A DNA stretch of 64,000 nucleotides from Edaphobacter aggregans DSM 19364 (GTDB lineage: Bacteria > Acidobacteriota > Terriglobia > Terriglobales > Acidobacteriaceae), in NCBI RefSeq assembly GCF_000745965.1, contig NZ_KN050788.1, positions 175,713 through 239,712 on the forward strand, given 5' to 3'. This document shows, piece after piece, positions 1-64,000 of the stretch. The first letter of the stretch is position 1. Each line of letters begins with the position of its first letter. The notes beneath the pieces were generated by a model, which worked only from the letters and a program-made list of their open reading frames with translations, ran no database searches and was not told the origin of the DNA. The translations under genes and the position numbers were made by a program.

Positions 1-2
1 CC

Positions 3-98
3 ACCTCCAAGATCACCGTCGCCCGCAACAGCGCTCTTCCCGTTCCCATGTGCGCTCCCGATGATGCGAATGCCTGTGGTCTTGGCGCTCCCCGGTAA
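3..98 (+). CDS. C-terminal end of an unidentified protein (partial)
   Basis: An open frame entering from the left edge codes 31 residues and stops with TAA at 96-98. Its codons mostly end in C or G, as in the genes around it, while the other two frames show no such bias. The tail contains two cysteines (…MCAPDDANACGLG…). Too little is present to identify a family, and the frame could be fortuitous. Confidence 0.35.
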   Translation, partial: TSKITVARNSALPVPMCAPDDANACGLGAPR

Positions 99-213
99 CC
101 CAAAAGATCCGTGGGAAGCCAACGGCATCTTTTTGCATCTTCCGGAAAATAAAGATTGTGTCCCTCTCAATGTTCGGCTAGCCTGAGGTTAGTCGTCGAA
201 CGGAGACGGATCT

Positions 214-1125
214 ATGACACTGGACGTATCACTTGATGTGCTTTCTTATCTCGAGCCATTGCTCTGCGCGTTAGTGCTGGCAATGCTCATCCGGAGCAAG
301 ACGGCCACGAAGTACATCTATCTGGCGTTATTGCTCAGCGTGAAGATCACATCCTCGGCAATCAGTCTGCCTCTGCTCTACCTTGGGGCACACAACGGTA
401 TTGAACGCCACGTTGCATATCAGACTTACTTCTATGTGTACTGGACGAGCTACGCTCTAGAAGCGGTTCTTTCGCTGCTCGTCATTTACAGCATCTTTAG
501 GCTGGCTATGGCCCCCCTTAAGGGTCTGCAGACCCTGGGCATGCTTGTATTCCGCTGGGTAGCAGCCATCTCCATCGCGGTCGCGATTGGAGTGGCTCTA
601 ACTCCTCATCTCACCGGAGCCAAGTTCATGGTCGCCATGGTCACCCAGCTTCAGCAGACCTCCAGCATCCTTACACTCTGCCTGCTGCTCTTCGTTTGCT
701 TCGCCATCCGCCCGATGGGTCTCTCCTACAGAAGCCGTATCTTCGGCGTGAGCTTCGGCCTAGGATTTCTCGCGGCGGCAAACCTTGTGCAGGCAGCGTG
801 GTTGGCCCACTACGCGGATATGTTCTCGACCTTCAGCATCATCAACGGCCTCGCCATCTGCCTGACCCTGTCCATCTGGTCAGCCTACTTCACCTTCCCG
901 GAACCGAAGCGCCGCATCATCGTGCTCCCCACCACCTCGCCCTTCCTTCGCTGGAACCAGATCTCGATGGCGCTCGGCGACGAGCCGGGCTATGTCGCCA
1001 TCGGCGGCATCCCGCCCGAGCTCTTTGCTCCGGCCGAGCTCGAGGTCATGAAGCGCGCCTCTGCCAAGATGACCCCGGAGCTCGAAACGCCCGCACCGGC
1101 CACGATGCGTTCCATCTCTGCCTAG
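214..1125 (+). CDS. Seven-helix integral membrane protein, unknown function
   Basis: This 303-residue protein has about seven hydrophobic segments (roughly residues 11-30, 33-55, 70-95, 110-128, 147-163, 177-196 and 205-226) and a hydrophilic C-terminal tail of about 75 residues that should lie in the cytoplasm. Codon use is normal for the window. No catalytic motif is visible. Paralogous proteins of this size and topology are common in Acidobacteria and lack an assigned role. It is a single gene, convergent with rpsA and separated from it by a strong hairpin. The ATG at 214 is preceded by a purine-rich CGGAGACGGA stretch that can serve as a ribosome binding site. The call as a real gene is firm; the function is unknown. 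Confidence 0.8.
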   Translation: MTLDVSLDVLSYLEPLLCALVLAMLIRSKTATKYIYLALLLSVKITSSAISLPLLYLGAHNGIERHVAYQTYFYVYWTSYALEAVLSLLVIYSIFRLAMAPLKGLQTLGMLVFRWVAAISIAVAIGVALTPHLTGAKFMVAMVTQLQQTSSILTLCLLLFVCFAIRPMGLSYRSRIFGVSFGLGFLAAANLVQAAWLAHYADMFSTFSIINGLAICLTLSIWSAYFTFPEPKRRIIVLPTTSPFLRWNQISMALGDEPGYVAIGGIPPELFAPAELEVMKRASAKMTPELETPAPATMRSISA

Positions 1126-1183
1126 CGATTCGGCGCTCGATTAGGCCAATCGAATCCAGACAAGCGAATCGAATCCAGACACC

Positions 1184-1212
1184 AGAAGGGCCGCCCACAG
1201 GGCGGCCCTTCT
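1184..1212. terminator. Bidirectional terminator between convergent genes
   Basis: A perfect 13-bp stem (AGAAGGGCCGCCC / GGGCGGCCCTTCT) with an ACA loop lies between the stop of the upstream membrane protein and the stop of rpsA. The tails are not strong T runs, but position and stem strength fit a terminator serving both strands. Just before it, the 15-mer AATCGAATCCAGACA occurs twice in tandem. Confidence 0.8.
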
Positions 1213-1240
1213 GCTTGCTTGGATTGCGGTGTGCGAAGCG

Positions 1241-3178
1241 TTACTCGCCGAACTCCGACCGCTTCCAGTTGATGAGGTCGCCCAGCGTAGTGCCGCTCGA
1301 CGAAGAGGAAGAGGAGCTCTTGTGATCGCGATCCTTGTAGCTCTCCACCTCGGCGCGGCTGGCCTCTTCGCCTACAGCGCGGATGCTCAGGCCGACCTTC
1401 TTCTCGTCCTGATTCATCTTCACGATGCGGAACTCGTGCTCATCGCCAACCTCGAGCTTCACCGGCGTGTTGCTCTCGTCCACCGCCTCGGAGACGTGGC
1501 ACAGGCCCTCGACTCCCTCAGCGATCTCGACGAAGGCTCCGAACTGCGCCGTGCGCAGGACCTTGCCCTTGATCACATCGCCCACGCGGTGCTGCGCGAA
1601 GAACGTGTCCCAGACATCCGGCTGCAGCTGCTTGACGCCTAGTGACAGGCGGCGGTTCTCCGGCTCGACGCCGAGAACGACAGCCTTCACCTTCTCGCCC
1701 TTCTTCAGGACCTCCGAAGGATGCTTGATGCGCTTCGTCCAGCTCAGATTCGACACGTGCACCAGGCCGTCGATGCCGTCCTCGATCTCGATGAAGGCGC
1801 CGAAGTCCGTCAGGTTGCGAACGCGACCCTCGATGACAGCGCCCGTCGGGTACTTGTCCTCGAGCTGCTCCCACGGATTCTCCTGCAGCTGCTTCATGCC
1901 CAGCGAGATGCGGCGGTCGTTCGGGTTGACACTCAGGATGATCGTGTCGACCTCGTCGCCCGGCTTCACCAGCTTCGACGGGTGCTTCATCCGCTTCGAC
2001 CAGGTCATCTCGGAGACGTGGACCAGGCCTTCGATTCCCTGCTCCAGCTCGACGAACGCGCCGTAATCGGTGACCGAGAGCACCCGGCCGCGGACCTGCG
2101 CACCGATCGGGTAGCGCTCCGTCGCGTCCAGCCACGGATCAGGCGTCAGCTGCTTGAAGCCGAGCGAGACGCGCTGCTTGTCCTTGTCGAACTTCAGCAC
2201 CTTCACCTGGATCTCGTCGCCGACGTTGACCAGGTCGCGGGGGTGCGTCAGCCGGCCCCAGCTCATGTCCGTGATGTGCAGCAAGCCGTCCAGGCCGCCC
2301 AGGTCGACGAACGCGCCGTAGTCGGTCAGGTTCTTCACCGTTCCGGTCAGAACGCTTCCCTCTTCGAGCGTGGCGAGCGTTACGGATTTCTTGGCGTTCT
2401 GCTCTTCCTCAAGTAGCTCCTTGCGGCTGATGACGACGTTGCCGCGCTTCTTGTTCAGCTTGATGACGCGGACCTCGATCTCGGTTCCGATGTAGCCGTC
2501 GAGATTGCGCACCGGGCGAATCTCCACCTGCGAGCCGGGCAGGAACGCCTTGATACCGATATCGACCGTCAGGCCGCCCTTGACGCGGCTCAGCACCATG
2601 CCCTTCACCGGAGTCTTCTCGTTGGCAGCGGCCTCGAGCTTGTCCCACACCTTGTGGCGCAGGGCCTTCTCGTAGCTCACCAGGTAGCCGCCCTCCTGCT
2701 CCTCGCGCTCGACCACAACCTCCACCTGATCGCCCGCCTGGAACTTCGGCTGCCCATGAATGTCCAGCACCTGCTCCAGCGGAATGAGGCCCTCGGACTT
2801 GAGTCCGATATCGACAACAACATGCTTGTCGGTGATCTTGACGACCGTGCCGGTGACGATGACCTCTTCGGCTGTCAGGCTTTGCGCCGCTGCCGCATCG
2901 GCCGCTTGTTCGCGGTCGAAGTTGGCGAGTGCCTCGGCAAAGTCGGCTGCGTCGTAGTCGGGCTCTTCGGCGGACTCGGCGGCGACTGCAACCGCGGCGG
3001 GCTGCTCGGTCTGCGCGCTGGTCTCGCTCGGTGCCGGCTGGGCGATCTCATGCTGCTGGTTGGAGGTGAATTCAGAAGACGGCTCGGTATGCTCGGCCGT
3101 CGCTTCGTGCGCCAGGACTTCCAGTTCGGTGGTCAGGGGTTTGCTCTCGGTTTGTTCGGATTGATGGTTGTCTACCAT
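1241..3178 (-). CDS. rpsA: 30S ribosomal protein S1
   Basis: This is ribosomal protein S1, which binds mRNA on the 30S subunit and helps initiation on structured or weak-SD messages. The 645-residue protein carries six S1/OB repeats. Repeats 3-5 are the most canonical, each with a DYGAFV- or DFGAFI-type strand followed by GLVHVS or GLLHIT. An acidic, Ala/Glu/Gln-rich N-terminal extension of about 105 residues is unusual compared with the E. coli protein. The C terminus has a run of about eight serines. The start is taken at MVDNHQSEQ (3178); an upstream in-frame start would add only eight residues. A good promoter lies about 190 bases upstream, leaving a long leader in which S1 autoregulation could act. 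Confidence 0.97.
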   Translation of the reverse strand: MVDNHQSEQTESKPLTTELEVLAHEATAEHTEPSSEFTSNQQHEIAQPAPSETSAQTEQPAAVAVAAESAEEPDYDAADFAEALANFDREQAADAAAAQSLTAEEVIVTGTVVKITDKHVVVDIGLKSEGLIPLEQVLDIHGQPKFQAGDQVEVVVEREEQEGGYLVSYEKALRHKVWDKLEAAANEKTPVKGMVLSRVKGGLTVDIGIKAFLPGSQVEIRPVRNLDGYIGTEIEVRVIKLNKKRGNVVISRKELLEEEQNAKKSVTLATLEEGSVLTGTVKNLTDYGAFVDLGGLDGLLHITDMSWGRLTHPRDLVNVGDEIQVKVLKFDKDKQRVSLGFKQLTPDPWLDATERYPIGAQVRGRVLSVTDYGAFVELEQGIEGLVHVSEMTWSKRMKHPSKLVKPGDEVDTIILSVNPNDRRISLGMKQLQENPWEQLEDKYPTGAVIEGRVRNLTDFGAFIEIEDGIDGLVHVSNLSWTKRIKHPSEVLKKGEKVKAVVLGVEPENRRLSLGVKQLQPDVWDTFFAQHRVGDVIKGKVLRTAQFGAFVEIAEGVEGLCHVSEAVDESNTPVKLEVGDEHEFRIVKMNQDEKKVGLSIRAVGEEASRAEVESYKDRDHKSSSSSSSSGTTLGDLINWKRSEFGE

Positions 3179-3366
3179 GTGTATGCGGACTCCAGAACCC
3201 AAGTAATTCGTTCCATCACGGGCGACGCCTCTTTTCAGGAACGCTCAGCCATCCCAGGAAGATGGCCAATCTTCAATTCCCAATCGAGCTCGCAGGCAGG
3301 GAAGGAATTTACTTCTAGCAGAAGGAGCGGCTGCACTTGGGTCCCACACGCAGAGGCTCGTATTTA

Positions 3367-3395
3367 ACGATAGAACTTCGATCCCGATACGTCAA
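3367..3395 (-). promoter_or_regulatory. Probable sigma-70 promoter of rpsA
   Basis: On the minus strand, TTGACG (3390-3395) and TATCGT (3367-3372) are separated by exactly 17 bases. Transcription would start near 3360 and give a leader of roughly 180 nt before the rpsA ATG. The rest of the 345-base gap (3179-3523) shows no gene or clear structure. Confidence 0.6.
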
Positions 3396-3523
3396 CCGAA
3401 CCACCCCCGAAGAGAGCGATTTCATCGCTACTTCATCCGGGGCTCCGGGAGTGCGCCTCTAACTGCACAACAGCCTGTTTCGCCGGAACTCCTCTCCCCT
3501 GCCGCTATACTCGCCTCAACCGT

Positions 3524-4132
3524 ATGGATCACCTCTGGACCCCCTGGCGCTATGCCTACGTCACGCGAAGCGACCCCCAGGCCCGCACCGGCGTCCCTCC
3601 CGAGCTCGCCGCCTGGCCCGCCGCCGAAGACAAGCACTGCATCTTCTGCAACATGATTGCCGCCACCGACTACGCCATCGCCCACGGCATGCCCTCCGAT
3701 GATGCCGAACGCGCTTCGCACATCGTCCACCGCGGCAAGAACTGCTTTATCTGCCTCAACGCCTACCCTTACGCCACCGGACACGTCCTGATCCTGCCCT
3801 ACCTCCACACCGACACCCTCGCCGGAGCACCTCCCGAGGCGGCCCACGAGATGATCGATCTGGCTCAGCGCATCGAACTCGCGCTCAAACACATCTACCG
3901 GCCCCACGGTATCAACCTCGGCATGAATCTCGGTGAAGCCGCCGGAGCCGGCGTCGCCGGACACATTCATCTCCACGTCCTTCCACGCTGGATGGGAGAT
4001 ACCAATTTCATGACCACCACCGCCGAGACCCGCGTTCTTCCAGAGCCCCTCGACACCACATGGAACAAACTGCGCGAGACGCTTCATATGAGTGCAACGT
4101 TGCAGCCGCGCGATACATCAAACCCTCCATAA
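3524..4132 (+). CDS. HIT-family nucleotide hydrolase/transferase
   Basis: The 202-residue protein has the histidine-triad signature AGHIHLHVLPRW near residues 145-157, whose histidines act on the alpha-phosphate of nucleotide substrates. The N-terminal MDHLWTPWRYAYV and the CIFC pair match the branch often annotated as Ap4A phosphorylase-like or HIT domain protein. It probably cleaves dinucleoside polyphosphates or nucleoside phosphoramidates in the cytoplasm. The exact substrate cannot be read from sequence. It stands alone on the plus strand, divergent from rpsA. The ATG at 3524 matches the family start. Confidence 0.9.
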   Translation: MDHLWTPWRYAYVTRSDPQARTGVPPELAAWPAAEDKHCIFCNMIAATDYAIAHGMPSDDAERASHIVHRGKNCFICLNAYPYATGHVLILPYLHTDTLAGAPPEAAHEMIDLAQRIELALKHIYRPHGINLGMNLGEAAGAGVAGHIHLHVLPRWMGDTNFMTTTAETRVLPEPLDTTWNKLRETLHMSATLQPRDTSNPP

Positions 4133-4163
4133 AAACGGGAAATTCGCAATCGAGAGGGTAACC

Positions 4164-4466
4164 ATGACACTCTTTCCTAAAATGCCTCCCTCTGCCGTCC
4201 GGCCTGGGCCGTCGATGTCCCCCAACACCAGTGGTACACGCTTCCCTGAGCCTCGTCCTTATCTCATTCCGTCTGCCATCAGACGATCTGGTCTTCAGGA
4301 AAAACATACACTCCCGCTCTTCCCCCACGAGTCCGAGGATGCTCGCCTCACCGGTGCAACGCGCTCACTCTATCGCAGGCTGCTCGCGTTGAACCTCCCC
4401 GTGGTTGTCGCCGAGTCGGTAACTGTCAAAAAAACCACCCAGACCAGCTTCGGTAAGATCGCCTGA
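4164..4466 (+). CDS. Small hypothetical protein
   Basis: A 100-residue frame starts at ATG 4164 behind GAGAGGGTAACC, a plausible ribosome binding site, and ends 23 bases before a strong terminator. The protein is proline- and arginine-rich in its first half and shows no domain, signal peptide or membrane segment. The good start signal and terminator favour a real gene or at least a transcript. The composition is weak evidence for a conserved protein. A longer frame starting at 4092 would overlap the HIT gene and has no better start site. Confidence 0.45.
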   Translation: MTLFPKMPPSAVRPGPSMSPNTSGTRFPEPRPYLIPSAIRRSGLQEKHTLPLFPHESEDARLTGATRSLYRRLLALNLPVVVAESVTVKKTTQTSFGKIA

Positions 4467-4489
4467 GACGGTACTCTTACAAAATCAGA

Positions 4490-4516
4490 GGCCCTGCCAA
4501 ATGGCAGGGCCTTCTT
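4490..4516 (+). terminator. Rho-independent terminator
   Basis: A 9-bp stem GGCCCTGCC / GGCAGGGCC with an AAAT loop is followed by TTCTTT. It ends the small plus-strand gene and sits before the convergent SnoaL-like gene. Confidence 0.85.
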
Positions 4517-4534
4517 TGCTTGAGTCCGCAGACT

Positions 4535-5122
4535 TCACCCAAATCGCGGCTCCTCGGTTCGAGCGCCGGGCACCGGCTTCGCAGCCTTCTTTCCGGCCGA
4601 TCTCTTCGGCTGAATCCGCGTCGCCTCAAAGCTCGTGATCCTCCACTCTCCCGACGGTCGCCGCTGATACACCCGCGTGTAACGGTAATTTCCCTTCACC
4701 GAAGCGCCTTCGCTAGTTCCCTCCACATACGCCCGCGAGGTCACGATCGCCACCGAGTCCACCAGCTTCACCTTCATGTCGCTCAGGTCCATCCTGCTCA
4801 GCACCAGCTTGCGCGACCGTACGCGCTCCAACTGCTGAGCCTTCGTATTCACCTGGCCCGACATCGAGATGCCGATGAAGTCCTCCGCCAGCATCCGGTC
4901 CATCGTCGCCACGTCGCCGGCCAGCTGAGCCTTGCGCCACTGCTCCTCGAGCGCCTCAACCTCTTTCTTTACATCATGCTTTTTTTCATGCTTCTGCCCC
5001 GCATGCGCCTGCTGTGCGCTCATCAGCGCAACGAAGCACGTCAGCAGAACCACTGCGATCATCATTGAGGAGGAGAGGGCAGAAGAGGTAGAACCACTAC
5101 GAGATGAAACTCGGCGAACCAT
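4535..5122 (-). CDS. Exported SnoaL-like/DUF4440 protein (NTF2 fold)
   Basis: The 195-residue protein has an N-terminal hydrophobic segment (MMIAVVLLTCFVALMSA) ending at a likely signal peptidase site after AQQAHA. A lysine/histidine-rich linker follows, and then an NTF2-like domain of about 115 residues (EEQWRKAQLAGDVATMDRMLAEDF…). Such domains form cone-shaped pockets and many DUF4440 members have no known ligand. The C terminus is basic (KRSAGKKAAKP). The start at 5122 is chosen because it places the hydrophobic segment about 20 residues in; an upstream start at 5200 adds an arginine-rich stretch. The protein probably acts in the periplasm. Function is unassigned. Confidence 0.8.
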   Translation of the reverse strand: MVRRVSSRSGSTSSALSSSMMIAVVLLTCFVALMSAQQAHAGQKHEKKHDVKKEVEALEEQWRKAQLAGDVATMDRMLAEDFIGISMSGQVNTKAQQLERVRSRKLVLSRMDLSDMKVKLVDSVAIVTSRAYVEGTSEGASVKGNYRYTRVYQRRPSGEWRITSFEATRIQPKRSAGKKAAKPVPGARTEEPRFG

Positions 5123-5236
5123 AGGCGTACCGGATACTAGACCGCGTCGCCGCCTCGAGTCAAAATAACTTTCGTTGTAGACGCTGCGCCGTCGGATCAA
5201 TGTTAGACCACGCAGCGCAAATCAAAGGAGAGATCC

Positions 5237-5524
5237 TCAGCAGACCGCCGTCAGATTCTCCACCTGCCGCTCCAGCATCTTCTGGTACAACCCGCCGATC
5301 GCGTACTGCTGGAAGTGCGGCGTGTTGCGGTGGTCGTCCAGCGCAGCCTCATCGGCATACTGCTCGTAGATGACCACTGTCGCCGGCTCGCCCTCCACAA
5401 AGTGCGCCGTGTAGTTCACGCACCGGGGTTCCTTGCGCGAGCCCTCTGTCAGCTTCCGCAGTGTCTCCGCAATCTCTTCCCGGTCGCCCGGCTCAAAGCG
5501 CATCCGTACCGTAAAGCTCACCAT
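5237..5524 (-). CDS. Antibiotic biosynthesis monooxygenase (ABM)-domain protein
   Basis: This 95-residue protein is a single ABM/dimeric alpha-beta barrel domain, with the typical pattern FTVRMRF…RCVNYTAHFVE…VIYEQYADEAALDDHRNTPHFQ. Relatives such as YgiN act as quinol monooxygenases or heme-degrading enzymes without a bound cofactor, and many have unknown substrates. It begins 12 bases after the purA stop codon, so both genes are probably transcribed together. That context gives no clue to substrate. Confidence 0.85.
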   Translation of the reverse strand: MVSFTVRMRFEPGDREEIAETLRKLTEGSRKEPRCVNYTAHFVEGEPATVVIYEQYADEAALDDHRNTPHFQQYAIGGLYQKMLERQVENLTAVC

Positions 5525-5536
5525 CGCGTCCGCCCC

Positions 5537-6847
5537 CTATCCCTTCAGTGCCGCGTCGAACTCCGGCAGCGTCATCGTCTGTTCCCGATCAGGCCCCGTC
5601 GAAACCATGCCGATCTTCGCACCCGATTCCTTCTCTAGGAACCGCAGATACTCCTGCGCCAGCTTCGGCAGCTTCTCCCACTCCGTGATCCCTTCAGTCG
5701 ACTCCTTCCAGCCCTTCAGCGTCGTGTACACCGGCTCAATCGACTCGAACCCGAGCATGTCCGCCGGAATCACGTCCGTCAGCTTGCCGTCGATCTTGTA
5801 GTGCGTGCACACCGGAATCTCGTCGCACTCATCCATCACGTCCATCTTCGTGACCACCAGCCACTCGGTCGAATTGATCATATTGCTGTAGCGAAGCAGC
5901 GGAAGATCAAGCCATCCGCAGCGCCGCGGCCGCCCCGTTACTGCGCCGTACTCCTGCCCGCGCGCGCGCAGCAGGTCGGCAGAGCCGTCATGAACCTCCG
6001 TCGGGAACGGCCCTTCGCCGACACGGGTCACATACGCCTTCGTCACGCCAATCACTGTGCCGATCCGCGTCGGCCCCACGCCGGTGCCCGTCACCGCGCC
6101 GCCCGCCGTCGCCGACGATGACGTCACAAACGGATACGTCCCATGATCGATGTCCAGCAGCGCTCCCTGCGCTCCCTCGAACATCACGTTGCCGCCCTTG
6201 TCCAGCTCCTGGTTCAGCAGCACCGCCGTGTCCGTCACAAACGGAGCCACCTGCTCGGCCAGCTTCGCGTACTCCTCATACATCCCCTTCGGGTCCAGCG
6301 GCTCGGTTCCGAATAGCGCATGCGCGATCGTGTTCTTCTCGTCGCAGGCGTTCTTGATGTGCGTCCGCAGCAGCGCCGGATTCAACAGGTCCACCACACG
6401 CAACCCGTTGCGATGCACCTTGTCCTCATACGCCGGCCCGATCCCGCGCCGCGTCGTCCCGATCTTCGTGCGTCCCGGGGCCGTCTCCGCGGCCAGCTCG
6501 ATCATCCGGTGGTACGGCAGAATCACCTGCGCCCGGTTCGAGACAAACAGCTGCCCGCCCACCGGCAGGCCGGCCTCCTTCAGCTTCTTCACCTCGCCCA
6601 GAAACGCCGTTGGATCGAACACAACGCCGTTGCCGATCACTCCCTTGCACCCCGGCCGCAGAACGCCGCACGGAATCAGCTGCAGCACAAACTTCCTGCC
6701 CTTGATGATGACGGTGTGCCCCGCGTTGTGGCCGCCCGCGTAACGCGCCACCACGGAGAACCTCTCCGACAGCACGTCCACAATCTTGCCCTTACCCTCA
6801 TCGCCCCACTGGGCACCCAAAATAACCGCAGATTTCGGTTGACTCAC
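5537..6847 (-). CDS. purA: Adenylosuccinate synthase
   Basis: PurA joins IMP and aspartate using GTP to make adenylosuccinate, the first committed step to AMP. The sequence shows the N-terminal LGAQWGDEGKGK loop, the GGHNAGHTV segment, the GTTRRGIGPAYEDK region, TSSSATAGG and the GRPRRCGWLDLP segment, all family hallmarks. The length, about 436 residues, is normal. The likely start is GTG at 6847 (VSQPKSAVILGAQW), because the family begins a few residues before the GDEGKGK loop; an in-frame TTG lies six codons upstream. An ABM-domain gene follows closely in the same direction. Confidence 0.96.
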   Translation of the reverse strand: MSQPKSAVILGAQWGDEGKGKIVDVLSERFSVVARYAGGHNAGHTVIIKGRKFVLQLIPCGVLRPGCKGVIGNGVVFDPTAFLGEVKKLKEAGLPVGGQLFVSNRAQVILPYHRMIELAAETAPGRTKIGTTRRGIGPAYEDKVHRNGLRVVDLLNPALLRTHIKNACDEKNTIAHALFGTEPLDPKGMYEEYAKLAEQVAPFVTDTAVLLNQELDKGGNVMFEGAQGALLDIDHGTYPFVTSSSATAGGAVTGTGVGPTRIGTVIGVTKAYVTRVGEGPFPTEVHDGSADLLRARGQEYGAVTGRPRRCGWLDLPLLRYSNMINSTEWLVVTKMDVMDECDEIPVCTHYKIDGKLTDVIPADMLGFESIEPVYTTLKGWKESTEGITEWEKLPKLAQEYLRFLEKESGAKIGMVSTGPDREQTMTLPEFDAALKG

Positions 6848-6959
6848 GACGAATATGTTCTCCAAAAGGATGGTTGCTGGCCGGATGACGCACGCTCACC
6901 GGATGGCTCCGGACGCATAAGCGCCTCAACCATCATATCGCGTTCGCTATCATCACCCT

Positions 6960-7619
6960 ATGCGAATCATCCTCACCGGAGCCACAGGCATGGTCGGGCA
7001 GGGCGTTCTCCGCGAGTGTCTTCTCGACGACTCGATCACCGAAGTCCTCTCCGTCGCCCGCAGCCCGCTCCATCAACAGCACCCAAAGCTCCGCGAACTC
7101 CTAATCCCCGACCTCGCCAACCTCTCCGGCCACGAGTCCAAACTCACCGGCTTCGATGCCTGCTTCTTCTGCGCCGGAGTCTCCTCCGCCGGAATGTCCG
7201 AAGAGAAGTACACCGCACTCACCTACGACCTCACCCTCTCCTTCGCCCACACCCTCGCGTCCCTCAACCACCAGATGACCTTCGTCTACGTCTCCGGGGT
7301 AGGAACCGACTCCACCGAGAAGGGCCGCTCCATGTGGGCGCGGGTCAAGGGCCGCACCGAAAACGCCCTGCTCAGCCTGTCCTTCAAAGCCGCTTTCATG
7401 TTCCGCCCCGGCTTCATCCAGCCGCTCCACGGCATCCGTTCGAAGACCCGCCTCTACCAGCTTTTCTACGACCTGCTCACTCCCGTAATACCGCTCCTCA
7501 AAGGCCGCCTCCCCAAATTCCTCACCACCACCGAGCAGCTCGGCCGCGCCATGATTCACGTCGCAAAGAGCGGCTACCCCAAACCCATCCTCGACCCCGA
7601 AGACATCAACCGCCTCTAG
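6960..7619 (+). CDS. NAD(P)-binding Rossmann-fold protein (epimerase/TIP30-like)
   Basis: The 219-residue protein opens with MRIILTGATGMVGQG, the dinucleotide-binding GxxGxxG turn of atypical short-chain dehydrogenases. The CAGVSSAGMSE stretch and VYVSGVGTDS followed by KGRTENAL fit the NAD-dependent epimerase/HTATIP2-like group. The canonical YxxxK is not obvious, so it may be a reductase or a binding protein rather than a sugar epimerase. It stands alone, divergent from purA and convergent with the VWFA-related gene, with only three bases between the stops. Confidence 0.85.
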   Translation: MRIILTGATGMVGQGVLRECLLDDSITEVLSVARSPLHQQHPKLRELLIPDLANLSGHESKLTGFDACFFCAGVSSAGMSEEKYTALTYDLTLSFAHTLASLNHQMTFVYVSGVGTDSTEKGRSMWARVKGRTENALLSLSFKAAFMFRPGFIQPLHGIRSKTRLYQLFYDLLTPVIPLLKGRLPKFLTTTEQLGRAMIHVAKSGYPKPILDPEDINRL

Positions 7620-7622
7620 CCC

Positions 7623-9443
7623 TCACTTCACGGCCACCTGCTTCACGCTCATCGGAAACTCGAACGCCCCCATCGCCCCCGAGCCCACGTCGTACACTCC
7701 CACCCGAATCATCACGTCCTGCTGCGGAATATCCAGCTCCTGGTAGAACGGCAGCCCCGTCTTCAGCGCATCGGCATACACCTTCGGATCCAGGCTCAGC
7801 GTCTGCGTGTTCAGCACCGAGTTCAGCGGCCGCCCCTGCCTGTCATACGCAATCACCATCGACAGCAGCATCCCATGGCGAACCCCGTCCTCCGTCTCAA
7901 TCAGCTTTGCGTTCCCCAGACCCGCCGCATAGCCAAAGGCATATCGCGTCACCGGCTTCACCACCTTCGCGTTGTCGCCCTTGGGAGCATCGCCAGCCCC
8001 GCGCTGCTTCTCCTCAGCCAGCACCTGCACGCGAAACAGCAGCTCCGACGCCGGAGGCGCGCCCGGCTCCATCTCCGCGCGAAACAGGCTCGCCGCGCGG
8101 CTGCTCTCCTGCTTGCCCGGCGGCTTCGCCTTCGCCGACGCACTCGCATCCTCCGCCACATATCCATGGCGATACAGCAGGCTGTACCCCGGCTGCCTGA
8201 ACTTCACCTCGATCTTGTGAAACTTCCCGTCCTGCTTCACTCCGCTCGGGTCGTACGCCAGCGTGTAGTAGTCATCGCCGTTTCTGATCACATCCGCCAG
8301 CGCCCCCTTCAGGTCGTTCGTGTTGTAGATCGCCTTCCCTCCCGTGCCCCTCGCGATCTGCTCCATCGTGTCGTGTTCCTTCGTCACCTCATCGAACGCA
8401 AGATCCATCGACTGGTCGCGATAGTACCCGTTCCGCGTCTTGCTCCCGCCGCCACTCGAGGCCTGCAGTGCCGGATTCTGAAAGAACCTCCGCGCATCGA
8501 TCGGATACATCGCAACCCGCGCCGCCGCCAGTCGCTGCGTCGTCGCCCGTATGTCCATCGAGTAGTCCCGCATCATCCGGTACGCATCCGTCTGGTTGAA
8601 GTCCGGATCCACGCCGATCGGAAACGAAGCCGAAAACCAGATCACGTTCTTCCGCCCCGGAAACTGCTTCAGATAACGGCCCATCTCGTCCATCGCCGCC
8701 AGCGTCTCCTTCACCCGGTAGTCGTCGCTAAATGACGCAGTGTCGGAGACGAACTGACGCATCTGGTTGATGCCGCCCAGAATCGCCTGCCTCTGCTCCG
8801 CCGACGCCGAACTCTTTGGATCGCCGATGTTCGATGTCGTCAGCAGCTGATCCTGCCGCTTCTCTTCGTTCTGCTGCGCCTCGGGAGTAATCAGAATTGA
8901 CGACAGCTCCATCCCCACACTCTTGTCACGCATCGCCTGCAACAGCACCGCCGGGTCCGTCGAAAATCCGCTCACCATCCTCAGGTGCGAGCCCAGCGTA
9001 AAGATCGCAATCTTTGTTCCCGCCGGAATCGCCCGCAGATACGAGATCATCTCCCTCCGAACCATCCCCTGGTCCACCAGCGGCGTATTCAGCGAGTCCA
9101 GCAGAACCACATTGATCGCATCGCTCGCGGTCGGCACCGGAAAGTTCGAGTACATCCCCTCCGGAAGCTTCGGCAGCGTCCCCACCCGCATCGGTGCTCC
9201 ACCGTGCGCCTCAAAGAACGTGATCGGCTGCGGCTTGCCGTCCTGCAGTACTGTGAAGTCTTCCTGCTTCAGCCCCGCAACCGCCGTCCCATAGCGATCC
9301 CCGACCACCACATCCACAATCACCGTCTGCTTCGTCTGCCGAAGAGTCGTGACCTCGCCACCCTGGTTCTGAGGTTGCTGCGACAACACTACCGGCACAA
9401 CCGCTGCGAAGCTCAACGCCGCCACAACCCGCCCGATGGCCAT
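7623..9443 (-). CDS. VWFA-related Acidobacteria protein, exported
   Basis: The protein of about 606 residues has a signal peptide (MAIGRVVAALSFAAVVPVVLS). A beta-rich segment follows that contains VDVVVGDRYGTAVAGLKQEDFTV, the standard opening of the VWFA-related Acidobacterial domain family (TIGR03436). A von Willebrand A domain follows (VVLLDSLNTP… with a MIDAS-like DSLNT), then a C-terminal region of beta strands. These proteins occur in many copies in Acidobacteria and their role is unknown; they are probably periplasmic or surface proteins. The start at 9443 follows GGTGGAGGCGGTT, a strong ribosome binding site, and gives the signal peptide directly. Confidence 0.9.
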   Translation of the reverse strand: MAIGRVVAALSFAAVVPVVLSQQPQNQGGEVTTLRQTKQTVIVDVVVGDRYGTAVAGLKQEDFTVLQDGKPQPITFFEAHGGAPMRVGTLPKLPEGMYSNFPVPTASDAINVVLLDSLNTPLVDQGMVRREMISYLRAIPAGTKIAIFTLGSHLRMVSGFSTDPAVLLQAMRDKSVGMELSSILITPEAQQNEEKRQDQLLTTSNIGDPKSSASAEQRQAILGGINQMRQFVSDTASFSDDYRVKETLAAMDEMGRYLKQFPGRKNVIWFSASFPIGVDPDFNQTDAYRMMRDYSMDIRATTQRLAAARVAMYPIDARRFFQNPALQASSGGGSKTRNGYYRDQSMDLAFDEVTKEHDTMEQIARGTGGKAIYNTNDLKGALADVIRNGDDYYTLAYDPSGVKQDGKFHKIEVKFRQPGYSLLYRHGYVAEDASASAKAKPPGKQESSRAASLFRAEMEPGAPPASELLFRVQVLAEEKQRGAGDAPKGDNAKVVKPVTRYAFGYAAGLGNAKLIETEDGVRHGMLLSMVIAYDRQGRPLNSVLNTQTLSLDPKVYADALKTGLPFYQELDIPQQDVMIRVGVYDVGSGAMGAFEFPMSVKQVAVK

Positions 9444-9596
9444 AACCGCCTCCACCTGCAAGCCACGTCCTGCCCCGCAAGTGTACTCGCCTCCGGTGTC
9501 CCGCATCTGTACGAAATCACCGAGCCCTCGCCTTTCCTGCCCCTCCCGGAACAGCCGTGAAGTATGCTTCCCCAAGACCCCGCCGGACCCTCATTC

Positions 9597-11744
9597 ATGC
9601 CCTCAACCCGCCTTCTCTACGGCACCGCCGCCTTCCTCGCCGCCTTCCTCCTCTTCCTCATCGAGCCGCTCGCCGCCAAGCAACTCCTCCCCACCCTCGG
9701 AGGCTCCTCCGCCGTCTGGCTCACCTGCCTCGTCTTCTTCCAGACCGCGCTCCTCCTCGGCTACCTCTACGCCCACTGGCTCACCAGCGGCCCGCGCGCC
9801 ACAGACCTCGCCTTCCAGCGCCGAACCCACACCCTCGTCATCACCCTCGCCCTCATCGCGCTCTCCTTGGGCATCGCCCTCGGCTCCGGCGTACGGACCG
9901 CAACTCACCCCATCCTCACCATCTTCCTCACCCTCACCCGCACCATCGGCCTGCCCTTCTTCCTGCTCGCCTCCACCAGCCCTCTGCTTCAGCTCTGGCT
10001 CTCGCACCGCGAATCCACCCCCACCGGCGAACCCGCAACCGTCTGGTACCGCCTCTTCGCTCTCTCCAACGCCGGCTCGCTGATCGCCCTCCTCGCCTAC
10101 CCCACCCTCATCGAACCCCACCTCGCCCTGCGCACACAGCGCATCCTCTGGTCCGCCGGCTTCATCCTCGCCGCCATCCTCCTCCACACCGTCACCGTGC
10201 AGCCGCGTCCATCCATCGCCGCCGCCCCTCAAAACGACGAAGCCCCACCCACCCCGAGCCTCCACCGCTGGCTCTGGTTCCTCCTGCCCATGGCCGCCGC
10301 CATGCAGCTCTCCTCCGTCACCGCGCACATCACGTCCAACATCGCCGCCATCCCTTTGCTCTGGATCCTCCCGCTCGCCGCCTACCTCCTCACCTTCATC
10401 CTCGCCTTCGATCGCCCCGCCCTCTATCCCCGCCCGCTCGTCATCCGCGTCCTCGTCGTTATGCTCGCCGGCCTCGGCTACGCGCTCTCGAAGACCGACT
10501 TCTCCCTGCCCATCATCCTCACCATCGCCTTCTTCCTCCTCGAGTGCTTCGTCGCCTGCCTCTTCTGCCACGGTGAGACCTACGCCCTGCGCCCGCAGCG
10601 CGCCTCCGAGGCCACCCTCTTCTATCTCCTCATCGCTGCCGGAGGAGCATCCGGAACCTTCCTCATCGCCATCGCCCTCCCCCTCCTCTTCTCCGCCGAC
10701 TACGACCTCGCCCTCGCCTTCCTCGCCACCGCCGCGCTCGCCATCGCCGCCACATGGCGCGACGGCTGGCCCCAGCGCCTCCTCTGGACCACCGCCACCG
10801 TCCTCCTCTTCGTCCTCACCCTCGCTCTCCACCGCACCTTCGCCCGCAACTCCCTCGCCCGTATGCGCAACTTCTACGGCAGCCTCCGCGTCACCCAGAC
10901 CGACGAGCCCACCCACCACGTCCCTATCCGCACCCTCCTCCACGGAGCCATCCAGCACGGAACCCAGATCTTCTCCCCCGACCTCAGCCGCACCCCCACC
11001 ACCTACTACGCCACCGACTCCGGCATCGGCCTCGCCCTCCGCTTCTGCTGCAACGAGCGCGACCATGACAATCCAGATCCAGCGCGCCCGCGAAACATCG
11101 GCGTCATCGGCCTCGGCGCCGGAACCCTCGCCGCCTACGGCCGCCCCGGAGACCGCCTCCGCTTCTACGAGATCAACCCTCAGGTCGCCCCCATCGCCCG
11201 CAACCTCTTCACCTATCTCCGCGACTCCCCCGCCGCCATCACCATTGTCCCCGGCGACGCCCGCACCTCACTCGCCGCCGAACTGGCCGCTGACCGAGCC
11301 CCTGACCAGTCCACAGCCCGCTCCGCCGACCGACTTACAAACACCCCACCCCAGCGCTTCGATGTCCTCGTCATCGACGCCTTCTCCGGAGACGCCATCC
11401 CCCTGCACCTGCTCACCACCCAGGCGCTCCGGCTCTACCTCCACCGCCTCACCCCCACCGGCATCCTCGCCTTCCACGTCTCCAACCAGTACCTCGACCT
11501 CCCCCCGCAGCTCGCCCTCCTCGCCAAGAGCGCCCACCTCGAGGCCCGCAACGTCATCACCGGCTCGCTCGACTCCCGCGGCGAGTTCCGCGCCTCATGG
11601 GTCCTGATGACCTCCGACCCCACCTTCTTCACCCAGCCCGAGATCGCCACCCTCGCCGACCGCATCACGCCCCGGCCCAACCTCCGCCTTTGGACCGACG
11701 ACTACTCCAGCCTCCTCCCCATCCTCCAACCCACAGGCCACTAG
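9597..11744 (+). CDS. Membrane-fused spermidine synthase-like methyltransferase-fold protein
   Basis: The 715-residue protein starts with about ten hydrophobic segments (residues 1-430) like a transporter module. It ends in a cytoplasmic Rossmann domain (about residues 510-700) with IGVIGLGAGTLAAYG, RLRFYEINP and FDVLVIDAFSGDAIP, matching spermidine synthase-like proteins. The usual aspartate after the VIDAFSGD motif is present, but polyamine activity has not been shown for such membrane fusions. Alternative start: ATG at 9564, eleven residues earlier. The gene is very C-rich at third positions, which produces long meaningless frames on the other strand. Confidence 0.88.
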   Translation: MPSTRLLYGTAAFLAAFLLFLIEPLAAKQLLPTLGGSSAVWLTCLVFFQTALLLGYLYAHWLTSGPRATDLAFQRRTHTLVITLALIALSLGIALGSGVRTATHPILTIFLTLTRTIGLPFFLLASTSPLLQLWLSHRESTPTGEPATVWYRLFALSNAGSLIALLAYPTLIEPHLALRTQRILWSAGFILAAILLHTVTVQPRPSIAAAPQNDEAPPTPSLHRWLWFLLPMAAAMQLSSVTAHITSNIAAIPLLWILPLAAYLLTFILAFDRPALYPRPLVIRVLVVMLAGLGYALSKTDFSLPIILTIAFFLLECFVACLFCHGETYALRPQRASEATLFYLLIAAGGASGTFLIAIALPLLFSADYDLALAFLATAALAIAATWRDGWPQRLLWTTATVLLFVLTLALHRTFARNSLARMRNFYGSLRVTQTDEPTHHVPIRTLLHGAIQHGTQIFSPDLSRTPTTYYATDSGIGLALRFCCNERDHDNPDPARPRNIGVIGLGAGTLAAYGRPGDRLRFYEINPQVAPIARNLFTYLRDSPAAITIVPGDARTSLAAELAADRAPDQSTARSADRLTNTPPQRFDVLVIDAFSGDAIPLHLLTTQALRLYLHRLTPTGILAFHVSNQYLDLPPQLALLAKSAHLEARNVITGSLDSRGEFRASWVLMTSDPTFFTQPEIATLADRITPRPNLRLWTDDYSSLLPILQPTGH

Positions 11745-11749
11745 ATCAG

Positions 11750-11823
11750 TCTTTGCTCGTCATAGGTCGCAAGACCGCTCTTTGTTCGTCATAGATCGCA
11801 AGACCGCTCTTTGTTTCGTCATT
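11750..11823. repeat. 29-bp tandem repeat, about 2.5 copies
   Basis: TCTTTGCTCGTCATAGGTCG… and TCTTTGTTCGTCATAGATCG… are two 29-bp units (11750-11778 and 11779-11807) that differ at two positions. A partial third unit runs to 11823, directly into a dispersed TCATTCTGAGC-type element. The 180-base gap to the next gene holds nothing else I can identify. Confidence 0.75.
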
Positions 11824-11924
11824 CTGAGCCGAAGGCGAAGAACCCCCGCATTTTTGCCCGTAGCGCCACAAACTCGCGCGCGGCGTCATCGCATCGGTGA
11901 TGCACGCGCGAAGCGCGACCCGCC

Positions 11925-12906
11925 TTACCGGGCCATCGCCAGCCCATCCGCAAACTTCCCCGCCTCGATCATCCGCTCCACCGTCCACCCGCCGAGATCG
12001 ATCACCGCCACCTGGTTCGAGAAGTTACACGCCACATACGCCTTCTTCCCATCCGGAGACACCAGCACCTCCGCCGGCCCATCCCCCACATCCAGCGTCT
12101 TCGTCACCTTCAGCGTCTTCAGGTCCACCATCGCCACCTTCTTCGAGGTCCGCAGGCACACAATCAGCCACCGTCCATCCGGAGTCGTCGCCGTCCCATA
12201 CCCCACCCCCGGCAGCTCCACCCACGTCTTCACCTTGTTCGTCGCCGTATCGATCACCGCAAGCTGCGACTTCGTCTGGTCCGCCGTAAACACCATCGAC
12301 CCGTCGCGCGAGATCGCAATCCGCTGCGTCCCCCCCGAGATCGGAATCACCGCCACCGTCTTCCGCCCCGGAATATCCAGCACCGACACCGTCCCCGGCC
12401 CCACATTCGCCGTGTACCCGCGCTTCCCATCCGCCGACAGCACCAGCATGTGCGACTGCTCCTGCCCCGTCGGAACCGTCCCCACCACCTTCAGCACCTT
12501 CGGATCGACGACGCTCACCGTCTTGTCCGACCTCCGTCGTCACCAGCAGCATCCCCGTATGCCGGTCCCACACCGCGCAGTGCGGCCTCACCCCATGCCC
12601 GAAGTCGACCTTGCCCACCACCTTCCGGCTCGCCAGGTCGATCACCGACATCTCGCTCCCATCGGTTCCCGCCCGCCCCACGCCCGCGTCTCCGTAGATC
12701 GGCACATACGCCAGCTTCCCGTCCGGAGAAACCGCCACCTCGTGCCCGGTCACCCCACCCACCGGCACCGACCCCACCACCTTGCCCGAGGCCGTATCCA
12801 CCAGGCTCACGTTCGACTCATGCTGATTCACCACCACCAGCGTCTCAGCACCCGCACTCGCCATAACGCCACACACCGCCGCGCACACAAAAACTAGTCT
12901 CTTCAT
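11925..12906 (-). pseudogene. YVTN beta-propeller (YncE-like) gene with a one-base frameshift
   Basis: The 5' part (12906 down to about 12528) codes a signal peptide (MKRLVFVCAAVCGVMASAGA) and YVTN/40-residue propeller repeats (TLVVVNQHESNVSLVDTASG…). The 3' part (about 12527 to 11925) continues the propeller in another frame (TVSVVDPKVLKVVGTVPTG… to GLAMAR). The break is at GAGGTCGGACAAGACG on the minus strand: removing one G at 12527-12528 restores TTEV-DKTVSVVD and an intact protein of about 327 residues. Either the gene is a recent pseudogene or one base is an assembly error. Codon bias is intact on both sides. Intact relatives bind ligands or metals in the periplasm with unknown purpose. 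Confidence 0.88.
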
Positions 12907-12953
12907 AGCGCAGCAAGTATAGCCACCTGAGCACATCTACGCGAAGGGAAGGT

Positions 12954-12990
12954 GTCATCCTGAGCGGAGCGCAGCGGAGTCGAAGGATCT
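12954..12990 (+). repeat. Dispersed GTCATCCTGAGCGGAGCG element
   Basis: The sequence begins GTCATCCTGAGCGGAGCGCA and ends GTCGAAGGATCT. Related elements occur at 20688 and 21087 and, truncated, near 11819. All are intergenic. Such elements are widespread between genes in Acidobacteria, and their function is not known. Confidence 0.7.
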
Positions 12991-13047
12991 GCGTTTGCTC
13001 GCGCCCTCCTAAAATCTCGCGGCCCCCAAACCCTATACTCAAAAGAC

Positions 13048-13854
13048 ATGCCCGAGCTCCCCGAGGTCGAAACCGTAGCCACCGGCGTCCACCAGCGCGT
13101 CCACGGCCAGACCATTCTCTCGGTCGAGACCAGCAACAAGCCGCAGACCTTCAAGTCCCCTCCCGCCGAGATCGCCGAAGTCCTCACCGGCTCGCGCATC
13201 GACCGCGTCCACCGCGTCGGCAAGACTATTGCCATCGACCTCAGCCGCGACGGCCATCCGGCCCACTTCCTCGTCCACCTCGGCATGACCGGCCGCCTCC
13301 TCGTCTCCACCCCCGACACCCCTGTCCCGCCCCACACCCACGCCATCCTCACCCTCAGCTCCGGCAAGCAGCTCCGCTTCGTCGACCCCCGCCGCTTCGG
13401 CCGACTCTGGGTCCTGCGCGAGCCCTACACCGGCCCCGGCCGCGAGCCCCTCACCATCCCGCTCGAGGACTTCATCACCCTCTTCCGCAACCGCAAGACT
13501 CCCATCAAGGCCGCACTCCTCAACCAGTCCCTTCTCCACGGCGTCGGCAACATCTACGCCGACGAGGCCCTCCACCACGCCGGCATCCGACCCCGCCGCC
13601 ACGCCGGCCGCCTCACCCGTGACGAGCTCACCCGCCTCCGCACCGCACTCCAGAAGGTCCTGAAACAAGCCATCAAACTAGGCGGCTCCTCCGTCTCCGA
13701 CTACGTCGACGCCGAAGGAGTAGCCGGCTTCTTCCAGCTCCACCACCGCGTCTACTCCCGCACCGGCCAACCCTGCCGAACCTGCAAGACCCCCATCGAG
13801 CGCATCGTCATCGCCGGCCGTAGCACCCACTTCTGCCCCACCTGCCAGCGATAA
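13048..13854 (+). CDS. mutM: Formamidopyrimidine-DNA glycosylase
   Basis: The enzyme removes oxidised purines such as 8-oxoguanine from DNA and nicks the abasic site. The 268-residue protein starts with the canonical MPELPEVETV, in which Pro2 is the nucleophile after Met removal and Glu3 is catalytic. Lysine in HRVGKTI and the helix-two-turn-helix region around NIYADEALHHAGI are present. The C-terminal zinc finger reads CRTC…CPTC, ending GRSTHFCPTCQR with the conserved arginine. It is complete and of normal length, preceded by a dispersed repeat, with no operon partners. Confidence 0.97.
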   Translation: MPELPEVETVATGVHQRVHGQTILSVETSNKPQTFKSPPAEIAEVLTGSRIDRVHRVGKTIAIDLSRDGHPAHFLVHLGMTGRLLVSTPDTPVPPHTHAILTLSSGKQLRFVDPRRFGRLWVLREPYTGPGREPLTIPLEDFITLFRNRKTPIKAALLNQSLLHGVGNIYADEALHHAGIRPRRHAGRLTRDELTRLRTALQKVLKQAIKLGGSSVSDYVDAEGVAGFFQLHHRVYSRTGQPCRTCKTPIERIVIAGRSTHFCPTCQR

Positions 13855-13894
13855 TCTATCTTCGCCTCGCCCATGCCGACTCTCCCATCAACTG

Positions 13895-14761
13895 TCAGGC
13901 GGCAGAGATTGTACTGTCGGCTCGTCCCTCGCGCACCACGTTCCACACCCCGGTCGCGGCGGTGTCATGAACATACTGACTGAAGTCGCGAGGAGCTCGT
14001 CCCAATGCGCGTGTAACCCCGTCCGCTACCGAGGCATTCCTGCCGTCGAGTACTTCTGTGAAGAGATAGGTAATGAGGGTCACGAACTCCGGCGGCAGTT
14101 GCGCGCTTTTTAGCATGGAGGCGTATTCCTCCATGGAGATTTGGACGTAACGGATGTTGCGCTGTGTCACGCGGCCGATCTCGGCGATCGCATTGGCGAA
14201 CGTCCACAACCGGGGTCCTGTAACCTCATAGAGTTGTCCAACATGGCGGTCTTCGGTAAGGGCCGCGACGGCAACATCCGCGATGTCATCGGCATCGACG
14301 AAGGGCTCGCCGACATCCCCCACCGGCAGCGCGACCTCTCCGGCCAGTATTGGCTCCAGAAGATAGTCTTCACTGAAGTTCTGGTTGAACCAGCTGGCCC
14401 GCACCAGTGTCCATTCGGCCCCGGAGTCTCGCACGATCTGTTCGCAGCGCTGCGCCTCGGCCTCGCCCCGGCCCGAGAGCAAGACCAGGCGAGGCACGCC
14501 GCTCTTCACGGCCAGCTCTGTGAAAGAGCGGATGGCCTCGGCTGCACCCGGCGCCGTGAGATCCGGATAGTAAGAGATGTAGACCGCTCCAACGTTCTTC
14601 AGCGCGGCTGGCCACGCCGCAGGGTCGTCCCAGTCAAACGGCGGCTCGCCGGATCGCGAACCGATACGGACCGGCAGGCCTCTTTTAGTAAGCCGTTCGG
14701 CGACCCTTCGCCCCGTCTTGCCAGTGCCTCCCAGTACCAGGGTCGGTTTGTTGTTCGGCAT
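13895..14761 (-). CDS. NmrA-like NAD(P)-binding protein
   Basis: The 288-residue protein opens with TLVLGGTGKTGRRVAERL, an NAD(P)-binding turn. It has the NmrA-type layout: RASWFNQNFSED, FVDADDIADVAVAALTE and a C-terminal helical part. It lacks the YxxxK catalytic pair, as do most NmrA-like proteins, which act as redox sensors or reductases (ergot alkaloid-type and NAD(P)H azoreductase-like annotations). The substrate is unknown. It is divergent from the alpha/beta hydrolase gene, with about 170 bases between the starts. Confidence 0.87.
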   Translation of the reverse strand: MPNNKPTLVLGGTGKTGRRVAERLTKRGLPVRIGSRSGEPPFDWDDPAAWPAALKNVGAVYISYYPDLTAPGAAEAIRSFTELAVKSGVPRLVLLSGRGEAEAQRCEQIVRDSGAEWTLVRASWFNQNFSEDYLLEPILAGEVALPVGDVGEPFVDADDIADVAVAALTEDRHVGQLYEVTGPRLWTFANAIAEIGRVTQRNIRYVQISMEEYASMLKSAQLPPEFVTLITYLFTEVLDGRNASVADGVTRALGRAPRDFSQYVHDTAATGVWNVVREGRADSTISAA

Positions 14762-14934
14762 GATTTGTTCCTCCTTCCCGTTCGTTCATATTTGATGGCG
14801 GTTATTGTAGGCAGGACGGCCAATACTTTGCCAGCCTCCGTGACTTGCTACCAAAGCGAAGCCCTTCAGGCCCACGCTGCACTAAAATTGAACCCGGGTC
14901 AGCCCGCTGGGGCACGCCAGGGCGAAGAAGCACC

Positions 14935-16122
14935 ATGGTGAGAATCATGGATGACGTTCGGACATCCGGCAGGAATGATTATCCTTACTGCGTCAATGCC
15001 CCCAGAAGGGGGATCCCGAACCTGCTCATATTTGTCGCGGTACTCGCCACGATTCCTGTTCGGGCGCAGGAGCCAGCCAAAGAAGTCAGCCGCGCTGAGG
15101 CGACCGCGATCATCGCAAATGCGCGCAAAATCGTGACGCCAAATGGCCTGGAACAGTTGGAGAAAGTGCGGATCGGCGGGATCGATCAATGGGTTTCCAT
15201 TCGTGGCGCCAACCGCAGGAACCCGGTGCTGCTATTGATCCACGGCGGGCCGGGGTACGTCACGATGCCGATGAGTTGGTGGTTCTCCCGCGGCTGGGAG
15301 GAGTATTTCACCGTTGTGCAGTGGGACCAGCGCGCCGCCGGCAAGACCTATCTCCTTAGCGATCCTGCCACGATCGCGCCGACCCTCACACGCGAGCGCA
15401 TGATCGCTGACGCCGAGGAGATGGCTGCCTGGGTCCGCCGGCAGCTTGGCAAGAACAAGATATTCGTTCTCGGCCACAGCTACGGCAGTTTTCTAGGCTT
15501 GCAACTCGCGGAGCGTCACCCCGAATGGTTGTATGCCTACATCGGCGTCTGCCAGCTGATCGACGGACCGGAGAGCGAGCGTCGAGGCTGGCGCTTCGCC
15601 ATGGAAGCCTCGCGCCACGCAGGCAATGCCGAGGCGGTGCGCGAGCTCGAGGCAATCGCCCCCTATGGCTCTCCCGGCCAGCCCCTCCCCATCAAGAACA
15701 TTTACGTCGAGCGCAAATGGGTAAGTTATTACGGCGGCGTGATGGCCTATCGACGCGACAACTCCGCTGATAGCGCGCTCGCCCAACTTTCCCCAGATTA
15801 CAGCGACCAGGAGATCGCCCACATTTGGGATGGCAATAAGTTCGCCACCCCCTATCTGCTCCCCGAGGTGGTCGCGCTCGATCTCACTACGACCAACAAA
15901 CTCGCAGTTCCGCTGATCCTCTTTGAGGGACGCCACGACAAGACCGTGAATTCAGAAGTCGCTGCCGCGTGGTTCGATACGGTGAAAGCGCCAGAAAAGC
16001 AGATCGTCTGGTTCGAGCATTCGGCACACATGCCGATGACCGAGGAATCCGGAAAGTTCCTCCTTTCCCTGCTGCGCTACGCCCGGCCGATCGCAGAGAA
16101 GGCGGGCGACGCAGCTCCGTGA
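14935..16122 (+). CDS. Alpha/beta hydrolase, proline iminopeptidase-like
   Basis: The protein of about 395 residues has the S33-type HGGPG oxyanion motif (LLLIHGGPGYVTMP), the nucleophile elbow GHSYGSF and a late histidine in WFEHSAHMP. These fit proline iminopeptidases or related alpha/beta hydrolases. A hydrophobic stretch NLLIFVAVLATIPVRAQE near residue 35 suggests export, although the N region is long. Two starts are possible, ATG 14935 and ATG 14947; neither has a strong ribosome binding site. A degenerate SnoaL-like fragment begins at its stop codon. The substrate is not predictable. Confidence 0.85.
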   Translation: MVRIMDDVRTSGRNDYPYCVNAPRRGIPNLLIFVAVLATIPVRAQEPAKEVSRAEATAIIANARKIVTPNGLEQLEKVRIGGIDQWVSIRGANRRNPVLLLIHGGPGYVTMPMSWWFSRGWEEYFTVVQWDQRAAGKTYLLSDPATIAPTLTRERMIADAEEMAAWVRRQLGKNKIFVLGHSYGSFLGLQLAERHPEWLYAYIGVCQLIDGPESERRGWRFAMEASRHAGNAEAVRELEAIAPYGSPGQPLPIKNIYVERKWVSYYGGVMAYRRDNSADSALAQLSPDYSDQEIAHIWDGNKFATPYLLPEVVALDLTTTNKLAVPLILFEGRHDKTVNSEVAAAWFDTVKAPEKQIVWFEHSAHMPMTEESGKFLLSLLRYARPIAEKAGDAAP

Positions 16123-16295
16123 ACCCAGAGTTTTCAAACAGTACATGGCGGAGGGGTGATATTGAGGCGCTGTTCAGTATCTACGATCCGGAAGCGGTCT
16201 TCCTGAGTCAATCAGGCGAAGCGAAGCAGGTTGGCGATGATGCATCAACGGACACGACTGGTCACATGGTTCAACTTTTGGGAAAATGCTCTTAA
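16119..16295 (+). pseudogene. SnoaL/NTF2-fold gene remnant
   Basis: A frame overlapping the hydrolase stop codon reads VNPEFSNSTWRRGDIEALFSIYDPEAVFL, the typical N-terminal helix and first strand of SnoaL-like proteins (a GDIEAL…YDPEAVF pattern). It then degrades and stops after about 58 codons, less than half of a normal domain. I read it as a truncated relic rather than a functional small gene. Confidence 0.5.
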
Positions 16296-16337
16296 CGCAC
16301 TGGCTCGACCTTAGATTCTCCCCTGACGAGGTCCACA

Positions 16338-17294
16338 ATGGAACGCCGTGATTTCTTGAAGCAGAGCGCACTGACAGCCGCTGCCGCCGCCAGCACCAAA
16401 CTCTCAGCTGCCGTAACACCGACCACTCCCATCGCGCGCCGCCCTCTGGGCAAGACCGGAGAGCATCTCTCGATCATCGGCTTTGGCGGCATTGTGGTCA
16501 TGAACGAGGACACCAGTCACTCGAAGAATATCGTGGCGGAGGCGGTGGACCGCGGCGTGAACTACTTTGACGTCGCGCCCAGCTATGGCGACGCGCAGGA
16601 GCGTCTGGGCCCGGCCCTGGCACCCTATCGCAAGAACTGCTTCCTCGCCTGCAAGACCGAAGGGCGCACAAAAGAGGACTCGCGCAAGCAGCTGGAAGAA
16701 TCGTTGCGACTCCTGAAGACCGATCACGTCGATCTCTATCAGTTCCATGCCCTGACAAAGATGACCGACTTGGAGGAGGTCATGCGTCCAGGCGGAGCAA
16801 TGGAGACAATGGAAGCTGCGAAAAAGGAAGGCAAGATCCGCTACATCGGCTTCTCGGTGCACTCGGCGGAGACAGCCCTGGCGGCGATGGACCGCTACCA
16901 CTTCGATACCGTGCTCTTCCCGGTAAACTTTGTGCTCTTCTCGCAGGCCAACTTCGGCCCGCAAATCCTCAAGCGTGCGCAGGAAAAGGGTATGGGCATC
17001 CTGGCCCTGAAGGCGATGGCGAAGACCGTATGGTCTGCCGACCAGAAGAAGAACCACCCGGAGCCGAAGTGCTGGTATCAGCCTGCTGCCTTCCCTGACG
17101 AGGCATCACTGGGGCTGCGCTGGACGCTCGGGCATCCGGTCACGGCCGCGCTCCCTCCCGGCGACGAGAGATACTTCCGCCTGGCGATGGACGTGGCGCA
17201 GAGCTACAAACCTCTCGAACACCATGAGAAGCAGGCACTTCTCTCGCGGGCAACCGGCGTCGAGCCGATCTTCCATCTCGGAAACCACGTATAG
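16338..17294 (+). CDS. Aldo/keto reductase with Tat signal
   Basis: The 318-residue protein begins MERRDFLKQSALTAAAAAS, a twin-arginine signal, so it is exported folded, probably with its cofactor. The reductase barrel shows the usual tetrad: Asp/Tyr in NYFDVAPSYGDA, Lys in CFLACKTEGR and His in DLYQFHALT. The later part (GMGILALKAMAKTVW) fits the AKR family close to YhdN-like and 4Fe-4S-type members, but no C-terminal cysteine cluster is present. The substrate is unknown. It stands alone on the plus strand behind the SnoaL relic. Confidence 0.88.
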   Translation: MERRDFLKQSALTAAAAASTKLSAAVTPTTPIARRPLGKTGEHLSIIGFGGIVVMNEDTSHSKNIVAEAVDRGVNYFDVAPSYGDAQERLGPALAPYRKNCFLACKTEGRTKEDSRKQLEESLRLLKTDHVDLYQFHALTKMTDLEEVMRPGGAMETMEAAKKEGKIRYIGFSVHSAETALAAMDRYHFDTVLFPVNFVLFSQANFGPQILKRAQEKGMGILALKAMAKTVWSADQKKNHPEPKCWYQPAAFPDEASLGLRWTLGHPVTAALPPGDERYFRLAMDVAQSYKPLEHHEKQALLSRATGVEPIFHLGNHV

Positions 17295-17385
17295 CGTCCG
17301 ATCGGCCCGCGACGCGGTCGCCTCTCAAGAGAGCAGAACCTCACGTTTCGAGCTCCCGCCGAGACATAGACTCAACCTGCCGCCT

Positions 17386-18282
17386 CTAAACCCCTGCCGC
17401 CTGCTCCGCGCTCACCGCCGACCCGATCACCCGCACCTCAGGGCTCTCCTCCACGATCTCCAACGAGTAGCCCTGCAGCGGGCTCATCTTCACCATCTGC
17501 TGCGTGTACTCCTTCAGCATCGGCAGATCGACGTTCTTCACATACGTCCCTGTCAGGAAGAACTTCCCCGGCCCCGACATATGGATCGAGGTCGCCGTCG
17601 CCGCCGCCAGGGCCTTGTGATACAGCTTCTTGAACTCCACGCACCGCGCGTCGCCCTTCTTCGCCCCGGCAAAGACCTCCTCCGGCTCCATGTCCAGAAA
17701 GCGCAGCCGCATCGCCCGATGTCCCATGATGCCCTCAAGATGGCCGCGTCCCCCGCACCCGCAGAACGTCTCCTTCTCGTCCAGCGTCACCACCGTGTGG
17801 CCGCCCTCCCACACTCCCGGAGTGAACGGATACCTCCCATACCCGATCCCCATCCCCACCGTCCAAACCTGGATCATCGCGTCCAGCTTTCCATGCCGAG
17901 CCGCCAGCCCCGCCGCAACGCCGTCCGCATCGTTCAGCAGCGTCACCGGGCACGCAATCCCGTGGTCGTGCAGCTTCATGCTGATCGAATCCCGCAACCG
18001 CGTTCCCTTCAGCTGCGGAAGATTCGGAGCCTCCTCCACCACGCCGCTCTTCACCAGTCCGGGAACCGCAACCCCCACTGCGTCGAGATTCTTCTCTCCG
18101 TTCGCCGCCTGCACAATCTGCTCGCAGATCGTCTCCACCAGCGCATCCGTGTGCATCTCCACCAGCGCGCCGTAGTCGTCCTCATCCTCAGGAAAGCGGC
18201 GCAGCCCGTCCACCAGCTTGTGGTCCACCACAAGCCCCGTGTGAATCTGCTCCGATAACGTCACCCCAACTGACTTCGCCAT
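17386..18282 (-). CDS. ROK-family sugar kinase-like protein
   Basis: The 298-residue protein contains ROK landmarks: GVAVPGLV, a LLNDADGVAAG segment and the zinc-type signature ETFCGCGGRGHLEGIMG, where the usual last cysteine is a histidine. It lacks an N-terminal helix-turn-helix, so it is kinase-like rather than a ROK repressor. It probably phosphorylates glucose or an amino sugar, although the N-terminal ATP loop is poorly conserved (GVTLSEQIHTG). Its stop lies about 90 bases from the convergent aldo/keto reductase gene, and it follows sthA in the same direction, 51 bases from the sthA stop. Confidence 0.8.
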   Translation of the reverse strand: MAKSVGVTLSEQIHTGLVVDHKLVDGLRRFPEDEDDYGALVEMHTDALVETICEQIVQAANGEKNLDAVGVAVPGLVKSGVVEEAPNLPQLKGTRLRDSISMKLHDHGIACPVTLLNDADGVAAGLAARHGKLDAMIQVWTVGMGIGYGRYPFTPGVWEGGHTVVTLDEKETFCGCGGRGHLEGIMGHRAMRLRFLDMEPEEVFAGAKKGDARCVEFKKLYHKALAAATATSIHMSGPGKFFLTGTYVKNVDLPMLKEYTQQMVKMSPLQGYSLEIVEESPEVRVIGSAVSAEQAAGV

Positions 18283-18333
18283 CTCGACCTCGCATCCGGA
18301 CCATCGTCAAATCGCGTCTCTCGCCCGTCTCTC

Positions 18334-19731
18334 TTACTCGAACTTGCTCACGCGATTCAATCCGTTGAAAGCCGCCACTTTATAACATTCCGCCAGAGTT
18401 GGGTAGTTGAACACCGTATCTACGAAATATTCGATCGTTCCGCCCAGCGCCATCACGGCCTGCCCGATGTGCAGCAGCTCGCTCGCTCCCTCGCCGATCA
18501 CGTGCACACCCAGGATCGAATGATTCTCCCGGTGAAAGATCAGCTTCAGCCTTCCCGTCGTATCCCCGCGAATCTGCCCGCGTGCAATCTCGCGATAGTA
18601 CGCCACACCAACCTCGTACGGAACATCCTCTTCCGTCAGCTGTTCCTCGGTCTTTCCGATAAAGCTGATCTCCGGAATCGTATAGATCCCATACGGATAG
18701 AAGCTCGGGTTTGAGACCACCGTGTCGTCCCCAAACGCCCGCGCCGCGCCAATCCTTCCCTGCTCCATCGAGACCGACGCCAGCGACGGAAACCCGATCA
18801 CGTCGCCCGCCGCAAAGATGTTCCCAACCTTCGTCCGAAAGTCCTTGTCCACCGGAATGCGTCCACGCTTGTCCGCCTCGATCCCCACGCACTCCAGGTT
18901 CAGCTCGTCCACATTGCCCTGCCGCCCGACCGCATACAGCAGCGCGTCTCCCTGGACCTTCTTCTTGCTCTCCAGATTCGCCACCACGCCGCCCTCGGCG
19001 ATCTCCTCCACCGACTCCACCTCTTCGCCCAGCCGCATCGTCACCCGCGAATCGCGCAGATGGTAGCTCAGCGCCTCCACAATCTCCTGGTCGGCAAACT
19101 CCAGCAGACGCGGCCTCCGCTCGATCAGCGTCACCCGCACGCCCAGCGCCGCAAACATACACGTATACTCCACGCCGATCACGCCGCCGCCCACCACAAT
19201 CATCGTCTTCGGCAGGTTCACCAGCTCCAGAACCTGGTCGCTGTTGATGATCGTCTTGCCGTTGATCGGAACCTTGTCCGAGCTCGCCGGCTTCGTTCCC
19301 GTCGCAATCAGCGTGCTCTTCGTCTCATACACCGTCGCGCCGCGCGAGTTCGTCACCTTCAGGTGCGTCGGGTCTTCGAAGCTTGCTATCCCCGACAGCA
19401 TCTCGACGTTGTTGCGCGAGAGCTGCGCCTCCGTCACGTCGATCTCCGTCTTGATCACGTGCTGAACCCGGAACGCCAGATCCGCCATCGTGATCCGCTC
19501 CTTCACCCGGTAGTTCATCCCATAGATCGACTTGTAGTTGTACCCCGACAGATGCAGCACCGCCTCGCGCATCGTCTTGGAAGGAATCGTGCCCGTGTTG
19601 ATCGAGACGCCGCCCAGCACCTCGCGCATCTCCACCAGAGCAACCTTCTTGCCCAGCTTCGCCGCATAGATCGCCGCGCGGTGCCCCGCCGGGCCGGACC
19701 CGATTACGATCAGATCGTACACACCGCTCAT
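18334..19731 (-). CDS. sthA: Soluble NAD(P) transhydrogenase
   Basis: SthA is a cytoplasmic FAD enzyme that moves hydride between NADPH and NAD. The 465-residue protein has the FAD loop VIGSGPAGHRAA, the segment GGVSINTGTIPSKTMREA where disulfide reductases carry two cysteines but here carry none, the NAD-binding VVGGGVIGVEY and the C-terminal dimerisation domain (ELLHIGQAVMALGGTIEYF). Loss of the redox cysteines separates it from lipoamide dehydrogenase. It is of normal length. A ROK-family gene lies just downstream. Confidence 0.95.
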   Translation of the reverse strand: MSGVYDLIVIGSGPAGHRAAIYAAKLGKKVALVEMREVLGGVSINTGTIPSKTMREAVLHLSGYNYKSIYGMNYRVKERITMADLAFRVQHVIKTEIDVTEAQLSRNNVEMLSGIASFEDPTHLKVTNSRGATVYETKSTLIATGTKPASSDKVPINGKTIINSDQVLELVNLPKTMIVVGGGVIGVEYTCMFAALGVRVTLIERRPRLLEFADQEIVEALSYHLRDSRVTMRLGEEVESVEEIAEGGVVANLESKKKVQGDALLYAVGRQGNVDELNLECVGIEADKRGRIPVDKDFRTKVGNIFAAGDVIGFPSLASVSMEQGRIGAARAFGDDTVVSNPSFYPYGIYTIPEISFIGKTEEQLTEEDVPYEVGVAYYREIARGQIRGDTTGRLKLIFHRENHSILGVHVIGEGASELLHIGQAVMALGGTIEYFVDTVFNYPTLAECYKVAAFNGLNRVSKFE

Positions 19732-19985
19732 AGACTCCAGACTCTTTCGCGCGTCTTCCGCCGCGGTTCGGTTAGCGAAACTGCCTCTTCCCTGTCAGCC
19801 GGCAGAGCAAATGCCCGCCCTTTCGGACCGGCGCAGCTCTATCCCCGTATCTCGAATCGTTCACAAAAGATCCAGCACGCACCGGCCAGTCCCCTGAACA
19901 CGTCTCTATGCCAAAACTACCACACAGCCACGGCCCGCCAGATTAGACTCCGACCGCGATACACTCCCGTCTACACTTATCGACG

Positions 19986-20630
19986 ATGCTCCGCTGCGCC
20001 ATCACCGACCGAACCATCTTTCCCGGCGACGACGACCAGCGCATCGCCGCCCTCATCCACCAGGCCTCCCTCTGGTCCCAACAGGGCATCGAGATCATCC
20101 AGCTCCGCGAAAAGGACCTCCCCGCCTCCGATATCGCCGACATCGCCCGCCAGATCCTCAAGCTCATCGCCTCCTCGCGCTCCATCCTCATCATCAACAC
20201 CTCCGTCGAGGCCGCCATCGCCGCCCGCGCCCCCGGCGTCCACATCAGCTCCCACCACGGAGCCATCTCCCAACTCGAGGTCCGCCGCCGCTTCTCCGCC
20301 GCCGGCCTCCCCGACCCCATCATCACCATCTCCTGCCACAGCCTCAACGAAATCCGCCGCGCCAGCGTCCACACCCCCGACGCCATCCTCTTCGCCCCCG
20401 TCTTCGGAAAGGTCATCGCCGGCAAGACCGTCACTCCCGCCGCCGGCCTCCGAACCCTCAGCGAGGCCTGCCAGGCCGCCAGCCCCATCCCGGTCCTCGC
20501 CCTCGGCGGAGTCACCCTCGGCCGAGCCCAGATGTGCCTCAACGCCGGAGCCGCCGGAATCGCCGGAATCCGCATCTTCCACAACTACAACCCCCTCACC
20601 CCAGACCAGACCAAACCCTCCACCACCTGA
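19986..20630 (+). CDS. thiE: Thiamine phosphate synthase
   Basis: ThiE joins HMP pyrophosphate and thiazole phosphate to thiamine phosphate. The 214-residue TIM barrel shows LRCAITD, IIQLREKDL, VHISSHHG, ISCHSLNEI, APVFGKVI and the phosphate loop LALGGV. It is an isolated gene with no TPP riboswitch visible in the 254 bases before it. Substitutions such as INTSVEAA for the usual INDRVDVA mark it as a divergent member. Confidence 0.85.
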   Translation: MLRCAITDRTIFPGDDDQRIAALIHQASLWSQQGIEIIQLREKDLPASDIADIARQILKLIASSRSILIINTSVEAAIAARAPGVHISSHHGAISQLEVRRRFSAAGLPDPIITISCHSLNEIRRASVHTPDAILFAPVFGKVIAGKTVTPAAGLRTLSEACQAASPIPVLALGGVTLGRAQMCLNAGAAGIAGIRIFHNYNPLTPDQTKPSTT

Positions 20631-20687
20631 TCCCCCAGCCAAACAGGTGCATAGCGTTTTGCCGAACGCCGCCCGACCAGGAGAATT

Positions 20688-20726
20688 GTCATCCTGAGCG
20701 GAGCGCAGCGAAGGCGAAGGACCTGC
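20688..20726 (+). repeat. Dispersed GTCATCCTGAGCGGAGCG element
   Basis: GTCATCCTGAGCGGAGCGCA followed by GCGAAGGCGAAGGACCTG matches the element at 12954, with small changes in its second half. Confidence 0.7.
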
Positions 20727-20740
20727 ATTTGCCTTGGTCC

Positions 20741-21058
20741 TGCCGGGTGCCCCATGTCTCGATTTTGAGACATGGGTTCGCAGGATGCCGGAACGTCCGC
20801 TCACGCGGCTTCATCCCATGATTTGGGAACAATCGCGCAAAGCACGATCCACCTTTGCCGTTGCTTCTGGGTACCCCGAGGCTTTAGCCTCGGGTCTCTC
20901 AAGCACGCCGCGAAAGTCGGGGTCCCCAGCCAGCTTGCTGGCTGGGGTGAAAAGCGGCTACCGCTCTGCCGAAGGCCCAATCCCAACCTCCGCACCGGCA
21001 CAAAATCCAGATCGCTCCGCGCCCACACCCCGCAAAATCCGATGTCAAGCCCCCTGAA
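20741..21058 (+). repeat. Structured intergenic repeat, copy A
   Basis: The element of about 318 bp has a diverged partner at 22418-22695. It contains three hairpins: CCCATGTCTC/GAGACATGGG with a six-base loop (20751-20776), CCCGAGGC-TTTA-GCCTCGGG (20875-20894) and an 11-bp CCCCAGCCAGC stem with a TT loop (20924-20947). The ends of both copies match closely (GCTCTGCCGAAGGCCCAATC… to GATGTCAAGCCCC). Base changes between the copies preserve the stems. Confidence 0.8.
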
Positions 21059-21086
21059 TCGGCCACCGCCGGCCCTCTCCCAATCC

Positions 21087-21122
21087 GTCATTCTGAGCGC
21101 AGCGCAGCGGAGCGAAGAATCC
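21087..21122 (+). repeat. Dispersed GTCATTCTGAGC element
   Basis: GTCATTCTGAGCGCAGCGCA followed by GCGGAGCGAAGAATCC is a variant of the elements at 12954 and 20688. Confidence 0.65.
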
Positions 21123-21373
21123 CTGTATTTCGCCTGGGTCGCGCCACGTTCCCGCGGAAGAACCGCACACCGTTGAGTTCAAGCCGCTGTCATGCACCAA
21201 TCGCGCAGGCTTCAACCTGCGCTTTCAGATCATCCGTCTGCAACACAAACTGGCGCATGATCGCTCGCCCCTCTCCCAGGAGCGTCCTCCAGCCCATAAA
21301 TTGGGCAGTGTGCAATATTTGATATAGGCGTATGAACGCTCAACATGCCGAGCGCGATCGGAGAAAAGATAAT

Positions 21374-22360
21374 ATGCGTGCGATTCGATTTGAAGGGGCC
21401 GGTGGTCCGGAAGTAATCAAGCTGGTAGAGGAGGCCCAACCGACGCTCCGGCCGCACGACCTTCTGGTTCGGGTAAAGGCCGCGGGAATCAACCGCGCTG
21501 ACATTATCCAGCGGCAGGGTTACTACGGCGAAAATCCGGACTTCGGCGACTCCCTGCTTCCTGGTCTGGAGATTGCCGGCGAAGTCGTCGAAACCGGACC
21601 CGCCGTGATGGGTTTTCGTCCCGGCGACCGCGTCATGGCAATCGTCGGCGGTGGCGGCTATGCCGAATACGCCCGTGTCGACTACCGCATGGCCATGTGC
21701 GTCCCCAGTCGGCTCACATACCCCGAGGCTGCGGCTGTCCCTGAAGTTTTCGTCACCGCGCACGAAGCTCTCCTTCACCTCGGAGAACTTGCCCCGGGCG
21801 GCTGGGCCCTCATTCACGCCGCCGCAGGCGGTGTCGGCTCCGCTGCTGTGCAATTGGCGCATGCGCTTGGTGCCCGTAGCGTTTTTACCGCGTCTGGTCA
21901 GGATCGCATCCAGCGCGTGCACGAAGTGGGTGGCACTGTTGGCGTCGACTACAAGAACCAGGACTTTCTCGCTGTCGCGCTTGAGGCGACCGGCGGACGT
22001 GGGGTCGACGTAGTTGTCGACTTTATTGGCGGTTCCTATCTCGATCGCAACCTGCGGGCGCTTGTCCCGGGTGGACGGCTCGTTCAAGTTGGCCTGCTGG
22101 ACGGCGAAGATGCCAGGCTGCCGTTCGGTCTCATCATCCACAACCACCTGCGAATCATTGGAACCGTAATGAAATCCCGGAGCTTTGAAGACAAGCAGGC
22201 GATGACAACTCGATTTCGTGACCGCTGGCTTGAGTCTTTCGCGCAAGGCCAGCTTGTCCCGCTCGTCGCCCGCACATTTCCTCTGGGGCAGGCCGCCGAA
22301 GCGCATCTTTCCATGGAAGCCTCCGGCAACGTAGGCAAGGTCGTTCTCACCATTGACTGA
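21374..22360 (+). CDS. NAD(P)H-quinone oxidoreductase, zinc-independent MDR family
   Basis: The protein of about 328 residues matches the PIG3/QOR branch of the medium-chain reductases. It opens MRAIRFEGAGGPEVIKLVE with VRVKAAGINRADIIQRQGYY, and its nucleotide-binding turn is AAGGVGSAAVQLA. It lacks the catalytic zinc cysteines of alcohol dehydrogenases. It likely reduces quinones or enones with NADPH. The start at 21374 follows GGAGAAAAGATAAT; an upstream ATG at 21332 would add a polar 14-residue tail. The gene sits between two direct copies of a structured repeat. Confidence 0.9.
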   Translation: MRAIRFEGAGGPEVIKLVEEAQPTLRPHDLLVRVKAAGINRADIIQRQGYYGENPDFGDSLLPGLEIAGEVVETGPAVMGFRPGDRVMAIVGGGGYAEYARVDYRMAMCVPSRLTYPEAAAVPEVFVTAHEALLHLGELAPGGWALIHAAAGGVGSAAVQLAHALGARSVFTASGQDRIQRVHEVGGTVGVDYKNQDFLAVALEATGGRGVDVVVDFIGGSYLDRNLRALVPGGRLVQVGLLDGEDARLPFGLIIHNHLRIIGTVMKSRSFEDKQAMTTRFRDRWLESFAQGQLVPLVARTFPLGQAAEAHLSMEASGNVGKVVLTID

Positions 22361-22417
22361 AGCTACAACCCAACATCCATAAAGGTCATTTCTGCACCCA
22401 GCGCACCCAGCGCCGAG

Positions 22418-22695
22418 TGCCGGGTGCCCCGTGTCTCGATTCTGAGACATGGGTTCGCGGGATGCCGGAACATCCACTCACGCGGCTTCATCTCATGATT
22501 GGGAACAATCGTGCGAAGCACGATCCGCCCTCGCCTTTGCCTCTGAGGTAGGCCCGGGCTTCAGCCCGGGCACCAAAAAGCCGCGCCCAAGGCGCAACCG
22601 CTCTGCCGAAGGCCCAATCCCAACCTTCCACACCGGTACAAATTCCAGATCGCTCCGCGCCCACACCCCGCAAAATCCGATGTCAAGCCCCCCGA
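22418..22695 (+). repeat. Structured intergenic repeat, copy B
   Basis: This is the direct repeat of copy A, about 278 bp. The first hairpin keeps its fold with one G-T wobble (CCCGTGTCTC/GAGACATGGG). The second changes both arms together to GCCCGGGC-TTCA-GCCCGGGC (22552-22571). The third hairpin of copy A is absent. Confidence 0.8.
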
Positions 22696-22800
22696 AACAC
22701 TGTTGCTGCCGTCAAACACAGTAATATCAATAACTTCCGGCCAAAAATAATCCTCCAAAGAGCGCCGATTAATTTCACTCACCTCGCTAAAATAGAAACT

Positions 22801-22842
22801 GAAAGATAAAAAGCTCCGGGATCCCGGGGCTTTTTATCTTTC
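22801..22842. terminator. 42-bp near-perfect palindrome, probable bidirectional terminator
   Basis: The arms GAAAGATAAAAAGCTCCGGG and CCCGGGGCTTTTTATCTTTC pair along 21 bp with one G-T wobble and almost no loop. Each strand shows a GC-rich core followed by a T run (GGGGCTTTTT), as in a two-way terminator. No intact gene ends right at it on either side. Confidence 0.6.
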
Positions 22843-22950
22843 GCACGTAAGTCCTTGCGATTCAATATTTTTACCTCTAAACCATTTTAATCGAATATTT
22901 TAGCCTGCTGAAAACTCATAACCTAAAGAAAATAAAACGTTTACAAGACA

Positions 22951-22967
22951 CCCCCCCCGGGGGGGGG
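22951..22967. repeat. C8G9 homopolymer palindrome
   Basis: Eight C are followed by nine G one base before the stop codon of the DinB gene. It could be a terminator hairpin for that gene or an assembly or sequencing artefact. Confidence 0.6.
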
Positions 22968-22968
22968 C

Positions 22969-23481
22969 CTAGAACCGCTCATCCGCCGAAGGCCCATAGA
23001 TCGCCGGAACCGCCGCCTCATTCAGCCGCAGATACACCGTCAGCTGCCCGCGATGGTGTGCCCAGTGGTTGATCACGCCGTTCTGGATATTCACATACCG
23101 CGGCTCATCGGTAATCAGCCGTCCGCCGGCTTTTAGCCTCCAGTTCGTCATCAGGTGTTCATCGGCCGTCGACTCGAGCGCCGCGCGAGCCTTCTTCATG
23201 CTCTCGTCGAAGATCGCCAGAAGCTCCGGTGTCTTGGTCCACTCCTTCGGCTTGTCCTTGTTCTCGCCGGCGGGAGCGAAGTCCAGCTCGTCGCGGTTGA
23301 TCATCGCGTCGATCCAGCCCGGCATCGAAGCCACCAGCGAGGCCAGATAGCCCAGCTTCATCGACCTCTCATGCGGAGCCCAGTCGTTCTGGCCTTCGGG
23401 AACGCGCTCAAGCGCCTTTCGCGTCCCTGCCTCCTCGCGCTTCAGCTCGTCCAGAAAAAGGTCCTTCAGCGGCACACTCAT
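22969..23481 (-). CDS. DinB-family protein
   Basis: The 170-residue four-helix protein matches DinB/YfiT-like metal-binding proteins. The helix 4 motif NHWAHHRGQLTVYLRL carries the metal-ligand histidines. The first-helix ligand is unclear because the usual N-terminal HMLDH-type motif is replaced by LGYLASLVASMPGW. Family members include thiol transferases with zinc or nickel sites, and most have no known substrate. It reads away from a divergent intergenic region and ends at the C8G9 run. Confidence 0.85.
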   Translation of the reverse strand: MSVPLKDLFLDELKREEAGTRKALERVPEGQNDWAPHERSMKLGYLASLVASMPGWIDAMINRDELDFAPAGENKDKPKEWTKTPELLAIFDESMKKARAALESTADEHLMTNWRLKAGGRLITDEPRYVNIQNGVINHWAHHRGQLTVYLRLNEAAVPAIYGPSADERF

Positions 23482-23595
23482 CTCGAAGATCCTCCTTTAC
23501 CTGCAGAGAGCCTACCGACATCCTCCTGACACCCTCCTGTCAGGAGTTGAAACCAGACGGTGAAATGTGACGAAGAGCACTGAGGAGCACTGCTG

Positions 23596-24093
23596 CTACT
23601 CGCGGTCATACACCGTCGTCGTATCGAACTCGCCCGCAGGCATCGTGACATGCGTCGCCTTCCGCAGCTTCTTCCCGCCGCTCGCGAGCTGATACTTCGC
23701 CTCGATTGTTCCATCCGCGCCCTGAAACCGCACGCGCTCCGTCACCACCAGCACCGCGCCCTTCCACTCGCCCTTAACGCTCAGGATGCGAAACGGAGCA
23801 TCGGCCGGAAACAGCATGCCCATCGGAGTCTCGCCCGAGCCCACGCGAAATCGCAGCGTGTAGCTCTGCTTCGACTCCGGCCGCTCGATCGCCACCGCGA
23901 TCGCCATCTCCTCGCCGGCCTGCGTCACAGTCTCGCTCTGCTTCTCGGGCGGAGGAACCTGCCCAAAATCGCTCTCCGCGACCTTCAGCCGCCAAACGCC
24001 GTTCAGGTCCGGCCGCGCCGCCGCCCGCTGAGCCACCGCGCCTGCGGTTAGCACGACCATCAAGAAAATCGCAAGAACACGGAACCGGACCAT
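23596..24093 (-). CDS. Exported hypothetical protein, divergent from padR
   Basis: The 165-residue protein has a signal peptide (MVRFRVLAIFLMVVLTAGAVAQ) and then PDLNGVWRLKVAESDFGQVPPPEKQ, a pattern shared by many acidobacterial periplasmic proteins of unknown function. A lipocalin-like beta-barrel fold is possible from the alternating strands. The ATG at 24093 follows ACGGAGTTGTCA. It is divergent from padR, and a 13-bp palindrome lies between the two starts, so it may be under PadR control. Confidence 0.75.
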   Translation of the reverse strand: MVRFRVLAIFLMVVLTAGAVAQRAAARPDLNGVWRLKVAESDFGQVPPPEKQSETVTQAGEEMAIAVAIERPESKQSYTLRFRVGSGETPMGMLFPADAPFRILSVKGEWKGAVLVVTERVRFQGADGTIEAKYQLASGGKKLRKATHVTMPAGEFDTTTVYDRE

Positions 24094-24120
24094 TGACAAC
24101 TCCGTACTAATAGGTAAATT

Positions 24121-24133
24121 ATGACACTGTCAT
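24121..24133. promoter_or_regulatory. Probable PadR operator
   Basis: ATGACACTGTCAT is a perfect 13-bp palindrome overlapping the padR start codon (24132). It lies just downstream of a plus-strand promoter TTGACA (24093-24098), 16 bases, TAAATT (24115-24120). PadR proteins usually repress their own gene from ATG…CAT-type dyads. The promoter would give an almost leaderless padR mRNA. Confidence 0.6.
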
Positions 24134-24638
24134 GAATGACCTAATAATCCTTACCCTTCTTCTGGAAGGCCCCAAACATGGTTACCGCCTCAAGCAGGAG
24201 ACCGCGATGTTCGGAGCGAAGCAGCAGTTCCATAACAACACGATCTACCCCCTGCTGAGCCGCCTGCTTCAAGAGAAACTGATCTCGCAGCGCGAAGGAG
24301 AAGGGGAACGCGGGCAGACGCGTCTTCTCTACGAGCTCACCCCCAACGGCCGACAGCATCTCGTCAAGACTCTGGCCGAGTTCACCGAGACCGATGCCGA
24401 TAACGAGGGCGCATTCCGGATGCGCGTCGGACTCTTCGATCTTCTCGACGTCGCCACGCGCCGCCGCATTCTCGACCTTCGCGAACGCTGCCTGGTCTCC
24501 CGGCTCAAGCGCCTGGAGGCGATCGGCAACTCGCGCACGATCTCCGGCTGGCCTGCCGAGAGCTTCAACTTTGTTGTCTCCAGCATTGAGCGCGAGCGGG
24601 AGTGGATCGTCAAGATGTTCGCGCAGATCGAATCCTGA
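24132..24638 (+). CDS. PadR-family transcriptional regulator
   Basis: The 168-residue protein has the PadR winged helix at its N terminus (LIILTLLLEGPKHGYRLKQE, then IYPLLSRLLQEKLISQREGEGERGQTRLLYELTPNGRQHL) and a helical C-terminal dimerisation region of the Vir/PadR type. PadR repressors respond to small phenolics or other toxic compounds. A candidate operator overlaps its start. A methyltransferase-like membrane gene follows 21 bases downstream, so the two are probably one operon. Confidence 0.93.
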   Translation: MNDLIILTLLLEGPKHGYRLKQETAMFGAKQQFHNNTIYPLLSRLLQEKLISQREGEGERGQTRLLYELTPNGRQHLVKTLAEFTETDADNEGAFRMRVGLFDLLDVATRRRILDLRERCLVSRLKRLEAIGNSRTISGWPAESFNFVVSSIEREREWIVKMFAQIES

Positions 24639-24659
24639 ACGAACCAGCAAGGAGGTCTT

Positions 24660-25235
24660 ATGCGCTTTTCCCCGCTGTTCCGTTACGCCAACTCGCTCTG
24701 GCTCTTCTTCGCCCTCTACTTCCTGACGCAGTATCGTCCTGTACGAGTCAAACGAAATGGAGTCATCTCGATCCTCTCCGTCGAACGCCTCTGCGCGATT
24801 CTTGGAGTGGGACTGGTCTTCTTCCCTCGTCTCCACCTCTCGATTCTTGCGCGGCCGTTTCACACGAGTTCTGCCATCGCGACCGCCGGCTTCGTGCTCG
24901 TCGTCCTGGGACTGGCCTTCGCAGCGTGGGCGCGCGATGTGCTGGGCCGCAACTGGAGCGGACGCGTGATCATTCAGGACAGCCACCAGCTCATCACGTC
25001 GGGCCCATACGCTTACGTTCGCCATCCGCTTTACACCGGAATCATCGCTGGAATCGCCGGCATGGTGCTTCTTGTGGGAGATCTCGGGGCGCTGACTGGC
25101 TTCTTCTTCGCGCTCGCCTTTACTCTGCTGAAGGCCGCGCGGGAAGAACGGCTGCTGGAGGCAGAGTTCGGCCCCGCCTACGCCGCCTATCGCGAACGCA
25201 CCGGCGCTCTGCTTCCGCGCCTAGCCCACGTTTAG
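24660..25235 (+). CDS. Isoprenylcysteine carboxyl methyltransferase-like membrane protein
   Basis: The 191-residue protein has four to five membrane helices and the ICMT/PEMT-type C-terminal signature: SGPYAYVRHPLYTGII, then EERLLEAEFGPAYAAYRERTGALLPRL. This part binds S-adenosylmethionine and methylates lipid-like substrates at the membrane in characterised relatives. The bacterial substrate is unknown. It is cotranscribed with padR; GGAGG five bases before the ATG supports the start. Confidence 0.9.
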   Translation: MRFSPLFRYANSLWLFFALYFLTQYRPVRVKRNGVISILSVERLCAILGVGLVFFPRLHLSILARPFHTSSAIATAGFVLVVLGLAFAAWARDVLGRNWSGRVIIQDSHQLITSGPYAYVRHPLYTGIIAGIAGMVLLVGDLGALTGFFFALAFTLLKAAREERLLEAEFGPAYAAYRERTGALLPRLAHV

Positions 25236-25254
25236 ACCACGTTCCTAGTGACGC

Positions 25255-25554
25255 TCAGGTTCCCGGCAGAAGCTGCGACGTCATCAGTCCATTCTCATTG
25301 CCCGGGCCCGAGCCGCTGTAGAGCAGATACACCGTCTTCTCGGTCCTGAGCATCGTCGCGCAGTTCTCGTAGTCTGACCGGTGATAGTTCAGCTGCGCCT
25401 GCCCGCCGATGTGGTTGTCCGGCGGCAGCGGCGTGCCGTCGGGATGGAAGATCAGCTGGCCAATAAACTTGCCTCCACTCATCAGCCATATCCGCGGCGG
25501 AAATGTGTTGGATGAGTACATCACCTCATAATCGTTGATCAGAGTAAGTGCCAT
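25255..25554 (-). CDS. Small hypothetical protein
   Basis: The 99-residue frame starts at ATG 25554 behind GGAGACTAACG and codes MALTLINDYEVMYSSNTFPPRIWLMSG… with LIFHPDG, and no signal peptide or membrane segment. The strand-rich pattern suggests a small beta fold. I do not recognise the family. Good codon bias and a clear ribosome binding site support a real gene. It is convergent with the ICMT-like gene, with 19 bases between stops. Confidence 0.65.
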   Translation of the reverse strand: MALTLINDYEVMYSSNTFPPRIWLMSGGKFIGQLIFHPDGTPLPPDNHIGGQAQLNYHRSDYENCATMLRTEKTVYLLYSGSGPGNENGLMTSQLLPGT

Positions 25555-25722
25555 CGTTAGTCTCCACCTCTCACGGGCCCGGAGTACGCCAGCGATTATA
25601 GGCATGTTCTGCCTTCTTTTCTGTTCCCAAAGTTGGGTCTTTGCTAATTTCCGACGCCGAACCGGGGTAAAATCCCGTCACAGTCATCGGGCCCCAAGAG
25701 CACTGCACAGGAGAGGGACCAC

Positions 25723-26196
25723 ATGCCAACCCAGATCTTCGCGACCGTTACGGGAGCCAAACAGGGAGCCTTCAAGGGCGAGTCCCCCCAGAAGGGCCGC
25801 GAGGGCAAGATTGCCGGCGTGGCCTTCGCCTACGGAGTCGCCGTCCCCCGCGACGCCGCCTCCGGCCAGGTCACTGGCAAGCGCCAGCACAATCCCGTCG
25901 TCTTCACCAAGGAGTGGGGCGCTTCCTCACCGCAGTTCTACGCCGCGGCCTACACCAACGAGGTCCTGCCGACCGTCCTCTTCGAGTTCTATTCCACCTC
26001 GCCGACAGGAACACAGGTCGTCGACCACACCATCAAACTCACCAACGCCACCATCATCGAGATCGACCAGTCGCTGAATCTCCCGCAGGCCGGCGGCCCG
26101 GTTATCGACTCGCGCGAGCTGCAGGCGATCGCCTTCACCTTCCAGAAGATCGAGATCACCAGCCTCACCGGCGGAACATCTGCCGCCGATGCCTGA
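25723..26196 (+). CDS. Hcp-family type VI secretion tube protein, orphan
   Basis: The 157-residue protein matches Hcp/TssD. It has GVAFAYGVAVPRDAASGQVTGKRQHNPVVFTKEWGASSPQFYAA with the KRQHxP and TKEWGxSSP segments, followed by VLFEFYSTSPTGTQVVDHTIKLTNATI. Hcp hexamers stack to form the inner tube of the T6SS and can carry effectors. A GGAGAGGGACCAC ribosome binding site precedes the ATG. No other type VI gene lies in the window, so this is an orphan copy that would depend on a distant apparatus or serve another purpose. Confidence 0.9.
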   Translation: MPTQIFATVTGAKQGAFKGESPQKGREGKIAGVAFAYGVAVPRDAASGQVTGKRQHNPVVFTKEWGASSPQFYAAAYTNEVLPTVLFEFYSTSPTGTQVVDHTIKLTNATIIEIDQSLNLPQAGGPVIDSRELQAIAFTFQKIEITSLTGGTSAADA

Positions 26197-26274
26197 AACG
26201 TCACCACCGAAGCGGCCGATACCGTTCGTCCGGGCTATTTGACCTCGCCCCGGCAAAGTCCTACGCTTAATTCC

Positions 26275-26859
26275 GTGCTTATTACTCCCGTTCAGCTCCT
26301 CGACGAGCCTCTCCCGATCGACGAATCCATCGCTCCCGGCGTCCTGGAGTACGGCCCCGACATCCGCCAGGTTGCCCCGCTGCCGGTTAAGGGTCAGGCC
26401 GACCTCATCGTGGAGCACCACAGCGGCGAACGGCGCGGCAGCCATTCTCAAGGCCACAATCAGGTTCAGGACATCCGCCTCCGCGCCTCCTACGCGGGCG
26501 AGTTCGAGATTCTCTGCGCCCGCTGCGTCGAGCCCGTCCCTCAGACGCTCTCCGGAGACTTCGACCTCATCTTCCGCCCCACCGGCATCGACGCCGAGAC
26601 CGGCGAGCACGCAATTACCCCCGACGAGACCGAAATCGGGTATTATGAGGAGAGCGGTCTTTTGCTTGAGGATGTCGTGCGCGAGCAGGTGTTGCTCACC
26701 CTGCCGACCCGAACCCTCTGCAAGCCGGACTGTCAGGGCCTCTGCCCTCGCTGCGGTCAGAACCGGAACCTAGCAACCTGCTCCTGCGAACAGACACCGT
26801 CTGATCCGCGTTGGAATGCGCTGGCGGGTCTGGCTGACAAGCTCGAGGTCAAGCACTAA
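26275..26859 (+). CDS. yceD: DUF177/YceD-family protein
   Basis: YceD proteins sit just before rpmF in most bacteria and act in 23S rRNA accumulation, as shown for the E. coli and plant homologs. The protein of about 194 residues shows CARCVEPV in mid-sequence and a cysteine-rich C-terminal half (CKPDCQGLCPRCGQNRNLATCSC) that probably binds zinc. The start is taken at GTG 26275 (VLITPVQLLDEPL…), which fits the family N terminus; an in-frame TTG at 26239 would add 12 residues. It leads the yceD-rpmF-plsX cluster. Confidence 0.9.
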   Translation: MLITPVQLLDEPLPIDESIAPGVLEYGPDIRQVAPLPVKGQADLIVEHHSGERRGSHSQGHNQVQDIRLRASYAGEFEILCARCVEPVPQTLSGDFDLIFRPTGIDAETGEHAITPDETEIGYYEESGLLLEDVVREQVLLTLPTRTLCKPDCQGLCPRCGQNRNLATCSCEQTPSDPRWNALAGLADKLEVKH

Positions 26860-26922
26860 CAAAAGTTTCTGCTCCGTCTCCCGCGTTCGCGCCGGATGCG
26901 GGCGATCGAAAGGGATACTGCA

Positions 26923-27108
26923 ATGCCTAATCCAAAACGGCGCCACTCCAAGCAGCGCACCGCCAAGCGCCGCAGCCACGACTTCCTCACCCCAGCCGGC
27001 CTCTCCGAGTGCCCGAACTGCCACGAGCGCAAGCTGCCTCACCGCGCCTGCCGCAAGTGCGGGACCTACAAGGGCCGCGACGTCCTCACGGTCAAGGAAG
27101 CCAGCTAG
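26923..27108 (+). CDS. rpmF: 50S ribosomal protein L32
   Basis: The 61-residue protein starts with MPNPKRRHSKQRTAKRRSHD and has two zinc-binding CxxC pairs (CPNC and CRKC), so it is the zinc form of L32. The ATG at 26923 is the family start. It lies 63 bases after yceD and 39 bases before plsX, the standard order. Confidence 0.97.
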   Translation: MPNPKRRHSKQRTAKRRSHDFLTPAGLSECPNCHERKLPHRACRKCGTYKGRDVLTVKEAS

Positions 27109-27147
27109 TCAAGCTTCTGACAATAAAAACCCTGTTATCGTGTGCTG

Positions 27148-28203
27148 ATGCCGATAGACATCGTCGTTGACGCGATGGGTTCCGATAAAGCCCCTGAGCC
27201 AGAGATTCGCGGGGCCATTCTGGCTGCGCGCCACTACGGCGTCCGGGCCCATCTCGCTGGCCCCGAAGATATCCTGCGTCCAATCCTCCGCCAGCACCTG
27301 AAGCACCAGCAGCACCTTCCTGTCTTCATCACGCCAGCGTCCGAGTGGATCACCATGGACGACAAGGCTGCGCAGGCCGTCCGCACCAAGCGCGACTCCA
27401 CCATGCGCGTCGGCCTGAAGATGGTTCGCGAAGGCCTCGCCTCGCACCCCTCACACAAGCACGGTCCCGGACAGGCCGCCGGCTTCTTCACCGCCGGAAA
27501 CACCGGAGCCGCCATGGCGACGGCCAAGATGGTGCTCGGCATGCTCTCCGGCGTCGACCGCCCCGCGCTCGCCACCATCATCCCGACGATTCGCGGAATC
27601 CCCTCGCTGCTTCTCGACGTAGGAGCCAATGTGGACTCCGACCCCGACAACCTCGTCCAGTTCGCCGTGATGGGCCACATGTACGCCCAGAACGTCCTCA
27701 GGATCCAGAACCCTCGCGTGGGCCTGCTCTCCATCGGAGAAGAGGACTCCAAGGGCAACACGCTCACCCGCGACACGCTGCCGCTGCTGCGCGCGCTCAA
27801 GGGGATCAACTTCATCGGCAATGTTGAAGGCCGCGACCTCTTCAACGGCCACTGCGACGTCAGCGTGTGTGACGGCTTCGTTGGCAACGTTGCGCTCAAG
27901 ACCTCCGAGGGCATCGCCAAGCTCGTCAGCACTTCCCTGCGCGAAGCGCTCAAATCCACCGTCACCTCGCAAGTCGGCGCGCTGCTCTCCCGCCGCGCCT
28001 TCGACGACTTCAAGAAGCGCCTCGACTACTCCGAGTACGGCGGAGCTCCTCTGCTTGGCGTGCGCGGAGTCTGCATCGTCGGCCACGGCTCATCGAACGA
28101 GAAGGCCATTATGAACGGCATCCGCGTCGCCGCCGAGTTCGCACACGCCGAGGTCAACTCCGGCATCGAAGCCGCCCTTCGCGAATCCATCCCGGCCGAC
28201 TAG
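27148..28203 (+). CDS. plsX: Phosphate acyltransferase PlsX
   Basis: PlsX converts acyl-ACP and phosphate to acyl-phosphate, the acyl donor for PlsY in phospholipid synthesis. The 351-residue protein begins MPIDIVVDAMGSDKAPEPEI, the family hallmark, and contains SAGNTGA-like FTAGNTGAAMATA, LDVGANVD and GNVEGRDLFNG. ATG 27148 is used because two upstream in-frame codons (GTG CTG) lie outside the conserved start. Confidence 0.96.
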   Translation: MPIDIVVDAMGSDKAPEPEIRGAILAARHYGVRAHLAGPEDILRPILRQHLKHQQHLPVFITPASEWITMDDKAAQAVRTKRDSTMRVGLKMVREGLASHPSHKHGPGQAAGFFTAGNTGAAMATAKMVLGMLSGVDRPALATIIPTIRGIPSLLLDVGANVDSDPDNLVQFAVMGHMYAQNVLRIQNPRVGLLSIGEEDSKGNTLTRDTLPLLRALKGINFIGNVEGRDLFNGHCDVSVCDGFVGNVALKTSEGIAKLVSTSLREALKSTVTSQVGALLSRRAFDDFKKRLDYSEYGGAPLLGVRGVCIVGHGSSNEKAIMNGIRVAAEFAHAEVNSGIEAALRESIPAD

Positions 28204-28237
28204 GCGAGGCGCGACGCACCGTCTCGCCTCGTGATAC

Positions 28238-28639
28238 TCAGGCCGAGTGAGTCAGGCTGAAGATCAGCACGCCAAGCACAATCAGGCTGATTGCGACATA
28301 CAGCCAATCGCGCTCCATCAGAAACGCAACAACGGCGAAGACCACGCGCGCGACCGGAGTGGCGATCAGCAGCAGAACACCAAGCTGAATCAGCGCGGCA
28401 GCGTCTCCGTGAACGACCTCCGCGCGCAGCTTGGCAGGTTCGCGCAGCGCCTCCGGCTCGCTCACAAAGACGCGGTAGTCCGCCACGCTCCCATGCCGAG
28501 ACGCAAGGTAGAGCACCGCTCCCACCAGAATCACCGCCGAGGCCACCAGCACGCCAGCCTGCAGTAGACGCCCCATCATCGTCTCCATGCGGCGATCGTC
28601 AAAGCGGCGCTCCTTTGTTACGACAGCAGGCGGCTTCAT
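28238..28639 (-). CDS. DUF1634 membrane protein
   Basis: The 133-residue protein has three hydrophobic helices (LLQAGVLVASAVILVGAVLYLA, LIQLGVLLLIATPVARVVFAVVAFL and WLYVAISLIVLGVLIFSL), the DUF1634 layout. It is usually coded directly after TauE/SafE transporters, as here: its ATG overlaps the transporter stop by four bases (ATGA). It probably works with the transporter in the membrane, though its role is not established. Confidence 0.87.
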   Translation of the reverse strand: MKPPAVVTKERRFDDRRMETMMGRLLQAGVLVASAVILVGAVLYLASRHGSVADYRVFVSEPEALREPAKLRAEVVHGDAAALIQLGVLLLIATPVARVVFAVVAFLMERDWLYVAISLIVLGVLIFSLTHSA

Positions 28640-29472
28640 AGTTTGCCCGTCCATCCGCCGGCAATCATCTCAATCCCAAGGCTCAGGATCACTACCGCGA
28701 AGACCGCCCGCAGCACGGCCACACGCGCGCGGGTAAGCAGCCTCGCGCCCACCAGAGATCCCAGCAGCACGCCCAGCAGTACTGGAGCCGCGAGTCCGGG
28801 ATCGATATATCCGCGCTTGAGATAGATCCCCGCGCTCGCCGCCGCCGTGACGCCGATCATGAAGTTGCTCGTCGTCGTCGAGACCTTGAATGGGATACGC
28901 ATGATGCGGTCCATCGCCAGCACCTTCACGGCTCCTGAGCCGATTCCCAGCAGTCCCGACAGCGTTCCCGCGCCGAACATGGTCACGAAGCCCGCCGGAA
29001 TTCGATCGGCCTTATATTCGATCGTCTCGCCCGTCCTGCCCGGGTACGAACCGGAGAGCCGCAACCGGCCCGACCATGGGTTCGCCTTCGCCTCGGTATC
29101 CGCTGGTGCACTCTGCCAGGAGAGCCACGCCGAATAGATCAGCACCGTACCGAAGATCACCGCCAGCGCGCGGGTCGGAACCCTCGCGGCCAGAAAAGCG
29201 CCGAGCAACGCGCCCAGCGTCGTCGCAATCTCGAGGAACATCCCGATCCGCACATTGGAATAGCCCTCGCGCACATACGCCGCCGCCGAGCCCGACGAGG
29301 TCGCGATCACCGAGATCAACGAGGCTCCAATGGCGTATCGAAGATCGACATGGAACGCAAGCGTCAGCAGTGGAACCAATACCACTCCGCCGCCGAGGCC
29401 CGTCAGCGCTCCCAGCAACCCTGCGGCCGTCGAGCCGGCGAAGACCAGAAGCGTGAAGACGAGCACCGTCAT
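28636..29472 (-). CDS. TauE/SafE-family sulfite/sulfoacetate exporter
   Basis: The 278-residue protein has seven to eight membrane helices and the duplicated TauE signatures GALTGLGGGVVLVPLL and GIGSGAVKVLAMD. The family exports sulfite, sulfoacetate or related anions and helps take up or dispose of sulfur compounds. The ligand cannot be read from sequence. It is the first gene of a two-gene unit with the DUF1634 protein, translationally coupled by an ATGA overlap. Confidence 0.92.
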   Translation of the reverse strand: MTVLVFTLLVFAGSTAAGLLGALTGLGGGVVLVPLLTLAFHVDLRYAIGASLISVIATSSGSAAAYVREGYSNVRIGMFLEIATTLGALLGAFLAARVPTRALAVIFGTVLIYSAWLSWQSAPADTEAKANPWSGRLRLSGSYPGRTGETIEYKADRIPAGFVTMFGAGTLSGLLGIGSGAVKVLAMDRIMRIPFKVSTTTSNFMIGVTAAASAGIYLKRGYIDPGLAAPVLLGVLLGSLVGARLLTRARVAVLRAVFAVVILSLGIEMIAGGWTGKL

Positions 29473-29588
29473 TGTGACTCATTCTAGACTGAGGCATCTC
29501 CGCGGAGTAACGAGATGGAGGAAGCGATAAGATTGCTTCTTCACCGATCGCGGGAGCATCTACCTCCGCGGGAGCATCTACTTCATCG

Positions 29589-30548
29589 ATGAGCGAGACC
29601 ATGAATGAGACCTGGAAGGCAGAGCACATTCCGATGCAGACAGGAAGACGCATCCTGATCACGGGAGCCAACAGCGGCATCGGCTTCCATGCCGCACTCA
29701 AACTTGCCCGCAAGGACGCCGATCTGATCCTCGCCTGCCGCGATCGCCGCAAAGGTGAAGAGGCGATGGCGCGACTGCGCGAAGAGGCTCCGGGAGCGCG
29801 TACAGAGCTTGCCATCCTCGACCTGGCCTCGCTCGCCTCCGTGCGAGCGTTTGCCGCTGAGGAGTTGGCTCGCGAGCGCCCGCTGCACGTGCTGATCAAC
29901 AACGCAGGCATCATGGCCGTCCCACGCCGCACCCCGACCGCCGACGGATTCGAGATGCAGTTCGGCACCAACGTCCTCGGGCACTTCGCGCTCACCGGCC
30001 TGCTGCTGCCTGCGCTTCAGCGAACCGCAGCAGCCTCGCCCGAGCCTCCGCGCGTCGTCACCATCGCCTCGCTGGCTCACAAGCGAACGCATCTCGACCT
30101 CGACGATCTGCAGTCCGTCAAGGCGTACTCGCCGCTACGCGCCTACCAGCAGTCCAAGCTCGCCAATCTGATGCTCGCCCTTGAGCTCAGCCGCCGCCTG
30201 CGAGTTGTGACCTCGTCTGTGATCAGCGTTGCAGCGCACCCCGGAGTCGCCTCAACAGCGATCTTCCGCACCGACGATCGCTCCGCCGCCGCGAAGGCGC
30301 TTCGCGCAGTCATCGGTCGGGCGATCGGTATTCTGCTCAACACCGATGCCGAAGGCGCGCTGCCTACGCTCTTCGCGGCGACCGCTCCCACAGCGAAAGA
30401 TGGTGCATACTACGGTCCGCAGGGCTTCGGTGAGATGCGCGGCGAGACAGTCGGCCCCGCAAAGATAGCCCCGCAGGCCCTCGACCAGCCCGCAGCGCAA
30501 CGGCTCTGGCATATCTGCGAAGAGCTGACTGGACTGCGCTATCCGTAG
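29589..30548 (+). CDS. Short-chain dehydrogenase/reductase, retinol dehydrogenase-like
   Basis: The 319-residue protein has the classical SDR motifs: ILITGANSGIGFHAA, NNAGIMAV, the catalytic serine in VTIASLAH and YQQSKLANLM as YxxxK. A long C-terminal part resembles the WWOX/retinol dehydrogenase group. Substrates of bacterial members are mostly unknown. Several in-frame starts exist (29589, 29601, 29634), and the last two are closer to the fold start. A tandem CGCGGGAGCATCTAC repeat with an 18-bp period lies just upstream. It is convergent with hypB, with six bases between the stops. Confidence 0.88.
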   Translation: MSETMNETWKAEHIPMQTGRRILITGANSGIGFHAALKLARKDADLILACRDRRKGEEAMARLREEAPGARTELAILDLASLASVRAFAAEELARERPLHVLINNAGIMAVPRRTPTADGFEMQFGTNVLGHFALTGLLLPALQRTAAASPEPPRVVTIASLAHKRTHLDLDDLQSVKAYSPLRAYQQSKLANLMLALELSRRLRVVTSSVISVAAHPGVASTAIFRTDDRSAAAKALRAVIGRAIGILLNTDAEGALPTLFAATAPTAKDGAYYGPQGFGEMRGETVGPAKIAPQALDQPAAQRLWHICEELTGLRYP

Positions 30549-30554
30549 AGCTCT

Positions 30555-31238
30555 TCACACGGTCGTCCTCTGCATCAGTTCGCCCAGCCGTGCGATGAGG
30601 AATTGCAGGTACCCGTTCATCCCCGCACCCGTCTTTGCCGAGACCGCGAAGTGGCGCATTCCCGGCCGCACAGCCTGAATGTTCGCCTTCACGGCCTCCT
30701 CGTCGAACTCAACCGTCTCTGCCAAATCCATCTTCGTGATCACCGCGACATCCGCGCTGTTGAAGATCGTGGGATACTTCAGCGGCTTATCCTCGCCCTC
30801 CGTGACGGAGAGCAGAACCAGCCGAAGATCCTCTCCTAGGTCGTACGATGAAGGACAAACCAGGTTGCCGACATTCTCGATAAAGAGAAAGTCGAGTTCG
30901 CCGACCTCCCATCCAGCGAGCGCGTTCTCGACCATCGCAGCCTCAAGGTGGCAGAGAGTTCCAGTGGTGATCTGCTTTACTGGAGCCTGACTCCGCGCCA
31001 GTCGGACCGCGTCGTTCTCCGTTGCAAGGTCCCCAACTAGCGCCGCCACACGATACTGCGGCCTCAGCAGCGTAAGCGTTCTTTCGAGGAACGCTGTCTT
31101 GCCCGCGCCCGGGCTTGAGACTAGACTCACGACAAAGATTTCCTGCGCGCGAAAGCGCTCGCGCAGCGCCCGCGCAATCACATCGTTCTGCTTCAGGACA
31201 TTCTTACGCACTTCCAACAGGCGCGGTTGGGCACTCAT
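30555..31238 (-). CDS. hypB: Hydrogenase nickel incorporation GTPase HypB
   Basis: HypB is the GTPase that, with HypA, inserts nickel into the hydrogenase large subunit. The 227-residue protein has the P-loop SSPGAGKTAFLERTL, the TGTLCHLEA metal-binding segment, FIENVGNLVCPSSYDLGE and the TKMDLAE base-recognition motif. It lacks both the N-terminal CxxCGC nickel site and a histidine-rich stretch, so it has only the G-domain metal site. The ATG at 31238 follows GGAGGTACGAG. It overlaps the hypA end by 35 bases and is the last gene of the hydrogenase operon. Confidence 0.96.
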   Translation of the reverse strand: MSAQPRLLEVRKNVLKQNDVIARALRERFRAQEIFVVSLVSSPGAGKTAFLERTLTLLRPQYRVAALVGDLATENDAVRLARSQAPVKQITTGTLCHLEAAMVENALAGWEVGELDFLFIENVGNLVCPSSYDLGEDLRLVLLSVTEGEDKPLKYPTIFNSADVAVITKMDLAETVEFDEEAVKANIQAVRPGMRHFAVSAKTGAGMNGYLQFLIARLGELMQRTTV

Positions 31239-31578
31239 CTCGTACCTCCAAAGCTGTAATGACAAGCTCTCTTCCATGAATCACTTTCGCCGTCGGCGTA
31301 CCGCACACCGGGCAACAGAACCACTGCATCGAGCTCAGCGTTCGTTGCGCGTCACATGCCCCACAGTAGACCTCGATCGGCACTTCTTTAATAACCAACC
31401 GCGAGCCCTCCAGCTGCGTACCGCCGCAGGCCATCTCGTAGGAAAACAGCAACGCCTCTGCGACGACGCCGGCGAGCGGCCCAAGCTCCAGATGAACCGC
31501 ATCGATCCTGACGTCGCGACGCTCCGCCTCCTCCTGCGCCATCTCCACAATGCTCATCGCTATGGAAAGCTCATGCAC
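31204..31578 (-). CDS. hypA: Hydrogenase nickel chaperone HypA
   Basis: HypA delivers nickel with HypB. The GTG at 31578 gives fMet-His-Glu-Leu-Ser (MHELSIAMSIVEMAQEEAE), placing the nickel-binding His at position 2, which is invariant in the family, and it follows GGAGCGAAAG. An upstream ATG at 31590 would bury that histidine and is therefore unlikely. The zinc site is CGAC…CPVC (the first pair followed by FCCPVC). The length is 124 residues. The start overlaps the hypF stop by eight bases. Confidence 0.94.
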   Translation of the reverse strand: MHELSIAMSIVEMAQEEAERRDVRIDAVHLELGPLAGVVAEALLFSYEMACGGTQLEGSRLVIKEVPIEVYCGACDAQRTLSSMQWFCCPVCGTPTAKVIHGRELVITALEVRDECPTAPVGSA

Positions 31579-33850
31579 CTTTCGCTCCATCGCTTGCCGG
31601 TTGTCCAAACGCTGCGAGAGCTGCCTGCCCAAGACTAATGCCACCATCGTTCGGGGGGACAGCGTGGTTTGTCCACACTTGGAGCCGCTCCCTCTCGAGA
31701 AGCGGCTTCACATCCTCCAGCAGAAGCTCATTCTGGAAGACGCCTCCAGAGAGAACAACCGTACAGATTCCCTGCTCCTCGCAGACCGTAGAAACCGCAG
31801 CACACAAGCCATGCGCGATTCCCAGCTGAAATGCGCGCGCGATCTCGCGCATCGAACGGCCGCGCATTCGGTCATCGATCACGCACTGAAGCAGCGGACG
31901 AAAGTCCAGCTCATGGCTTATGAACGGAAATGGATACCCATCCACTGTCTGCGCACCTGTCGCCATCTGTTCCAGCCACATCGCCGCCTGCCCTTCGAAG
32001 GTCGTCTTTCTCACAAAACCAATCAGCGCCGCCGCAGTGTCAAAGAGTCTTCCCATGGATGTCGTCGAAAACGTGCGAACTCCGCGATCGATCAGCCGCA
32101 GAGAATTGTGGAAGCGAGAGCCGAAACAGAATGGCGCAGCAGTCATATTCGGCAAGTCATCCACTTGCGCGAGAAATCCCGCAGCGGCCTGTATCGGATA
32201 CTGCGCTGCCGCGTCGCCTCCTGCAAGAGCCGCCTGACGCACGTGCGCCACACGCTCAAAGCCCTGTGCCACGCTTCCAGCAAAAATCTCGCCGCCCCAT
32301 ATCGTTCCGTCGTCGCCGTACCCTGTGCCGTCAAAGCTTACGCCAACGACCTTCTCCTCCCACGCGCCGCGCTCGGCAAGGACGGACGCGATATGCGCAC
32401 GATGGTGTTGCACGGCGCATATGCTTGGAGACGGCAACTCAAGAGCGTGCATCGTCGATGCATACTGAGGGTGGCTGTCGTAGGCGACAAGCAACTCGTC
32501 CCACTGCACGTCGTACATCTCCATCAGGTCTCTCACTGTTTCTTTAAAGGCACGAAACGCCTGATAGTGTTCGAGGTCCCCGATGTGCTGGCTGACAAAC
32601 GCCTGACCATCCACGGCAAGAGTGATGGCGTTCTTCAGGTCCGCGCCCACAGCCAGGATCGGGCGATGCGTCGGCAGCATCGCAACGGCCCCGGGAGCGT
32701 AGCCGCGCGCGCGTCGCAGGATCATGGGACCGAAGATGCCGGCGCGTGCGACCGAGTCGTCGACACGACGCGCAATCGGGCGCTCACCAATAAGGAACGC
32801 ATCGGCAATCCCGGAGAGCCGCTCGAGCGCATCGTGATCCTCATACGCAATCGGCTCGCTCGAACGATTCGCGCTCGTCATCACCAGGACGCTCGGAGCG
32901 CCCGCCGCGAAGAGAAGATGTTGCAGCGGAGTGTACGGCAGCATCACACCAAGCTCGCTGTTCTCCGGAGCGACCTCCGCCAGCTCTAGCCGCTTCGGCG
33001 CAAGCACAATCGGCCGCGCCACAGAAGTGAGCAGTTCCTCCGCATCCCGCGTGAGTTGAACAAGATCACACGCCGTCTCGAGATCCTTCGTCATGAGCGC
33101 GAACGGCTTCTCTTTCCTGAACTTTCGCTCGCGCAGCGCTGCGCAAGCTTTCGGGTCTCGCGCATCGCAGGCCAGGTGATAGCCTCCGAGGCCCTTGATC
33201 GCGACGATCTTGCCTTCCCGAAGAAGCTCTGCCGTTCTCGCAACCGCGCCTGCATCCTCTGCGATCGTCGTGGACCCTTCGAGGAGAGAATGCTTCGGTC
33301 CACAGCCGGGACACGCCACAGGCTGCGCGTGAAATCGCCGATTCGCCGGGACGTGATACTCGTCGCTGCAGTAATCGTCCATCGGCCAGCGACGCATGGT
33401 AGTGTTGGGCCGATCGTACGGAAGCGCGAGAATCACACTATAACGCGGACCGCAGTTTGTGCAGTTGATGTACGGGTAACAGAAACGCCGGTCCGTTGGA
33501 TCGAACAACTCTGCAAGACACTCATCGCAGATGGGCAGATCCGGCGACACACGAACGGTTGGCTGATCAACCTGCTCGCTCTCACGGATCGTGAAGTCGT
33601 TCAGGCCCTCGCACAATGCTGATTCCACTTCAATCTCGGCGATAGCGGCAGCAGCAGGCGCTCTCGACCTTATCTCTCGAACGAACGTCGCAAGATCCTC
33701 CTCGACACCTTCGAGATGAATCTCAACGCCCTGGTTGTCGTTGAGCACCCATCCTGCAAGCGCATTCGCCTGAGCCAGTCGGTACACGAAGGGGCGGAAG
33801 CCAACCCCCTGTACGACTCCGCGAACACGAATGGAGCAGGCACTCGCCAT
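31571..33850 (-). CDS. hypF: Carbamoyltransferase HypF
   Basis: HypF activates carbamoyl phosphate and passes the carbamoyl group to HypE to make the CN ligands of the NiFe site. The 759-residue protein has the usual domain order. An N-terminal acylphosphatase domain (RVRGVVQGVGFRPFVYRLA) is followed by two zinc fingers (CDECLAELF…CTNCGPRYS), a YrdC-like domain (IVAIKGLGGYHLACDA) and a Kae1-like domain (HHRAHIASVLAE, SFDGTGYGDDGTIWGGE, VVLSGGVFQNELL). It is complete. Its ATG directly follows the TAA of the Uxx-star gene. Confidence 0.97.
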   Translation of the reverse strand: MASACSIRVRGVVQGVGFRPFVYRLAQANALAGWVLNDNQGVEIHLEGVEEDLATFVREIRSRAPAAAAIAEIEVESALCEGLNDFTIRESEQVDQPTVRVSPDLPICDECLAELFDPTDRRFCYPYINCTNCGPRYSVILALPYDRPNTTMRRWPMDDYCSDEYHVPANRRFHAQPVACPGCGPKHSLLEGSTTIAEDAGAVARTAELLREGKIVAIKGLGGYHLACDARDPKACAALRERKFRKEKPFALMTKDLETACDLVQLTRDAEELLTSVARPIVLAPKRLELAEVAPENSELGVMLPYTPLQHLLFAAGAPSVLVMTSANRSSEPIAYEDHDALERLSGIADAFLIGERPIARRVDDSVARAGIFGPMILRRARGYAPGAVAMLPTHRPILAVGADLKNAITLAVDGQAFVSQHIGDLEHYQAFRAFKETVRDLMEMYDVQWDELLVAYDSHPQYASTMHALELPSPSICAVQHHRAHIASVLAERGAWEEKVVGVSFDGTGYGDDGTIWGGEIFAGSVAQGFERVAHVRQAALAGGDAAAQYPIQAAAGFLAQVDDLPNMTAAPFCFGSRFHNSLRLIDRGVRTFSTTSMGRLFDTAAALIGFVRKTTFEGQAAMWLEQMATGAQTVDGYPFPFISHELDFRPLLQCVIDDRMRGRSMREIARAFQLGIAHGLCAAVSTVCEEQGICTVVLSGGVFQNELLLEDVKPLLERERLQVWTNHAVPPNDGGISLGQAALAAFGQPASDGAKGA

Positions 33851-34090
33851 TTACGATCCCCAACCCACGACGCACCCGCGGCCCTGCCAGCCTACCTGAA
33901 TCACCTTGCCGTCCTCCACCAGAACCGGGACCGCGCGAACGCTGCTGTCCAAAGCGCGCAGGCGCTCTCTCGCCTCTGGATCGGCCTCGATGTCGTACTC
34001 CTGAAACTCGCATCGATTCCACTCCAGCGACTCACGCAACTCCTGCGTGTAAGGACAGCTTGCCGTGCCATAAAGCTCAAGCTTCGCCAT
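33851..34090 (-). CDS. Uxx-star thioredoxin-fold protein, cysteine form
   Basis: The 79-residue protein has a glutaredoxin-like fold: MAKLELYGTASCPYTQELRE with a CPYT active site, VPVLVEDGKVIQVGW and the terminal tail GRGCVVGWGS with a second cysteine. It resembles the group named UXX-star (seleno)protein family 1, in which the first position is often selenocysteine; here it is a cysteine codon. The short spacing to the operon neighbours (14-base overlap with the SIS gene, zero gap to hypF) ties it to hydrogenase maturation, perhaps as a thiol reductase, but no function is established. Confidence 0.8.
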   Translation of the reverse strand: MAKLELYGTASCPYTQELRESLEWNRCEFQEYDIEADPEARERLRALDSSVRAVPVLVEDGKVIQVGWQGRGCVVGWGS

Positions 34091-35261
34091 GACCGAGCAC
34101 CTCCAGGGCCTCGCGCATAACGTGGTAGGCCGAGGCCTGAACCTCCTGAATGCGGGGAATGTAGTCGCTGCGAACGATGATTGGAAAGTCTGTGAGCGCG
34201 CGCCGATAGATCTCTCCGCCGTCATATCCAAGAAGCGCAACCGTCAACAATCCACGCTTCCGCGCCTCCTCAAGAGCCATGACGATGTTGCGTGAGCCTC
34301 CACTGGTCGAGATACCGATCGCAACATCCTCCAGCCGCGCCTGTGCGATCAACTGCCTCAGAAAGATCACCTCTGTGCCGATGTCGTTCGCAAGAGCCGT
34401 TATGTTGGCTGGTTCCATCGAAAGCGATACCGCGGGAATGGAGCGATAACCTGAAGGCGGCATGACGCAATCCAGCGCCCAGTCGTTGGCGTCTGTCGCC
34501 GACCCTCCGTTGCCGAAGAGAATAAGCTTGCCGCCTCGCGAGAGACGCTGATGCATAGCACGGGTTGCATTGCCAATCTGTTCTGCCTGCTCGCTGGCCA
34601 GCTGCGTTCGCAACAGCGTGTCGTCATGCGCCTTCATCAGGATCGAAGCGGCAACGTCTTCGAGGATGTCGGTTGTCTCCTGCTTCCTCTGACCCAGGAA
34701 CGGATAGAGAAACTCCGCTTGCCCCACATCCTGCCCGAGCTCACGGTGTTCCAGAAACACATGCACCGTCTCCCAGAGCGTGTGATACAGAATCTCAATC
34801 ATCTCCTGATGAATGAATGGATCTGCGGTGGCGGGGTGGAGCGCGTACGAGCCCTCAGGCCCCGGCAGCGCAAAGGTCATTGCACTACGGGAACGAGCCC
34901 ACGCCAGGACGGCCAGCACTTCAGGGTCGCCCTCCGGAGGGCCGAACGCCATCACGATATCCTCCGGTCTGAGGATTGCGTGCAGCCACGGCTCAAAGGC
35001 CATCGAGAGATCAAGCGCAGGAAGCGCTCGTTTCCCCACGATCACCGGATGCACGAACTCAACCGAGACATGCTGCGCATCCGTCGCATATGCGCCACGT
35101 CCGAAAGCCAGAAGGCGGCCTCCTTGCAAAAATCGTTCCGACATCTCACGGCATGCCTCAGCCAGACGCCTCGCCTCTCGCGCAAAGAAACCTTCGATGG
35201 TGCCATTTCGAGTGAGGAGCCGTTCTTCAATCTGCGTCGTCAATGTGCAAGCTGTCTCCAT
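34077..35261 (-). CDS. Tandem SIS-domain protein (phosphoheptose isomerase-like)
   Basis: The 394-residue protein contains two SIS-like halves. The first (residues 30-180) begins ERFLQGGRLLAFGRGAYATDAQH and the second (about 215-394) begins MHQRLSRGGKLILFGNGGSATDAND, followed by ISTSGGSRNIVMALEEARKRG, the GmhA/DiaA pattern. GmhA isomerises sedoheptulose 7-phosphate, but the neighbours here are all hydrogenase maturation genes. A phosphosugar role is therefore uncertain, and the fold may bind a cofactor intermediate. It starts nine bases after the hypE stop. The start at 35261 follows the usual family length; upstream codons add an unlikely arginine-rich leader. Confidence 0.85.
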   Translation of the reverse strand: METACTLTTQIEERLLTRNGTIEGFFAREARRLAEACREMSERFLQGGRLLAFGRGAYATDAQHVSVEFVHPVIVGKRALPALDLSMAFEPWLHAILRPEDIVMAFGPPEGDPEVLAVLAWARSRSAMTFALPGPEGSYALHPATADPFIHQEMIEILYHTLWETVHVFLEHRELGQDVGQAEFLYPFLGQRKQETTDILEDVAASILMKAHDDTLLRTQLASEQAEQIGNATRAMHQRLSRGGKLILFGNGGSATDANDWALDCVMPPSGYRSIPAVSLSMEPANITALANDIGTEVIFLRQLIAQARLEDVAIGISTSGGSRNIVMALEEARKRGLLTVALLGYDGGEIYRRALTDFPIIVRSDYIPRIQEVQASAYHVMREALEVLGHGEA

Positions 35262-35269
35262 CGCAAACC

Positions 35270-36397
35270 CTAGCAAATCCGCGGCAAGGGATCGCCCACA
35301 AGCATGTCGACAATTCGGCTGCCGCCATACCGTGTCGTCACAAGCACTCCGCATGCCGGCTCCGTCCGCACCTCGCCGATGATGCACGCATCCTCACCGC
35401 CGTCCATTCTGTTCAACGCATTCAGCGCAGCATCGGCATACTCCGCAGCGACGACCGCAAGAAACTGGCCCTCGTTCGCGATGTGCAGGGGGTCGAGTCC
35501 GAGCAGTTCGCAGGCTCCGCGAACCTCATCGCGAATCGGTATCTCCTCCTCCGACAACACCACGCCAAGTCCGCAGTCGCGAGCAAGCTCATTGAGGGAC
35601 GTCGCAACGCCGCCGCGGGTCGGGTCGCGCATCCAGCGAACTCCCGGCCCTGCCTCCGCGACCATCGCCTCCACAAGAGGCAAAACGCAGCGCGTGTCGG
35701 AGAATAAGTCCGCCGTGAGATCGAGTTCGCCACGGGCAAGGAGGATCGTTATGCCGTGATCACCAATGGGACCGGAGAGCAGAACCTTGTCGCCGGGACG
35801 AACCGACTGCACATCGACGGCCAGCTGAGGCATACGGCGGCCGATACCAGTCGTCGTGATGTACATGCCATCGGCCTTGCCGCGCTCGACGACCTTCGTA
35901 TCCCCTCCGACCATCGCCACACCCGCGCGGCGCAGCGCCGCCGCCATCGCGCGAACCTCGCCCTCAAGAACCGATGTGGCAAGCCCTTCCTCTAGCACAA
36001 AAGTGACGACCATCACCTGCCCCTGCGCTCCTGAGACAGCCAGGTCGTTCATCGTTCCATTGACCGCAAGCTCGCCAATGGAACCGCCGGGGAACTTGAG
36101 CGGCCGCACGACAAAACTGTCCGTCGTAATCGCGATCGATGGGCCGTCGATCGCGACGTGCGCTGCATCGCCCAGCGGCGCTCTCGCGTCTTCAAACAGA
36201 AGAGGAGCAAAGAGACCTTCGACAAGTCTGCGGCTCGCCTTGCCGCCGGCTCCGTGCGCCATCTCGATCTGCGAGTCGCGAAAGCGTATCGCGGACCGAA
36301 TGCTTTCGACCGCTGCCGGTCCGCTCAGGCTACCGAGCTGATGCTTGTCACCAGCGCCGCCGCCTTCCGATGTTCGTAGTTGTAATATGCTGCGCAT
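35270..36397 (-). CDS. hypE: Hydrogenase expression/formation protein HypE
   Basis: HypE dehydrates the carbamoyl group on its C-terminal cysteine to thiocyanate, the cyanide donor to HypC-HypD. The protein ends in the diagnostic PRIC. It has AHGAGGKASRRLVEGL, TTDSFVV, ELAVNGTMNDLAVSGA and DPTRGGVATSLNEL. The start is unclear: ATG 36397 overlaps hypD by 73 bases and gives an N terminus about 40 residues longer than usual, while the next in-frame ATG sits inside the conserved AHG motif. The real start may be a rare codon in between. Confidence 0.94.
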   Translation of the reverse strand: MRSILQLRTSEGGGAGDKHQLGSLSGPAAVESIRSAIRFRDSQIEMAHGAGGKASRRLVEGLFAPLLFEDARAPLGDAAHVAIDGPSIAITTDSFVVRPLKFPGGSIGELAVNGTMNDLAVSGAQGQVMVVTFVLEEGLATSVLEGEVRAMAAALRRAGVAMVGGDTKVVERGKADGMYITTTGIGRRMPQLAVDVQSVRPGDKVLLSGPIGDHGITILLARGELDLTADLFSDTRCVLPLVEAMVAEAGPGVRWMRDPTRGGVATSLNELARDCGLGVVLSEEEIPIRDEVRGACELLGLDPLHIANEGQFLAVVAAEYADAALNALNRMDGGEDACIIGEVRTEPACGVLVTTRYGGSRIVDMLVGDPLPRIC

Positions 36398-37458
36398 GAG
36401 CCCTCTGTCGAAACCATCAGTGCTCCCACTGGATGCTCCGGAGTGCACTCCCTGCCAAATAACTTGCACTGCGCGGGCTTCAGCACGCCCTTCAGAACCT
36501 CTCCGCACTGTGCAGCCTTCGGATCGGTAACCCGAGTTCCCGGAATCGGGAAGCGCTTCTCCGAGTCCCACTCCGCGTACTCGTCGCGAATCCTGAGCGC
36601 CGATTGCGAGATGAATCCAAGGCCGCGCCACTCAAAATACGGCCGAAGCTGAAAGACCTCCGCCATCGCCTTGAGGGCCGCGCGATTGCCCTCCCACGGC
36701 ACAACGCGCTTGTATTGATTCTCCACGCGCGCCTCGCCGACCTTCAGTTGCCGAAGCAACATCACGATGGACTGAAGCAGATCCAGCGGCTCGAAGCCCG
36801 ATGTGACCACCGGCTTGCCCTCTGCCTTCGCAATCCATTCATAAGGACGGCAGCCGATCACAGTGGAGACATGCCCCGGCCCGACAAAGCCATCGAGTCG
36901 CATATCAGGCGAGTCGAGAATCGCCCGGATCGCCGGAATGATCGTGACATGATTGCAAAACACCGAGAAGTTCCTGACGCCCTCCGCCCTCGCACGCATC
37001 AGAGTAAGCGCGGTCGAAGGCGCCGTCGTCTCGAACCCGATCGCAAAGAACATGACGTGCTTCTCGGGATTCTTCCTCGCAAGCTGAAGTGCATCAGCCG
37101 GCGAGTACACAATGCGCACGTCCGTCCCCTTGGCCTTGTGCTCCAGTGGACTGCCGCGTGTGCCCGGAACACGCATCATATCTCCGAAGGCCGCAAAGAT
37201 CACGTCTTCGTTCCTTGCGACAGCCAGCCCGTCGTCGATCCTTCCCATGGGCAACACACAAACAGGACAGCCCGGCCCGTGAATCAGCTCAATGTTCGAC
37301 GGCAGGATGTCCTTCAGACCAAAGCGGTAGATCGCGTGAGTGTGACCGCCGCAGACCTCCATAATGCGATAGTGCCGTCCTGAGTCCGCCAGACGATGGA
37401 TCTCATCGGATGCCTTCACGATCAGGTCAGGGTCTCGGAATTCATCTACGTATCGCAT
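36325..37458 (-). CDS. hypD: Hydrogenase maturation protein HypD
   Basis: HypD is the [4Fe-4S] scaffold on which Fe(CN)2CO is assembled with HypC. The 377-residue protein shows the motifs MEVCGGHTHAIYRFGL, HGPGCPVCVLP, FAIGFETTAPSTA, GFVGPGHVSTVIG and a late EGSCAAYYNYEH region. The ATG at 37458 follows GGAGGTGAGGTTCGAC; a GTG 12 bases upstream is too close to this ribosome binding site to be used. Confidence 0.97.
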   Translation of the reverse strand: MRYVDEFRDPDLIVKASDEIHRLADSGRHYRIMEVCGGHTHAIYRFGLKDILPSNIELIHGPGCPVCVLPMGRIDDGLAVARNEDVIFAAFGDMMRVPGTRGSPLEHKAKGTDVRIVYSPADALQLARKNPEKHVMFFAIGFETTAPSTALTLMRARAEGVRNFSVFCNHVTIIPAIRAILDSPDMRLDGFVGPGHVSTVIGCRPYEWIAKAEGKPVVTSGFEPLDLLQSIVMLLRQLKVGEARVENQYKRVVPWEGNRAALKAMAEVFQLRPYFEWRGLGFISQSALRIRDEYAEWDSEKRFPIPGTRVTDPKAAQCGEVLKGVLKPAQCKLFGRECTPEHPVGALMVSTEGSCAAYYNYEHRKAAALVTSISSVA

Positions 37459-37530
37459 GTCGAACCTCACCTCCGGCGTTCGATTAGAATGCGCTTCGCC
37501 CCTCGAAGACGAAGCCCTTGCCCCTCACAC

Positions 37531-37812
37531 TCACGTCCGGCCGTCCTCTAGGCCATACCCGCGAACCTCCTCGATCGCCTGTTCCCTCTCTCCCAGCATC
37601 GCCAGCAGTTGCATCTGCTCCAGTGCGTCCTGCTCGCTGATCTTCGTCATGGCAAAGCCTACGTGGATCAACACCCAGTCGCCAACGACTGGCATGTCCT
37701 CCACGAGCAGACCCAGGTCCACCTTGCGGCGCACACCCGTAACCTCAACAGTCCCCAGGTGCGGCTGATCCTGAGAGAGTTCGACGATCTTACCTGGAAT
37801 AGCTAGACACAT
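37531..37812 (-). CDS. hypC: Hydrogenase assembly chaperone HypC
   Basis: HypC carries the Fe(CN)2CO unit between HypD and the large-subunit precursor. The 93-residue protein begins MCLAIPGKIVEL with the essential Cys2 and has VGDWVLIHVGFAMTKISEQDA. It ends in a 15-residue polar tail (EVRGYGLEDGRT). It lies 72 bases before hypD. Confidence 0.97.
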   Translation of the reverse strand: MCLAIPGKIVELSQDQPHLGTVEVTGVRRKVDLGLLVEDMPVVGDWVLIHVGFAMTKISEQDALEQMQLLAMLGEREQAIEEVRGYGLEDGRT

Positions 37813-37939
37813 GAAGGCATCTCCAGCACAGAATACTCCCTACTTCCTAAGACTACCTGCATCTCTCCCCGTTCTCCCCTTGACCAGTTCCATCGCCACG
37901 GCATATCTCCTTTCACCTGCGCCTATTCGTTCGCTGTGA

Positions 37940-38764
37940 TCACACGACCTCATGCAACGCCTTCTCCACCAGGTTCGCGACCACCTTCACAGCCTCACTC
38001 ACCGCCGCTTCGACAGGAGCACTTAGGCCCATCACTCCCTCATCGCCCCCAAGCGTCGCTGGCTCGCACCCAACCAACAGCACACGCTTCAAACTGCCCT
38101 GCGTAGCCGTCGCCATGCGAAGCACTTTCACTGGATTCATCGCATGAGGCTCCAGGAAGCCTCCCTCGCTGAGCGACGCTGCGGGCTCGCTCAGATCCGG
38201 CTCTATCACCGAAACCGTTCCCGGGATCTTCCCATGCGGATAGGCGTCGATCAGAATGGCCGTCTCATAGCCGTCCTGGAGTGCATATACAAGGTCAAGG
38301 CCTCGTATGCCAAAGTCCGTCACCCGCACCTCTGGCGGCAGGCCGACCTGCGAGAGCTGTTGCGCTACCTCGACCCCGAAGCCATCATCTCCAAGAAAGA
38401 TATTGCCAATCCCCGCGACAAGGATACTGGGCTTCGCGACAGTCTCCTTCCGGCGTTGCTCTTCCGGCGAAAGCGGCTCCACCTCCGATAGGTCGAAGAA
38501 GAACCGATGGCCTGGCTGCCGCAGTATCCCCAGGTCGCGTCCAGGATCATCCTCGAGCACCACGCTCAGATGCGCCTTTCCTTCATAGTCCTGCTCAATG
38601 CTCTCGATCGTCGCGATCTGTCCCTCGAGCGCAATGTCGAGAATATCTCCGCCCTTGCGGGGAAGAAGCCGCACGCGATCCCCCGGTCTTATCTCAACGC
38701 CGGAGATCATTACGCGATCCACGACTGTCTTATCCTCGAGCAGCTGCCACTCCCACTCGTTCAT
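37940..38764 (-). CDS. Hydrogenase maturation endopeptidase fused to an N-terminal domain
   Basis: The C-terminal half (from about residue 110) is a HycI/HupD-type endopeptidase: SILVAGIGNIFLGDDGFG, then DFGIRGLDLVYALQDGYETAILIDA and EPHAMNPVKVL, with the Asp/Asp/His nickel ligands in the expected places. It should clip the tail of the large subunit after the DPCxxCxxH motif. The first 110 residues form a separate small domain (GVEIRPGDRVRLLPRKGGDILDIALEGQIATIESIEQDYEG… with GHRFFFDLSEVEPL). I recall this combination from group 1h loci, where that domain may bind the hydrogenase. It overlaps the next upstream gene by four bases. Confidence 0.88.
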   Translation of the reverse strand: MNEWEWQLLEDKTVVDRVMISGVEIRPGDRVRLLPRKGGDILDIALEGQIATIESIEQDYEGKAHLSVVLEDDPGRDLGILRQPGHRFFFDLSEVEPLSPEEQRRKETVAKPSILVAGIGNIFLGDDGFGVEVAQQLSQVGLPPEVRVTDFGIRGLDLVYALQDGYETAILIDAYPHGKIPGTVSVIEPDLSEPAASLSEGGFLEPHAMNPVKVLRMATATQGSLKRVLLVGCEPATLGGDEGVMGLSAPVEAAVSEAVKVVANLVEKALHEVV

Positions 38765-39816
38765 GGCGCCTCCTTGCTCACAGGATGCAGTCCTCGCAGC
38801 ACGCCATGCAGCTTCATAAACTGCTCAGGCGACATGGCCTCTGTGCGCTCCAGTATCAAGCGCGCGCGATCGTCCGATTGCCGCGCCTCGCGCTTCTCTT
38901 CTTCGGTCATCGTCAGAATTCTCAGTGAAAGAATCTCGTCGATCTCCGTCCCGTCGAACAATGCGCCCGTGCTCTCTGGCGCGATCTGCGGATAGTCATA
39001 AAGAATGATCGGTGAGGACAGCATCGTATCGCGGTCTCCCTCCTCGCCCACCAACACCGGCCACGTGCCCCGATTCGTACACTCAGCTACCAAATCCCGC
39101 ATCGCCTCCGGAGGATCGAGCATGGAGAGGAACTTCCCGCCTTCCAATGTGAGGATCGTGTGCGCAGACACAAGCGAATACATCAACGCATCCGCCCGGC
39201 TCTCACCTTGCTGAGGTTCAAAGGACGTTAGATTCTGAACCTCTGCTGCAACCTTGAACACTCCCTGGCCACAGTGCTTCCAATCAATATTCAGCGAACC
39301 CGACACCGTCTCCCACGCACGAATCACGATGCCCACGATCCAGCCGTCCTCATCGCGCAGAGGTTCAAGCTCTCTCCCCGAGGGAAACTCGAACGACGTC
39401 GACTGCTGGTCTGGAGTTCCATACTGAGTGGGAGCGACTACCTCCCGCTCCACCGCCTCCTGCCAAGTCACAAACGTCTGCCCATTGACGTCGAGGTTCC
39501 CGACTTCCTCAAATCCACGCTCCATCACCTCACAAAGTTCGCGAACGGGAGAGCCAAGCCTTCCAACGGACCGATTGACGATCTGCAGAAACCGCACCTT
39601 CGCGCCGAGCCGCGCCGATGAGTCGCCTTCAAAGAGGCACTCTGTCTGCATCCACCATTCCTCTGAGCCACTCTGCGATTCGCTGTACGGCCGCGGGCAA
39701 AGAACCCCAAAGTTCCAGCGCTGCTGGTTCTTTACCGCCGACGCACGATACGGATACAGCATGTAGCCCTCGTACAGCACGGCCTCCGCAATCTTCTCCA
39801 CACGGGCAAGGTTCAT
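38761..39816 (-). CDS. Conserved hydrogenase-operon protein, 351 aa, unknown function
   Basis: The 351-residue protein begins MNLARVEKIAEAVLYEGYMLYPYRASAVKNQQRWNFGVLCPRPY, followed by mixed beta/alpha sequence with no signal peptide or membrane helix and few cysteines. I do not know a characterised homolog. The position, with ATGA overlaps on both sides (the DUF6084 gene before, the protease after), marks it as an integral part of the operon, as for the other unknowns of group 1h loci. Confidence 0.85.
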   Translation of the reverse strand: MNLARVEKIAEAVLYEGYMLYPYRASAVKNQQRWNFGVLCPRPYSESQSGSEEWWMQTECLFEGDSSARLGAKVRFLQIVNRSVGRLGSPVRELCEVMERGFEEVGNLDVNGQTFVTWQEAVEREVVAPTQYGTPDQQSTSFEFPSGRELEPLRDEDGWIVGIVIRAWETVSGSLNIDWKHCGQGVFKVAAEVQNLTSFEPQQGESRADALMYSLVSAHTILTLEGGKFLSMLDPPEAMRDLVAECTNRGTWPVLVGEEGDRDTMLSSPIILYDYPQIAPESTGALFDGTEIDEILSLRILTMTEEEKREARQSDDRARLILERTEAMSPEQFMKLHGVLRGLHPVSKEAP

Positions 39817-40460
39817 CGCCGCACCACATCTTCCACCGGCAACATCTCTTCAAGCACCTGCTCCCAAGTCGGTATTCCACGCTGCGTCTTGTATTGATAG
39901 AGCCGCTCGAACACGTCGCGACGCAGATTCAGCCAAGCGCTGTTGGGATAGTACGCGTCCATCATCTCGCGCCACACCTTGACTGGCAGCCTAAACTTCG
40001 TCTCCTGCTCCCACGAGATGGGTGCGACTTGCAGGACGTCATCCGTGCCGGCGTAGAAGACCATCCCACTGAACATCAGGTGAAGCGGAATCTCTCCCTC
40101 CGTGAGGCCCTCGAAATACTTCGTCGCCGCTACGTTGAAGTCGAACGTGCAGGGCACCATAAGCTCGACAAGGGTGGAGCCTTGAAATCCCGGCACGACA
40201 ACGTTCGCGTGCGTCCACAGCAGGCTGCGAAGCGTCTGGCTCCAGCGCTCCGGCTCGCCAAAGAGGTCGCGCATCCGGCGCTGCTCGGCTTCTGTATAGC
40301 GTCGCCGCGTCACATCAATCTGGATCTGGCAACGCAGCACAACCGAGTGAATCCTCTCTGCCGCACGAGCGCTTTCAATGCGCAGCCGGAACGCAAGCGT
40401 AGGCGCTGCAGCATACGGAACAACCACCGCCTCCTCGACCTTGAAGCTCAGGTCAGGCAT
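39813..40460 (-). CDS. DUF6084-like hydrogenase-operon protein
   Basis: The 215-residue protein begins MPDLSFKVEEAVVVPYAAAPTLAFRLRIE and has a beta-rich layout with VVLRCQIQIDVTRRRYT, VPCTFDFNVAATKYFEGL and DDVLQVAPISWEQE. I assign it to DUF6084 on the strength of this pattern and its place between DUF5947 and the 351-aa protein. It is cytoplasmic, with unknown function. It starts inside the DUF5947 stop region (eight-base overlap). Confidence 0.8.
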   Translation of the reverse strand: MPDLSFKVEEAVVVPYAAAPTLAFRLRIESARAAERIHSVVLRCQIQIDVTRRRYTEAEQRRMRDLFGEPERWSQTLRSLLWTHANVVVPGFQGSTLVELMVPCTFDFNVAATKYFEGLTEGEIPLHLMFSGMVFYAGTDDVLQVAPISWEQETKFRLPVKVWREMMDAYYPNSAWLNLRRDVFERLYQYKTQRGIPTWEQVLEEMLPVEDVVRR

Positions 40461-41115
40461 CGCCCCCTCCACCCACGATATCCGCGCGATCTCTCAACTC
40501 GGAGAAGTACCGCGCAATCTCGGTCCAGACTTCGGAGCCGCCAGAGAGCCCCTTCCAATTCGCCCGGATCAGCCCCACGAGCCGATAGCAGTCATCGATC
40601 GGAGCAATATAGTACTCCTCCGCACGAGACACATCATGCGCATGCCCGACACGGTTCACCAGCAGCGCCTCGATGTCGGGCCGCAGCTCTCTCAAAGTCG
40701 GATTCTCCTCCGCAATCTCCTCCCACGCATCGAGCGAAAGCAGCGATTCCACCGCTCCGGCCGGGCTCGGATAGAGCACGACCATTCGATCTTCCGTGCT
40801 CGAGCGGAAGAAGAACGCCATGTTGATCGGGATAAGCAAACCGTCCCACTGTGCGTCAGTCATTCGGAAGCCCGGCAGAAACTTTGCGCGTCTCGCAACA
40901 CGTCTGTATCTGCTTCCCGCCATTCCGTCAAAGAGCGTCGCACACGCCTCGCAGGCGCAAACGATCTGTCTTGTGGAAATCTCCACCAGATGCGGATGCT
41001 CCTGCGCTAGGCCAGCGCTGCACAGCTCGCAGCGTTCCTGAACGCGTCGCGGGCGCGCGAACTGCCGAAGCGCTGCGAACGTCCGATCCATCGTCGACGT
41101 GGTCTCAGTGGGCAT
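40453..41115 (-). CDS. DUF5947-like hydrogenase-operon protein
   Basis: The 220-residue protein has an N-terminal pair of cysteine motifs (CELC at about residue 29 and CACEAC near 53) that could hold zinc or an Fe-S cluster. A conserved helical part follows with RYRRVARRAKFLPGFRMTDAQWD and PIDDCYRLVGLIRANWKGLSGG. The pattern fits DUF5947 of group 1h hydrogenase loci. A role in electron transfer or assembly is possible, but no activity is known. It begins two bases after the NifU-like gene. Confidence 0.82.
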   Translation of the reverse strand: MPTETTSTMDRTFAALRQFARPRRVQERCELCSAGLAQEHPHLVEISTRQIVCACEACATLFDGMAGSRYRRVARRAKFLPGFRMTDAQWDGLLIPINMAFFFRSSTEDRMVVLYPSPAGAVESLLSLDAWEEIAEENPTLRELRPDIEALLVNRVGHAHDVSRAEEYYIAPIDDCYRLVGLIRANWKGLSGGSEVWTEIARYFSELRDRADIVGGGGDA

Positions 41116-41117
41116 GG

Positions 41118-41711
41118 TCAGCGGGCACCATCCTCCTCAAGATCGGCAGCAACCAGCACCGGCGCCTCTGCGGGTTGTTTCAGCAGACGCTCCAGCGGAA
41201 CGAAGCCGGAGACATCTTCGTCTTCCAACCCCAGGATCATCAGCGACGTAACATCCGGCGCCTGCTCGTAGATGGCTTCCTCCACAATTGCTCGCAGATT
41301 CTTAGCTGCTGAGCCGTGCACGTGGCCGGATGTTTGCAGCTGAAGCTGCACAGCCCCATCACGCACGCTGACGAGCTCCACCCTACTGTCGAACTTGCGC
41401 AGGCGCGAACCAACAGTTTCAAGCGCACGCAACACGCGCGTCTCGATGTCTTCCGGGTGGAGAGAGTACAGCAGCAGCAGGCTCCGAACAATGGGATCGC
41501 GTCCCAGCTTCGCAATCATCGCCTCACCCTCTGCTCCCGAGTCGAAGACGATCTCCATCATCCGTTCCAGCCCCGTGCCGTGAACCTCCATCAGCAGCTG
41601 AACCAGCTTCCGCGCCGATACACGCGAACCGCTCTCCTGCATCGGATCGAGTTCACCGACCAGCGCCCCAAGCTGCCGAACCTTCTCTTGGAACTCCCTT
41701 TCGCCAGCCAC
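41118..41711 (-). CDS. NifU-like protein without the CxxC iron-sulfur site
   Basis: The 197-residue protein has a helical N-terminal part and a C-terminal NifU-like domain (VQLQLQTSGHVHGSAAKNLRAIVEEAIYEQAPDVTSLMI). NifU scaffolds carry the cluster ligands as CxxC at the loop GxCxxCxxS; here that loop reads SGHVHGSAA, with no cysteine. Histidines may replace the ligands, or the domain may act in protein binding only. It starts with GTG at 41711 behind AAGGAGTGAC. It comes directly after hhyL and a short possible peptide gene. Confidence 0.85.
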   Translation of the reverse strand: MAGEREFQEKVRQLGALVGELDPMQESGSRVSARKLVQLLMEVHGTGLERMMEIVFDSGAEGEAMIAKLGRDPIVRSLLLLYSLHPEDIETRVLRALETVGSRLRKFDSRVELVSVRDGAVQLQLQTSGHVHGSAAKNLRAIVEEAIYEQAPDVTSLMILGLEDEDVSGFVPLERLLKQPAEAPVLVAADLEEDGAR

Positions 41712-41712
41712 G

Positions 41713-41799
41713 TCACTCCTTCTTAGAGCTTCGACGAGAACGAGAACGCAGCTCCCGATGAATCAAACAACACATCTCAGGCCTACACTTCACGCTCAT
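41713..41799 (-). CDS. Possible 28-aa peptide between hhyL and the NifU-like gene
   Basis: The frame codes MSVKCRPEMCC…, with three cysteines and an arginine/serine-rich end. It stops so that its last codons contain the AAGGAG ribosome binding site of the next gene. The start has no clear ribosome binding site. It could be a leader that couples translation, or chance. Confidence 0.3.
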   Translation of the reverse strand: MSVKCRPEMCCLIHRELRSRSRRSSKKE

Positions 41800-41809
41800 C
41801 GCATTCAAG

Positions 41810-43615
41810 TCAGGGCTGCTGCTGATGCTGCCCAAACATCGGAGAATGATGCGTTTCAAGGACCTTTCCATTCCCCAGGTACATATGCACACCGCAAGGC
41901 AGGCAAGGATCAAAGCTCCTCACCGCCCGCATGATGTCGATCCCTTTGAAGCTGTCCGGCCCGTTCTCTTCGAAGATCGGCGTGTTCTGTGCCGCGTCTT
42001 CATACGGTCCGGGAGTTCCATAAATATCGCGCGGACTCGCGTTCCACGGCGTCGGAGGATACGGATGGTAGTTCGCGATCTTGTGATTGCGAATAACGAC
42101 ATGATGCGACAACACGCCGCGAACGGCCTCGTGGAAGCCGCATCCGATACTCTCTTCCGGAACCTTGAAGTCGCTCCAGGTCTTCGTTCTTCCGGCGTGG
42201 AGTTCAGCAAGCGCCTTCTCCGCAAAGTGAAGCGCCGCAGCCGCCGCATAGGCCTGGAAGTACGTGCGCGCGCGATCGCGCTCAATCGCGTTGCTCCACT
42301 GGGGAATCTTCCACTCCAGTTCTACTTCTGGCAGGGTCATCGTCTTCGGGAGGTAGATCTTCACACTCTGCCCTGTGGCCTTCACATAGCCAATATCCAC
42401 GACGCCGGCCAGCGCCGTCGCCCAGAAGCGCGCAATCGGCCCGCCGCCCGTGTCGAGCGCGAGATAGTCCTTCGTGCGCTTGTCATACCACCGCGGCGAC
42501 ATCACCCACGTGTACTTGCCCGCGAAGTCCCGCTTCTGTGGCTTCGGAAACGTACTCTGATTCCACGGATGCCGCTGATCCACCGGATTGCCCAGCGGAT
42601 CGTTCTTCACGAAGGTCTCTGCGTTCTGCCAGTCGTCGTAGTACGAACTGCCCAGCAGAATGCGGATATTCAGATTGATGTCCACCAGGTCCGTCGTCAC
42701 CAGCTCCCCATCCACAACGACCCCGGGAGTGACAAACATCCCCCGGCCCCAGTCGGTCATCTTCGCGTACGTGTAGTCGCACACATCCGGGTTGTTGAAC
42801 GAACCCCAGCACCCAAGCAGAATTCGCCGACGCCCGACCTCTTCATACCCCGGAAGCGCCTGGTAGAAGAAGTCGAACAGATCGTCATGCAGCGGCACAA
42901 CCTTCTTCATAAACTCGACATACTTCATTAGCCGCACGATGTAGTCAGTGAAGAGCTGAACCGTCGCCACCGTACCTACTCCACCGGGATAAAGCGTCGA
43001 AGGATGCACGTGACGCCCTTCCATCAGGCAGAACATCTCGCGGGTCATGCGGCTCATCTGAAGCGCTTCGCGGTAGAACTCTCCCGTGAAGGGATTCAGC
43101 GCAGTCATGATGTCCGAGATCTTGCGATAGCCATGCAGGCTCGCATGCGGCGACTCCGTATTCAGCGCCTTCTCCCACACGCCTGGGTTCGTCTCCTTCA
43201 CCATCTTTTCGCAGAAGTCCACGCCTACCAGGTTGTCCTGAAAGATGTTGTGGTCGAACATGTACTCCGCCGCTTCGCCAAGATTCACGATCCACTCCGC
43301 AATCGGCGGAGGCTTCACGCCAAACGCCATATTCTGCGCATACGTCGCGCACGTGGCGTGGTTGTCCCCACAGATGCCGCAGATGCGGCTCGTAATGAAG
43401 TGCGAGTCTCGCGGGTCCTTCCCCTTCATAAAGATGCTGTATCCGCGAAAGATCGAAGACGTGCTGTGGCACTCCGCGACGCGGCGCGTGCCGAAGTCGA
43501 TCTTCGTGAAGATTCCGAGGCTCCCCACAATCCGTGTAATCGGATCCCAGTTCATCTCCACTAACTGCCCATGCTTCTCGGCGACTTGTCTCTCTTCCGC
43601 AGCAAGCGTGCCCAT
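41810..43615 (-). CDS. hhyL: Group 1h [NiFe]-hydrogenase large subunit
   Basis: HhyL holds the NiFe active site. The 601-residue protein has the L1 motif RICGICGDNHATC (Cys79, Cys82) and the L2 motif DPCLPCGVH (Cys571, Cys574; His577), followed by a 24-residue tail that the operon endopeptidase should remove. Landmarks such as NWDPITRIVGSLGIF, EGRHVHPSTLYPGGVG and ALDTGGGPIARFWATALAG match the high-affinity, oxygen-tolerant group 1h (group 5) enzymes that oxidise atmospheric H2. It follows hhyS by 24 bases. The enzyme is cytoplasmic, probably membrane-associated through partner proteins. Confidence 0.97.
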   Translation of the reverse strand: MGTLAAEERQVAEKHGQLVEMNWDPITRIVGSLGIFTKIDFGTRRVAECHSTSSIFRGYSIFMKGKDPRDSHFITSRICGICGDNHATCATYAQNMAFGVKPPPIAEWIVNLGEAAEYMFDHNIFQDNLVGVDFCEKMVKETNPGVWEKALNTESPHASLHGYRKISDIMTALNPFTGEFYREALQMSRMTREMFCLMEGRHVHPSTLYPGGVGTVATVQLFTDYIVRLMKYVEFMKKVVPLHDDLFDFFYQALPGYEEVGRRRILLGCWGSFNNPDVCDYTYAKMTDWGRGMFVTPGVVVDGELVTTDLVDINLNIRILLGSSYYDDWQNAETFVKNDPLGNPVDQRHPWNQSTFPKPQKRDFAGKYTWVMSPRWYDKRTKDYLALDTGGGPIARFWATALAGVVDIGYVKATGQSVKIYLPKTMTLPEVELEWKIPQWSNAIERDRARTYFQAYAAAAALHFAEKALAELHAGRTKTWSDFKVPEESIGCGFHEAVRGVLSHHVVIRNHKIANYHPYPPTPWNASPRDIYGTPGPYEDAAQNTPIFEENGPDSFKGIDIMRAVRSFDPCLPCGVHMYLGNGKVLETHHSPMFGQHQQQP

Positions 43616-43639
43616 CGTTGGCTCCTTTTCCGTCTTCCT

Positions 43640-44704
43640 TCAGTAGGAACTTGGGTGATATCCCGTCGTCAGCTCGGCGCGTGGATGCCGCCACTTCGGC
43701 TCTTTGTTCACCGTGTCATTTGTCAGCGTCCGCAGAGCGCGAATTGCCTTGCCGTACGCTCCCACCACCGTGCTCGATATCTTCGAGCCCGGCGGCTCGT
43801 CCATAAACGGCATAAACTTATCGGGGAAGCCAGGCATCGTGCAGCCAATGCAGATGCCACCCACATTAGGACAGCCGCCCAGACCCGCCATCCAGCCGCG
43901 CTTCGGCACGTTGCAGTTCACCACCGGCCCCCAGCACCCAAGCTTCACAATGCACTTGGGCGAGCTATACGATTCAGCGAAGTCACCCTGCTCGTAGTAC
44001 CCCGCGCGATCGCAGCCCTCATGCACTGTCTTGGCGAACAACCACGTCGGCCTCAGCTGATCGTCAAGCGGAATCATCGGAGCAAGGCCGGCAACCTGGT
44101 ACAGCAGATACAGCACCGTCTCCATGAAGTTGTCCGGCTGCACCGGACACCCCGGAACGTTCACGATGGGAAGCCCTGCCTTTGACTTCCAGTCCCAGCC
44201 CAGATAATCGGCCAGCCCCATCGCCCCGGTCGGATTGCCCTCCATCGCGTGGATGCCGCCATACGTTGCGCACGTGCCGGCAGCCACAACAGCAAGCGCC
44301 TTCGGACTGAGCCGATCAATCCACTCCGTCGTCGTAATCGGCTGGCCCGTGCTCGGATTCGTCCCCACTGCCGCCCAGTAGCCCTCTCGCTTGATCTTCT
44401 CGTTTGGAATCGAGCCTTCCACGACGAGAACGAACGGATCCAGCCTTCCCTGCTCGGCGAGATAGTAGAAGTTCAAAAAGTCGCCACCGTTCTCGTACGC
44501 CAGCACAGGATTGTGCAGATGAACCTTCGGAAGTCCTGGGATTGCACCCAGCAGCACATCCTCGATGCTCGGCTGTGTCGCCGCAGTGACCGATACCGAA
44601 TCACCATCGCACCCCAACCCAGCCGTAATCCACACGATGTGGACCTCCGCCACCGCTGGCTCCTTCTGAGTGATCCGCCCGTAAGGCACACGTTCCGCTG
44701 TCAT
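43640..44704 (-). CDS. hhyS: Group 1h [NiFe]-hydrogenase small subunit
   Basis: HhyS is the electron-transfer subunit with three Fe-S clusters. The 354-residue protein has no Tat signal, as expected for group 1h. The proximal cluster motif GLGCDGDSVS (Cys32, Asp35) replaces the usual CxxC by CxxD, the three-Cys/one-Asp coordination known from the Ralstonia eutropha actinobacterial-type enzyme. AAGTCATYGGIHAMEGNPTG, VPGCPVQPDNFMET, HEGCDRAGYYEQG, KLGCWGPVVNC and GGCPNVGGICIGCTMPGFPDKFMPF supply the other ligands. It ends …WRHPRAELTTGYHPSSY. The ATG at 44704 follows GAGGAGAGCCAGCTT. A quasi-palindrome lies about 160 bases upstream. Confidence 0.97.
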   Translation of the reverse strand: MTAERVPYGRITQKEPAVAEVHIVWITAGLGCDGDSVSVTAATQPSIEDVLLGAIPGLPKVHLHNPVLAYENGGDFLNFYYLAEQGRLDPFVLVVEGSIPNEKIKREGYWAAVGTNPSTGQPITTTEWIDRLSPKALAVVAAGTCATYGGIHAMEGNPTGAMGLADYLGWDWKSKAGLPIVNVPGCPVQPDNFMETVLYLLYQVAGLAPMIPLDDQLRPTWLFAKTVHEGCDRAGYYEQGDFAESYSSPKCIVKLGCWGPVVNCNVPKRGWMAGLGGCPNVGGICIGCTMPGFPDKFMPFMDEPPGSKISSTVVGAYGKAIRALRTLTNDTVNKEPKWRHPRAELTTGYHPSSY

Positions 44705-44863
44705 AAGCTGGCTCTCCTCTCGAGACCTGCCTCGTGTTCGCAGACATCGACGGCGCAGCTCCGGACACAAGCCGCACGATCGAACGAGCCATAACAACAG
44801 ACGCGGAAGTCCATTCACAAGCAGGACAGACCCTATTTTGTCTTCAGAGAACTACTCATGCCG

Positions 44864-44884
44864 CTACCGGGGAATCCCTGATAG
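44864..44884. promoter_or_regulatory. Quasi-palindromic 21-bp site before hhyS
   Basis: The sequence CTACCGGGGA followed by ATCCCTGATAG reads nearly the same on both strands (16 of 21 positions). It lies in the 204-base gap between the response regulator stop and hhyS, and is a candidate operator for a dimeric regulator, possibly the neighbouring LuxR-type protein. The minus-strand core CAGGGATTCCC resembles the core GGGATTTC found before aspA and aspT. Confidence 0.45.
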
Positions 44885-44908
44885 GCACAGAGCAGCAAAC
44901 CCAGTCCT

Positions 44909-45601
44909 TCACTCCCGGATCGCGGATTGAATCGCATGCTGAACAAGCTCGCGCCCGCTGCGGAGTGACAACTTGTCCTTGATGTGCGCCTGGTAGGTCT
45001 CCACCGTCTTGATGCTTAGGTGCAGCTTCTCGGCGATCTGCCGTGTGCTGCGCGCCTCGCCGATCAGGCGAAACACCTCAAGCTCACGATCCGACAGCGT
45101 CGAAAACTCGGAGTTCATTTTCGCGGTCGAGCCGCCACTGATGTACTCGTGTAGCAGCTTGTTCGCCATTCGGTCGCTCAGGTAGATCTCCCCATTCAGA
45201 ATGCGCCGCACCGCCACCAGCACCTTCTCCGTGGCCTCCTGCTTCATGATGTAGCCATTTGCTCCTGCCCGCAGCGCGCGTTCCGCATAGATCGACTCCT
45301 CATGCATCGAGAGAATCAGCACCGGAAGGTCCGGATATAGCCCGCGAAGCTCCTTCAGCATATCCAGCCCGTCGGGGCCGTTCAGTGAGATGTCCGCAAT
45401 TAGGATGTCCGGTCGCTTCGCTGCGATCGCCTTCATCGCTGACTGCGACTCTTCCGCCTCGCCGCAGACAACCAGGTCCGGCTCCCGGTTGATCATCAGC
45501 GCCAGCCCCTGGCGCAGCAAAGGATGATCGTCCACCACGAAGACAGTCTTCTTCCTCACTCGCGCACTCGAATGCGGATTCGTCGACTCACCAGCCCGCA
45601 C
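44909..45601 (-). CDS. LuxR/NarL-type response regulator
   Basis: The 230-residue protein has a receiver domain (TVFVVDDHPLLRQGLALMI; phosphoacceptor Asp70 in DILIADISLNGPDG; Lys in YIMKQEA) and a C-terminal LuxR helix-turn-helix (FSTLSDRELEVFRLIGEARSTRQIAEKLHLSIKTVETYQAHIKDKL). It should bind DNA as a dimer after phosphorylation. The start is GTG 45601, behind GGAGGAATAGTAGC, four bases after the kinase stop, so the two are coupled and are partners. Lying between the kinase and hhySL, it is the likely regulator of the hydrogenase genes. Confidence 0.95.
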   Translation of the reverse strand: MRAGESTNPHSSARVRKKTVFVVDDHPLLRQGLALMINREPDLVVCGEAEESQSAMKAIAAKRPDILIADISLNGPDGLDMLKELRGLYPDLPVLILSMHEESIYAERALRAGANGYIMKQEATEKVLVAVRRILNGEIYLSDRMANKLLHEYISGGSTAKMNSEFSTLSDRELEVFRLIGEARSTRQIAEKLHLSIKTVETYQAHIKDKLSLRSGRELVQHAIQSAIRE

Positions 45602-45605
45602 GCTA

Positions 45606-47213
45606 CTATTCCTCCTTCACAGGAAAGATGCAGGTCACAACTGTTCCGCAGGCCGCGTATCGCCGCACATCCAGCGTCCCGCCGATCATGCCGGCCCGGT
45701 ACTTCATAATGTGAAGCCCCATTCCTTGTGAACTCGCAGCGCCTTCCACGATGCCTCTCCCGTCGTCCCGGATCGTCAACGTGCCGCGGCCCTGCTCCGC
45801 AGCCAGCTGAATCGTAATGTTCTGCGCCGCACCATGCTTGATCGCGTTATTCACCGCCTCCTGCGCAATGCGATAAAGATGCGTACCCATCGAGTCATCC
45901 CCGATCAGCACAGGCCGTTCGCACTGAAACCGGCAGGATACACCAAACAAATCCTCGACTTCAGCTGCCCAAAGCTGCAACGCCGACATCAAACCTTGCG
46001 AATCGGAGACCACTGGAAGCAGACCCCGCGCCAGCTCGCGGCTCTTATGAATCGCTTCGTTCACCAGCTTTACGATCTTCGCCGCCTCCTCCGCCTCCGC
46101 TCTATTCTTCTCCACCAGCTTCGCCTCGTGCACCTTGGCCATAAACGCGATCCCCGTCAGATGCTGGCCGAGCCCATCATGTAGATCCTGCCCAATCCGC
46201 CGTTGCTCTCGCGCGCTGATATCCAGAATCGCCTTCTCCAGTTGCTTCCGTTCCGTGATGTCGATGCCCGTCGCAATAATGTAGTTCGAAGTGTCTCCAC
46301 TGCCCGGCAGCAGCTTGCTCGTCCACGCGATCAGCCGCTGATGGCCATGCCGTGTCATCCAGCAGCTCTGGTACTCCTGCGGAAGAAGGCCCGTACGCAT
46401 CACTTCGAAGGTCTGCCTGAAGCGCTGAGCCTCTTCTCCCGCCAGAAACAGATCCCAAAGGCATCGACCCTGAACCTCTTTCATCGAATATCCCGTCGTA
46501 ACCTCGCACGCCGGATTGAATCGTAGGATGCGCCCCTCTGTATCCAACACCACCACCAGTGCTCCCACCGTGTCGAGAATCGCTGAGACGAAGTTGCGCT
46601 CCTCCTGCAACTCCTCCTCGATCCGCTTCAGATCCGAGATATCGAAGGCCACCCCATGAATGAACCACGGCCTGCCGTCGTCCCTTCGCATCATCTTCGC
46701 GTCGCAGTGAAACCAGATCACGCGTCCATCGCGAGCAATCACCCGATACGCCGAGCGCAGCGGCTTCCCAGAGAGAAACATCTCCGCCGCCTCCAGGCTC
46801 CACCGTTGCTTGTCATCGGGGTGAATGTGCTGGTACCACCGCACCGGGTCCTCCAGCCACTCCTCGCGCGAGTACCCGAGTACTGCCTCGATCTGCGGGC
46901 TCACATAGGCCTCGCTGATCCCGCGGTCGAGATAAGCCATAAACACAACCGCCGGTATCTGCTCCAGCAACGCGCGATACTTCGCCTCAAGGTTCGGCGC
47001 GCGCCCATCCCCGTCCACGGAAAACTCCTTCAGCACACGACCCCGCCCCGTAGCGGGATCGGAAAAGATACTCGCCAGCCCCAGCAGCACCGACTCTGCT
47101 TCAGCAAGATCCGGCAACCCCTCACCCGCCGCTTTGCACGGCTCTGCGTTGCGCGGCTCCGGCCCGCTGCTTCTGTTTCGCCGCCCCTGCCTTGTTTGAA
47201 CCAACGAGGACAT
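45606..47213 (-). CDS. PAS-domain sensor histidine kinase (HisKA_3 type)
   Basis: The 535-residue protein is soluble, with no membrane segment. It has an N-terminal region of about 70 residues and two PAS domains (about residues 75-197, with VSPQIEAVLGYSREEWLEDPVRWYQHIHPDD; and 208-325). A HisKA_3 module follows (QRRIGQDLHDGLGQHLTGIAFMAK, His345), then an ATPase domain (EAVNNAIKHG, DDGRGI). This is the NarX/DegS-type kinase that pairs with LuxR regulators. ATG 47213 has a GGAG site; an in-frame TTG at 47273 would overlap the end of hhyS2 by four bases. The close linkage to hhyS2 suggests its signal comes through that subunit or its redox state. Confidence 0.93.
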   Translation of the reverse strand: MSSLVQTRQGRRNRSSGPEPRNAEPCKAAGEGLPDLAEAESVLLGLASIFSDPATGRGRVLKEFSVDGDGRAPNLEAKYRALLEQIPAVVFMAYLDRGISEAYVSPQIEAVLGYSREEWLEDPVRWYQHIHPDDKQRWSLEAAEMFLSGKPLRSAYRVIARDGRVIWFHCDAKMMRRDDGRPWFIHGVAFDISDLKRIEEELQEERNFVSAILDTVGALVVVLDTEGRILRFNPACEVTTGYSMKEVQGRCLWDLFLAGEEAQRFRQTFEVMRTGLLPQEYQSCWMTRHGHQRLIAWTSKLLPGSGDTSNYIIATGIDITERKQLEKAILDISAREQRRIGQDLHDGLGQHLTGIAFMAKVHEAKLVEKNRAEAEEAAKIVKLVNEAIHKSRELARGLLPVVSDSQGLMSALQLWAAEVEDLFGVSCRFQCERPVLIGDDSMGTHLYRIAQEAVNNAIKHGAAQNITIQLAAEQGRGTLTIRDDGRGIVEGAASSQGMGLHIMKYRAGMIGGTLDVRRYAACGTVVTCIFPVKEE

Positions 47214-47269
47214 CGCCTGCTCCAGCCGTCCTGTTTCTTTGACCGGGTCTCCCCCATCACCGCGTTGTC

Positions 47270-48313
47270 TCAAGCGTCGCCACGCGTCTCCGCAGAGTTG
47301 CGCCGATTCCTCCAGCTTGGCTCCTTATTCAGCGACGCCTGCGTAAACCGCCGCAGCGCCTGGATCGCGCGCCCATACGTCTGGACCGCCGCCGACGACA
47401 AAAGTGAGCCCGGAGGCTGATCCATGAACGGCATAAACTTGTCCGGAAATCCCGGCATGGTGCATCCAATGCAGATGCCGCCAACGTTCGGGCATCCGCC
47501 AATTCCCCCCATCCAGCCGCGCTTGCCCACGTTGCACTGCACCACCGGCCCCCAGCATCCGAGCTTCACAATGCACAGCGGCGAACCATACTCCTCGGCA
47601 AATTGCGCCTGCTCGTAGTACCCCCCGCGGTCGCACCCTTCATGCAGCGTGCTGCCGAACAGCCACGCCGGACGCAGAGCATCATCCAGAGGAATCATCG
47701 GCGCCCGCCCCGCCGCCATGTTCAGCAGATACAACAGCGTCTCCATAAAATTATCCGGCTGCACCGGACACCCCGGTACGCAAACAATAGGAATGCCCGC
47801 CTTCGAGCGCCATCCCCAGCCCAGGTAGTCCGGCAACCCCATGCATCCCGTCGGATTCCCCTCCATTGCATGAATCCCGCCATACGTCGCACAGGTTCCC
47901 GCCGCAATCACCGCCCACGCCTTCGGTGCCAGCCGGTCAATCCATTCGCACGTCGTAATCGGCTGCCCCGTCGTCCGGTCCGTGCCCATCGACGCCCAGT
48001 AGCCCTCATCCTTGTTGCCCTCATCCGGCACAGAACCTTCCAACACGAGCATGAAAGGCTGCAACTTCCCCTCCGCCGCCAGATGGAAGGCCTTCACAAA
48101 CTCTTCCCCATTCTCTAGGGCGAGAAACGGATTATGAAATCGCACCTTCGGAATCCACGGCAGCGCTCCCATAACAATGTCCTCGATGCTCGGCTGCATC
48201 GCGGCCGTCATCGCGATCGTGTCCCCATCGCAGCCCAGTCCCGCGGTGATCCACAGAACATCGATCTCAGCGATAGGTTGCGATCTGTCTTCTGCGCGAC
48301 GAGGAGGTCCCAT
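47270..48313 (-). CDS. Second group 1h hydrogenase small subunit, linked to a two-component system
   Basis: The 347-residue protein is a close paralog of the operon's own HhyS, with long identical blocks (AAGTCATYGGIHAMEGNPTG, VPGCPVQPDNFMET, GGCPNVGGICIGCTMPGFPDKFMPFMD). It keeps every Fe-S ligand, including the CxxD proximal motif GLGCDGDT (Cys28, Asp31). Its tail differs: it ends NKEPSWRNRRNSAETRGDA and lacks the ELTTGYHP end of HhyS. No second large subunit is present. It may pair with HhyL as an alternative subunit or form part of an H2 or redox sensor with the kinase that follows at once. The signal path is inference. Confidence 0.95.
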   Translation of the reverse strand: MGPPRRAEDRSQPIAEIDVLWITAGLGCDGDTIAMTAAMQPSIEDIVMGALPWIPKVRFHNPFLALENGEEFVKAFHLAAEGKLQPFMLVLEGSVPDEGNKDEGYWASMGTDRTTGQPITTCEWIDRLAPKAWAVIAAGTCATYGGIHAMEGNPTGCMGLPDYLGWGWRSKAGIPIVCVPGCPVQPDNFMETLLYLLNMAAGRAPMIPLDDALRPAWLFGSTLHEGCDRGGYYEQAQFAEEYGSPLCIVKLGCWGPVVQCNVGKRGWMGGIGGCPNVGGICIGCTMPGFPDKFMPFMDQPPGSLLSSAAVQTYGRAIQALRRFTQASLNKEPSWRNRRNSAETRGDA

Positions 48314-48464
48314 AACCTGGATGGCGTCCTTTCAGTGCCGAGGCACTGTCGCATCGAAATCACGCGTCTATCTTCCGCCCCAAGCGCAATTCACGCAATA
48401 CCGGGCAGACCCTCACCGGATCATCCTCAGATCGTCGAAGCCGCTCCTCTGGCAGAGTCACCAC

Positions 48465-48566
48465 TTACATCGAACGCATCCTGAGATAGCGGCGAATATC
48501 CGGCGCCATCGCAACCAGCAGGGAGATCATGCCAAACGAAGCCATCGCCATAATTACTCTCTTCAT
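48465..48566 (-). CDS. DUF6893-like membrane micro-protein
   Basis: A 33-residue protein begins MKRVIMAMASFGMISLLVAMAPDIRRYLRMRSM. It has one hydrophobic helix followed by the APDIRRYLRMR tail, a pattern I know from the DUF6893 small proteins near hydrogenase genes. The ATG at 48566 has GAGGTGTATGGG before it. It is probably a membrane-anchored peptide. As the first gene of the operon, 150 bases before hhyS2, it might anchor hydrogenase or sensor components, but nothing is proven. Confidence 0.7.
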   Translation of the reverse strand: MKRVIMAMASFGMISLLVAMAPDIRRYLRMRSM

Positions 48567-48629
48567 CCCATACACCTCATAGCTCGATAGATTCCGAATA
48601 AAAGGAAGCCCCGTTGTATTCGAGAAAAT

Positions 48630-48644
48630 CTCAGACATTCTGAG
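48630..48644. promoter_or_regulatory. 15-bp palindrome upstream of the hydrogenase operon
   Basis: CTCAGACATTCTGAG is a perfect inverted repeat (6-bp arms, 3-bp centre) about 65-80 bases upstream of the first ATG of the operon. It is a candidate operator; no regulator can be assigned. Confidence 0.45.
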
Positions 48645-48810
48645 GGGACAGCAACCTTTGCACAACGCGTCCCGAAGAGCGGAATACTACACGCTCATCG
48701 GCAACACAGACAATTCGCTGACTTGGAGAGCGAGACTTCCGGCCGGAGCATCGTGGGGTGCCAGGTTGTTCTGAATCGACTTTTTTCGTCAGGTTTCGGC
48801 CCAATCTCAG

Positions 48811-48861
48811 AACTGAAATTTGGAACCGAGTCTGAAAGAACTGGATGTTGCCTTTCGGCTT
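48811..48861 (-). pseudogene. Relic of a porin C-terminal end
   Basis: Read on the minus strand, this segment codes KPKGNIQFFQTRFQIS, matching the intact porin's last residues LKGNTQFFQTRIQLQF. The similarity ends there and the frame runs on. It lies 40 bases beyond the stop of the intact gene and is probably what is left of a duplicated porin gene. Confidence 0.6.
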
Positions 48862-48901
48862 ACCGGGTAGAACTCACTGTGCCTCGAGGTTCACGAGATT
48901 T

Positions 48902-50338
48902 TTAAAACTGTAATTGAATACGGGTCTGGAAGAACTGCGTGTTGCCTTTGAGATTGAATCGGTCAAGGCGTCCATAGCCATAGGCCATCTCCAGCCGCAC
49001 ATTTTCGGAAAGGTACCAGTTGACCATCGGTGTGACTCTCCCGAACGTGCCTCCATGCACATTGCCGCCGTTAAGATCGGTATAGGAGTATCGGAGCACT
49101 AATTCCCAGGCCCCTGGTCCTCCGCTGAACACGGTCCTCAACGGATCTATGTCCTTGAAATAACCACCGACGGTGTTGTAGGGGCGCGTCTCCCCGGTTA
49201 CCAACCACGTCGCAACCACGTCGCCTCCATGAAACATAGGATCGCCTGCTGACTTGGAGGCGACATTCTGGAAGTAGTACTCGCTACCCAGGAGCAAAGA
49301 CCTTCTACGGTAGTAGACCTCATATCCCTGACTGTGTGAGCTGCTTGCGGGGAATGAGCCCGTATCGATGAAATATGGCGCGATAAATGCTTCGGGCCGT
49401 GATCTGAGTCTGAGTTGCCCATCTACAGGCTTGCCATAGCGGAAGTTAGAGCCAATGTGAAACAGCGTGCCCTCCTCCTCTGAATGCACCGGAAGCCACG
49501 CAAGTCGTACGACCTCCTGGCTGGAATACGAGGAAAACGACTGTCCCTTAGACGCGACATCGTTGAAGTAGCCGATGTTCCACAGAAAGCCATGCTTTTT
49601 AGAATAACCAAGCCACTTGATACCGTCGGCCAGCAGCGGGATGCTCGCGTCGCTCATCGTGAATCTCTCCATCGTCCAGCCGTCATAGCCGACCATGACC
49701 TTGTTGAGAGAGAACCCCTCTTTTTGACGCCCAATGAAGAAATAGCTCAAGATCTTCGGAACTCCGAACATGACACCTGTTTGCCGCAGAAACCAGGAGT
49801 GAGTGGGGGCGTCGTACATGACCCCTGCGCACCAGGTTGTGGGCAGCTCGATACTGGGGAGTTTTCCACCCATAATGAAACGAAAATCACGGAGCTTCCC
49901 GTCGGGGGAGAGTTTTATCTGTTCTTTGCTCTCCTGGTCCTGAGCGAACGCCGCGTAATCAACTAGAAAGCCGGCGCCGACCCGGATGGTGAAGTGTGGC
50001 CCGTGATACTCATTCCAATGCACAAGTTCTCGCCGCCGCAGTAGAGGCTCGGCTGCCTCGAGTTGGTTCTCGAGATTGGGCGGGGGACCCTGGGTTTGCG
50101 CTGGAGTGGGGTTCTGAGCCGTGGTCTGCGCTGGAGTAGTGGTCTGCGCTGGAGTAGTGGGAGGAGGCGCCTGGGTCGAACTCTGAGCTGTGTCTTGAGC
50201 CGGCTCCTCCGTTGAATCGAGTGCCGGCGCAGGACGTGGACCGTCGGAGGATTGAGCGTGGGAGGGCTGCGGTCCAGCCATGACAGCGATCGCAAACTGT
50301 GTCAGCAAAAGCGCCCTTATGATGACACTCATAAACAT
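48902..50338 (-). CDS. Outer-membrane porin, OprO/OprP-like
   Basis: The protein of 478 residues has a signal peptide (MSVIIRALLLTQFAIAVMAGPQPSHAQ), a low-complexity proline/threonine/glutamine linker with repeats of TPAQTT (about residues 45-85) and then a beta-barrel that ends in QFFQTRIQLQF. A final phenylalanine is the usual signal for outer-membrane insertion. The barrel shows alternating aromatic strands as in phosphate-selective porins O and P. It follows the asparaginase gene by only 19 bases in the same direction, so it may bring substrates such as asparagine to the periplasm. Two adjacent starts, 50338 and 50332, are possible. Confidence 0.85.
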   Translation of the reverse strand: MFMSVIIRALLLTQFAIAVMAGPQPSHAQSSDGPRPAPALDSTEEPAQDTAQSSTQAPPPTTPAQTTTPAQTTAQNPTPAQTQGPPPNLENQLEAAEPLLRRRELVHWNEYHGPHFTIRVGAGFLVDYAAFAQDQESKEQIKLSPDGKLRDFRFIMGGKLPSIELPTTWCAGVMYDAPTHSWFLRQTGVMFGVPKILSYFFIGRQKEGFSLNKVMVGYDGWTMERFTMSDASIPLLADGIKWLGYSKKHGFLWNIGYFNDVASKGQSFSSYSSQEVVRLAWLPVHSEEEGTLFHIGSNFRYGKPVDGQLRLRSRPEAFIAPYFIDTGSFPASSSHSQGYEVYYRRRSLLLGSEYYFQNVASKSAGDPMFHGGDVVATWLVTGETRPYNTVGGYFKDIDPLRTVFSGGPGAWELVLRYSYTDLNGGNVHGGTFGRVTPMVNWYLSENVRLEMAYGYGRLDRFNLKGNTQFFQTRIQLQF

Positions 50339-50357
50339 CGCCCTGACGTTCTTCCAC

Positions 50358-51428
50358 TTAGTACGTAGTGAAGATCTGTTGAATCTCCGAGGCCGGACGC
50401 GGCTTCAGCAGCACTAGCGACAGAAGGATGCGCGACTTCTGTGGATTCAGTTCATCCGAGGCGACAAAGCCAAGTTCGTCATCATTCAACTCCACGTTGC
50501 GGCCAACAAGTCCTGTGGGCACTCGGCTGCTTCGAACTACGACGACACCCTTCTTCACCGCCCGCGCAGCGGCGTCCACGGAAACTTTATTCATGTTTCC
50601 GTTGCCGACGCCGGCGATAACAATGCCTTTGGCGCCATTCGCGGCGCTGGCGTCAATCAGATCTGGAGACATATCCACATCGGCAAAGATAATGTCGACG
50701 CGGGGAAGCTTAGTGACTTGAGCGACGTCGAACTCGCTAGCCGTCGTGTGCTTCCATGGTGGAGTGTTATAGAAATCGCTCTTACCGTAAGAGACGACAC
50801 CGACCAGTCCGCGCAAGGGGGACAAGAAGGTTTGAACGTCGGTGGTACTGGTCTTCGTCAATGAGTGTGCTGCGTGAATATGATCATTCATGATCACAAG
50901 GACTCCGCGACCTTTGGCCCTGGGATCACCGGCCACGGCCACAGCGTTATACAGATTGAGCGGACCGTCAGCACTGACAGCCGTCGACGGTCTCATGGAG
51001 CCCACCAGGACAACCGGTTTGTCGCTCTTCACGACCAGATTGAGAAAGTAGGCCGTCTCTTCCATGGTGTCTGTGCCGTGAGTGATCACGATGCCGTCGA
51101 CATCATTGGTCGGCAGAAGTTCATTGATGCGTTTGGCGACCTTCAACATGATGTCGAATGACATATCCTGCGATCCGACGTTTGCGATCTGCTCACCTTT
51201 GATGTTGGCGAGGTCCTTGATCCCCGGAACGGCATTCACCATCGCATCAATCGTGACGGCTCCAGAGGTGTAAGCGGATTGCGTGCCGGTGGCGGCGGCA
51301 CCTGCAATCGTGCCACCGGTTGCGAGGATGACGATGTTCGGCTTCTTACCCTGGGTCACAGCCTGCTGGCAAGGAACGATGATGACCACAATAAGGAACA
51401 ACGCCCAGTGTCTGTAGGATCGCTTCAT
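50358..51428 (-). CDS. ansB: Periplasmic L-asparaginase (type II)
   Basis: The enzyme hydrolyses asparagine to aspartate and ammonia. The protein of about 356 residues has a signal peptide (MKRSYRHWALFLIVVIIVPCQQAVTQ) and the two catalytic threonine motifs: ILATGGTIAGA (nucleophile) and IVITHGTDTMEETAYFL. It also has VLVGSMRPSTAVSADGPLNLYNAV and a C-terminal domain with GKSDFYNTPPWKHT. Export marks it as type II. Next to it lie an exported aspartase and an AspT-like antiporter, so it probably starts an extracytoplasmic asparagine pathway. Confidence 0.94.
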   Translation of the reverse strand: MKRSYRHWALFLIVVIIVPCQQAVTQGKKPNIVILATGGTIAGAAATGTQSAYTSGAVTIDAMVNAVPGIKDLANIKGEQIANVGSQDMSFDIMLKVAKRINELLPTNDVDGIVITHGTDTMEETAYFLNLVVKSDKPVVLVGSMRPSTAVSADGPLNLYNAVAVAGDPRAKGRGVLVIMNDHIHAAHSLTKTSTTDVQTFLSPLRGLVGVVSYGKSDFYNTPPWKHTTASEFDVAQVTKLPRVDIIFADVDMSPDLIDASAANGAKGIVIAGVGNGNMNKVSVDAAARAVKKGVVVVRSSRVPTGLVGRNVELNDDELGFVASDELNPQKSRILLSLVLLKPRPASEIQQIFTTY

Positions 51429-51479
51429 AACCACTCCCTCCGAAGCGCACGGCGGCGCAAATGCTCTTCTAATCCAGAA

Positions 51480-53000
51480 CTAGTTCGGTTTGTACTTGGA
51501 TTTATCCAGATTGGTCAGCTTGGCCGGGTCCAGCAGCTCTTTGATCTGAGCGTCGGTAAGGATGTGCTTCTCCCGAATGATCTCGATAATGCCTTTGCCA
51601 CTCGAGTAGGCCTCTTGTGCCAGTTCAGTCGCCTTGTCGTAGCCCAGAACAGGATTGAGCGCAGTGACGATGCCCACCGTCGTCTCCATGTAGTGCTCCA
51701 ACTGTTTCTCGTTCAGCGTGATGCCGTCAACGCACTTCGTGCGGAAAAGGATTGAGGTATTGAAGAGCAGGCTTTGCGATTCAATGACCGCAAGACCTTC
51801 GACCGGTTCGTACGCGTTGAGCTGCAACTGTCCGCTGTGAGCGGCCAGCGTTACGACAAAATCATTGCCCATCACGCGAAACGCGACCAGGTTCATCACC
51901 TCGGGAACGACCGGATTCACCTTTCCGGGCATGATCGAAGAGCCCGGCTGCAACGCCGGTAAGTTAATCTCGAACAATCCTGCGCGCGGTCCCGATGTCA
52001 ACAGAATCAGGTCACTCGAGATCTTTGAAAGCTTGATAGCAAGGCTCTTCAGCGCAGAGGAGTAGATGACGAACCCTTGCTGGTCCCAGGTAGCGGCCAA
52101 CATGTCAGGCGCGGGTACGATCGGCTTGTTGAGAAGCTTCGACAGATGCTCCGCAAACTTCTGATCGTAGCCTTTCGGGACATTGATGCCCGTACCAATC
52201 GCAGTCGCCCCCATATTCTCCGTGTACAAAGCCTTCTCGGAATCCCGCAGCAACTGAATCTCATTGTCTAGTGATGACGCGTAGGCGTAAAATTCCTGTC
52301 CCACCGTCATGGGCACGGCATCCTGCAGTTCAGTGCGGCCCATCTTGACGATCTCGATGTACGCATTTCCCTTCGCGCGAAATGACGCCGAAAGCTTCTG
52401 CAGCTCTTCAATCAGCTTGCCGTTTCGCAGAATGAACGCCACCTTGATTGCTGTAGGGTACGAATCGTTGGTGGACTGGGACATATTCAGGTCATCGTGC
52501 GGCTCAAGAAACTGGTACTCGCCCTTTTTGTGACCTGACAGCTCCAGACCGATGTTGGCGAGCACCTCGTTCGCATTCATATTCGTCGAGGTGCCGGCGC
52601 CTCCCTGGTACCAATCCACCTGAAATTGGTCATGATATTTTCCGGCGAGCACAGCATTGCATGCCTTCTCGATCGCATCCAGCCTCTCCTTTTTCATAGC
52701 CCCCACGTCATAATTTGCTTGCGCCGCCGCCAGCTTCACCAGAGCCCACGCTTCAACGAAGCCCGGGTAGTGATTGATTGCCACGCCTGAGAGCTGAAAA
52801 TTCTCGAGAGCTCTTTGGGTTTGCACGCCATAATAAGCGTCGGCTGGAACCTGTTTTTCTCCCAGAAGGTCCTTCTCTGTCCGCGTCTTGCCTGCAGTCG
52901 ATGGCGTTGTCTGCTGGGCCCACAGCAAATTGCTCATGCTGGACACAGCAAACGCAACTACAGCGGAAACCTTTAGCATTTGTAAAAGGGACGCTCGCAT
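51480..53000 (-). CDS. aspA: Aspartate ammonia-lyase with a signal peptide
   Basis: Aspartase converts aspartate to fumarate and ammonia. The core matches the family over its length: ERDLLGE-type start (EKDLLGEKQVPADAYYGVQTQRALENF), WYQGGAGTSTNMNANEVLAN, DDLNMSQSTNDSYPTA and the catalytic loop GSSIMPGKVNPVVPEV. Unlike the cytoplasmic enzyme, it starts with MRASLLQMLKVSAVVAFAVSSMSNLLWAQQ, a good signal peptide, so it should be periplasmic. Neighbouring ansB is also exported. ATG 53000 is preferred; 53024 adds MSGSNRRR. It has a two-block upstream element shared with aspT. Confidence 0.93.
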   Translation of the reverse strand: MRASLLQMLKVSAVVAFAVSSMSNLLWAQQTTPSTAGKTRTEKDLLGEKQVPADAYYGVQTQRALENFQLSGVAINHYPGFVEAWALVKLAAAQANYDVGAMKKERLDAIEKACNAVLAGKYHDQFQVDWYQGGAGTSTNMNANEVLANIGLELSGHKKGEYQFLEPHDDLNMSQSTNDSYPTAIKVAFILRNGKLIEELQKLSASFRAKGNAYIEIVKMGRTELQDAVPMTVGQEFYAYASSLDNEIQLLRDSEKALYTENMGATAIGTGINVPKGYDQKFAEHLSKLLNKPIVPAPDMLAATWDQQGFVIYSSALKSLAIKLSKISSDLILLTSGPRAGLFEINLPALQPGSSIMPGKVNPVVPEVMNLVAFRVMGNDFVVTLAAHSGQLQLNAYEPVEGLAVIESQSLLFNTSILFRTKCVDGITLNEKQLEHYMETTVGIVTALNPVLGYDKATELAQEAYSSGKGIIEIIREKHILTDAQIKELLDPAKLTNLDKSKYKPN

Positions 53001-53104
53001 ACGCCTCCTGTTCGACCCACTCATCTGTTAACGCAAGCTCACCAATAGCTCCGTTCCGGAGCGCGACCATCGCGTTATTGGACTATCCGGCCCTGACTTT
53101 GCAA

Positions 53105-53151
53105 GAACACTTCTACCGGGTAGGGCAGATCAAAACAACTAGTGAAATCCC
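53105..53151 (-). promoter_or_regulatory. Two-block element upstream of aspA
   Basis: In the minus orientation GGGATTTCACTAGTTGT is followed after exactly 19 bases by TAGAAGTGTTC. The same two blocks with the same spacing lie before aspT (54979-55025). Here the first block sits in an inverted repeat AACTAG-N8-CTAGTT (53137-53156). It lies about 105-150 bases upstream of the aspA ATG. Confidence 0.65.
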
Positions 53152-53188
53152 TAGTTCGCCCAGAAAGACTGAGATAGAGGCTAGATCG

Positions 53189-54898
53189 CTAGCTCCTATG
53201 CACCAGGAGCACAATGATCGAACCCCACAGCGCGAATAACACCTTGCCGACTGCATAGCTTACGCCATAGCCGAGAACCGGCACGCGACTTTCGGCTTTC
53301 TCCAGAAGGGCCGCTAAAGCAGGAGAGGACGTAGAACTTCCTGCACAGATGCCGAGCAGGATGCCTGGATGCAATCGGAAGAGAAAACGACCGGTGAAGA
53401 TCGTGATGATGAATGGAACCGCGCATGACAGGACGCCAGCAATGAGAAGTACCACACCGGTTGTGCGGACTCCGTGTACAAAGCCCGGGCCAGCGTTGAT
53501 CCCAATTGAGGCGACGAATGCTGCCAGGCCAAGCGAATCCAATAACCACACTACTGGTTCGGGTACTCTGCCGAAGACAGGCCGTAGCGACTGCACCCAC
53601 CCCATAACAAGCGCAGCCAGGAGAACCCCGACAGGGAGGCCGAATCCAAGGCTGACTTTTCCCACATGCAATGCAGGTAAACCGATCAGTCCTCCGATCA
53701 CGATGATCAGACAAAGCGGCGCGAGATCAGTCACATTGGACGCGCGCTGGACGGAACCGAGGCGCTCCGCCACGCGGTCGACGTGTCGCCGGGCACCGAT
53801 CAGCGTCAAAACATCGCCACGTTCGAGTACAACCCCCTCTCCAAGGGGCAGTTCTTCTCCCCCGCGCGTTACCTTGCGAATGAAGACTCCCCTGGTGGGA
53901 ACTTCCTTCTCCAGAACGGCAACAATCTCGGCAAAGGTCCGATGCTGCAGATCCTTCCGCTCCAGCACGTGATCCAGTGCTATCGCCGGAACATCCAATA
54001 ATGCGGGCTCGTCGATCTCGTAACGCTGCAACGGATTGCTGGAACTTCCGAGTACCTTCTGGCGTCCCGATAAAACGATACGATCCCCCGCCTCAAGTCG
54101 AAGATGGGGGTTGGCATCTATTATCTCCCCCTCTTTCTTCACCCTTTCTACGAACACGCGTTCAGGCGAGAAAGCGTGCTCCAATTCGGCGACGACCTCA
54201 CCATGCATGCTCTCCGGGAGCTTGTAGGCCCGCATAACAAACTGCTTGTAGGCGGAAACCACTCCGGGCTCCTCCGTCTTCATGCCCAACTCCTGCTCCA
54301 ACTTTTGGCATTCGGCGCGAAGGTCGATCCCTAGCATCCAAGGACCCATTCGAATGAGGACTACAAATGTTGTAAACAGCCCGACCAGGTAGGTAACCGC
54401 AAAAGCCACGGTCATGTCTTCGGTAAAGGCGTGACGCAAATCATCGCCAATCGCCAGCTTTCCGATCGCATCATTCGCCGTTCCCATCGTCTCTGATGAA
54501 TGGCCACTTCCAGCGAGGAGCCCCGCTGCCGTTCCAGCATCGAATCCAAGGACACGCGCTACCGCATATACCGTCAACAATCCGGTTCCAGCAAACAGGA
54601 TGGCAAGGACCACCTGGGGAAGCGCATTTCGGCGCAGGCCTCGGAAGAACTGAGGCCCTGCTTTATAACCGGCAGAGAATAGAAACAAAAGAAAGAAGGC
54701 GCTGCTGAGCGCAGTTGGGATCGTGATGCCAAGCTGCCCAACTGCAACGCCCGCCAGGAGGCATCCGACGACCGGTCCTAACTGGAAAGACCCTATCCGA
54801 ACCCGCCCGAGGAAATAACCGGCAGCCAACGCGAGAAAGAGGGCCAATTCAGAATGGCTTTGCAGAGCAACTCGTATCCATTCGATCGCCCTTGTCAT
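53189..54898 (-). CDS. aspT: AspT-type aspartate:alanine antiporter
   Basis: The 569-residue membrane protein belongs to the AAE (AspT/YidE/YbjL) family. It has two halves of five to six helices each (LALFLALAAGYFLGRVRIG… and VGLPALHVGKVSLGFGLPVGVLL…) around a hydrophilic centre of two TrkA-C-like domains (residues 210-385). A TrkA-C domain usually binds nucleotides. GLLAGSGHSSETMGTANDA and LGICAGSSTSSPALAALLE are the paired family signatures. It probably exchanges aspartate for another acid, and the gene context (aspA, ansB) supports this. It shares a two-block upstream element with aspA. Confidence 0.9.
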   Translation of the reverse strand: MTRAIEWIRVALQSHSELALFLALAAGYFLGRVRIGSFQLGPVVGCLLAGVAVGQLGITIPTALSSAFFLLFLFSAGYKAGPQFFRGLRRNALPQVVLAILFAGTGLLTVYAVARVLGFDAGTAAGLLAGSGHSSETMGTANDAIGKLAIGDDLRHAFTEDMTVAFAVTYLVGLFTTFVVLIRMGPWMLGIDLRAECQKLEQELGMKTEEPGVVSAYKQFVMRAYKLPESMHGEVVAELEHAFSPERVFVERVKKEGEIIDANPHLRLEAGDRIVLSGRQKVLGSSSNPLQRYEIDEPALLDVPAIALDHVLERKDLQHRTFAEIVAVLEKEVPTRGVFIRKVTRGGEELPLGEGVVLERGDVLTLIGARRHVDRVAERLGSVQRASNVTDLAPLCLIIVIGGLIGLPALHVGKVSLGFGLPVGVLLAALVMGWVQSLRPVFGRVPEPVVWLLDSLGLAAFVASIGINAGPGFVHGVRTTGVVLLIAGVLSCAVPFIITIFTGRFLFRLHPGILLGICAGSSTSSPALAALLEKAESRVPVLGYGVSYAVGKVLFALWGSIIVLLVHRS

Positions 54899-54978
54899 TT
54901 TCGACTGGCTCCTCTTCTCCCTTTAGCGGAAGAGATGATTCGACCCCCCTTGGCGGCCAAACTGTACCTAGATCTCCG

Positions 54979-55025
54979 GAACACTTCTATCGCGAAGAAT
55001 GGGTGTAGACAACTAGTGAAATCCC
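54979..55025 (-). promoter_or_regulatory. Two-block element upstream of aspT
   Basis: In the minus orientation GGGATTTCACTAGTTGT and TAGAAGTGTTC are separated by 19 unrelated bases, as before aspA. The element is 81-127 bases upstream of the aspT start. The gap that follows (55026-55356) holds no gene I can support. Confidence 0.65.
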
Positions 55026-55356
55026 TTATTTCATGAATAAGCAAAGTGGAGCCGCCATGCGGCGATACCGGGCCATGGATATCAACTTCGCCCCTGCCCA
55101 TCCGGCTTTTTGCACGCATCGCTCAGAGATACTTTGGGATAGACCCCCTAAAACAGATATTCCATTGGTAGGGAAAATGGCGGCGGCAGTTAGTCGAGTG
55201 AGAAACCTCCTCGACAGTAGCCACCAGGACATAGTTGCCATCCGTTCAGCAGTGCGATTGCTCGGGACCACACTCCTTTATCCTTCTCATACCTGCAACG
55301 TCGCCTAAACCTGTCACACGGAAGTGTGACGGGAGGAAAGAGGGACGACCTTGCAA

Positions 55357-56184
55357 TCAATGGGTCATCGCGTAGATGACATAGTTCACGCCGATCTTTG
55401 TTCCGAGTACGGAGAACTTTGTGGGATAGCTCGGATCATCGAGAAACTCCCAGGAATCACCGATATCGGAGTTTAGGGAGAGTGCGACCATCACTCTTCC
55501 TTTGTCGTCATAAATGCCCTTCCAATGGGCAACGTACCCGTCTTTTTTGTGTCCAGTGGCCAAATGCGCAGCGCCTGGAATCTGGAAGCGATCGTCGAGA
55601 TCGAAGAAGGTGTGAAAGATGGGGTCGTCGTTCGGTATGTCTACGAGATCACGCTCGGGGAAGACCATCTTCATCGTCTTCTCAAAGTACGCCTGTTCCT
55701 GGGATCCGTGGCAGTCGTCCGCCATGAAGAAGCCGCCGCGTAGCAGGTAGTCGCGCAGTTTCTCCGCCTGTTTTTCTGTTAGTCCCCACTCCCCTACCTG
55801 CACCGCATAGAGCCAGGGCCAGTTATAGATTTCGTCTCCATCGTCGAGGCTTACCGACTGTTCCACGGACCTGGCATCAACGTTCGTGAGACGCCTGACG
55901 GCGTTCGCCATCGCCCGGTCAGCACGTGGATAGTCCTGCGTCCACAGAGAAAGTCCCTCCTGCCAGGGACCGTCGAAGCGTCCGCGGTACCCGTCCAGGG
56001 GGCCCGGAGGAAACATCAGGCGGGCAAAGGTCCACTCGCTTGAACGGTTCCAGTCCAGAGGGAGCGGCATGTGCTCGCCATATTCGACGGAAGGGTACTC
56101 GCGGAAGCGCTGCTGCGCGAAGACCCCACCGGCCACTACACCAGCCACGGCAACGCACCATAGCGCTCTTCGCAGATGCTTCAT
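55357..56184 (-). CDS. Exported DUF4159 protein (paralog 1)
   Basis: The 275-residue protein has a signal peptide (MKHLRRALWCVAVAGVVAGGVFAQ) and a DUF4159 domain with RLTNVDARSVEQSVSLDDGDEIYNWPWLYAVQVGEW, EKLRDYLLRGGFFMADDCHG and the ending GVNYVIYAMTH. DUF4159 resembles class I glutamine amidotransferase-like domains and lacks a proven activity. It follows the multicopper oxidase gene by 25 bases in the same direction, so the two should be one operon. A paralog lies across the divergent promoter region at 57811. Confidence 0.9.
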   Translation of the reverse strand: MKHLRRALWCVAVAGVVAGGVFAQQRFREYPSVEYGEHMPLPLDWNRSSEWTFARLMFPPGPLDGYRGRFDGPWQEGLSLWTQDYPRADRAMANAVRRLTNVDARSVEQSVSLDDGDEIYNWPWLYAVQVGEWGLTEKQAEKLRDYLLRGGFFMADDCHGSQEQAYFEKTMKMVFPERDLVDIPNDDPIFHTFFDLDDRFQIPGAAHLATGHKKDGYVAHWKGIYDDKGRVMVALSLNSDIGDSWEFLDDPSYPTKFSVLGTKIGVNYVIYAMTH

Positions 56185-56209
56185 TGCGAGACCTCATGGA
56201 GAGCATCGA

Positions 56210-57640
56210 TCAAGCGTAACGAAACAGGGCTTTAAACCCGTAGTCCATGTGCTGCTGCAGATGGCAATGAAACAGCGAGAGGCCGGGTTGGTCGGCTGTA
56301 AAGTCGACCACGGCGCGACCAAAGTAAGGAACGACGACCGTGTCTTTGATGATGCCAGCTGTCTTCTTTCCATTGATCTCTATCAGTTCCCAAAGATGAC
56401 GATGAAGGTGCATTGGATGGGCATCGTCGGTACGATTGCGCATGACCAGACGATATCGAACTCCTTTTTCTAAGACGAATTCACGCTCGTGAGGATAAGG
56501 TTTGCCGTTTACCAGCCAGGTGTTGAACTTACCCGACCCGCCGGGAATCTTCTCGAAGATCATCTCAATCGTCTTGGCCGGTGGTGGAGAGGTCGAGACG
56601 GCGTTTCCAAAGATCGTGTAATCCCAGGAGCGGCGGGGAGGATCAATCCACTGAGGCTGGCGGTGCTGACCGGCGTACTCGACAACGAGGCCAAGTCCCG
56701 ATTCACGGACTATCTTTTCGGTCCCCCCGAGTATCCAGACACCGGGGTTAGTCATCTCGACGATGACGTCGGCGCGTTCGCCTGCACCGAGAAAGACAGA
56801 GTCGACTGACTGCGGCTTTGGCACGGGGTTGCCGTCGAGTGCAATCACATTCATCTTGTGGCCAGCGAGCGCCACACGCCGATTCTCGATAGCGCTGGCG
56901 TTTAGAAGATGGAGGAGCAACCGCTGGCCTTCGCGGACGCGAATCGGTTCTCCCGACCCCAGAATCTTGTCGTTGATGGAGTAGGTCATCGAGGCAACTT
57001 CGAGGCCGTTTGGGTCGGTGTTGACGGTTAATGGCTGTTCGAAGATCGGATCGTTGTGCGTATCGTCGTCGTCATCTTCCATCGTGCTGGTAAAGAACGG
57101 TTCCCAATCTCGTAGAGCCAGGAAGTGTTCCTGATCGTACTTCCCTCCGTCGTTTGGGCCTTCGACGTAGACGAATCCGAACTGACCCGTGAACGAGCCG
57201 CGGTGAAGATCGTCCATGGCCATCGCGTGCGAATGATACCACCGGCTGCCCGCGGGACCGGGGGTGAGTTGGATGATCTGCCGGCCGTGCGGCGGAACGA
57301 AAGGCGATCCCTCTTCTTGGGTGCCGTCCACCTCGGGCGGAATGAGCATCCCGTGCCAGTGCACCAGTTCCGGTGTGTCCGTGTCGTTGATTATGTCGAC
57401 GGTTACGGGCTTCCCCTCGCGCATTTTCAACACCGGTCCGGGCGCCATGCCGTTGTAACCAATGGTGGAGATGATGCGGGAGCGGTCCAGTTCAACCGTG
57501 ACTGGTGAGATGCGGAGGGTGTAATCGGCTTTTGCGGCCGCAGGAGGCACCGGTGCGGTTTGTCCGAGCAGGGCGACCCGCGAAGCTCCGGCATGGGCCA
57601 CCCCGAGTGCTCCGAGCTTGAGGAGATCGCGTCGCTTCAT
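56210..57640 (-). CDS. Multicopper oxidase, Tat-exported
   Basis: The 476-residue protein begins MKRRDLLKLGALGVAHAGASR, a twin-arginine signal, so it is exported folded. The three-cupredoxin pattern and the copper ligands are clear: HWHG, WYHSHA, HPMHLHRHLWEL and HCHLQQHMDYGF. The position of the type 1 copper axial ligand is phenylalanine, which usually means a high-potential site. It should oxidise phenols or metal ions such as Cu(I) or Mn(II) with O2 in the periplasm. The substrate is open. It is divergent from the second DUF4159 gene. Confidence 0.95.
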   Translation of the reverse strand: MKRRDLLKLGALGVAHAGASRVALLGQTAPVPPAAAKADYTLRISPVTVELDRSRIISTIGYNGMAPGPVLKMREGKPVTVDIINDTDTPELVHWHGMLIPPEVDGTQEEGSPFVPPHGRQIIQLTPGPAGSRWYHSHAMAMDDLHRGSFTGQFGFVYVEGPNDGGKYDQEHFLALRDWEPFFTSTMEDDDDDTHNDPIFEQPLTVNTDPNGLEVASMTYSINDKILGSGEPIRVREGQRLLLHLLNASAIENRRVALAGHKMNVIALDGNPVPKPQSVDSVFLGAGERADVIVEMTNPGVWILGGTEKIVRESGLGLVVEYAGQHRQPQWIDPPRRSWDYTIFGNAVSTSPPPAKTIEMIFEKIPGGSGKFNTWLVNGKPYPHEREFVLEKGVRYRLVMRNRTDDAHPMHLHRHLWELIEINGKKTAGIIKDTVVVPYFGRAVVDFTADQPGLSLFHCHLQQHMDYGFKALFRYA

Positions 57641-57729
57641 GAACCTGTCGCTCCCGATTTTGTCCTCCAGCGCGGTTTATGGCAAGGGCGTCATCAAAAT
57701 CAATGATTTCCTGCTACAAATTTCTGTTT

Positions 57730-57765
57730 GGTTCGTCTACCTGTCTATCAGACAGGGCACGAACC
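57730..57765. promoter_or_regulatory. Composite inverted repeat in the divergent promoter region
   Basis: An outer 7-bp arm pair GGTTCGT / ACGAACC encloses an inner perfect pair CCTGTCT-ATC-AGACAGG. It lies midway between the divergent starts of the multicopper oxidase (57640) and the DUF4159 gene (57811), as expected for an operator that controls both. Confidence 0.55.
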
Positions 57766-57810
57766 GTTTCTGGTACTCTCCTCATCACGCCACCTCATTC
57801 GGAGGTTCTG

Positions 57811-58614
57811 ATGAAGCTCTCGCGGGTTGCGGTCGCCTCGGTCATAGCAGCAGTTGGCTGCGTCGGACTGCGAGCGTACCAGCGAGTTGCCGACCTTGGC
57901 TTTGGGAATGACGACTCGCCAACCAATATAAAGGCCGAGTTTTATTGGTCTCGACTGGCGTTTTCCTCCAATCTGCAGGGAATGAGCAGCTTTGGGGGAT
58001 ATGGCTACTGGCGCAGGAATGCGTGGTCCAGGGACTATCCCAAAGCAGACCGGCAGTTTCTGATTGCGATGCATCGGTTGACCCGGATCGACGGCCGGCC
58101 CACGGAGCAGGTGGTCACTCTGGACTCCGACGATATCTTCAACTATCCATGGATCTACGCCGTGCAGGTTCAAATGTGGTCTTTCACGGACAAAGAGGCG
58201 CAGAAACTCCGAGACTACCTGTTGAAGGGCGGATTTCTGATGGTGGACGATTTTCACGGAACGGAAGACTGGGAAAACTTCATGAATGGGATGCGCCAGG
58301 TTCTTCCAGATTTTCCCGTGGAAGACCTTCAAAGTGGTGATGAGATATTCCACAGTCTCTATGACATCGACGACAAGATGCAGATTCCTGGAGAACACTT
58401 TGTACGCACGCGGCGCACTTACGAGAAAGATGGGTATCAGCCGAAGTGGCGCGCGATCCGCGATACCAAGGGGCGGATTATGGTGGCAATCTGCCACAAC
58501 ATGCATTTGGGCGACGCCTGGGAGTGGGCCGATGATCCGAACTATCCAGAAGTATTTGCATCCATGGCTTTTCGCGTAGGCCTCGATTACATCATTTACG
58601 ACATGACTCATTAG
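57811..58614 (+). CDS. Exported DUF4159 protein (paralog 2)
   Basis: The protein of about 267 residues starts MKLSRVAVASVIAAVGCVGLRA, a signal or anchor, with GGAGGTTCTG before the ATG. The DUF4159 domain (RLTRIDGRPTEQVVTLDSDDIFNYPWIYAVQVQMWSF, EAQKLRDYLLKGGFLMVDDFHG, GLDYIIYDMTH) is clearly paralogous to the gene at 55357. It leads the plus-strand operon with the VWA protein, the caspase-like protein and the TPR peptidase. No enzymatic activity is known. Confidence 0.9.
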   Translation: MKLSRVAVASVIAAVGCVGLRAYQRVADLGFGNDDSPTNIKAEFYWSRLAFSSNLQGMSSFGGYGYWRRNAWSRDYPKADRQFLIAMHRLTRIDGRPTEQVVTLDSDDIFNYPWIYAVQVQMWSFTDKEAQKLRDYLLKGGFLMVDDFHGTEDWENFMNGMRQVLPDFPVEDLQSGDEIFHSLYDIDDKMQIPGEHFVRTRRTYEKDGYQPKWRAIRDTKGRIMVAICHNMHLGDAWEWADDPNYPEVFASMAFRVGLDYIIYDMTH

Positions 58615-58649
58615 TTCGGCTAACGAAACATCCCAGGGATCCTGAAGGC

Positions 58650-60932
58650 ATGTTTGAGTTCCTCTTCAAATATCCAAGTCCAGTGTTCACGAAGGGCCGC
58701 CTTGTGCTGCTCTCGACGTGGCCTGGGTGGATGCTGGCAGTACTCATTGCTGTGTTCACGGCCGCACTGGCGCTGGTGACCTATCGGAAGATCTCAACCG
58801 CTGCGCCTAAATTGAAGACCTGGAGAGTCTGGGTCTTGTGGGCTATCCAATCCGGTTTCATCGCCTTGGTTCTCCTCCTGTTGTGGCAACCTGCGATGGT
58901 GGTGGCCGCCTTGACCTCGCAGCAGAATATCATCGCTGTGGTCGTAGACAATTCGCGCAGTATGGCAATAGCAGATAGCGATGGCAAGACCCGTGAGTCA
59001 GCGGCGCTCAACATTCTTGAAAACGGCTTGATATCCCAGATTCAAAAGCGATTTCAGGTGCGCCTCTATCGCCTGGGCGCCAGCGTCACGCGGATCGATG
59101 GACTCCAGAATCTTCAGCCCCAGGATGCCGCCACAAACATCAATGGGGCGCTTAGCAAGCTTGCGGAGGACACTACGGACCTGCCGATTGGTGCGATTCT
59201 TCTGCTGAGCGACGGTGGACAGAACTCAGCCGAAATGGGGGACTCGGGGGTTTCACCCGACACCTTGCAGGCCTTGCGTAATCGGAGATTGCCTGTTCAC
59301 ACGATTGGTTTTGGACGGCCACAGCTTGCGCATGATCTGGAACTGGAGAATATTAGCGTAGCTCCTTCTGCAGTGATCAATTCCCGGTTGTCCGCAGCGT
59401 TGAGCTTTATGCAGCATGGCTTTGCCGGGCAGACGGCGAAGATAACAGTTAAGGATGGAGAAAAAACTCTCTCAACAAGAGACGTTAAGCTTGACCCGGA
59501 CGGAGTTCTTCAAACGGAATCGCTCTTCTTCTCAGCGGGCAATGCCGGAGCGCGGGATCTTCGGTTCGCCGTAGAGCCTCTGCCTGAGGAAGAGAACCTT
59601 AAGAACAACGCGATGACACGATCGGTTCTTGTAAACGACGTCAAGCGACGTGTCCTGTATGTAGAAGGAGAGCCTCGATGGGAGTTCAAGTTCATCCGGC
59701 GTGCCGAGGAGGACGACCCGACCATTCAGCTGGTCTCCATGTTGAGGACCAGCGAAAACAAGATCTATCGCCAGGGGATTAATGATCCGGGTGAACTTGC
59801 CAACGGCTTTCCCACGCGACCGGAGGACCTGTTCGGATACGACGGGATCATTATCGGCTCGGTGGACGCGGATTATTTCTCACCCTTGCAGCGTGAGCTG
59901 CTGCGCGAATATGTGGACCGGAGAGGCGGTGGTGTTCTCTTCCTTGGAGGGCGGATGGCACTGAGTGACGGAGGATGGGGCGCGTCGAGTATCAACGAAA
60001 TGCTTCCGACATTTCTACCCCCCGGGCGCAATAGCTTTCATCGCAATGCGGCGACTGTTGAGCTGACTCCGGCCGGCGCAGAGTCACCCATCACACGGCT
60101 ACTCGACGACCCCGCCAAGAACATGGAACGGTGGAGGAAGCTGACTTATCTCGCGGATTATCAGAACGCCGGATCGCCAAAGCCGGGCGCCCTCGTACTT
60201 GCGCAGATGAACGTCGGACGACGAAAACTTCCGCTGCTCGTAACTCAGAGTTATGGGCATGGTCGTACTGCAATTCTCGCAACGGGAGGGACATGGCGCT
60301 GGCAGATGAGTGAAGCGTTGGGCGATCCCTCGCATAACCTCTTCTGGCAACAGCTGATCCGTTGGCTCGTCGCCGATTCTCCGGGTAGGGTTACCGCTTC
60401 TGTATCGTCACACCTGCTGATGGACGACGAAAAGATTCAGCTGGCCGCCGTGGTCCGCGATCTTCAGTTTCAGCCAGCAGTCAGTTCGCTCGTTGTGGCG
60501 CATATCCTCGGACCTCAAGGGGTTAATTCGTTCATCGATCTGTCTCCGTCGCAGGAGACCCCAGGCAAGTACACGGCACTGTGGAACGCCGAAAAGCCCG
60601 GCGGCTATCTAGCGGAGATAATGGCCACAGACAACGCATCGAAACAGGAGTTAGGACGTGACACCTTAACATTTCGCCGCGAGGACGGTGTGGCAGAGAA
60701 CTTCCACACCGAACAAAACCGCCAGTTATTGCAATTGCTTTCCAACGAGACGAGCGGTCGCTACTGGGAGCCCAATGCAATCAAGGACCTGCCTAACAAC
60801 ATCTCCTATTCCGAGGCGGGCATCTCTGTTCGCACGACCAACCCTCTGTGGAATATGCCCACTGTCTTTCTGGTGCTTCTAAGCCTGCTCAGCGCGGAGT
60901 GGTTATTGCGGCGCAGATGGGGAATAGTATGA
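58650..60932 (+). CDS. Membrane protein with VWA and GATase1-like domains
   Basis: The 760-residue protein has two N-terminal membrane helices (about residues 26-45 and 60-88) and a von Willebrand A-like domain whose metal site is DNSRS at residue 100. A class I GATase-like segment follows (YDGIIIGSVDADYFSPLQRELLREYVDRRGGGVLFLGG), and a C-terminal helix with an arginine tail. This is the layout of BatA/DUF4159-linked proteins in Acidobacteria and Planctomycetes, probably a large periplasmic domain held to the inner membrane. The function is unproven. The ATGA overlap with the next gene shows coupling. Confidence 0.88.
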   Translation: MFEFLFKYPSPVFTKGRLVLLSTWPGWMLAVLIAVFTAALALVTYRKISTAAPKLKTWRVWVLWAIQSGFIALVLLLLWQPAMVVAALTSQQNIIAVVVDNSRSMAIADSDGKTRESAALNILENGLISQIQKRFQVRLYRLGASVTRIDGLQNLQPQDAATNINGALSKLAEDTTDLPIGAILLLSDGGQNSAEMGDSGVSPDTLQALRNRRLPVHTIGFGRPQLAHDLELENISVAPSAVINSRLSAALSFMQHGFAGQTAKITVKDGEKTLSTRDVKLDPDGVLQTESLFFSAGNAGARDLRFAVEPLPEEENLKNNAMTRSVLVNDVKRRVLYVEGEPRWEFKFIRRAEEDDPTIQLVSMLRTSENKIYRQGINDPGELANGFPTRPEDLFGYDGIIIGSVDADYFSPLQRELLREYVDRRGGGVLFLGGRMALSDGGWGASSINEMLPTFLPPGRNSFHRNAATVELTPAGAESPITRLLDDPAKNMERWRKLTYLADYQNAGSPKPGALVLAQMNVGRRKLPLLVTQSYGHGRTAILATGGTWRWQMSEALGDPSHNLFWQQLIRWLVADSPGRVTASVSSHLLMDDEKIQLAAVVRDLQFQPAVSSLVVAHILGPQGVNSFIDLSPSQETPGKYTALWNAEKPGGYLAEIMATDNASKQELGRDTLTFRREDGVAENFHTEQNRQLLQLLSNETSGRYWEPNAIKDLPNNISYSEAGISVRTTNPLWNMPTVFLVLLSLLSAEWLLRRRWGIV

Positions 60933-61891
60933 AGAGGTCACAGGGGCAAAGACGACGCTGCCCAATATTTCATCTGGGAATATTCTGCGCGACCCTGTGC
61001 CTCCCCCTCATCTGTGCTCACGCCACGGCATACTACGTTGTCGTGGCAGGGCTTGGAGGCGAACCGGAATACCAACAGCGCTTCACCGCCGAGGCGAAAG
61101 ACCTCGAGAAGATATTCAAAGCCTCTGGGCCTAATGCGCAGATCTATACGCTGATCGGACAGGACGCCACTGCCGTACGATTAAGAGACACTTTAAGCAC
61201 AGTCGCCCACTCCTCCAAGCCGGAGGATGACTTTGTTTTGATACTGATCGGCCACGGATCTTTTGATGGCATGGTTTACAAGTTCAACCTGGTTGGACCG
61301 GATGTAAGCGATGAAGAAATCGCAGAGCTGTGCAATCGCATTCCGTCTCAAAGACAGCTTATCGTTGATACTTCGAGCGCGAGCGGTGGCGCAATTGCTG
61401 CGCTTCGGCACCCAGGCCGAGCCATCGTCACCGCGACAAAATCAGGTACGGAGAAGAACGCGACGGTCTTCGCACGGTACTGGGTCGAGGCCTTGCAGGA
61501 CACGTCTTCCGATACAGATAAGAGCGATTCGATCAGTGCGCTCGAGGCTTTTACTTACGCCACGAAGAAGACTGCCACCTTCTATGAGTCGCAGAGGCGG
61601 CTCGCGACAGAGCATGCCGTCTTCTCCGACGCTAGCGGCGAGCCTGTTCGCGACGCAGGTGCCAGCCAGGGCGCTCTCCTGTCGAACTTCACCTTACTTC
61701 GGCTTGGGAGTACCCAACAGGCCGCAAACAACCCTGCCAAGCTTGCGCTTCTTGCGAAGAAGGAGGAACTCGAACGGAACATCGATGCCTTGAAGTATCA
61801 GAAAGCCGCAATGGATCCGGCTGATTACAAAAAGCAACTCACAGCGATGTTGTTGGAACTGGCGCGGGTGCAGCAGGAGTTGGACAAGTGA
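60929..61891 (+). CDS. Exported caspase-fold protein lacking the catalytic cysteine
   Basis: The protein of 320 residues starts with a signal sequence (IFCATLCLPLICAHATA). Then comes a caspase/legumain-like domain: YYVVVAGLGGEPEYQQRF, DDFVLILIGHGSFDG with the histidine-glycine pair at 109-110, and QLIVDTSSASGGAIAAL where peptidases have the catalytic cysteine (DxCxSG) but this protein has serines. It is thus probably a pseudo-enzyme or uses another residue. A coiled-coil tail (LAKKEELERNIDALKYQ…ELARVQQELDK) may hold it to a partner. Overlaps of four and one base join it to both neighbours. Confidence 0.85.
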   Translation: MKRSQGQRRRCPIFHLGIFCATLCLPLICAHATAYYVVVAGLGGEPEYQQRFTAEAKDLEKIFKASGPNAQIYTLIGQDATAVRLRDTLSTVAHSSKPEDDFVLILIGHGSFDGMVYKFNLVGPDVSDEEIAELCNRIPSQRQLIVDTSSASGGAIAALRHPGRAIVTATKSGTEKNATVFARYWVEALQDTSSDTDKSDSISALEAFTYATKKTATFYESQRRLATEHAVFSDASGEPVRDAGASQGALLSNFTLLRLGSTQQAANNPAKLALLAKKEELERNIDALKYQKAAMDPADYKKQLTAMLLELARVQQELDK

Positions 61892-64000
61892 TGCGGATAT
61901 CCACACTCATTGCGACCTTGCTGCTAAATGCAACAGTGCTCGCCGCTGCCCCAGCAGACTGCTGGCGATTGCGTAAGCACGGACAGGAACGCGAATCGCA
62001 ATCGTGTTTCGAACTATTGACGAAAAACGGAGAAGCGGCCGTTCGCGCCGAGGGATTCTGGGGTCTTGAGCAATGGGACCGGGCAAATGAGCAATTCCGC
62101 CTCGCAACCCAATCAACAAATAGCGGGCCTGAGATCGAGGTTCGTTGGGGAATGCTGCTACACGAGCGCTTCAATGACAAAGACGCGGCGGATCTCTTCC
62201 GTGAGGCGCTGTCTAAGGATCCGTCGAACGCAGACGCTTATCTCGGCCTCGCTATCGTATCGGCAGATAGCTTCGATGGCAAAGCCTTGCATTATGTCAA
62301 CAAATCTCTCACTCTTGATCCGAAACGAGCAAAGGCCCATGAGCTTGCAGCTAGCCTCGCTCTCGAAAATGACGATCGCGATCTCGCGGCCGCCGAGGCG
62401 GACAAGGCACTTGATCTTGAGAGCGATGCACTCGACGCCATGTCTGTTCATGCTGCGATCGACCTGCTCAACGAACACTCGCCCGACTCCTGGCTTGCGA
62501 GGGTGCGAGCCATCAATCCTCGCTACGGAGCGGCGTATTCACACATAGCCCGCCAGCTTGAGCTTCACTATCGCCAGGATGACGCGGTGACCTACTACCG
62601 CAAGGCGATCGCAGCGGATCCCCGCCTCTGGTCAGCGCACTCCGATCTGGGCATTGGTCTCATGAGACTTGGCCAGCAGGAAGAGGCGCAGAAGGAGCTC
62701 GAACTGAGCTACAACAACGGCTATCGTGACGCCGCTACCGTCAACAGTCTGCGTTTGCTCGACAGCTATAAGAACTACATTACCGTCCGCGACCAAACCA
62801 CGATTTTGATACTTAAGAAGACGGAGGCTGATCTCTTACGCCCATACTTTCAGGACGAACTGCACCGAATCATCGCGGCTTACAACACAAAATACAGATT
62901 AACGCTACCGGGGCCGGTGCAGGTTGAGGCCTATCCCGACCATGAAGACTTCGCAGTCAGGACGATGGGAATGCCCGGGTTGGGGGCGCTCGGTGTGACC
63001 TTCGGCGAAGTCATTGCCATCGACAGTCCATCCGCGCGAAAACCTGGAGACTTCAATTGGGGAGCGACGTTATGGCACGAGATGAGCCACGTCTACGTGC
63101 TTACAGCAACAAAAAACCGCGTTCCGCGATGGTTTACGGAGGGGCTCGCAGTACACGAAGAAGGCGAGCGTTCCCCAGAGTGGGCTAATCGCATCACACC
63201 TGAGGTAATCATCGCTATTCGAGAAAAGAAGCTGTTACCCGTACTCAAGCTGGACCGAGGTTTCGTCTATCCCGAATATCCATCACAAGTGGTCGTCTCC
63301 TACTTTCAGGCAGGTAGTATCTGCGACTTCGTAAAAGAAAAGTGGGGTGAATCAAAGCTGCTTGAGATGGTCCATTCCTATGCTGATCGGAAGACCACGC
63401 CAGAGATGATCAAAAGTAATCTCGATATCACGCCAGAGGAATTCGACAGACAGTATCTGATGTGGATCGATAAACGATATGCCTTTCAGGTCTCTCACTT
63501 TGATCAATGGCGGGAGAGTCTGAAAGCAATCTTGGCCGCCGCGCGCGAGAAACGATGGGACACGGTCATCAAGGAAGCGACGATAGCACTTCCCCTCTAT
63601 CCTGAATATGTAGGCGAGGGTAGCATATATGAGCTTCTAGCTGATGCCTACCGAGCGCAAAACGACACCAAAGCTGAGGCGCGAGTTCTATCTGCTTATC
63701 AGCGCGCTGGGGGCCAGGACCCGGCACTCCTGAAGCACCTGGCGGATATCGAAGAACATGACGGAAACAAGCGCGAAGCTGCAGAGACACTTTCGCGGGT
63801 AATTTACATCTATCCCGTGAACGATGCCGAACTCCACCGGCATCTGGGAGACCTGCTGTATGACCAACAATTCTACGATCAGTCTGCACGCGAGTACGCC
63901 GCTACAGTAGCGTCGAACCCGGTAGATAAGGCAGGAGCACAGTTCCTGCTCGCGAAGGCCTACCTGGCAGCCGGGCATAAGAATGAAGCTGAAGAGAGTG
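61891..64000 (+). CDS. TPR protein with a HExxH peptidase domain (runs off the window)
   Basis: The frame starts at ATG 61891 in a TGATG overlap and continues past the right edge (703 codons here). A signal peptide (MRISTLIATLLLNATVLAAA) is followed by TPR units (such as NADAYLGLAIVSADSFDGKALHYVNKSLTLDPKRAKAHELAA). Then comes a metallopeptidase MA-like domain with WHEMSHVY (HExxH, His396) and a downstream zinc glutamate in WFTEGLAVHEEG (Glu417). More TPRs follow. This is a gluzincin-type layout and it should act in the periplasm. The substrate is not known. Its linkage to the caspase-fold and VWA genes suggests a shared complex. Confidence 0.88.
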   Translation, partial: MRISTLIATLLLNATVLAAAPADCWRLRKHGQERESQSCFELLTKNGEAAVRAEGFWGLEQWDRANEQFRLATQSTNSGPEIEVRWGMLLHERFNDKDAADLFREALSKDPSNADAYLGLAIVSADSFDGKALHYVNKSLTLDPKRAKAHELAASLALENDDRDLAAAEADKALDLESDALDAMSVHAAIDLLNEHSPDSWLARVRAINPRYGAAYSHIARQLELHYRQDDAVTYYRKAIAADPRLWSAHSDLGIGLMRLGQQEEAQKELELSYNNGYRDAATVNSLRLLDSYKNYITVRDQTTILILKKTEADLLRPYFQDELHRIIAAYNTKYRLTLPGPVQVEAYPDHEDFAVRTMGMPGLGALGVTFGEVIAIDSPSARKPGDFNWGATLWHEMSHVYVLTATKNRVPRWFTEGLAVHEEGERSPEWANRITPEVIIAIREKKLLPVLKLDRGFVYPEYPSQVVVSYFQAGSICDFVKEKWGESKLLEMVHSYADRKTTPEMIKSNLDITPEEFDRQYLMWIDKRYAFQVSHFDQWRESLKAILAAAREKRWDTVIKEATIALPLYPEYVGEGSIYELLADAYRAQNDTKAEARVLSAYQRAGGQDPALLKHLADIEEHDGNKREAAETLSRVIYIYPVNDAELHRHLGDLLYDQQFYDQSAREYAATVASNPVDKAGAQFLLAKAYLAAGHKNEAEES

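Follow-up and report, generated by a model that had tools for sequence, protein, structure and literature searches.

The window, by which we mean the whole stretch of 64,000 nucleotides analysed from Edaphobacter aggregans DSM 19364, carries a single minus-strand run of four genes in the order AspT-like antiporter, ammonia-lyase, asparaginase and porin. The gaps between them are 164, 45 and 19 bases, the first of these separating the antiporter from the lyase, upstream of which it lies. The features of the locus are as follows.

53189 to 54898, minus strand: antiporter of the AspT/YidE type (PF06826)
51480 to 53024, minus strand: aspartase-family ammonia-lyase, predicted to be exported, 514 aa (PF00206 and PF10415; PRK12273)
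53004 to 53009, minus strand: AGGAGG, a candidate ribosome-binding site preceding the second lyase ATG, read from the sequence
50358 to 51434, minus strand: type II L-asparaginase with a predicted signal peptide (PF00710 and PF17763; TIGR00520)
48902 to 50338, minus strand: outer-membrane porin, OprO/P-like (PF07396)

In the translated open reading frames the lyase, the asparaginase and the porin each begin with a hydrophobic leader, that of the porin being signal-like by eye. The asparaginase scores 448.7 bits against TIGR00520, above the cut-off of 314.3, and its ATG at 51428 has GGAGGG ahead of it. The initial annotation had grouped a signal-peptide asparaginase and an outer-membrane porin with the lyase, all in one direction, and both placements stand: the asparaginase is on the same strand and has the TIGR00520 assignment and a signal-like N-terminus, and the porin is the PF07396 gene, which falls beyond the range of 50358 to 54898 covered by that annotation. 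The AspT-like protein scores 543.4 bits against TIGR03802, just below the cut-off of 546.95, and passes those of PF06826 and TIGR01625, so that from these models its AspT membership is assigned at the family level only. In the near relatives L043 and L057 the order of lyase, asparaginase and porin is as in the window, with the porin third and AspT absent. Over 2178 bases the locus shares 87% identity with that of Acidobacteriaceae KBS 83, and it shares 79% with that of a Steroidobacter. In a scan for such signals, promoter-like sites were about as frequent as expected from shuffled sequence (5 against 3.9); terminator-like sites exceeded the expectation (13 against 6.5, sd 3.0), most of them lying within coding sequence.

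The genome from which the window is taken comprises 8.18 Mb in 345 contigs with 7.2% contamination; as the contig that holds the window also carries a 16S rRNA gene, a stray contaminant contig was ruled out as the source of the cassette. Two other close homologues of the lyase in this genome are fumarase-like by motif (GSGTQ, GRTH), and three further, weaker matches to PF00206 (L004-L006) are present. No other aspartase-like lyase was found among the close homologues read by motif in this genome. The window asparaginase is the only PF00710 match in the genome; the SDF carrier family (DctA/GltP-type) has one match and Dcu (PF03605) has none.

Signal peptide and start site of the lyase

Aspartase is normally a cytoplasmic enzyme. 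The lyase at 51480 to 53024 (minus strand) had been described in the initial annotation as bearing a clear signal peptide, and the prediction of a Sec-type signal peptide was confirmed here, at approximately residues 9-36, with the catalytic domain starting at residue 48. Calls were made with a home-made heuristic, not SignalP, which requires a hydrophobic 10-mer, a preceding positive net charge and small residues at positions -3 and -1. A scan of public genomes gave 116 relatives, from which the best 80 loci, at approximately 61-84% identity, were kept. The survey of relatives for signal peptides that the annotation had recommended as a check was positive in 78 of 81 members (the window and the best 80 of the 116 loci), whilst of the 35 rows (33 distinct) with an identity of less than 50%, none was called. 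The heuristic was also applied to internal Met positions (5 of 1307 called) and to composition-shuffled N-termini (94 of 1560 called); on this comparison the signal-peptide calls in this clade, which we refer to as exported on the strength of the prediction, are not due to chance. The three members missed are L049, L077 and L097; a hydrophobic stretch is visible by eye in L049 and L097, and no signal peptide is visible by eye in L077.

Across the clade, the 20 residues preceding the domain have a mean pairwise identity of 19%, whereas the opening 60 residues of the domain itself reach 80%, thus it is the character of a signal peptide which has been kept and not its letters. Predicted cleavage falls at a median of 6 residues ahead of the domain motif, so that the mature chain would match a normal aspartase. 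The AlphaFold2 model of the window lyase (pLDDT 85.8) consists of a leader helix at residues 4-36, a low-confidence linker (residues 37-43 below 50) and then the aspartase fold. The median number of cysteines is 4 for the exported proteins and 11 for the sister group; however, another non-exported group likewise has a median of 4, and a loss of cysteines upon export is therefore suggestive only.

On inspection of the sequence there is no obvious ribosome site before the first ATG of the lyase (53024) or before the ATG of Met30. The second ATG (53000) has AGGAGG three bases upstream and retains the whole signal peptide, MRASLLQMLKVSAVVAFAVSSMSNLLWA-QQ..., and the true start is likely to be this one, which would give a protein of 506 aa. 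It could be argued that the hydrophobic N-terminus is not used at all, and that translation from a downstream start yields a cytoplasmic enzyme which works with AspT or Dcu as in E. coli and Actinobacillus succinogenes. Met30 of the window lyase is indeed an ATG downstream of the hydrophobic core, an ATG between core and domain is present in 7 of the 78 members with a called signal peptide (window included), and AspA is cytoplasmic in the three-gene set of A. succinogenes according to the available text of PMC10634366. However, the other 71 of the 78 have no ATG there, 59 have no ATG, GTG or TTG of any kind between core and domain, and a signal-like N-terminus is found clade-wide. A mis-called start was thus ruled out from these 59 members and from the position of AGGAGG ahead of the ATG that keeps the leader. 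A true start beyond the hydrophobic segment, raised in the initial annotation as the observation that would overturn export, was not borne out, and we regard a cytoplasmic location as very improbable.

Active site and spread of the putatively exported clade

The lyase matches PF00206 at 304.3 bits and PF10415 at 68.7 bits. It exceeds the cut-off of the PRK12273 aspartase subfamily model (649.5 bits against 510) and falls short of that of the TIGR00839 aspA equivalog model (597.9 bits against 681.2), so that it is assigned to the aspartase lineage as a divergent subfamily and is not counted as an AspA equivalog. A plain fumarase was ruled out, as fumC_II gives 448.9 bits against the 649.5 bits of PRK12273 and the motifs are GAGTS and GRTE, not GSGTQ and GRTH. 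The protein resembles E. coli AspA (1jsw), Bacillus AspB (3r6v) and the Elizabethkingia aspartase (6wng) in fold, in the SS-loop (here GSSIMPGKVNP) and in its identity of 48-52% over approximately 460 columns; its structural model aligns with these three at a TM of 0.82-0.84 (query length), 6wng being the best PDB match with 52% identity. Unlike these solved aspartases, the window lyase has a predicted signal peptide, and Glu232 replaces the Gln or His found at the position of AspB His188.

This replacement runs through the whole clade. Amongst 82 aligned exported members (the window, the best 80 of 116 loci and L120), GSSIMPGKVNP, GAGTS, QSTND and GRT are invariant, and Glu (GRT-E) occupies the AspB His188 position in all 82, whereas all 9 sister rows and both PDB aspartases have Gln and the fumarase-type rows have His; the window lyase thus has neither the His nor the Gln looked for at this position. 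Glu is also present in 5 of 62 non-exported rows, namely the distant L030 and L031, and L133, L143 and L147 of a group with a long N-terminal extension. A further set of 38 rows, which omits L126 (pattern unmatched), partly overlaps the earlier rows (L120 and eight sister rows) and contains two, L200 and L201, with domains identical to scan loci, divides in the same manner: Glu is found in each of the 6 rows with a leader, and Gln in each of the 32 that lack one. Unlike the Gln-type aspartases, the window clade has H178, E310, N337 and R340 replaced in nearly all of its members. Together with V404, these positions are kept in 26 or 27 of 27 Gln-type proteins and are mostly D, A, S, I and A, respectively, in the exported clade; the 27 were chosen by their Gln, which makes the Gln-to-Glu count in that set circular but not the counts at the other positions. 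The joint loss of E310 and R340 would fit a lost salt bridge. Judged by its sequence, the lyase therefore belongs to a divergent aspartase subfamily with an altered active-site residue, and for these two reasons its activity as an aspartase is something that we infer.

One consequence could be that the enzyme is exported without being a plain aspartase, the Glu having shifted its substrate (e.g., to a substituted aspartate or an amide) within the same elimination chemistry. Such a shift would agree with the strict division between Glu in exported and Gln in sister proteins, with the replacement of the five further residues, with the missed TIGR00839 cut-off and with the contact that AspB His188 and Asn142 make with the amine group, as given in the available text of PMC11744663. 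However, the presence of Glu in a few non-exported rows weakens the connection, and the near-constant asparaginase neighbour described below supplies exactly aspartate. In addition, the Thr of GAGTS, STN, the Thr of GRT and the Ser, Lys and Asn of the SS-loop, which we take (partly from PMC11744663) to be carboxylate or catalytic contacts, are kept. A change of substrate thus seems unlikely, and aspartate is retained as the presumed substrate in what follows.

By record title, the best 80 of the 116 loci comprise 67 Bacteroidota, 6 Acidobacteriota, 4 Pseudomonadota, 1 Krumholzibacteriota and 2 unassigned. Close copies from Flavobacterium account for many of them, and the exported rows collapse to 45 at 90% identity. 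In a tree of 93 mature domains these 45 fall on one side of a branch with an SH-aLRT of 100, and the clade is monophyletic again in a wider tree of 72 rows (10 exported) in which the marker residue was masked, both being quick trees built without the N-terminus and without bootstrap. The nearest outside rows are leaderless Acidobacteriota proteins at 56-59% identity. Within the clade, the Pseudomonadota rows L047 and L049 and the Krumholzibacteriota row L045 nest among Acidobacteriota rows (support 81-99), thus suggesting that the lyase has been transferred between phyla. On the genomes searched, the distribution of the clade is patchy: a match of at least 60% identity was found in 3 of 297 Acidobacteriota genomes (the window's own genome included, and one match partial) and in 6 of 296 genomes from the phylum of a Flavobacterium genome (that centre genome included), and the other searched genomes of the window's genus have only homologues of at most 44% identity. 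As regards spread on plasmids, 326 plasmid records gave a match, all of them below 60% identity.

The clade may often provide its host with the only enzyme of this type. A search for other lyases (E 1e-50) in 26 clade-carrying genomes found only homologues of the fumarase type (GSGTQ/GRTH) in 13, only a GSGTS/GRTH homologue in one (G352), a motif like that of rows which group with the fumarases, and none in one more; on this basis, 15 of the 26 seem to have no aspartase-like lyase other than the exported one. A leaderless GRTQ-type lyase coexists with it in 9 of the 26 and a GRTHM-type in 2.

Conserved neighbours and the route they would form

Neighbours were counted by tblastn on the best 80 of the 116 loci. 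An asparaginase is encoded on the same strand within 1 kb in 76 of these best 80, and in 59 of the 60 loci whose flanks extend for 4 kb or more in each direction. Four loci fall outside the count: L040, L041, L094 (where the contig stops 96 bases past the match) and L067 (3.3 kb off, on the other strand). Counting the window, 76 of 78 asparaginases have a signal-like N-terminus, and one of the misses is a run of unknown bases. Six catalytic positions, named as in the E. coli enzyme, are invariant in all 78, and an E283-like position varies (E in 57). A same-strand porin is found within 4 kb in 68 of the best 80 loci. Same-strand carriers within 4 kb are more varied, with Dcu in 34 of the 80, DASS in 12, AspT in 1 and any of them in 39; of the 41 loci without a linked Dcu, DASS or AspT, 34 belong to the 60 with long flanks, and many of these come from Flavobacterium. 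The AspT-like antiporter, which the initial annotation had included in the group, thus keeps its place on the strand in the window (PF06826), but as its linkage is seen in 1 of the best 80 of 116 loci it was ruled out as a core part of the cassette. Within 5 kb, a same-strand glutaminase is present in 15 of the best 80 loci, its representative in L095 having a signal-like N-terminus by eye, and a same-strand amidohydrolase in 8. The families of the neighbour representatives are PF03605/TIGR00770, PF00939/TIGR00785, PF04960, PF07396 and PF19577.

The combination of a signal peptide on the lyase, an exported asparaginase and a porin, conserved across phyla, makes an extracytoplasmic route from asparagine through aspartate to fumarate the best reading of the locus, and in this the proposal made in the initial annotation is supported. 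The window probably holds a conserved cassette for asparagine breakdown outside the inner membrane. The signal peptides, the clade, the gene cassette and the active-site switch are computational results; the location, the activity on L-aspartate, the roles of the carriers and the physiology are inferred. Asparagine would enter via the porin and be converted by the exported type II asparaginase to aspartate and ammonia; the lyase, after secretion through Sec and assembly in the periplasm, would then cleave this aspartate, giving fumarate and one more ammonia. Either the fumarate or aspartate left uncleaved would be imported by an inner-membrane carrier, which would be Dcu or DASS in many relatives and AspT or the sole SDF-family (DctA/GltP-type) carrier here, and the imported product would feed the TCA cycle or, without oxygen, fumarate respiration.

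Alternatively, the exported pathway might chiefly release ammonia outside the cell, for local pH buffering or nitrogen supply, rather than deliver fumarate to it. Two ammonia would be released per asparagine, the glutaminase linked in some of the loci would be consistent with such a function, and pH homeostasis is drawn as a role of the asparagine/aspartate route of A. succinogenes in the available text of PMC10634366. However, the linkage of a dicarboxylate-type carrier in 39 of the best 80 loci suggests that the carbon skeleton is used, and no ammonium carrier was found among the nine neighbour representatives scanned; ammonia release as the chief function is therefore considered doubtful, and import of the carbon skeleton is preferred.

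Taken over the whole clade, the data would be compatible with an old ammonia-lyase clade which moved once to the periplasm, was re-tuned there (Gln to Glu, with other residues lost) and spread across phyla with an exported asparaginase, porins and often dicarboxylate carriers. Nitrogen would be removed on the outside, and import would be limited to the carbon skeleton or an electron acceptor, which would be the inverse of the E. coli AspA-DcuA logic. To this history we would give an even chance.

Relation to described systems

Of the described systems, the closest is the AnsB-AspA-DcuA cluster of A. succinogenes (Asuc_0140-0142), for which the available text of PMC10634366 gives a periplasmic asparaginase, AspA drawn in the cytoplasm, import of aspartate before its deamination and fumarate as the product. 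The same parts would be present here with the lyase moved outside: the enzyme pair is shared, the type II asparaginase is signal-like in the window and Dcu is found in many relatives. Unlike A. succinogenes AspA, the window lyase has a predicted signal peptide, so that fumarate would be formed, and ammonia released, outside; also unlike that cluster, no Dcu is found in the window genome, whilst 34 of the best 80 of 116 relatives' loci have one. A similar likeness, in the enzyme pair and in the Dcu of many relatives, is borne by the aspA-dcuA-asparaginase unit of Sulfurospirillum multivorans (SMUL_2817-2819; PMC7755780, available text).

An asparaginase and an aspartase are also encoded together in the ansR-ansA2-aspA2-ansP operon of Corynebacterium glutamicum and in ansAB of Bacillus subtilis, which take asparagine through aspartate to fumarate, and the permease AnsP of the former is essential for asparagine use (PMC9145765, available text). 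Unlike the window cassette, the C. glutamicum operon contains no outer-membrane porin, and the main text of the paper, in the version available, contains the term "signal peptide" 0 times (PMC9145765).

Models of asparagine use and fumarate respiration put the deamination of aspartate inside the cell, e.g., in the available text of PMC10634366. A widespread exported clade, if true, would shift this step to the outside and with it change the carrier and the nitrogen pool that are relevant. Proteins of the clade would easily be mis-assigned as cytoplasmic by name alone, so that metabolic models of clade-bearing Bacteroidota and Acidobacteriota would err at the deamination step; a signal peptide together with GRTE would be a sharp sequence marker by which to recognise them. 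Aspartases of solved structure are tetrameric, and the clade would, if truly exported, also show how such a large enzyme has been adapted to the periplasm.

The initial annotation knew of no well-characterised periplasmic aspartase, and this agrees with the open-access literature searched, in which no report of an exported aspartase was found. A match to "secreted aspartase" proved, in the available text, to be a secreted-enzyme assay of Candida strains (PMC12016522). The closest contrary hint is AspA of Campylobacter jejuni, which the available text of PMC8708908 places among the targets of the periplasmic Dsb system with no signal type, the asparaginase being given as Sec/SPII.

Genes surrounding the asparaginase/lyase cassette

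Neighbours of the cassette at homologous loci from the genome scan (L046, L050, L054, L055, L073, L086, L088 and others) include genes for a glutaminase and an amidohydrolase as well as for DcaP-type porins, and representatives of the glutaminase and amidohydrolase have N-termini which, judged by eye, are signal-like. The proximity of these genes hints at a broader extracytoplasmic deamidation island. In the Flavobacterium aquariorum locus (L056, ~6554-9470) a leaderless lyase adjoins the exported lyase, both within a single run comprised of AspT, leaderless lyase, exported lyase, asparaginase, Dcu and porin.

Immediately 3' of the cassette in the window, and on the same strand, lies a hydrogenase region:

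37940-48313, minus strand, whole [NiFe] hydrogenase region
41810-43615, minus strand, [NiFe] hydrogenase large subunit
43640-44818, minus strand, [NiFe] hydrogenase small subunit, first of two genes
47270-48313, minus strand, [NiFe] hydrogenase small subunit, second of two genes

Between the two small-subunit genes lie one gene for a PAS histidine kinase and another resembling a response regulator, the latter assigned by eye.

Variation among the lyases

One member of the exported clade, L077 (~7460-8918), has no visible signal peptide, which could be the result of secondary loss or an assembly fault. A further set of lyases (L011-L015, L019, L023, L193, L196 and others) carries GAGV-S-x-HMN and GRTHM-QDA in place of the motifs typical of aspartases or fumarases.

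Aspartases with an N-terminal extension

Long N-terminal extensions were observed on aspartases from the Acidobacteriota (L131-L135, L137-L142, L144-L146, L148) and from the phylum of a Flavobacterium (L204, L206, L207, L209, L212, L213, L215-L219, L222). In both proteins submitted to a domain test, L132 and L144 (2/2), the extension is a cyclic-nucleotide-binding domain (PF00027), the remainder being assigned solely from the appearance or length of the N-terminus. This domain suggests that the extended aspartases are cyclic-nucleotide-regulated.
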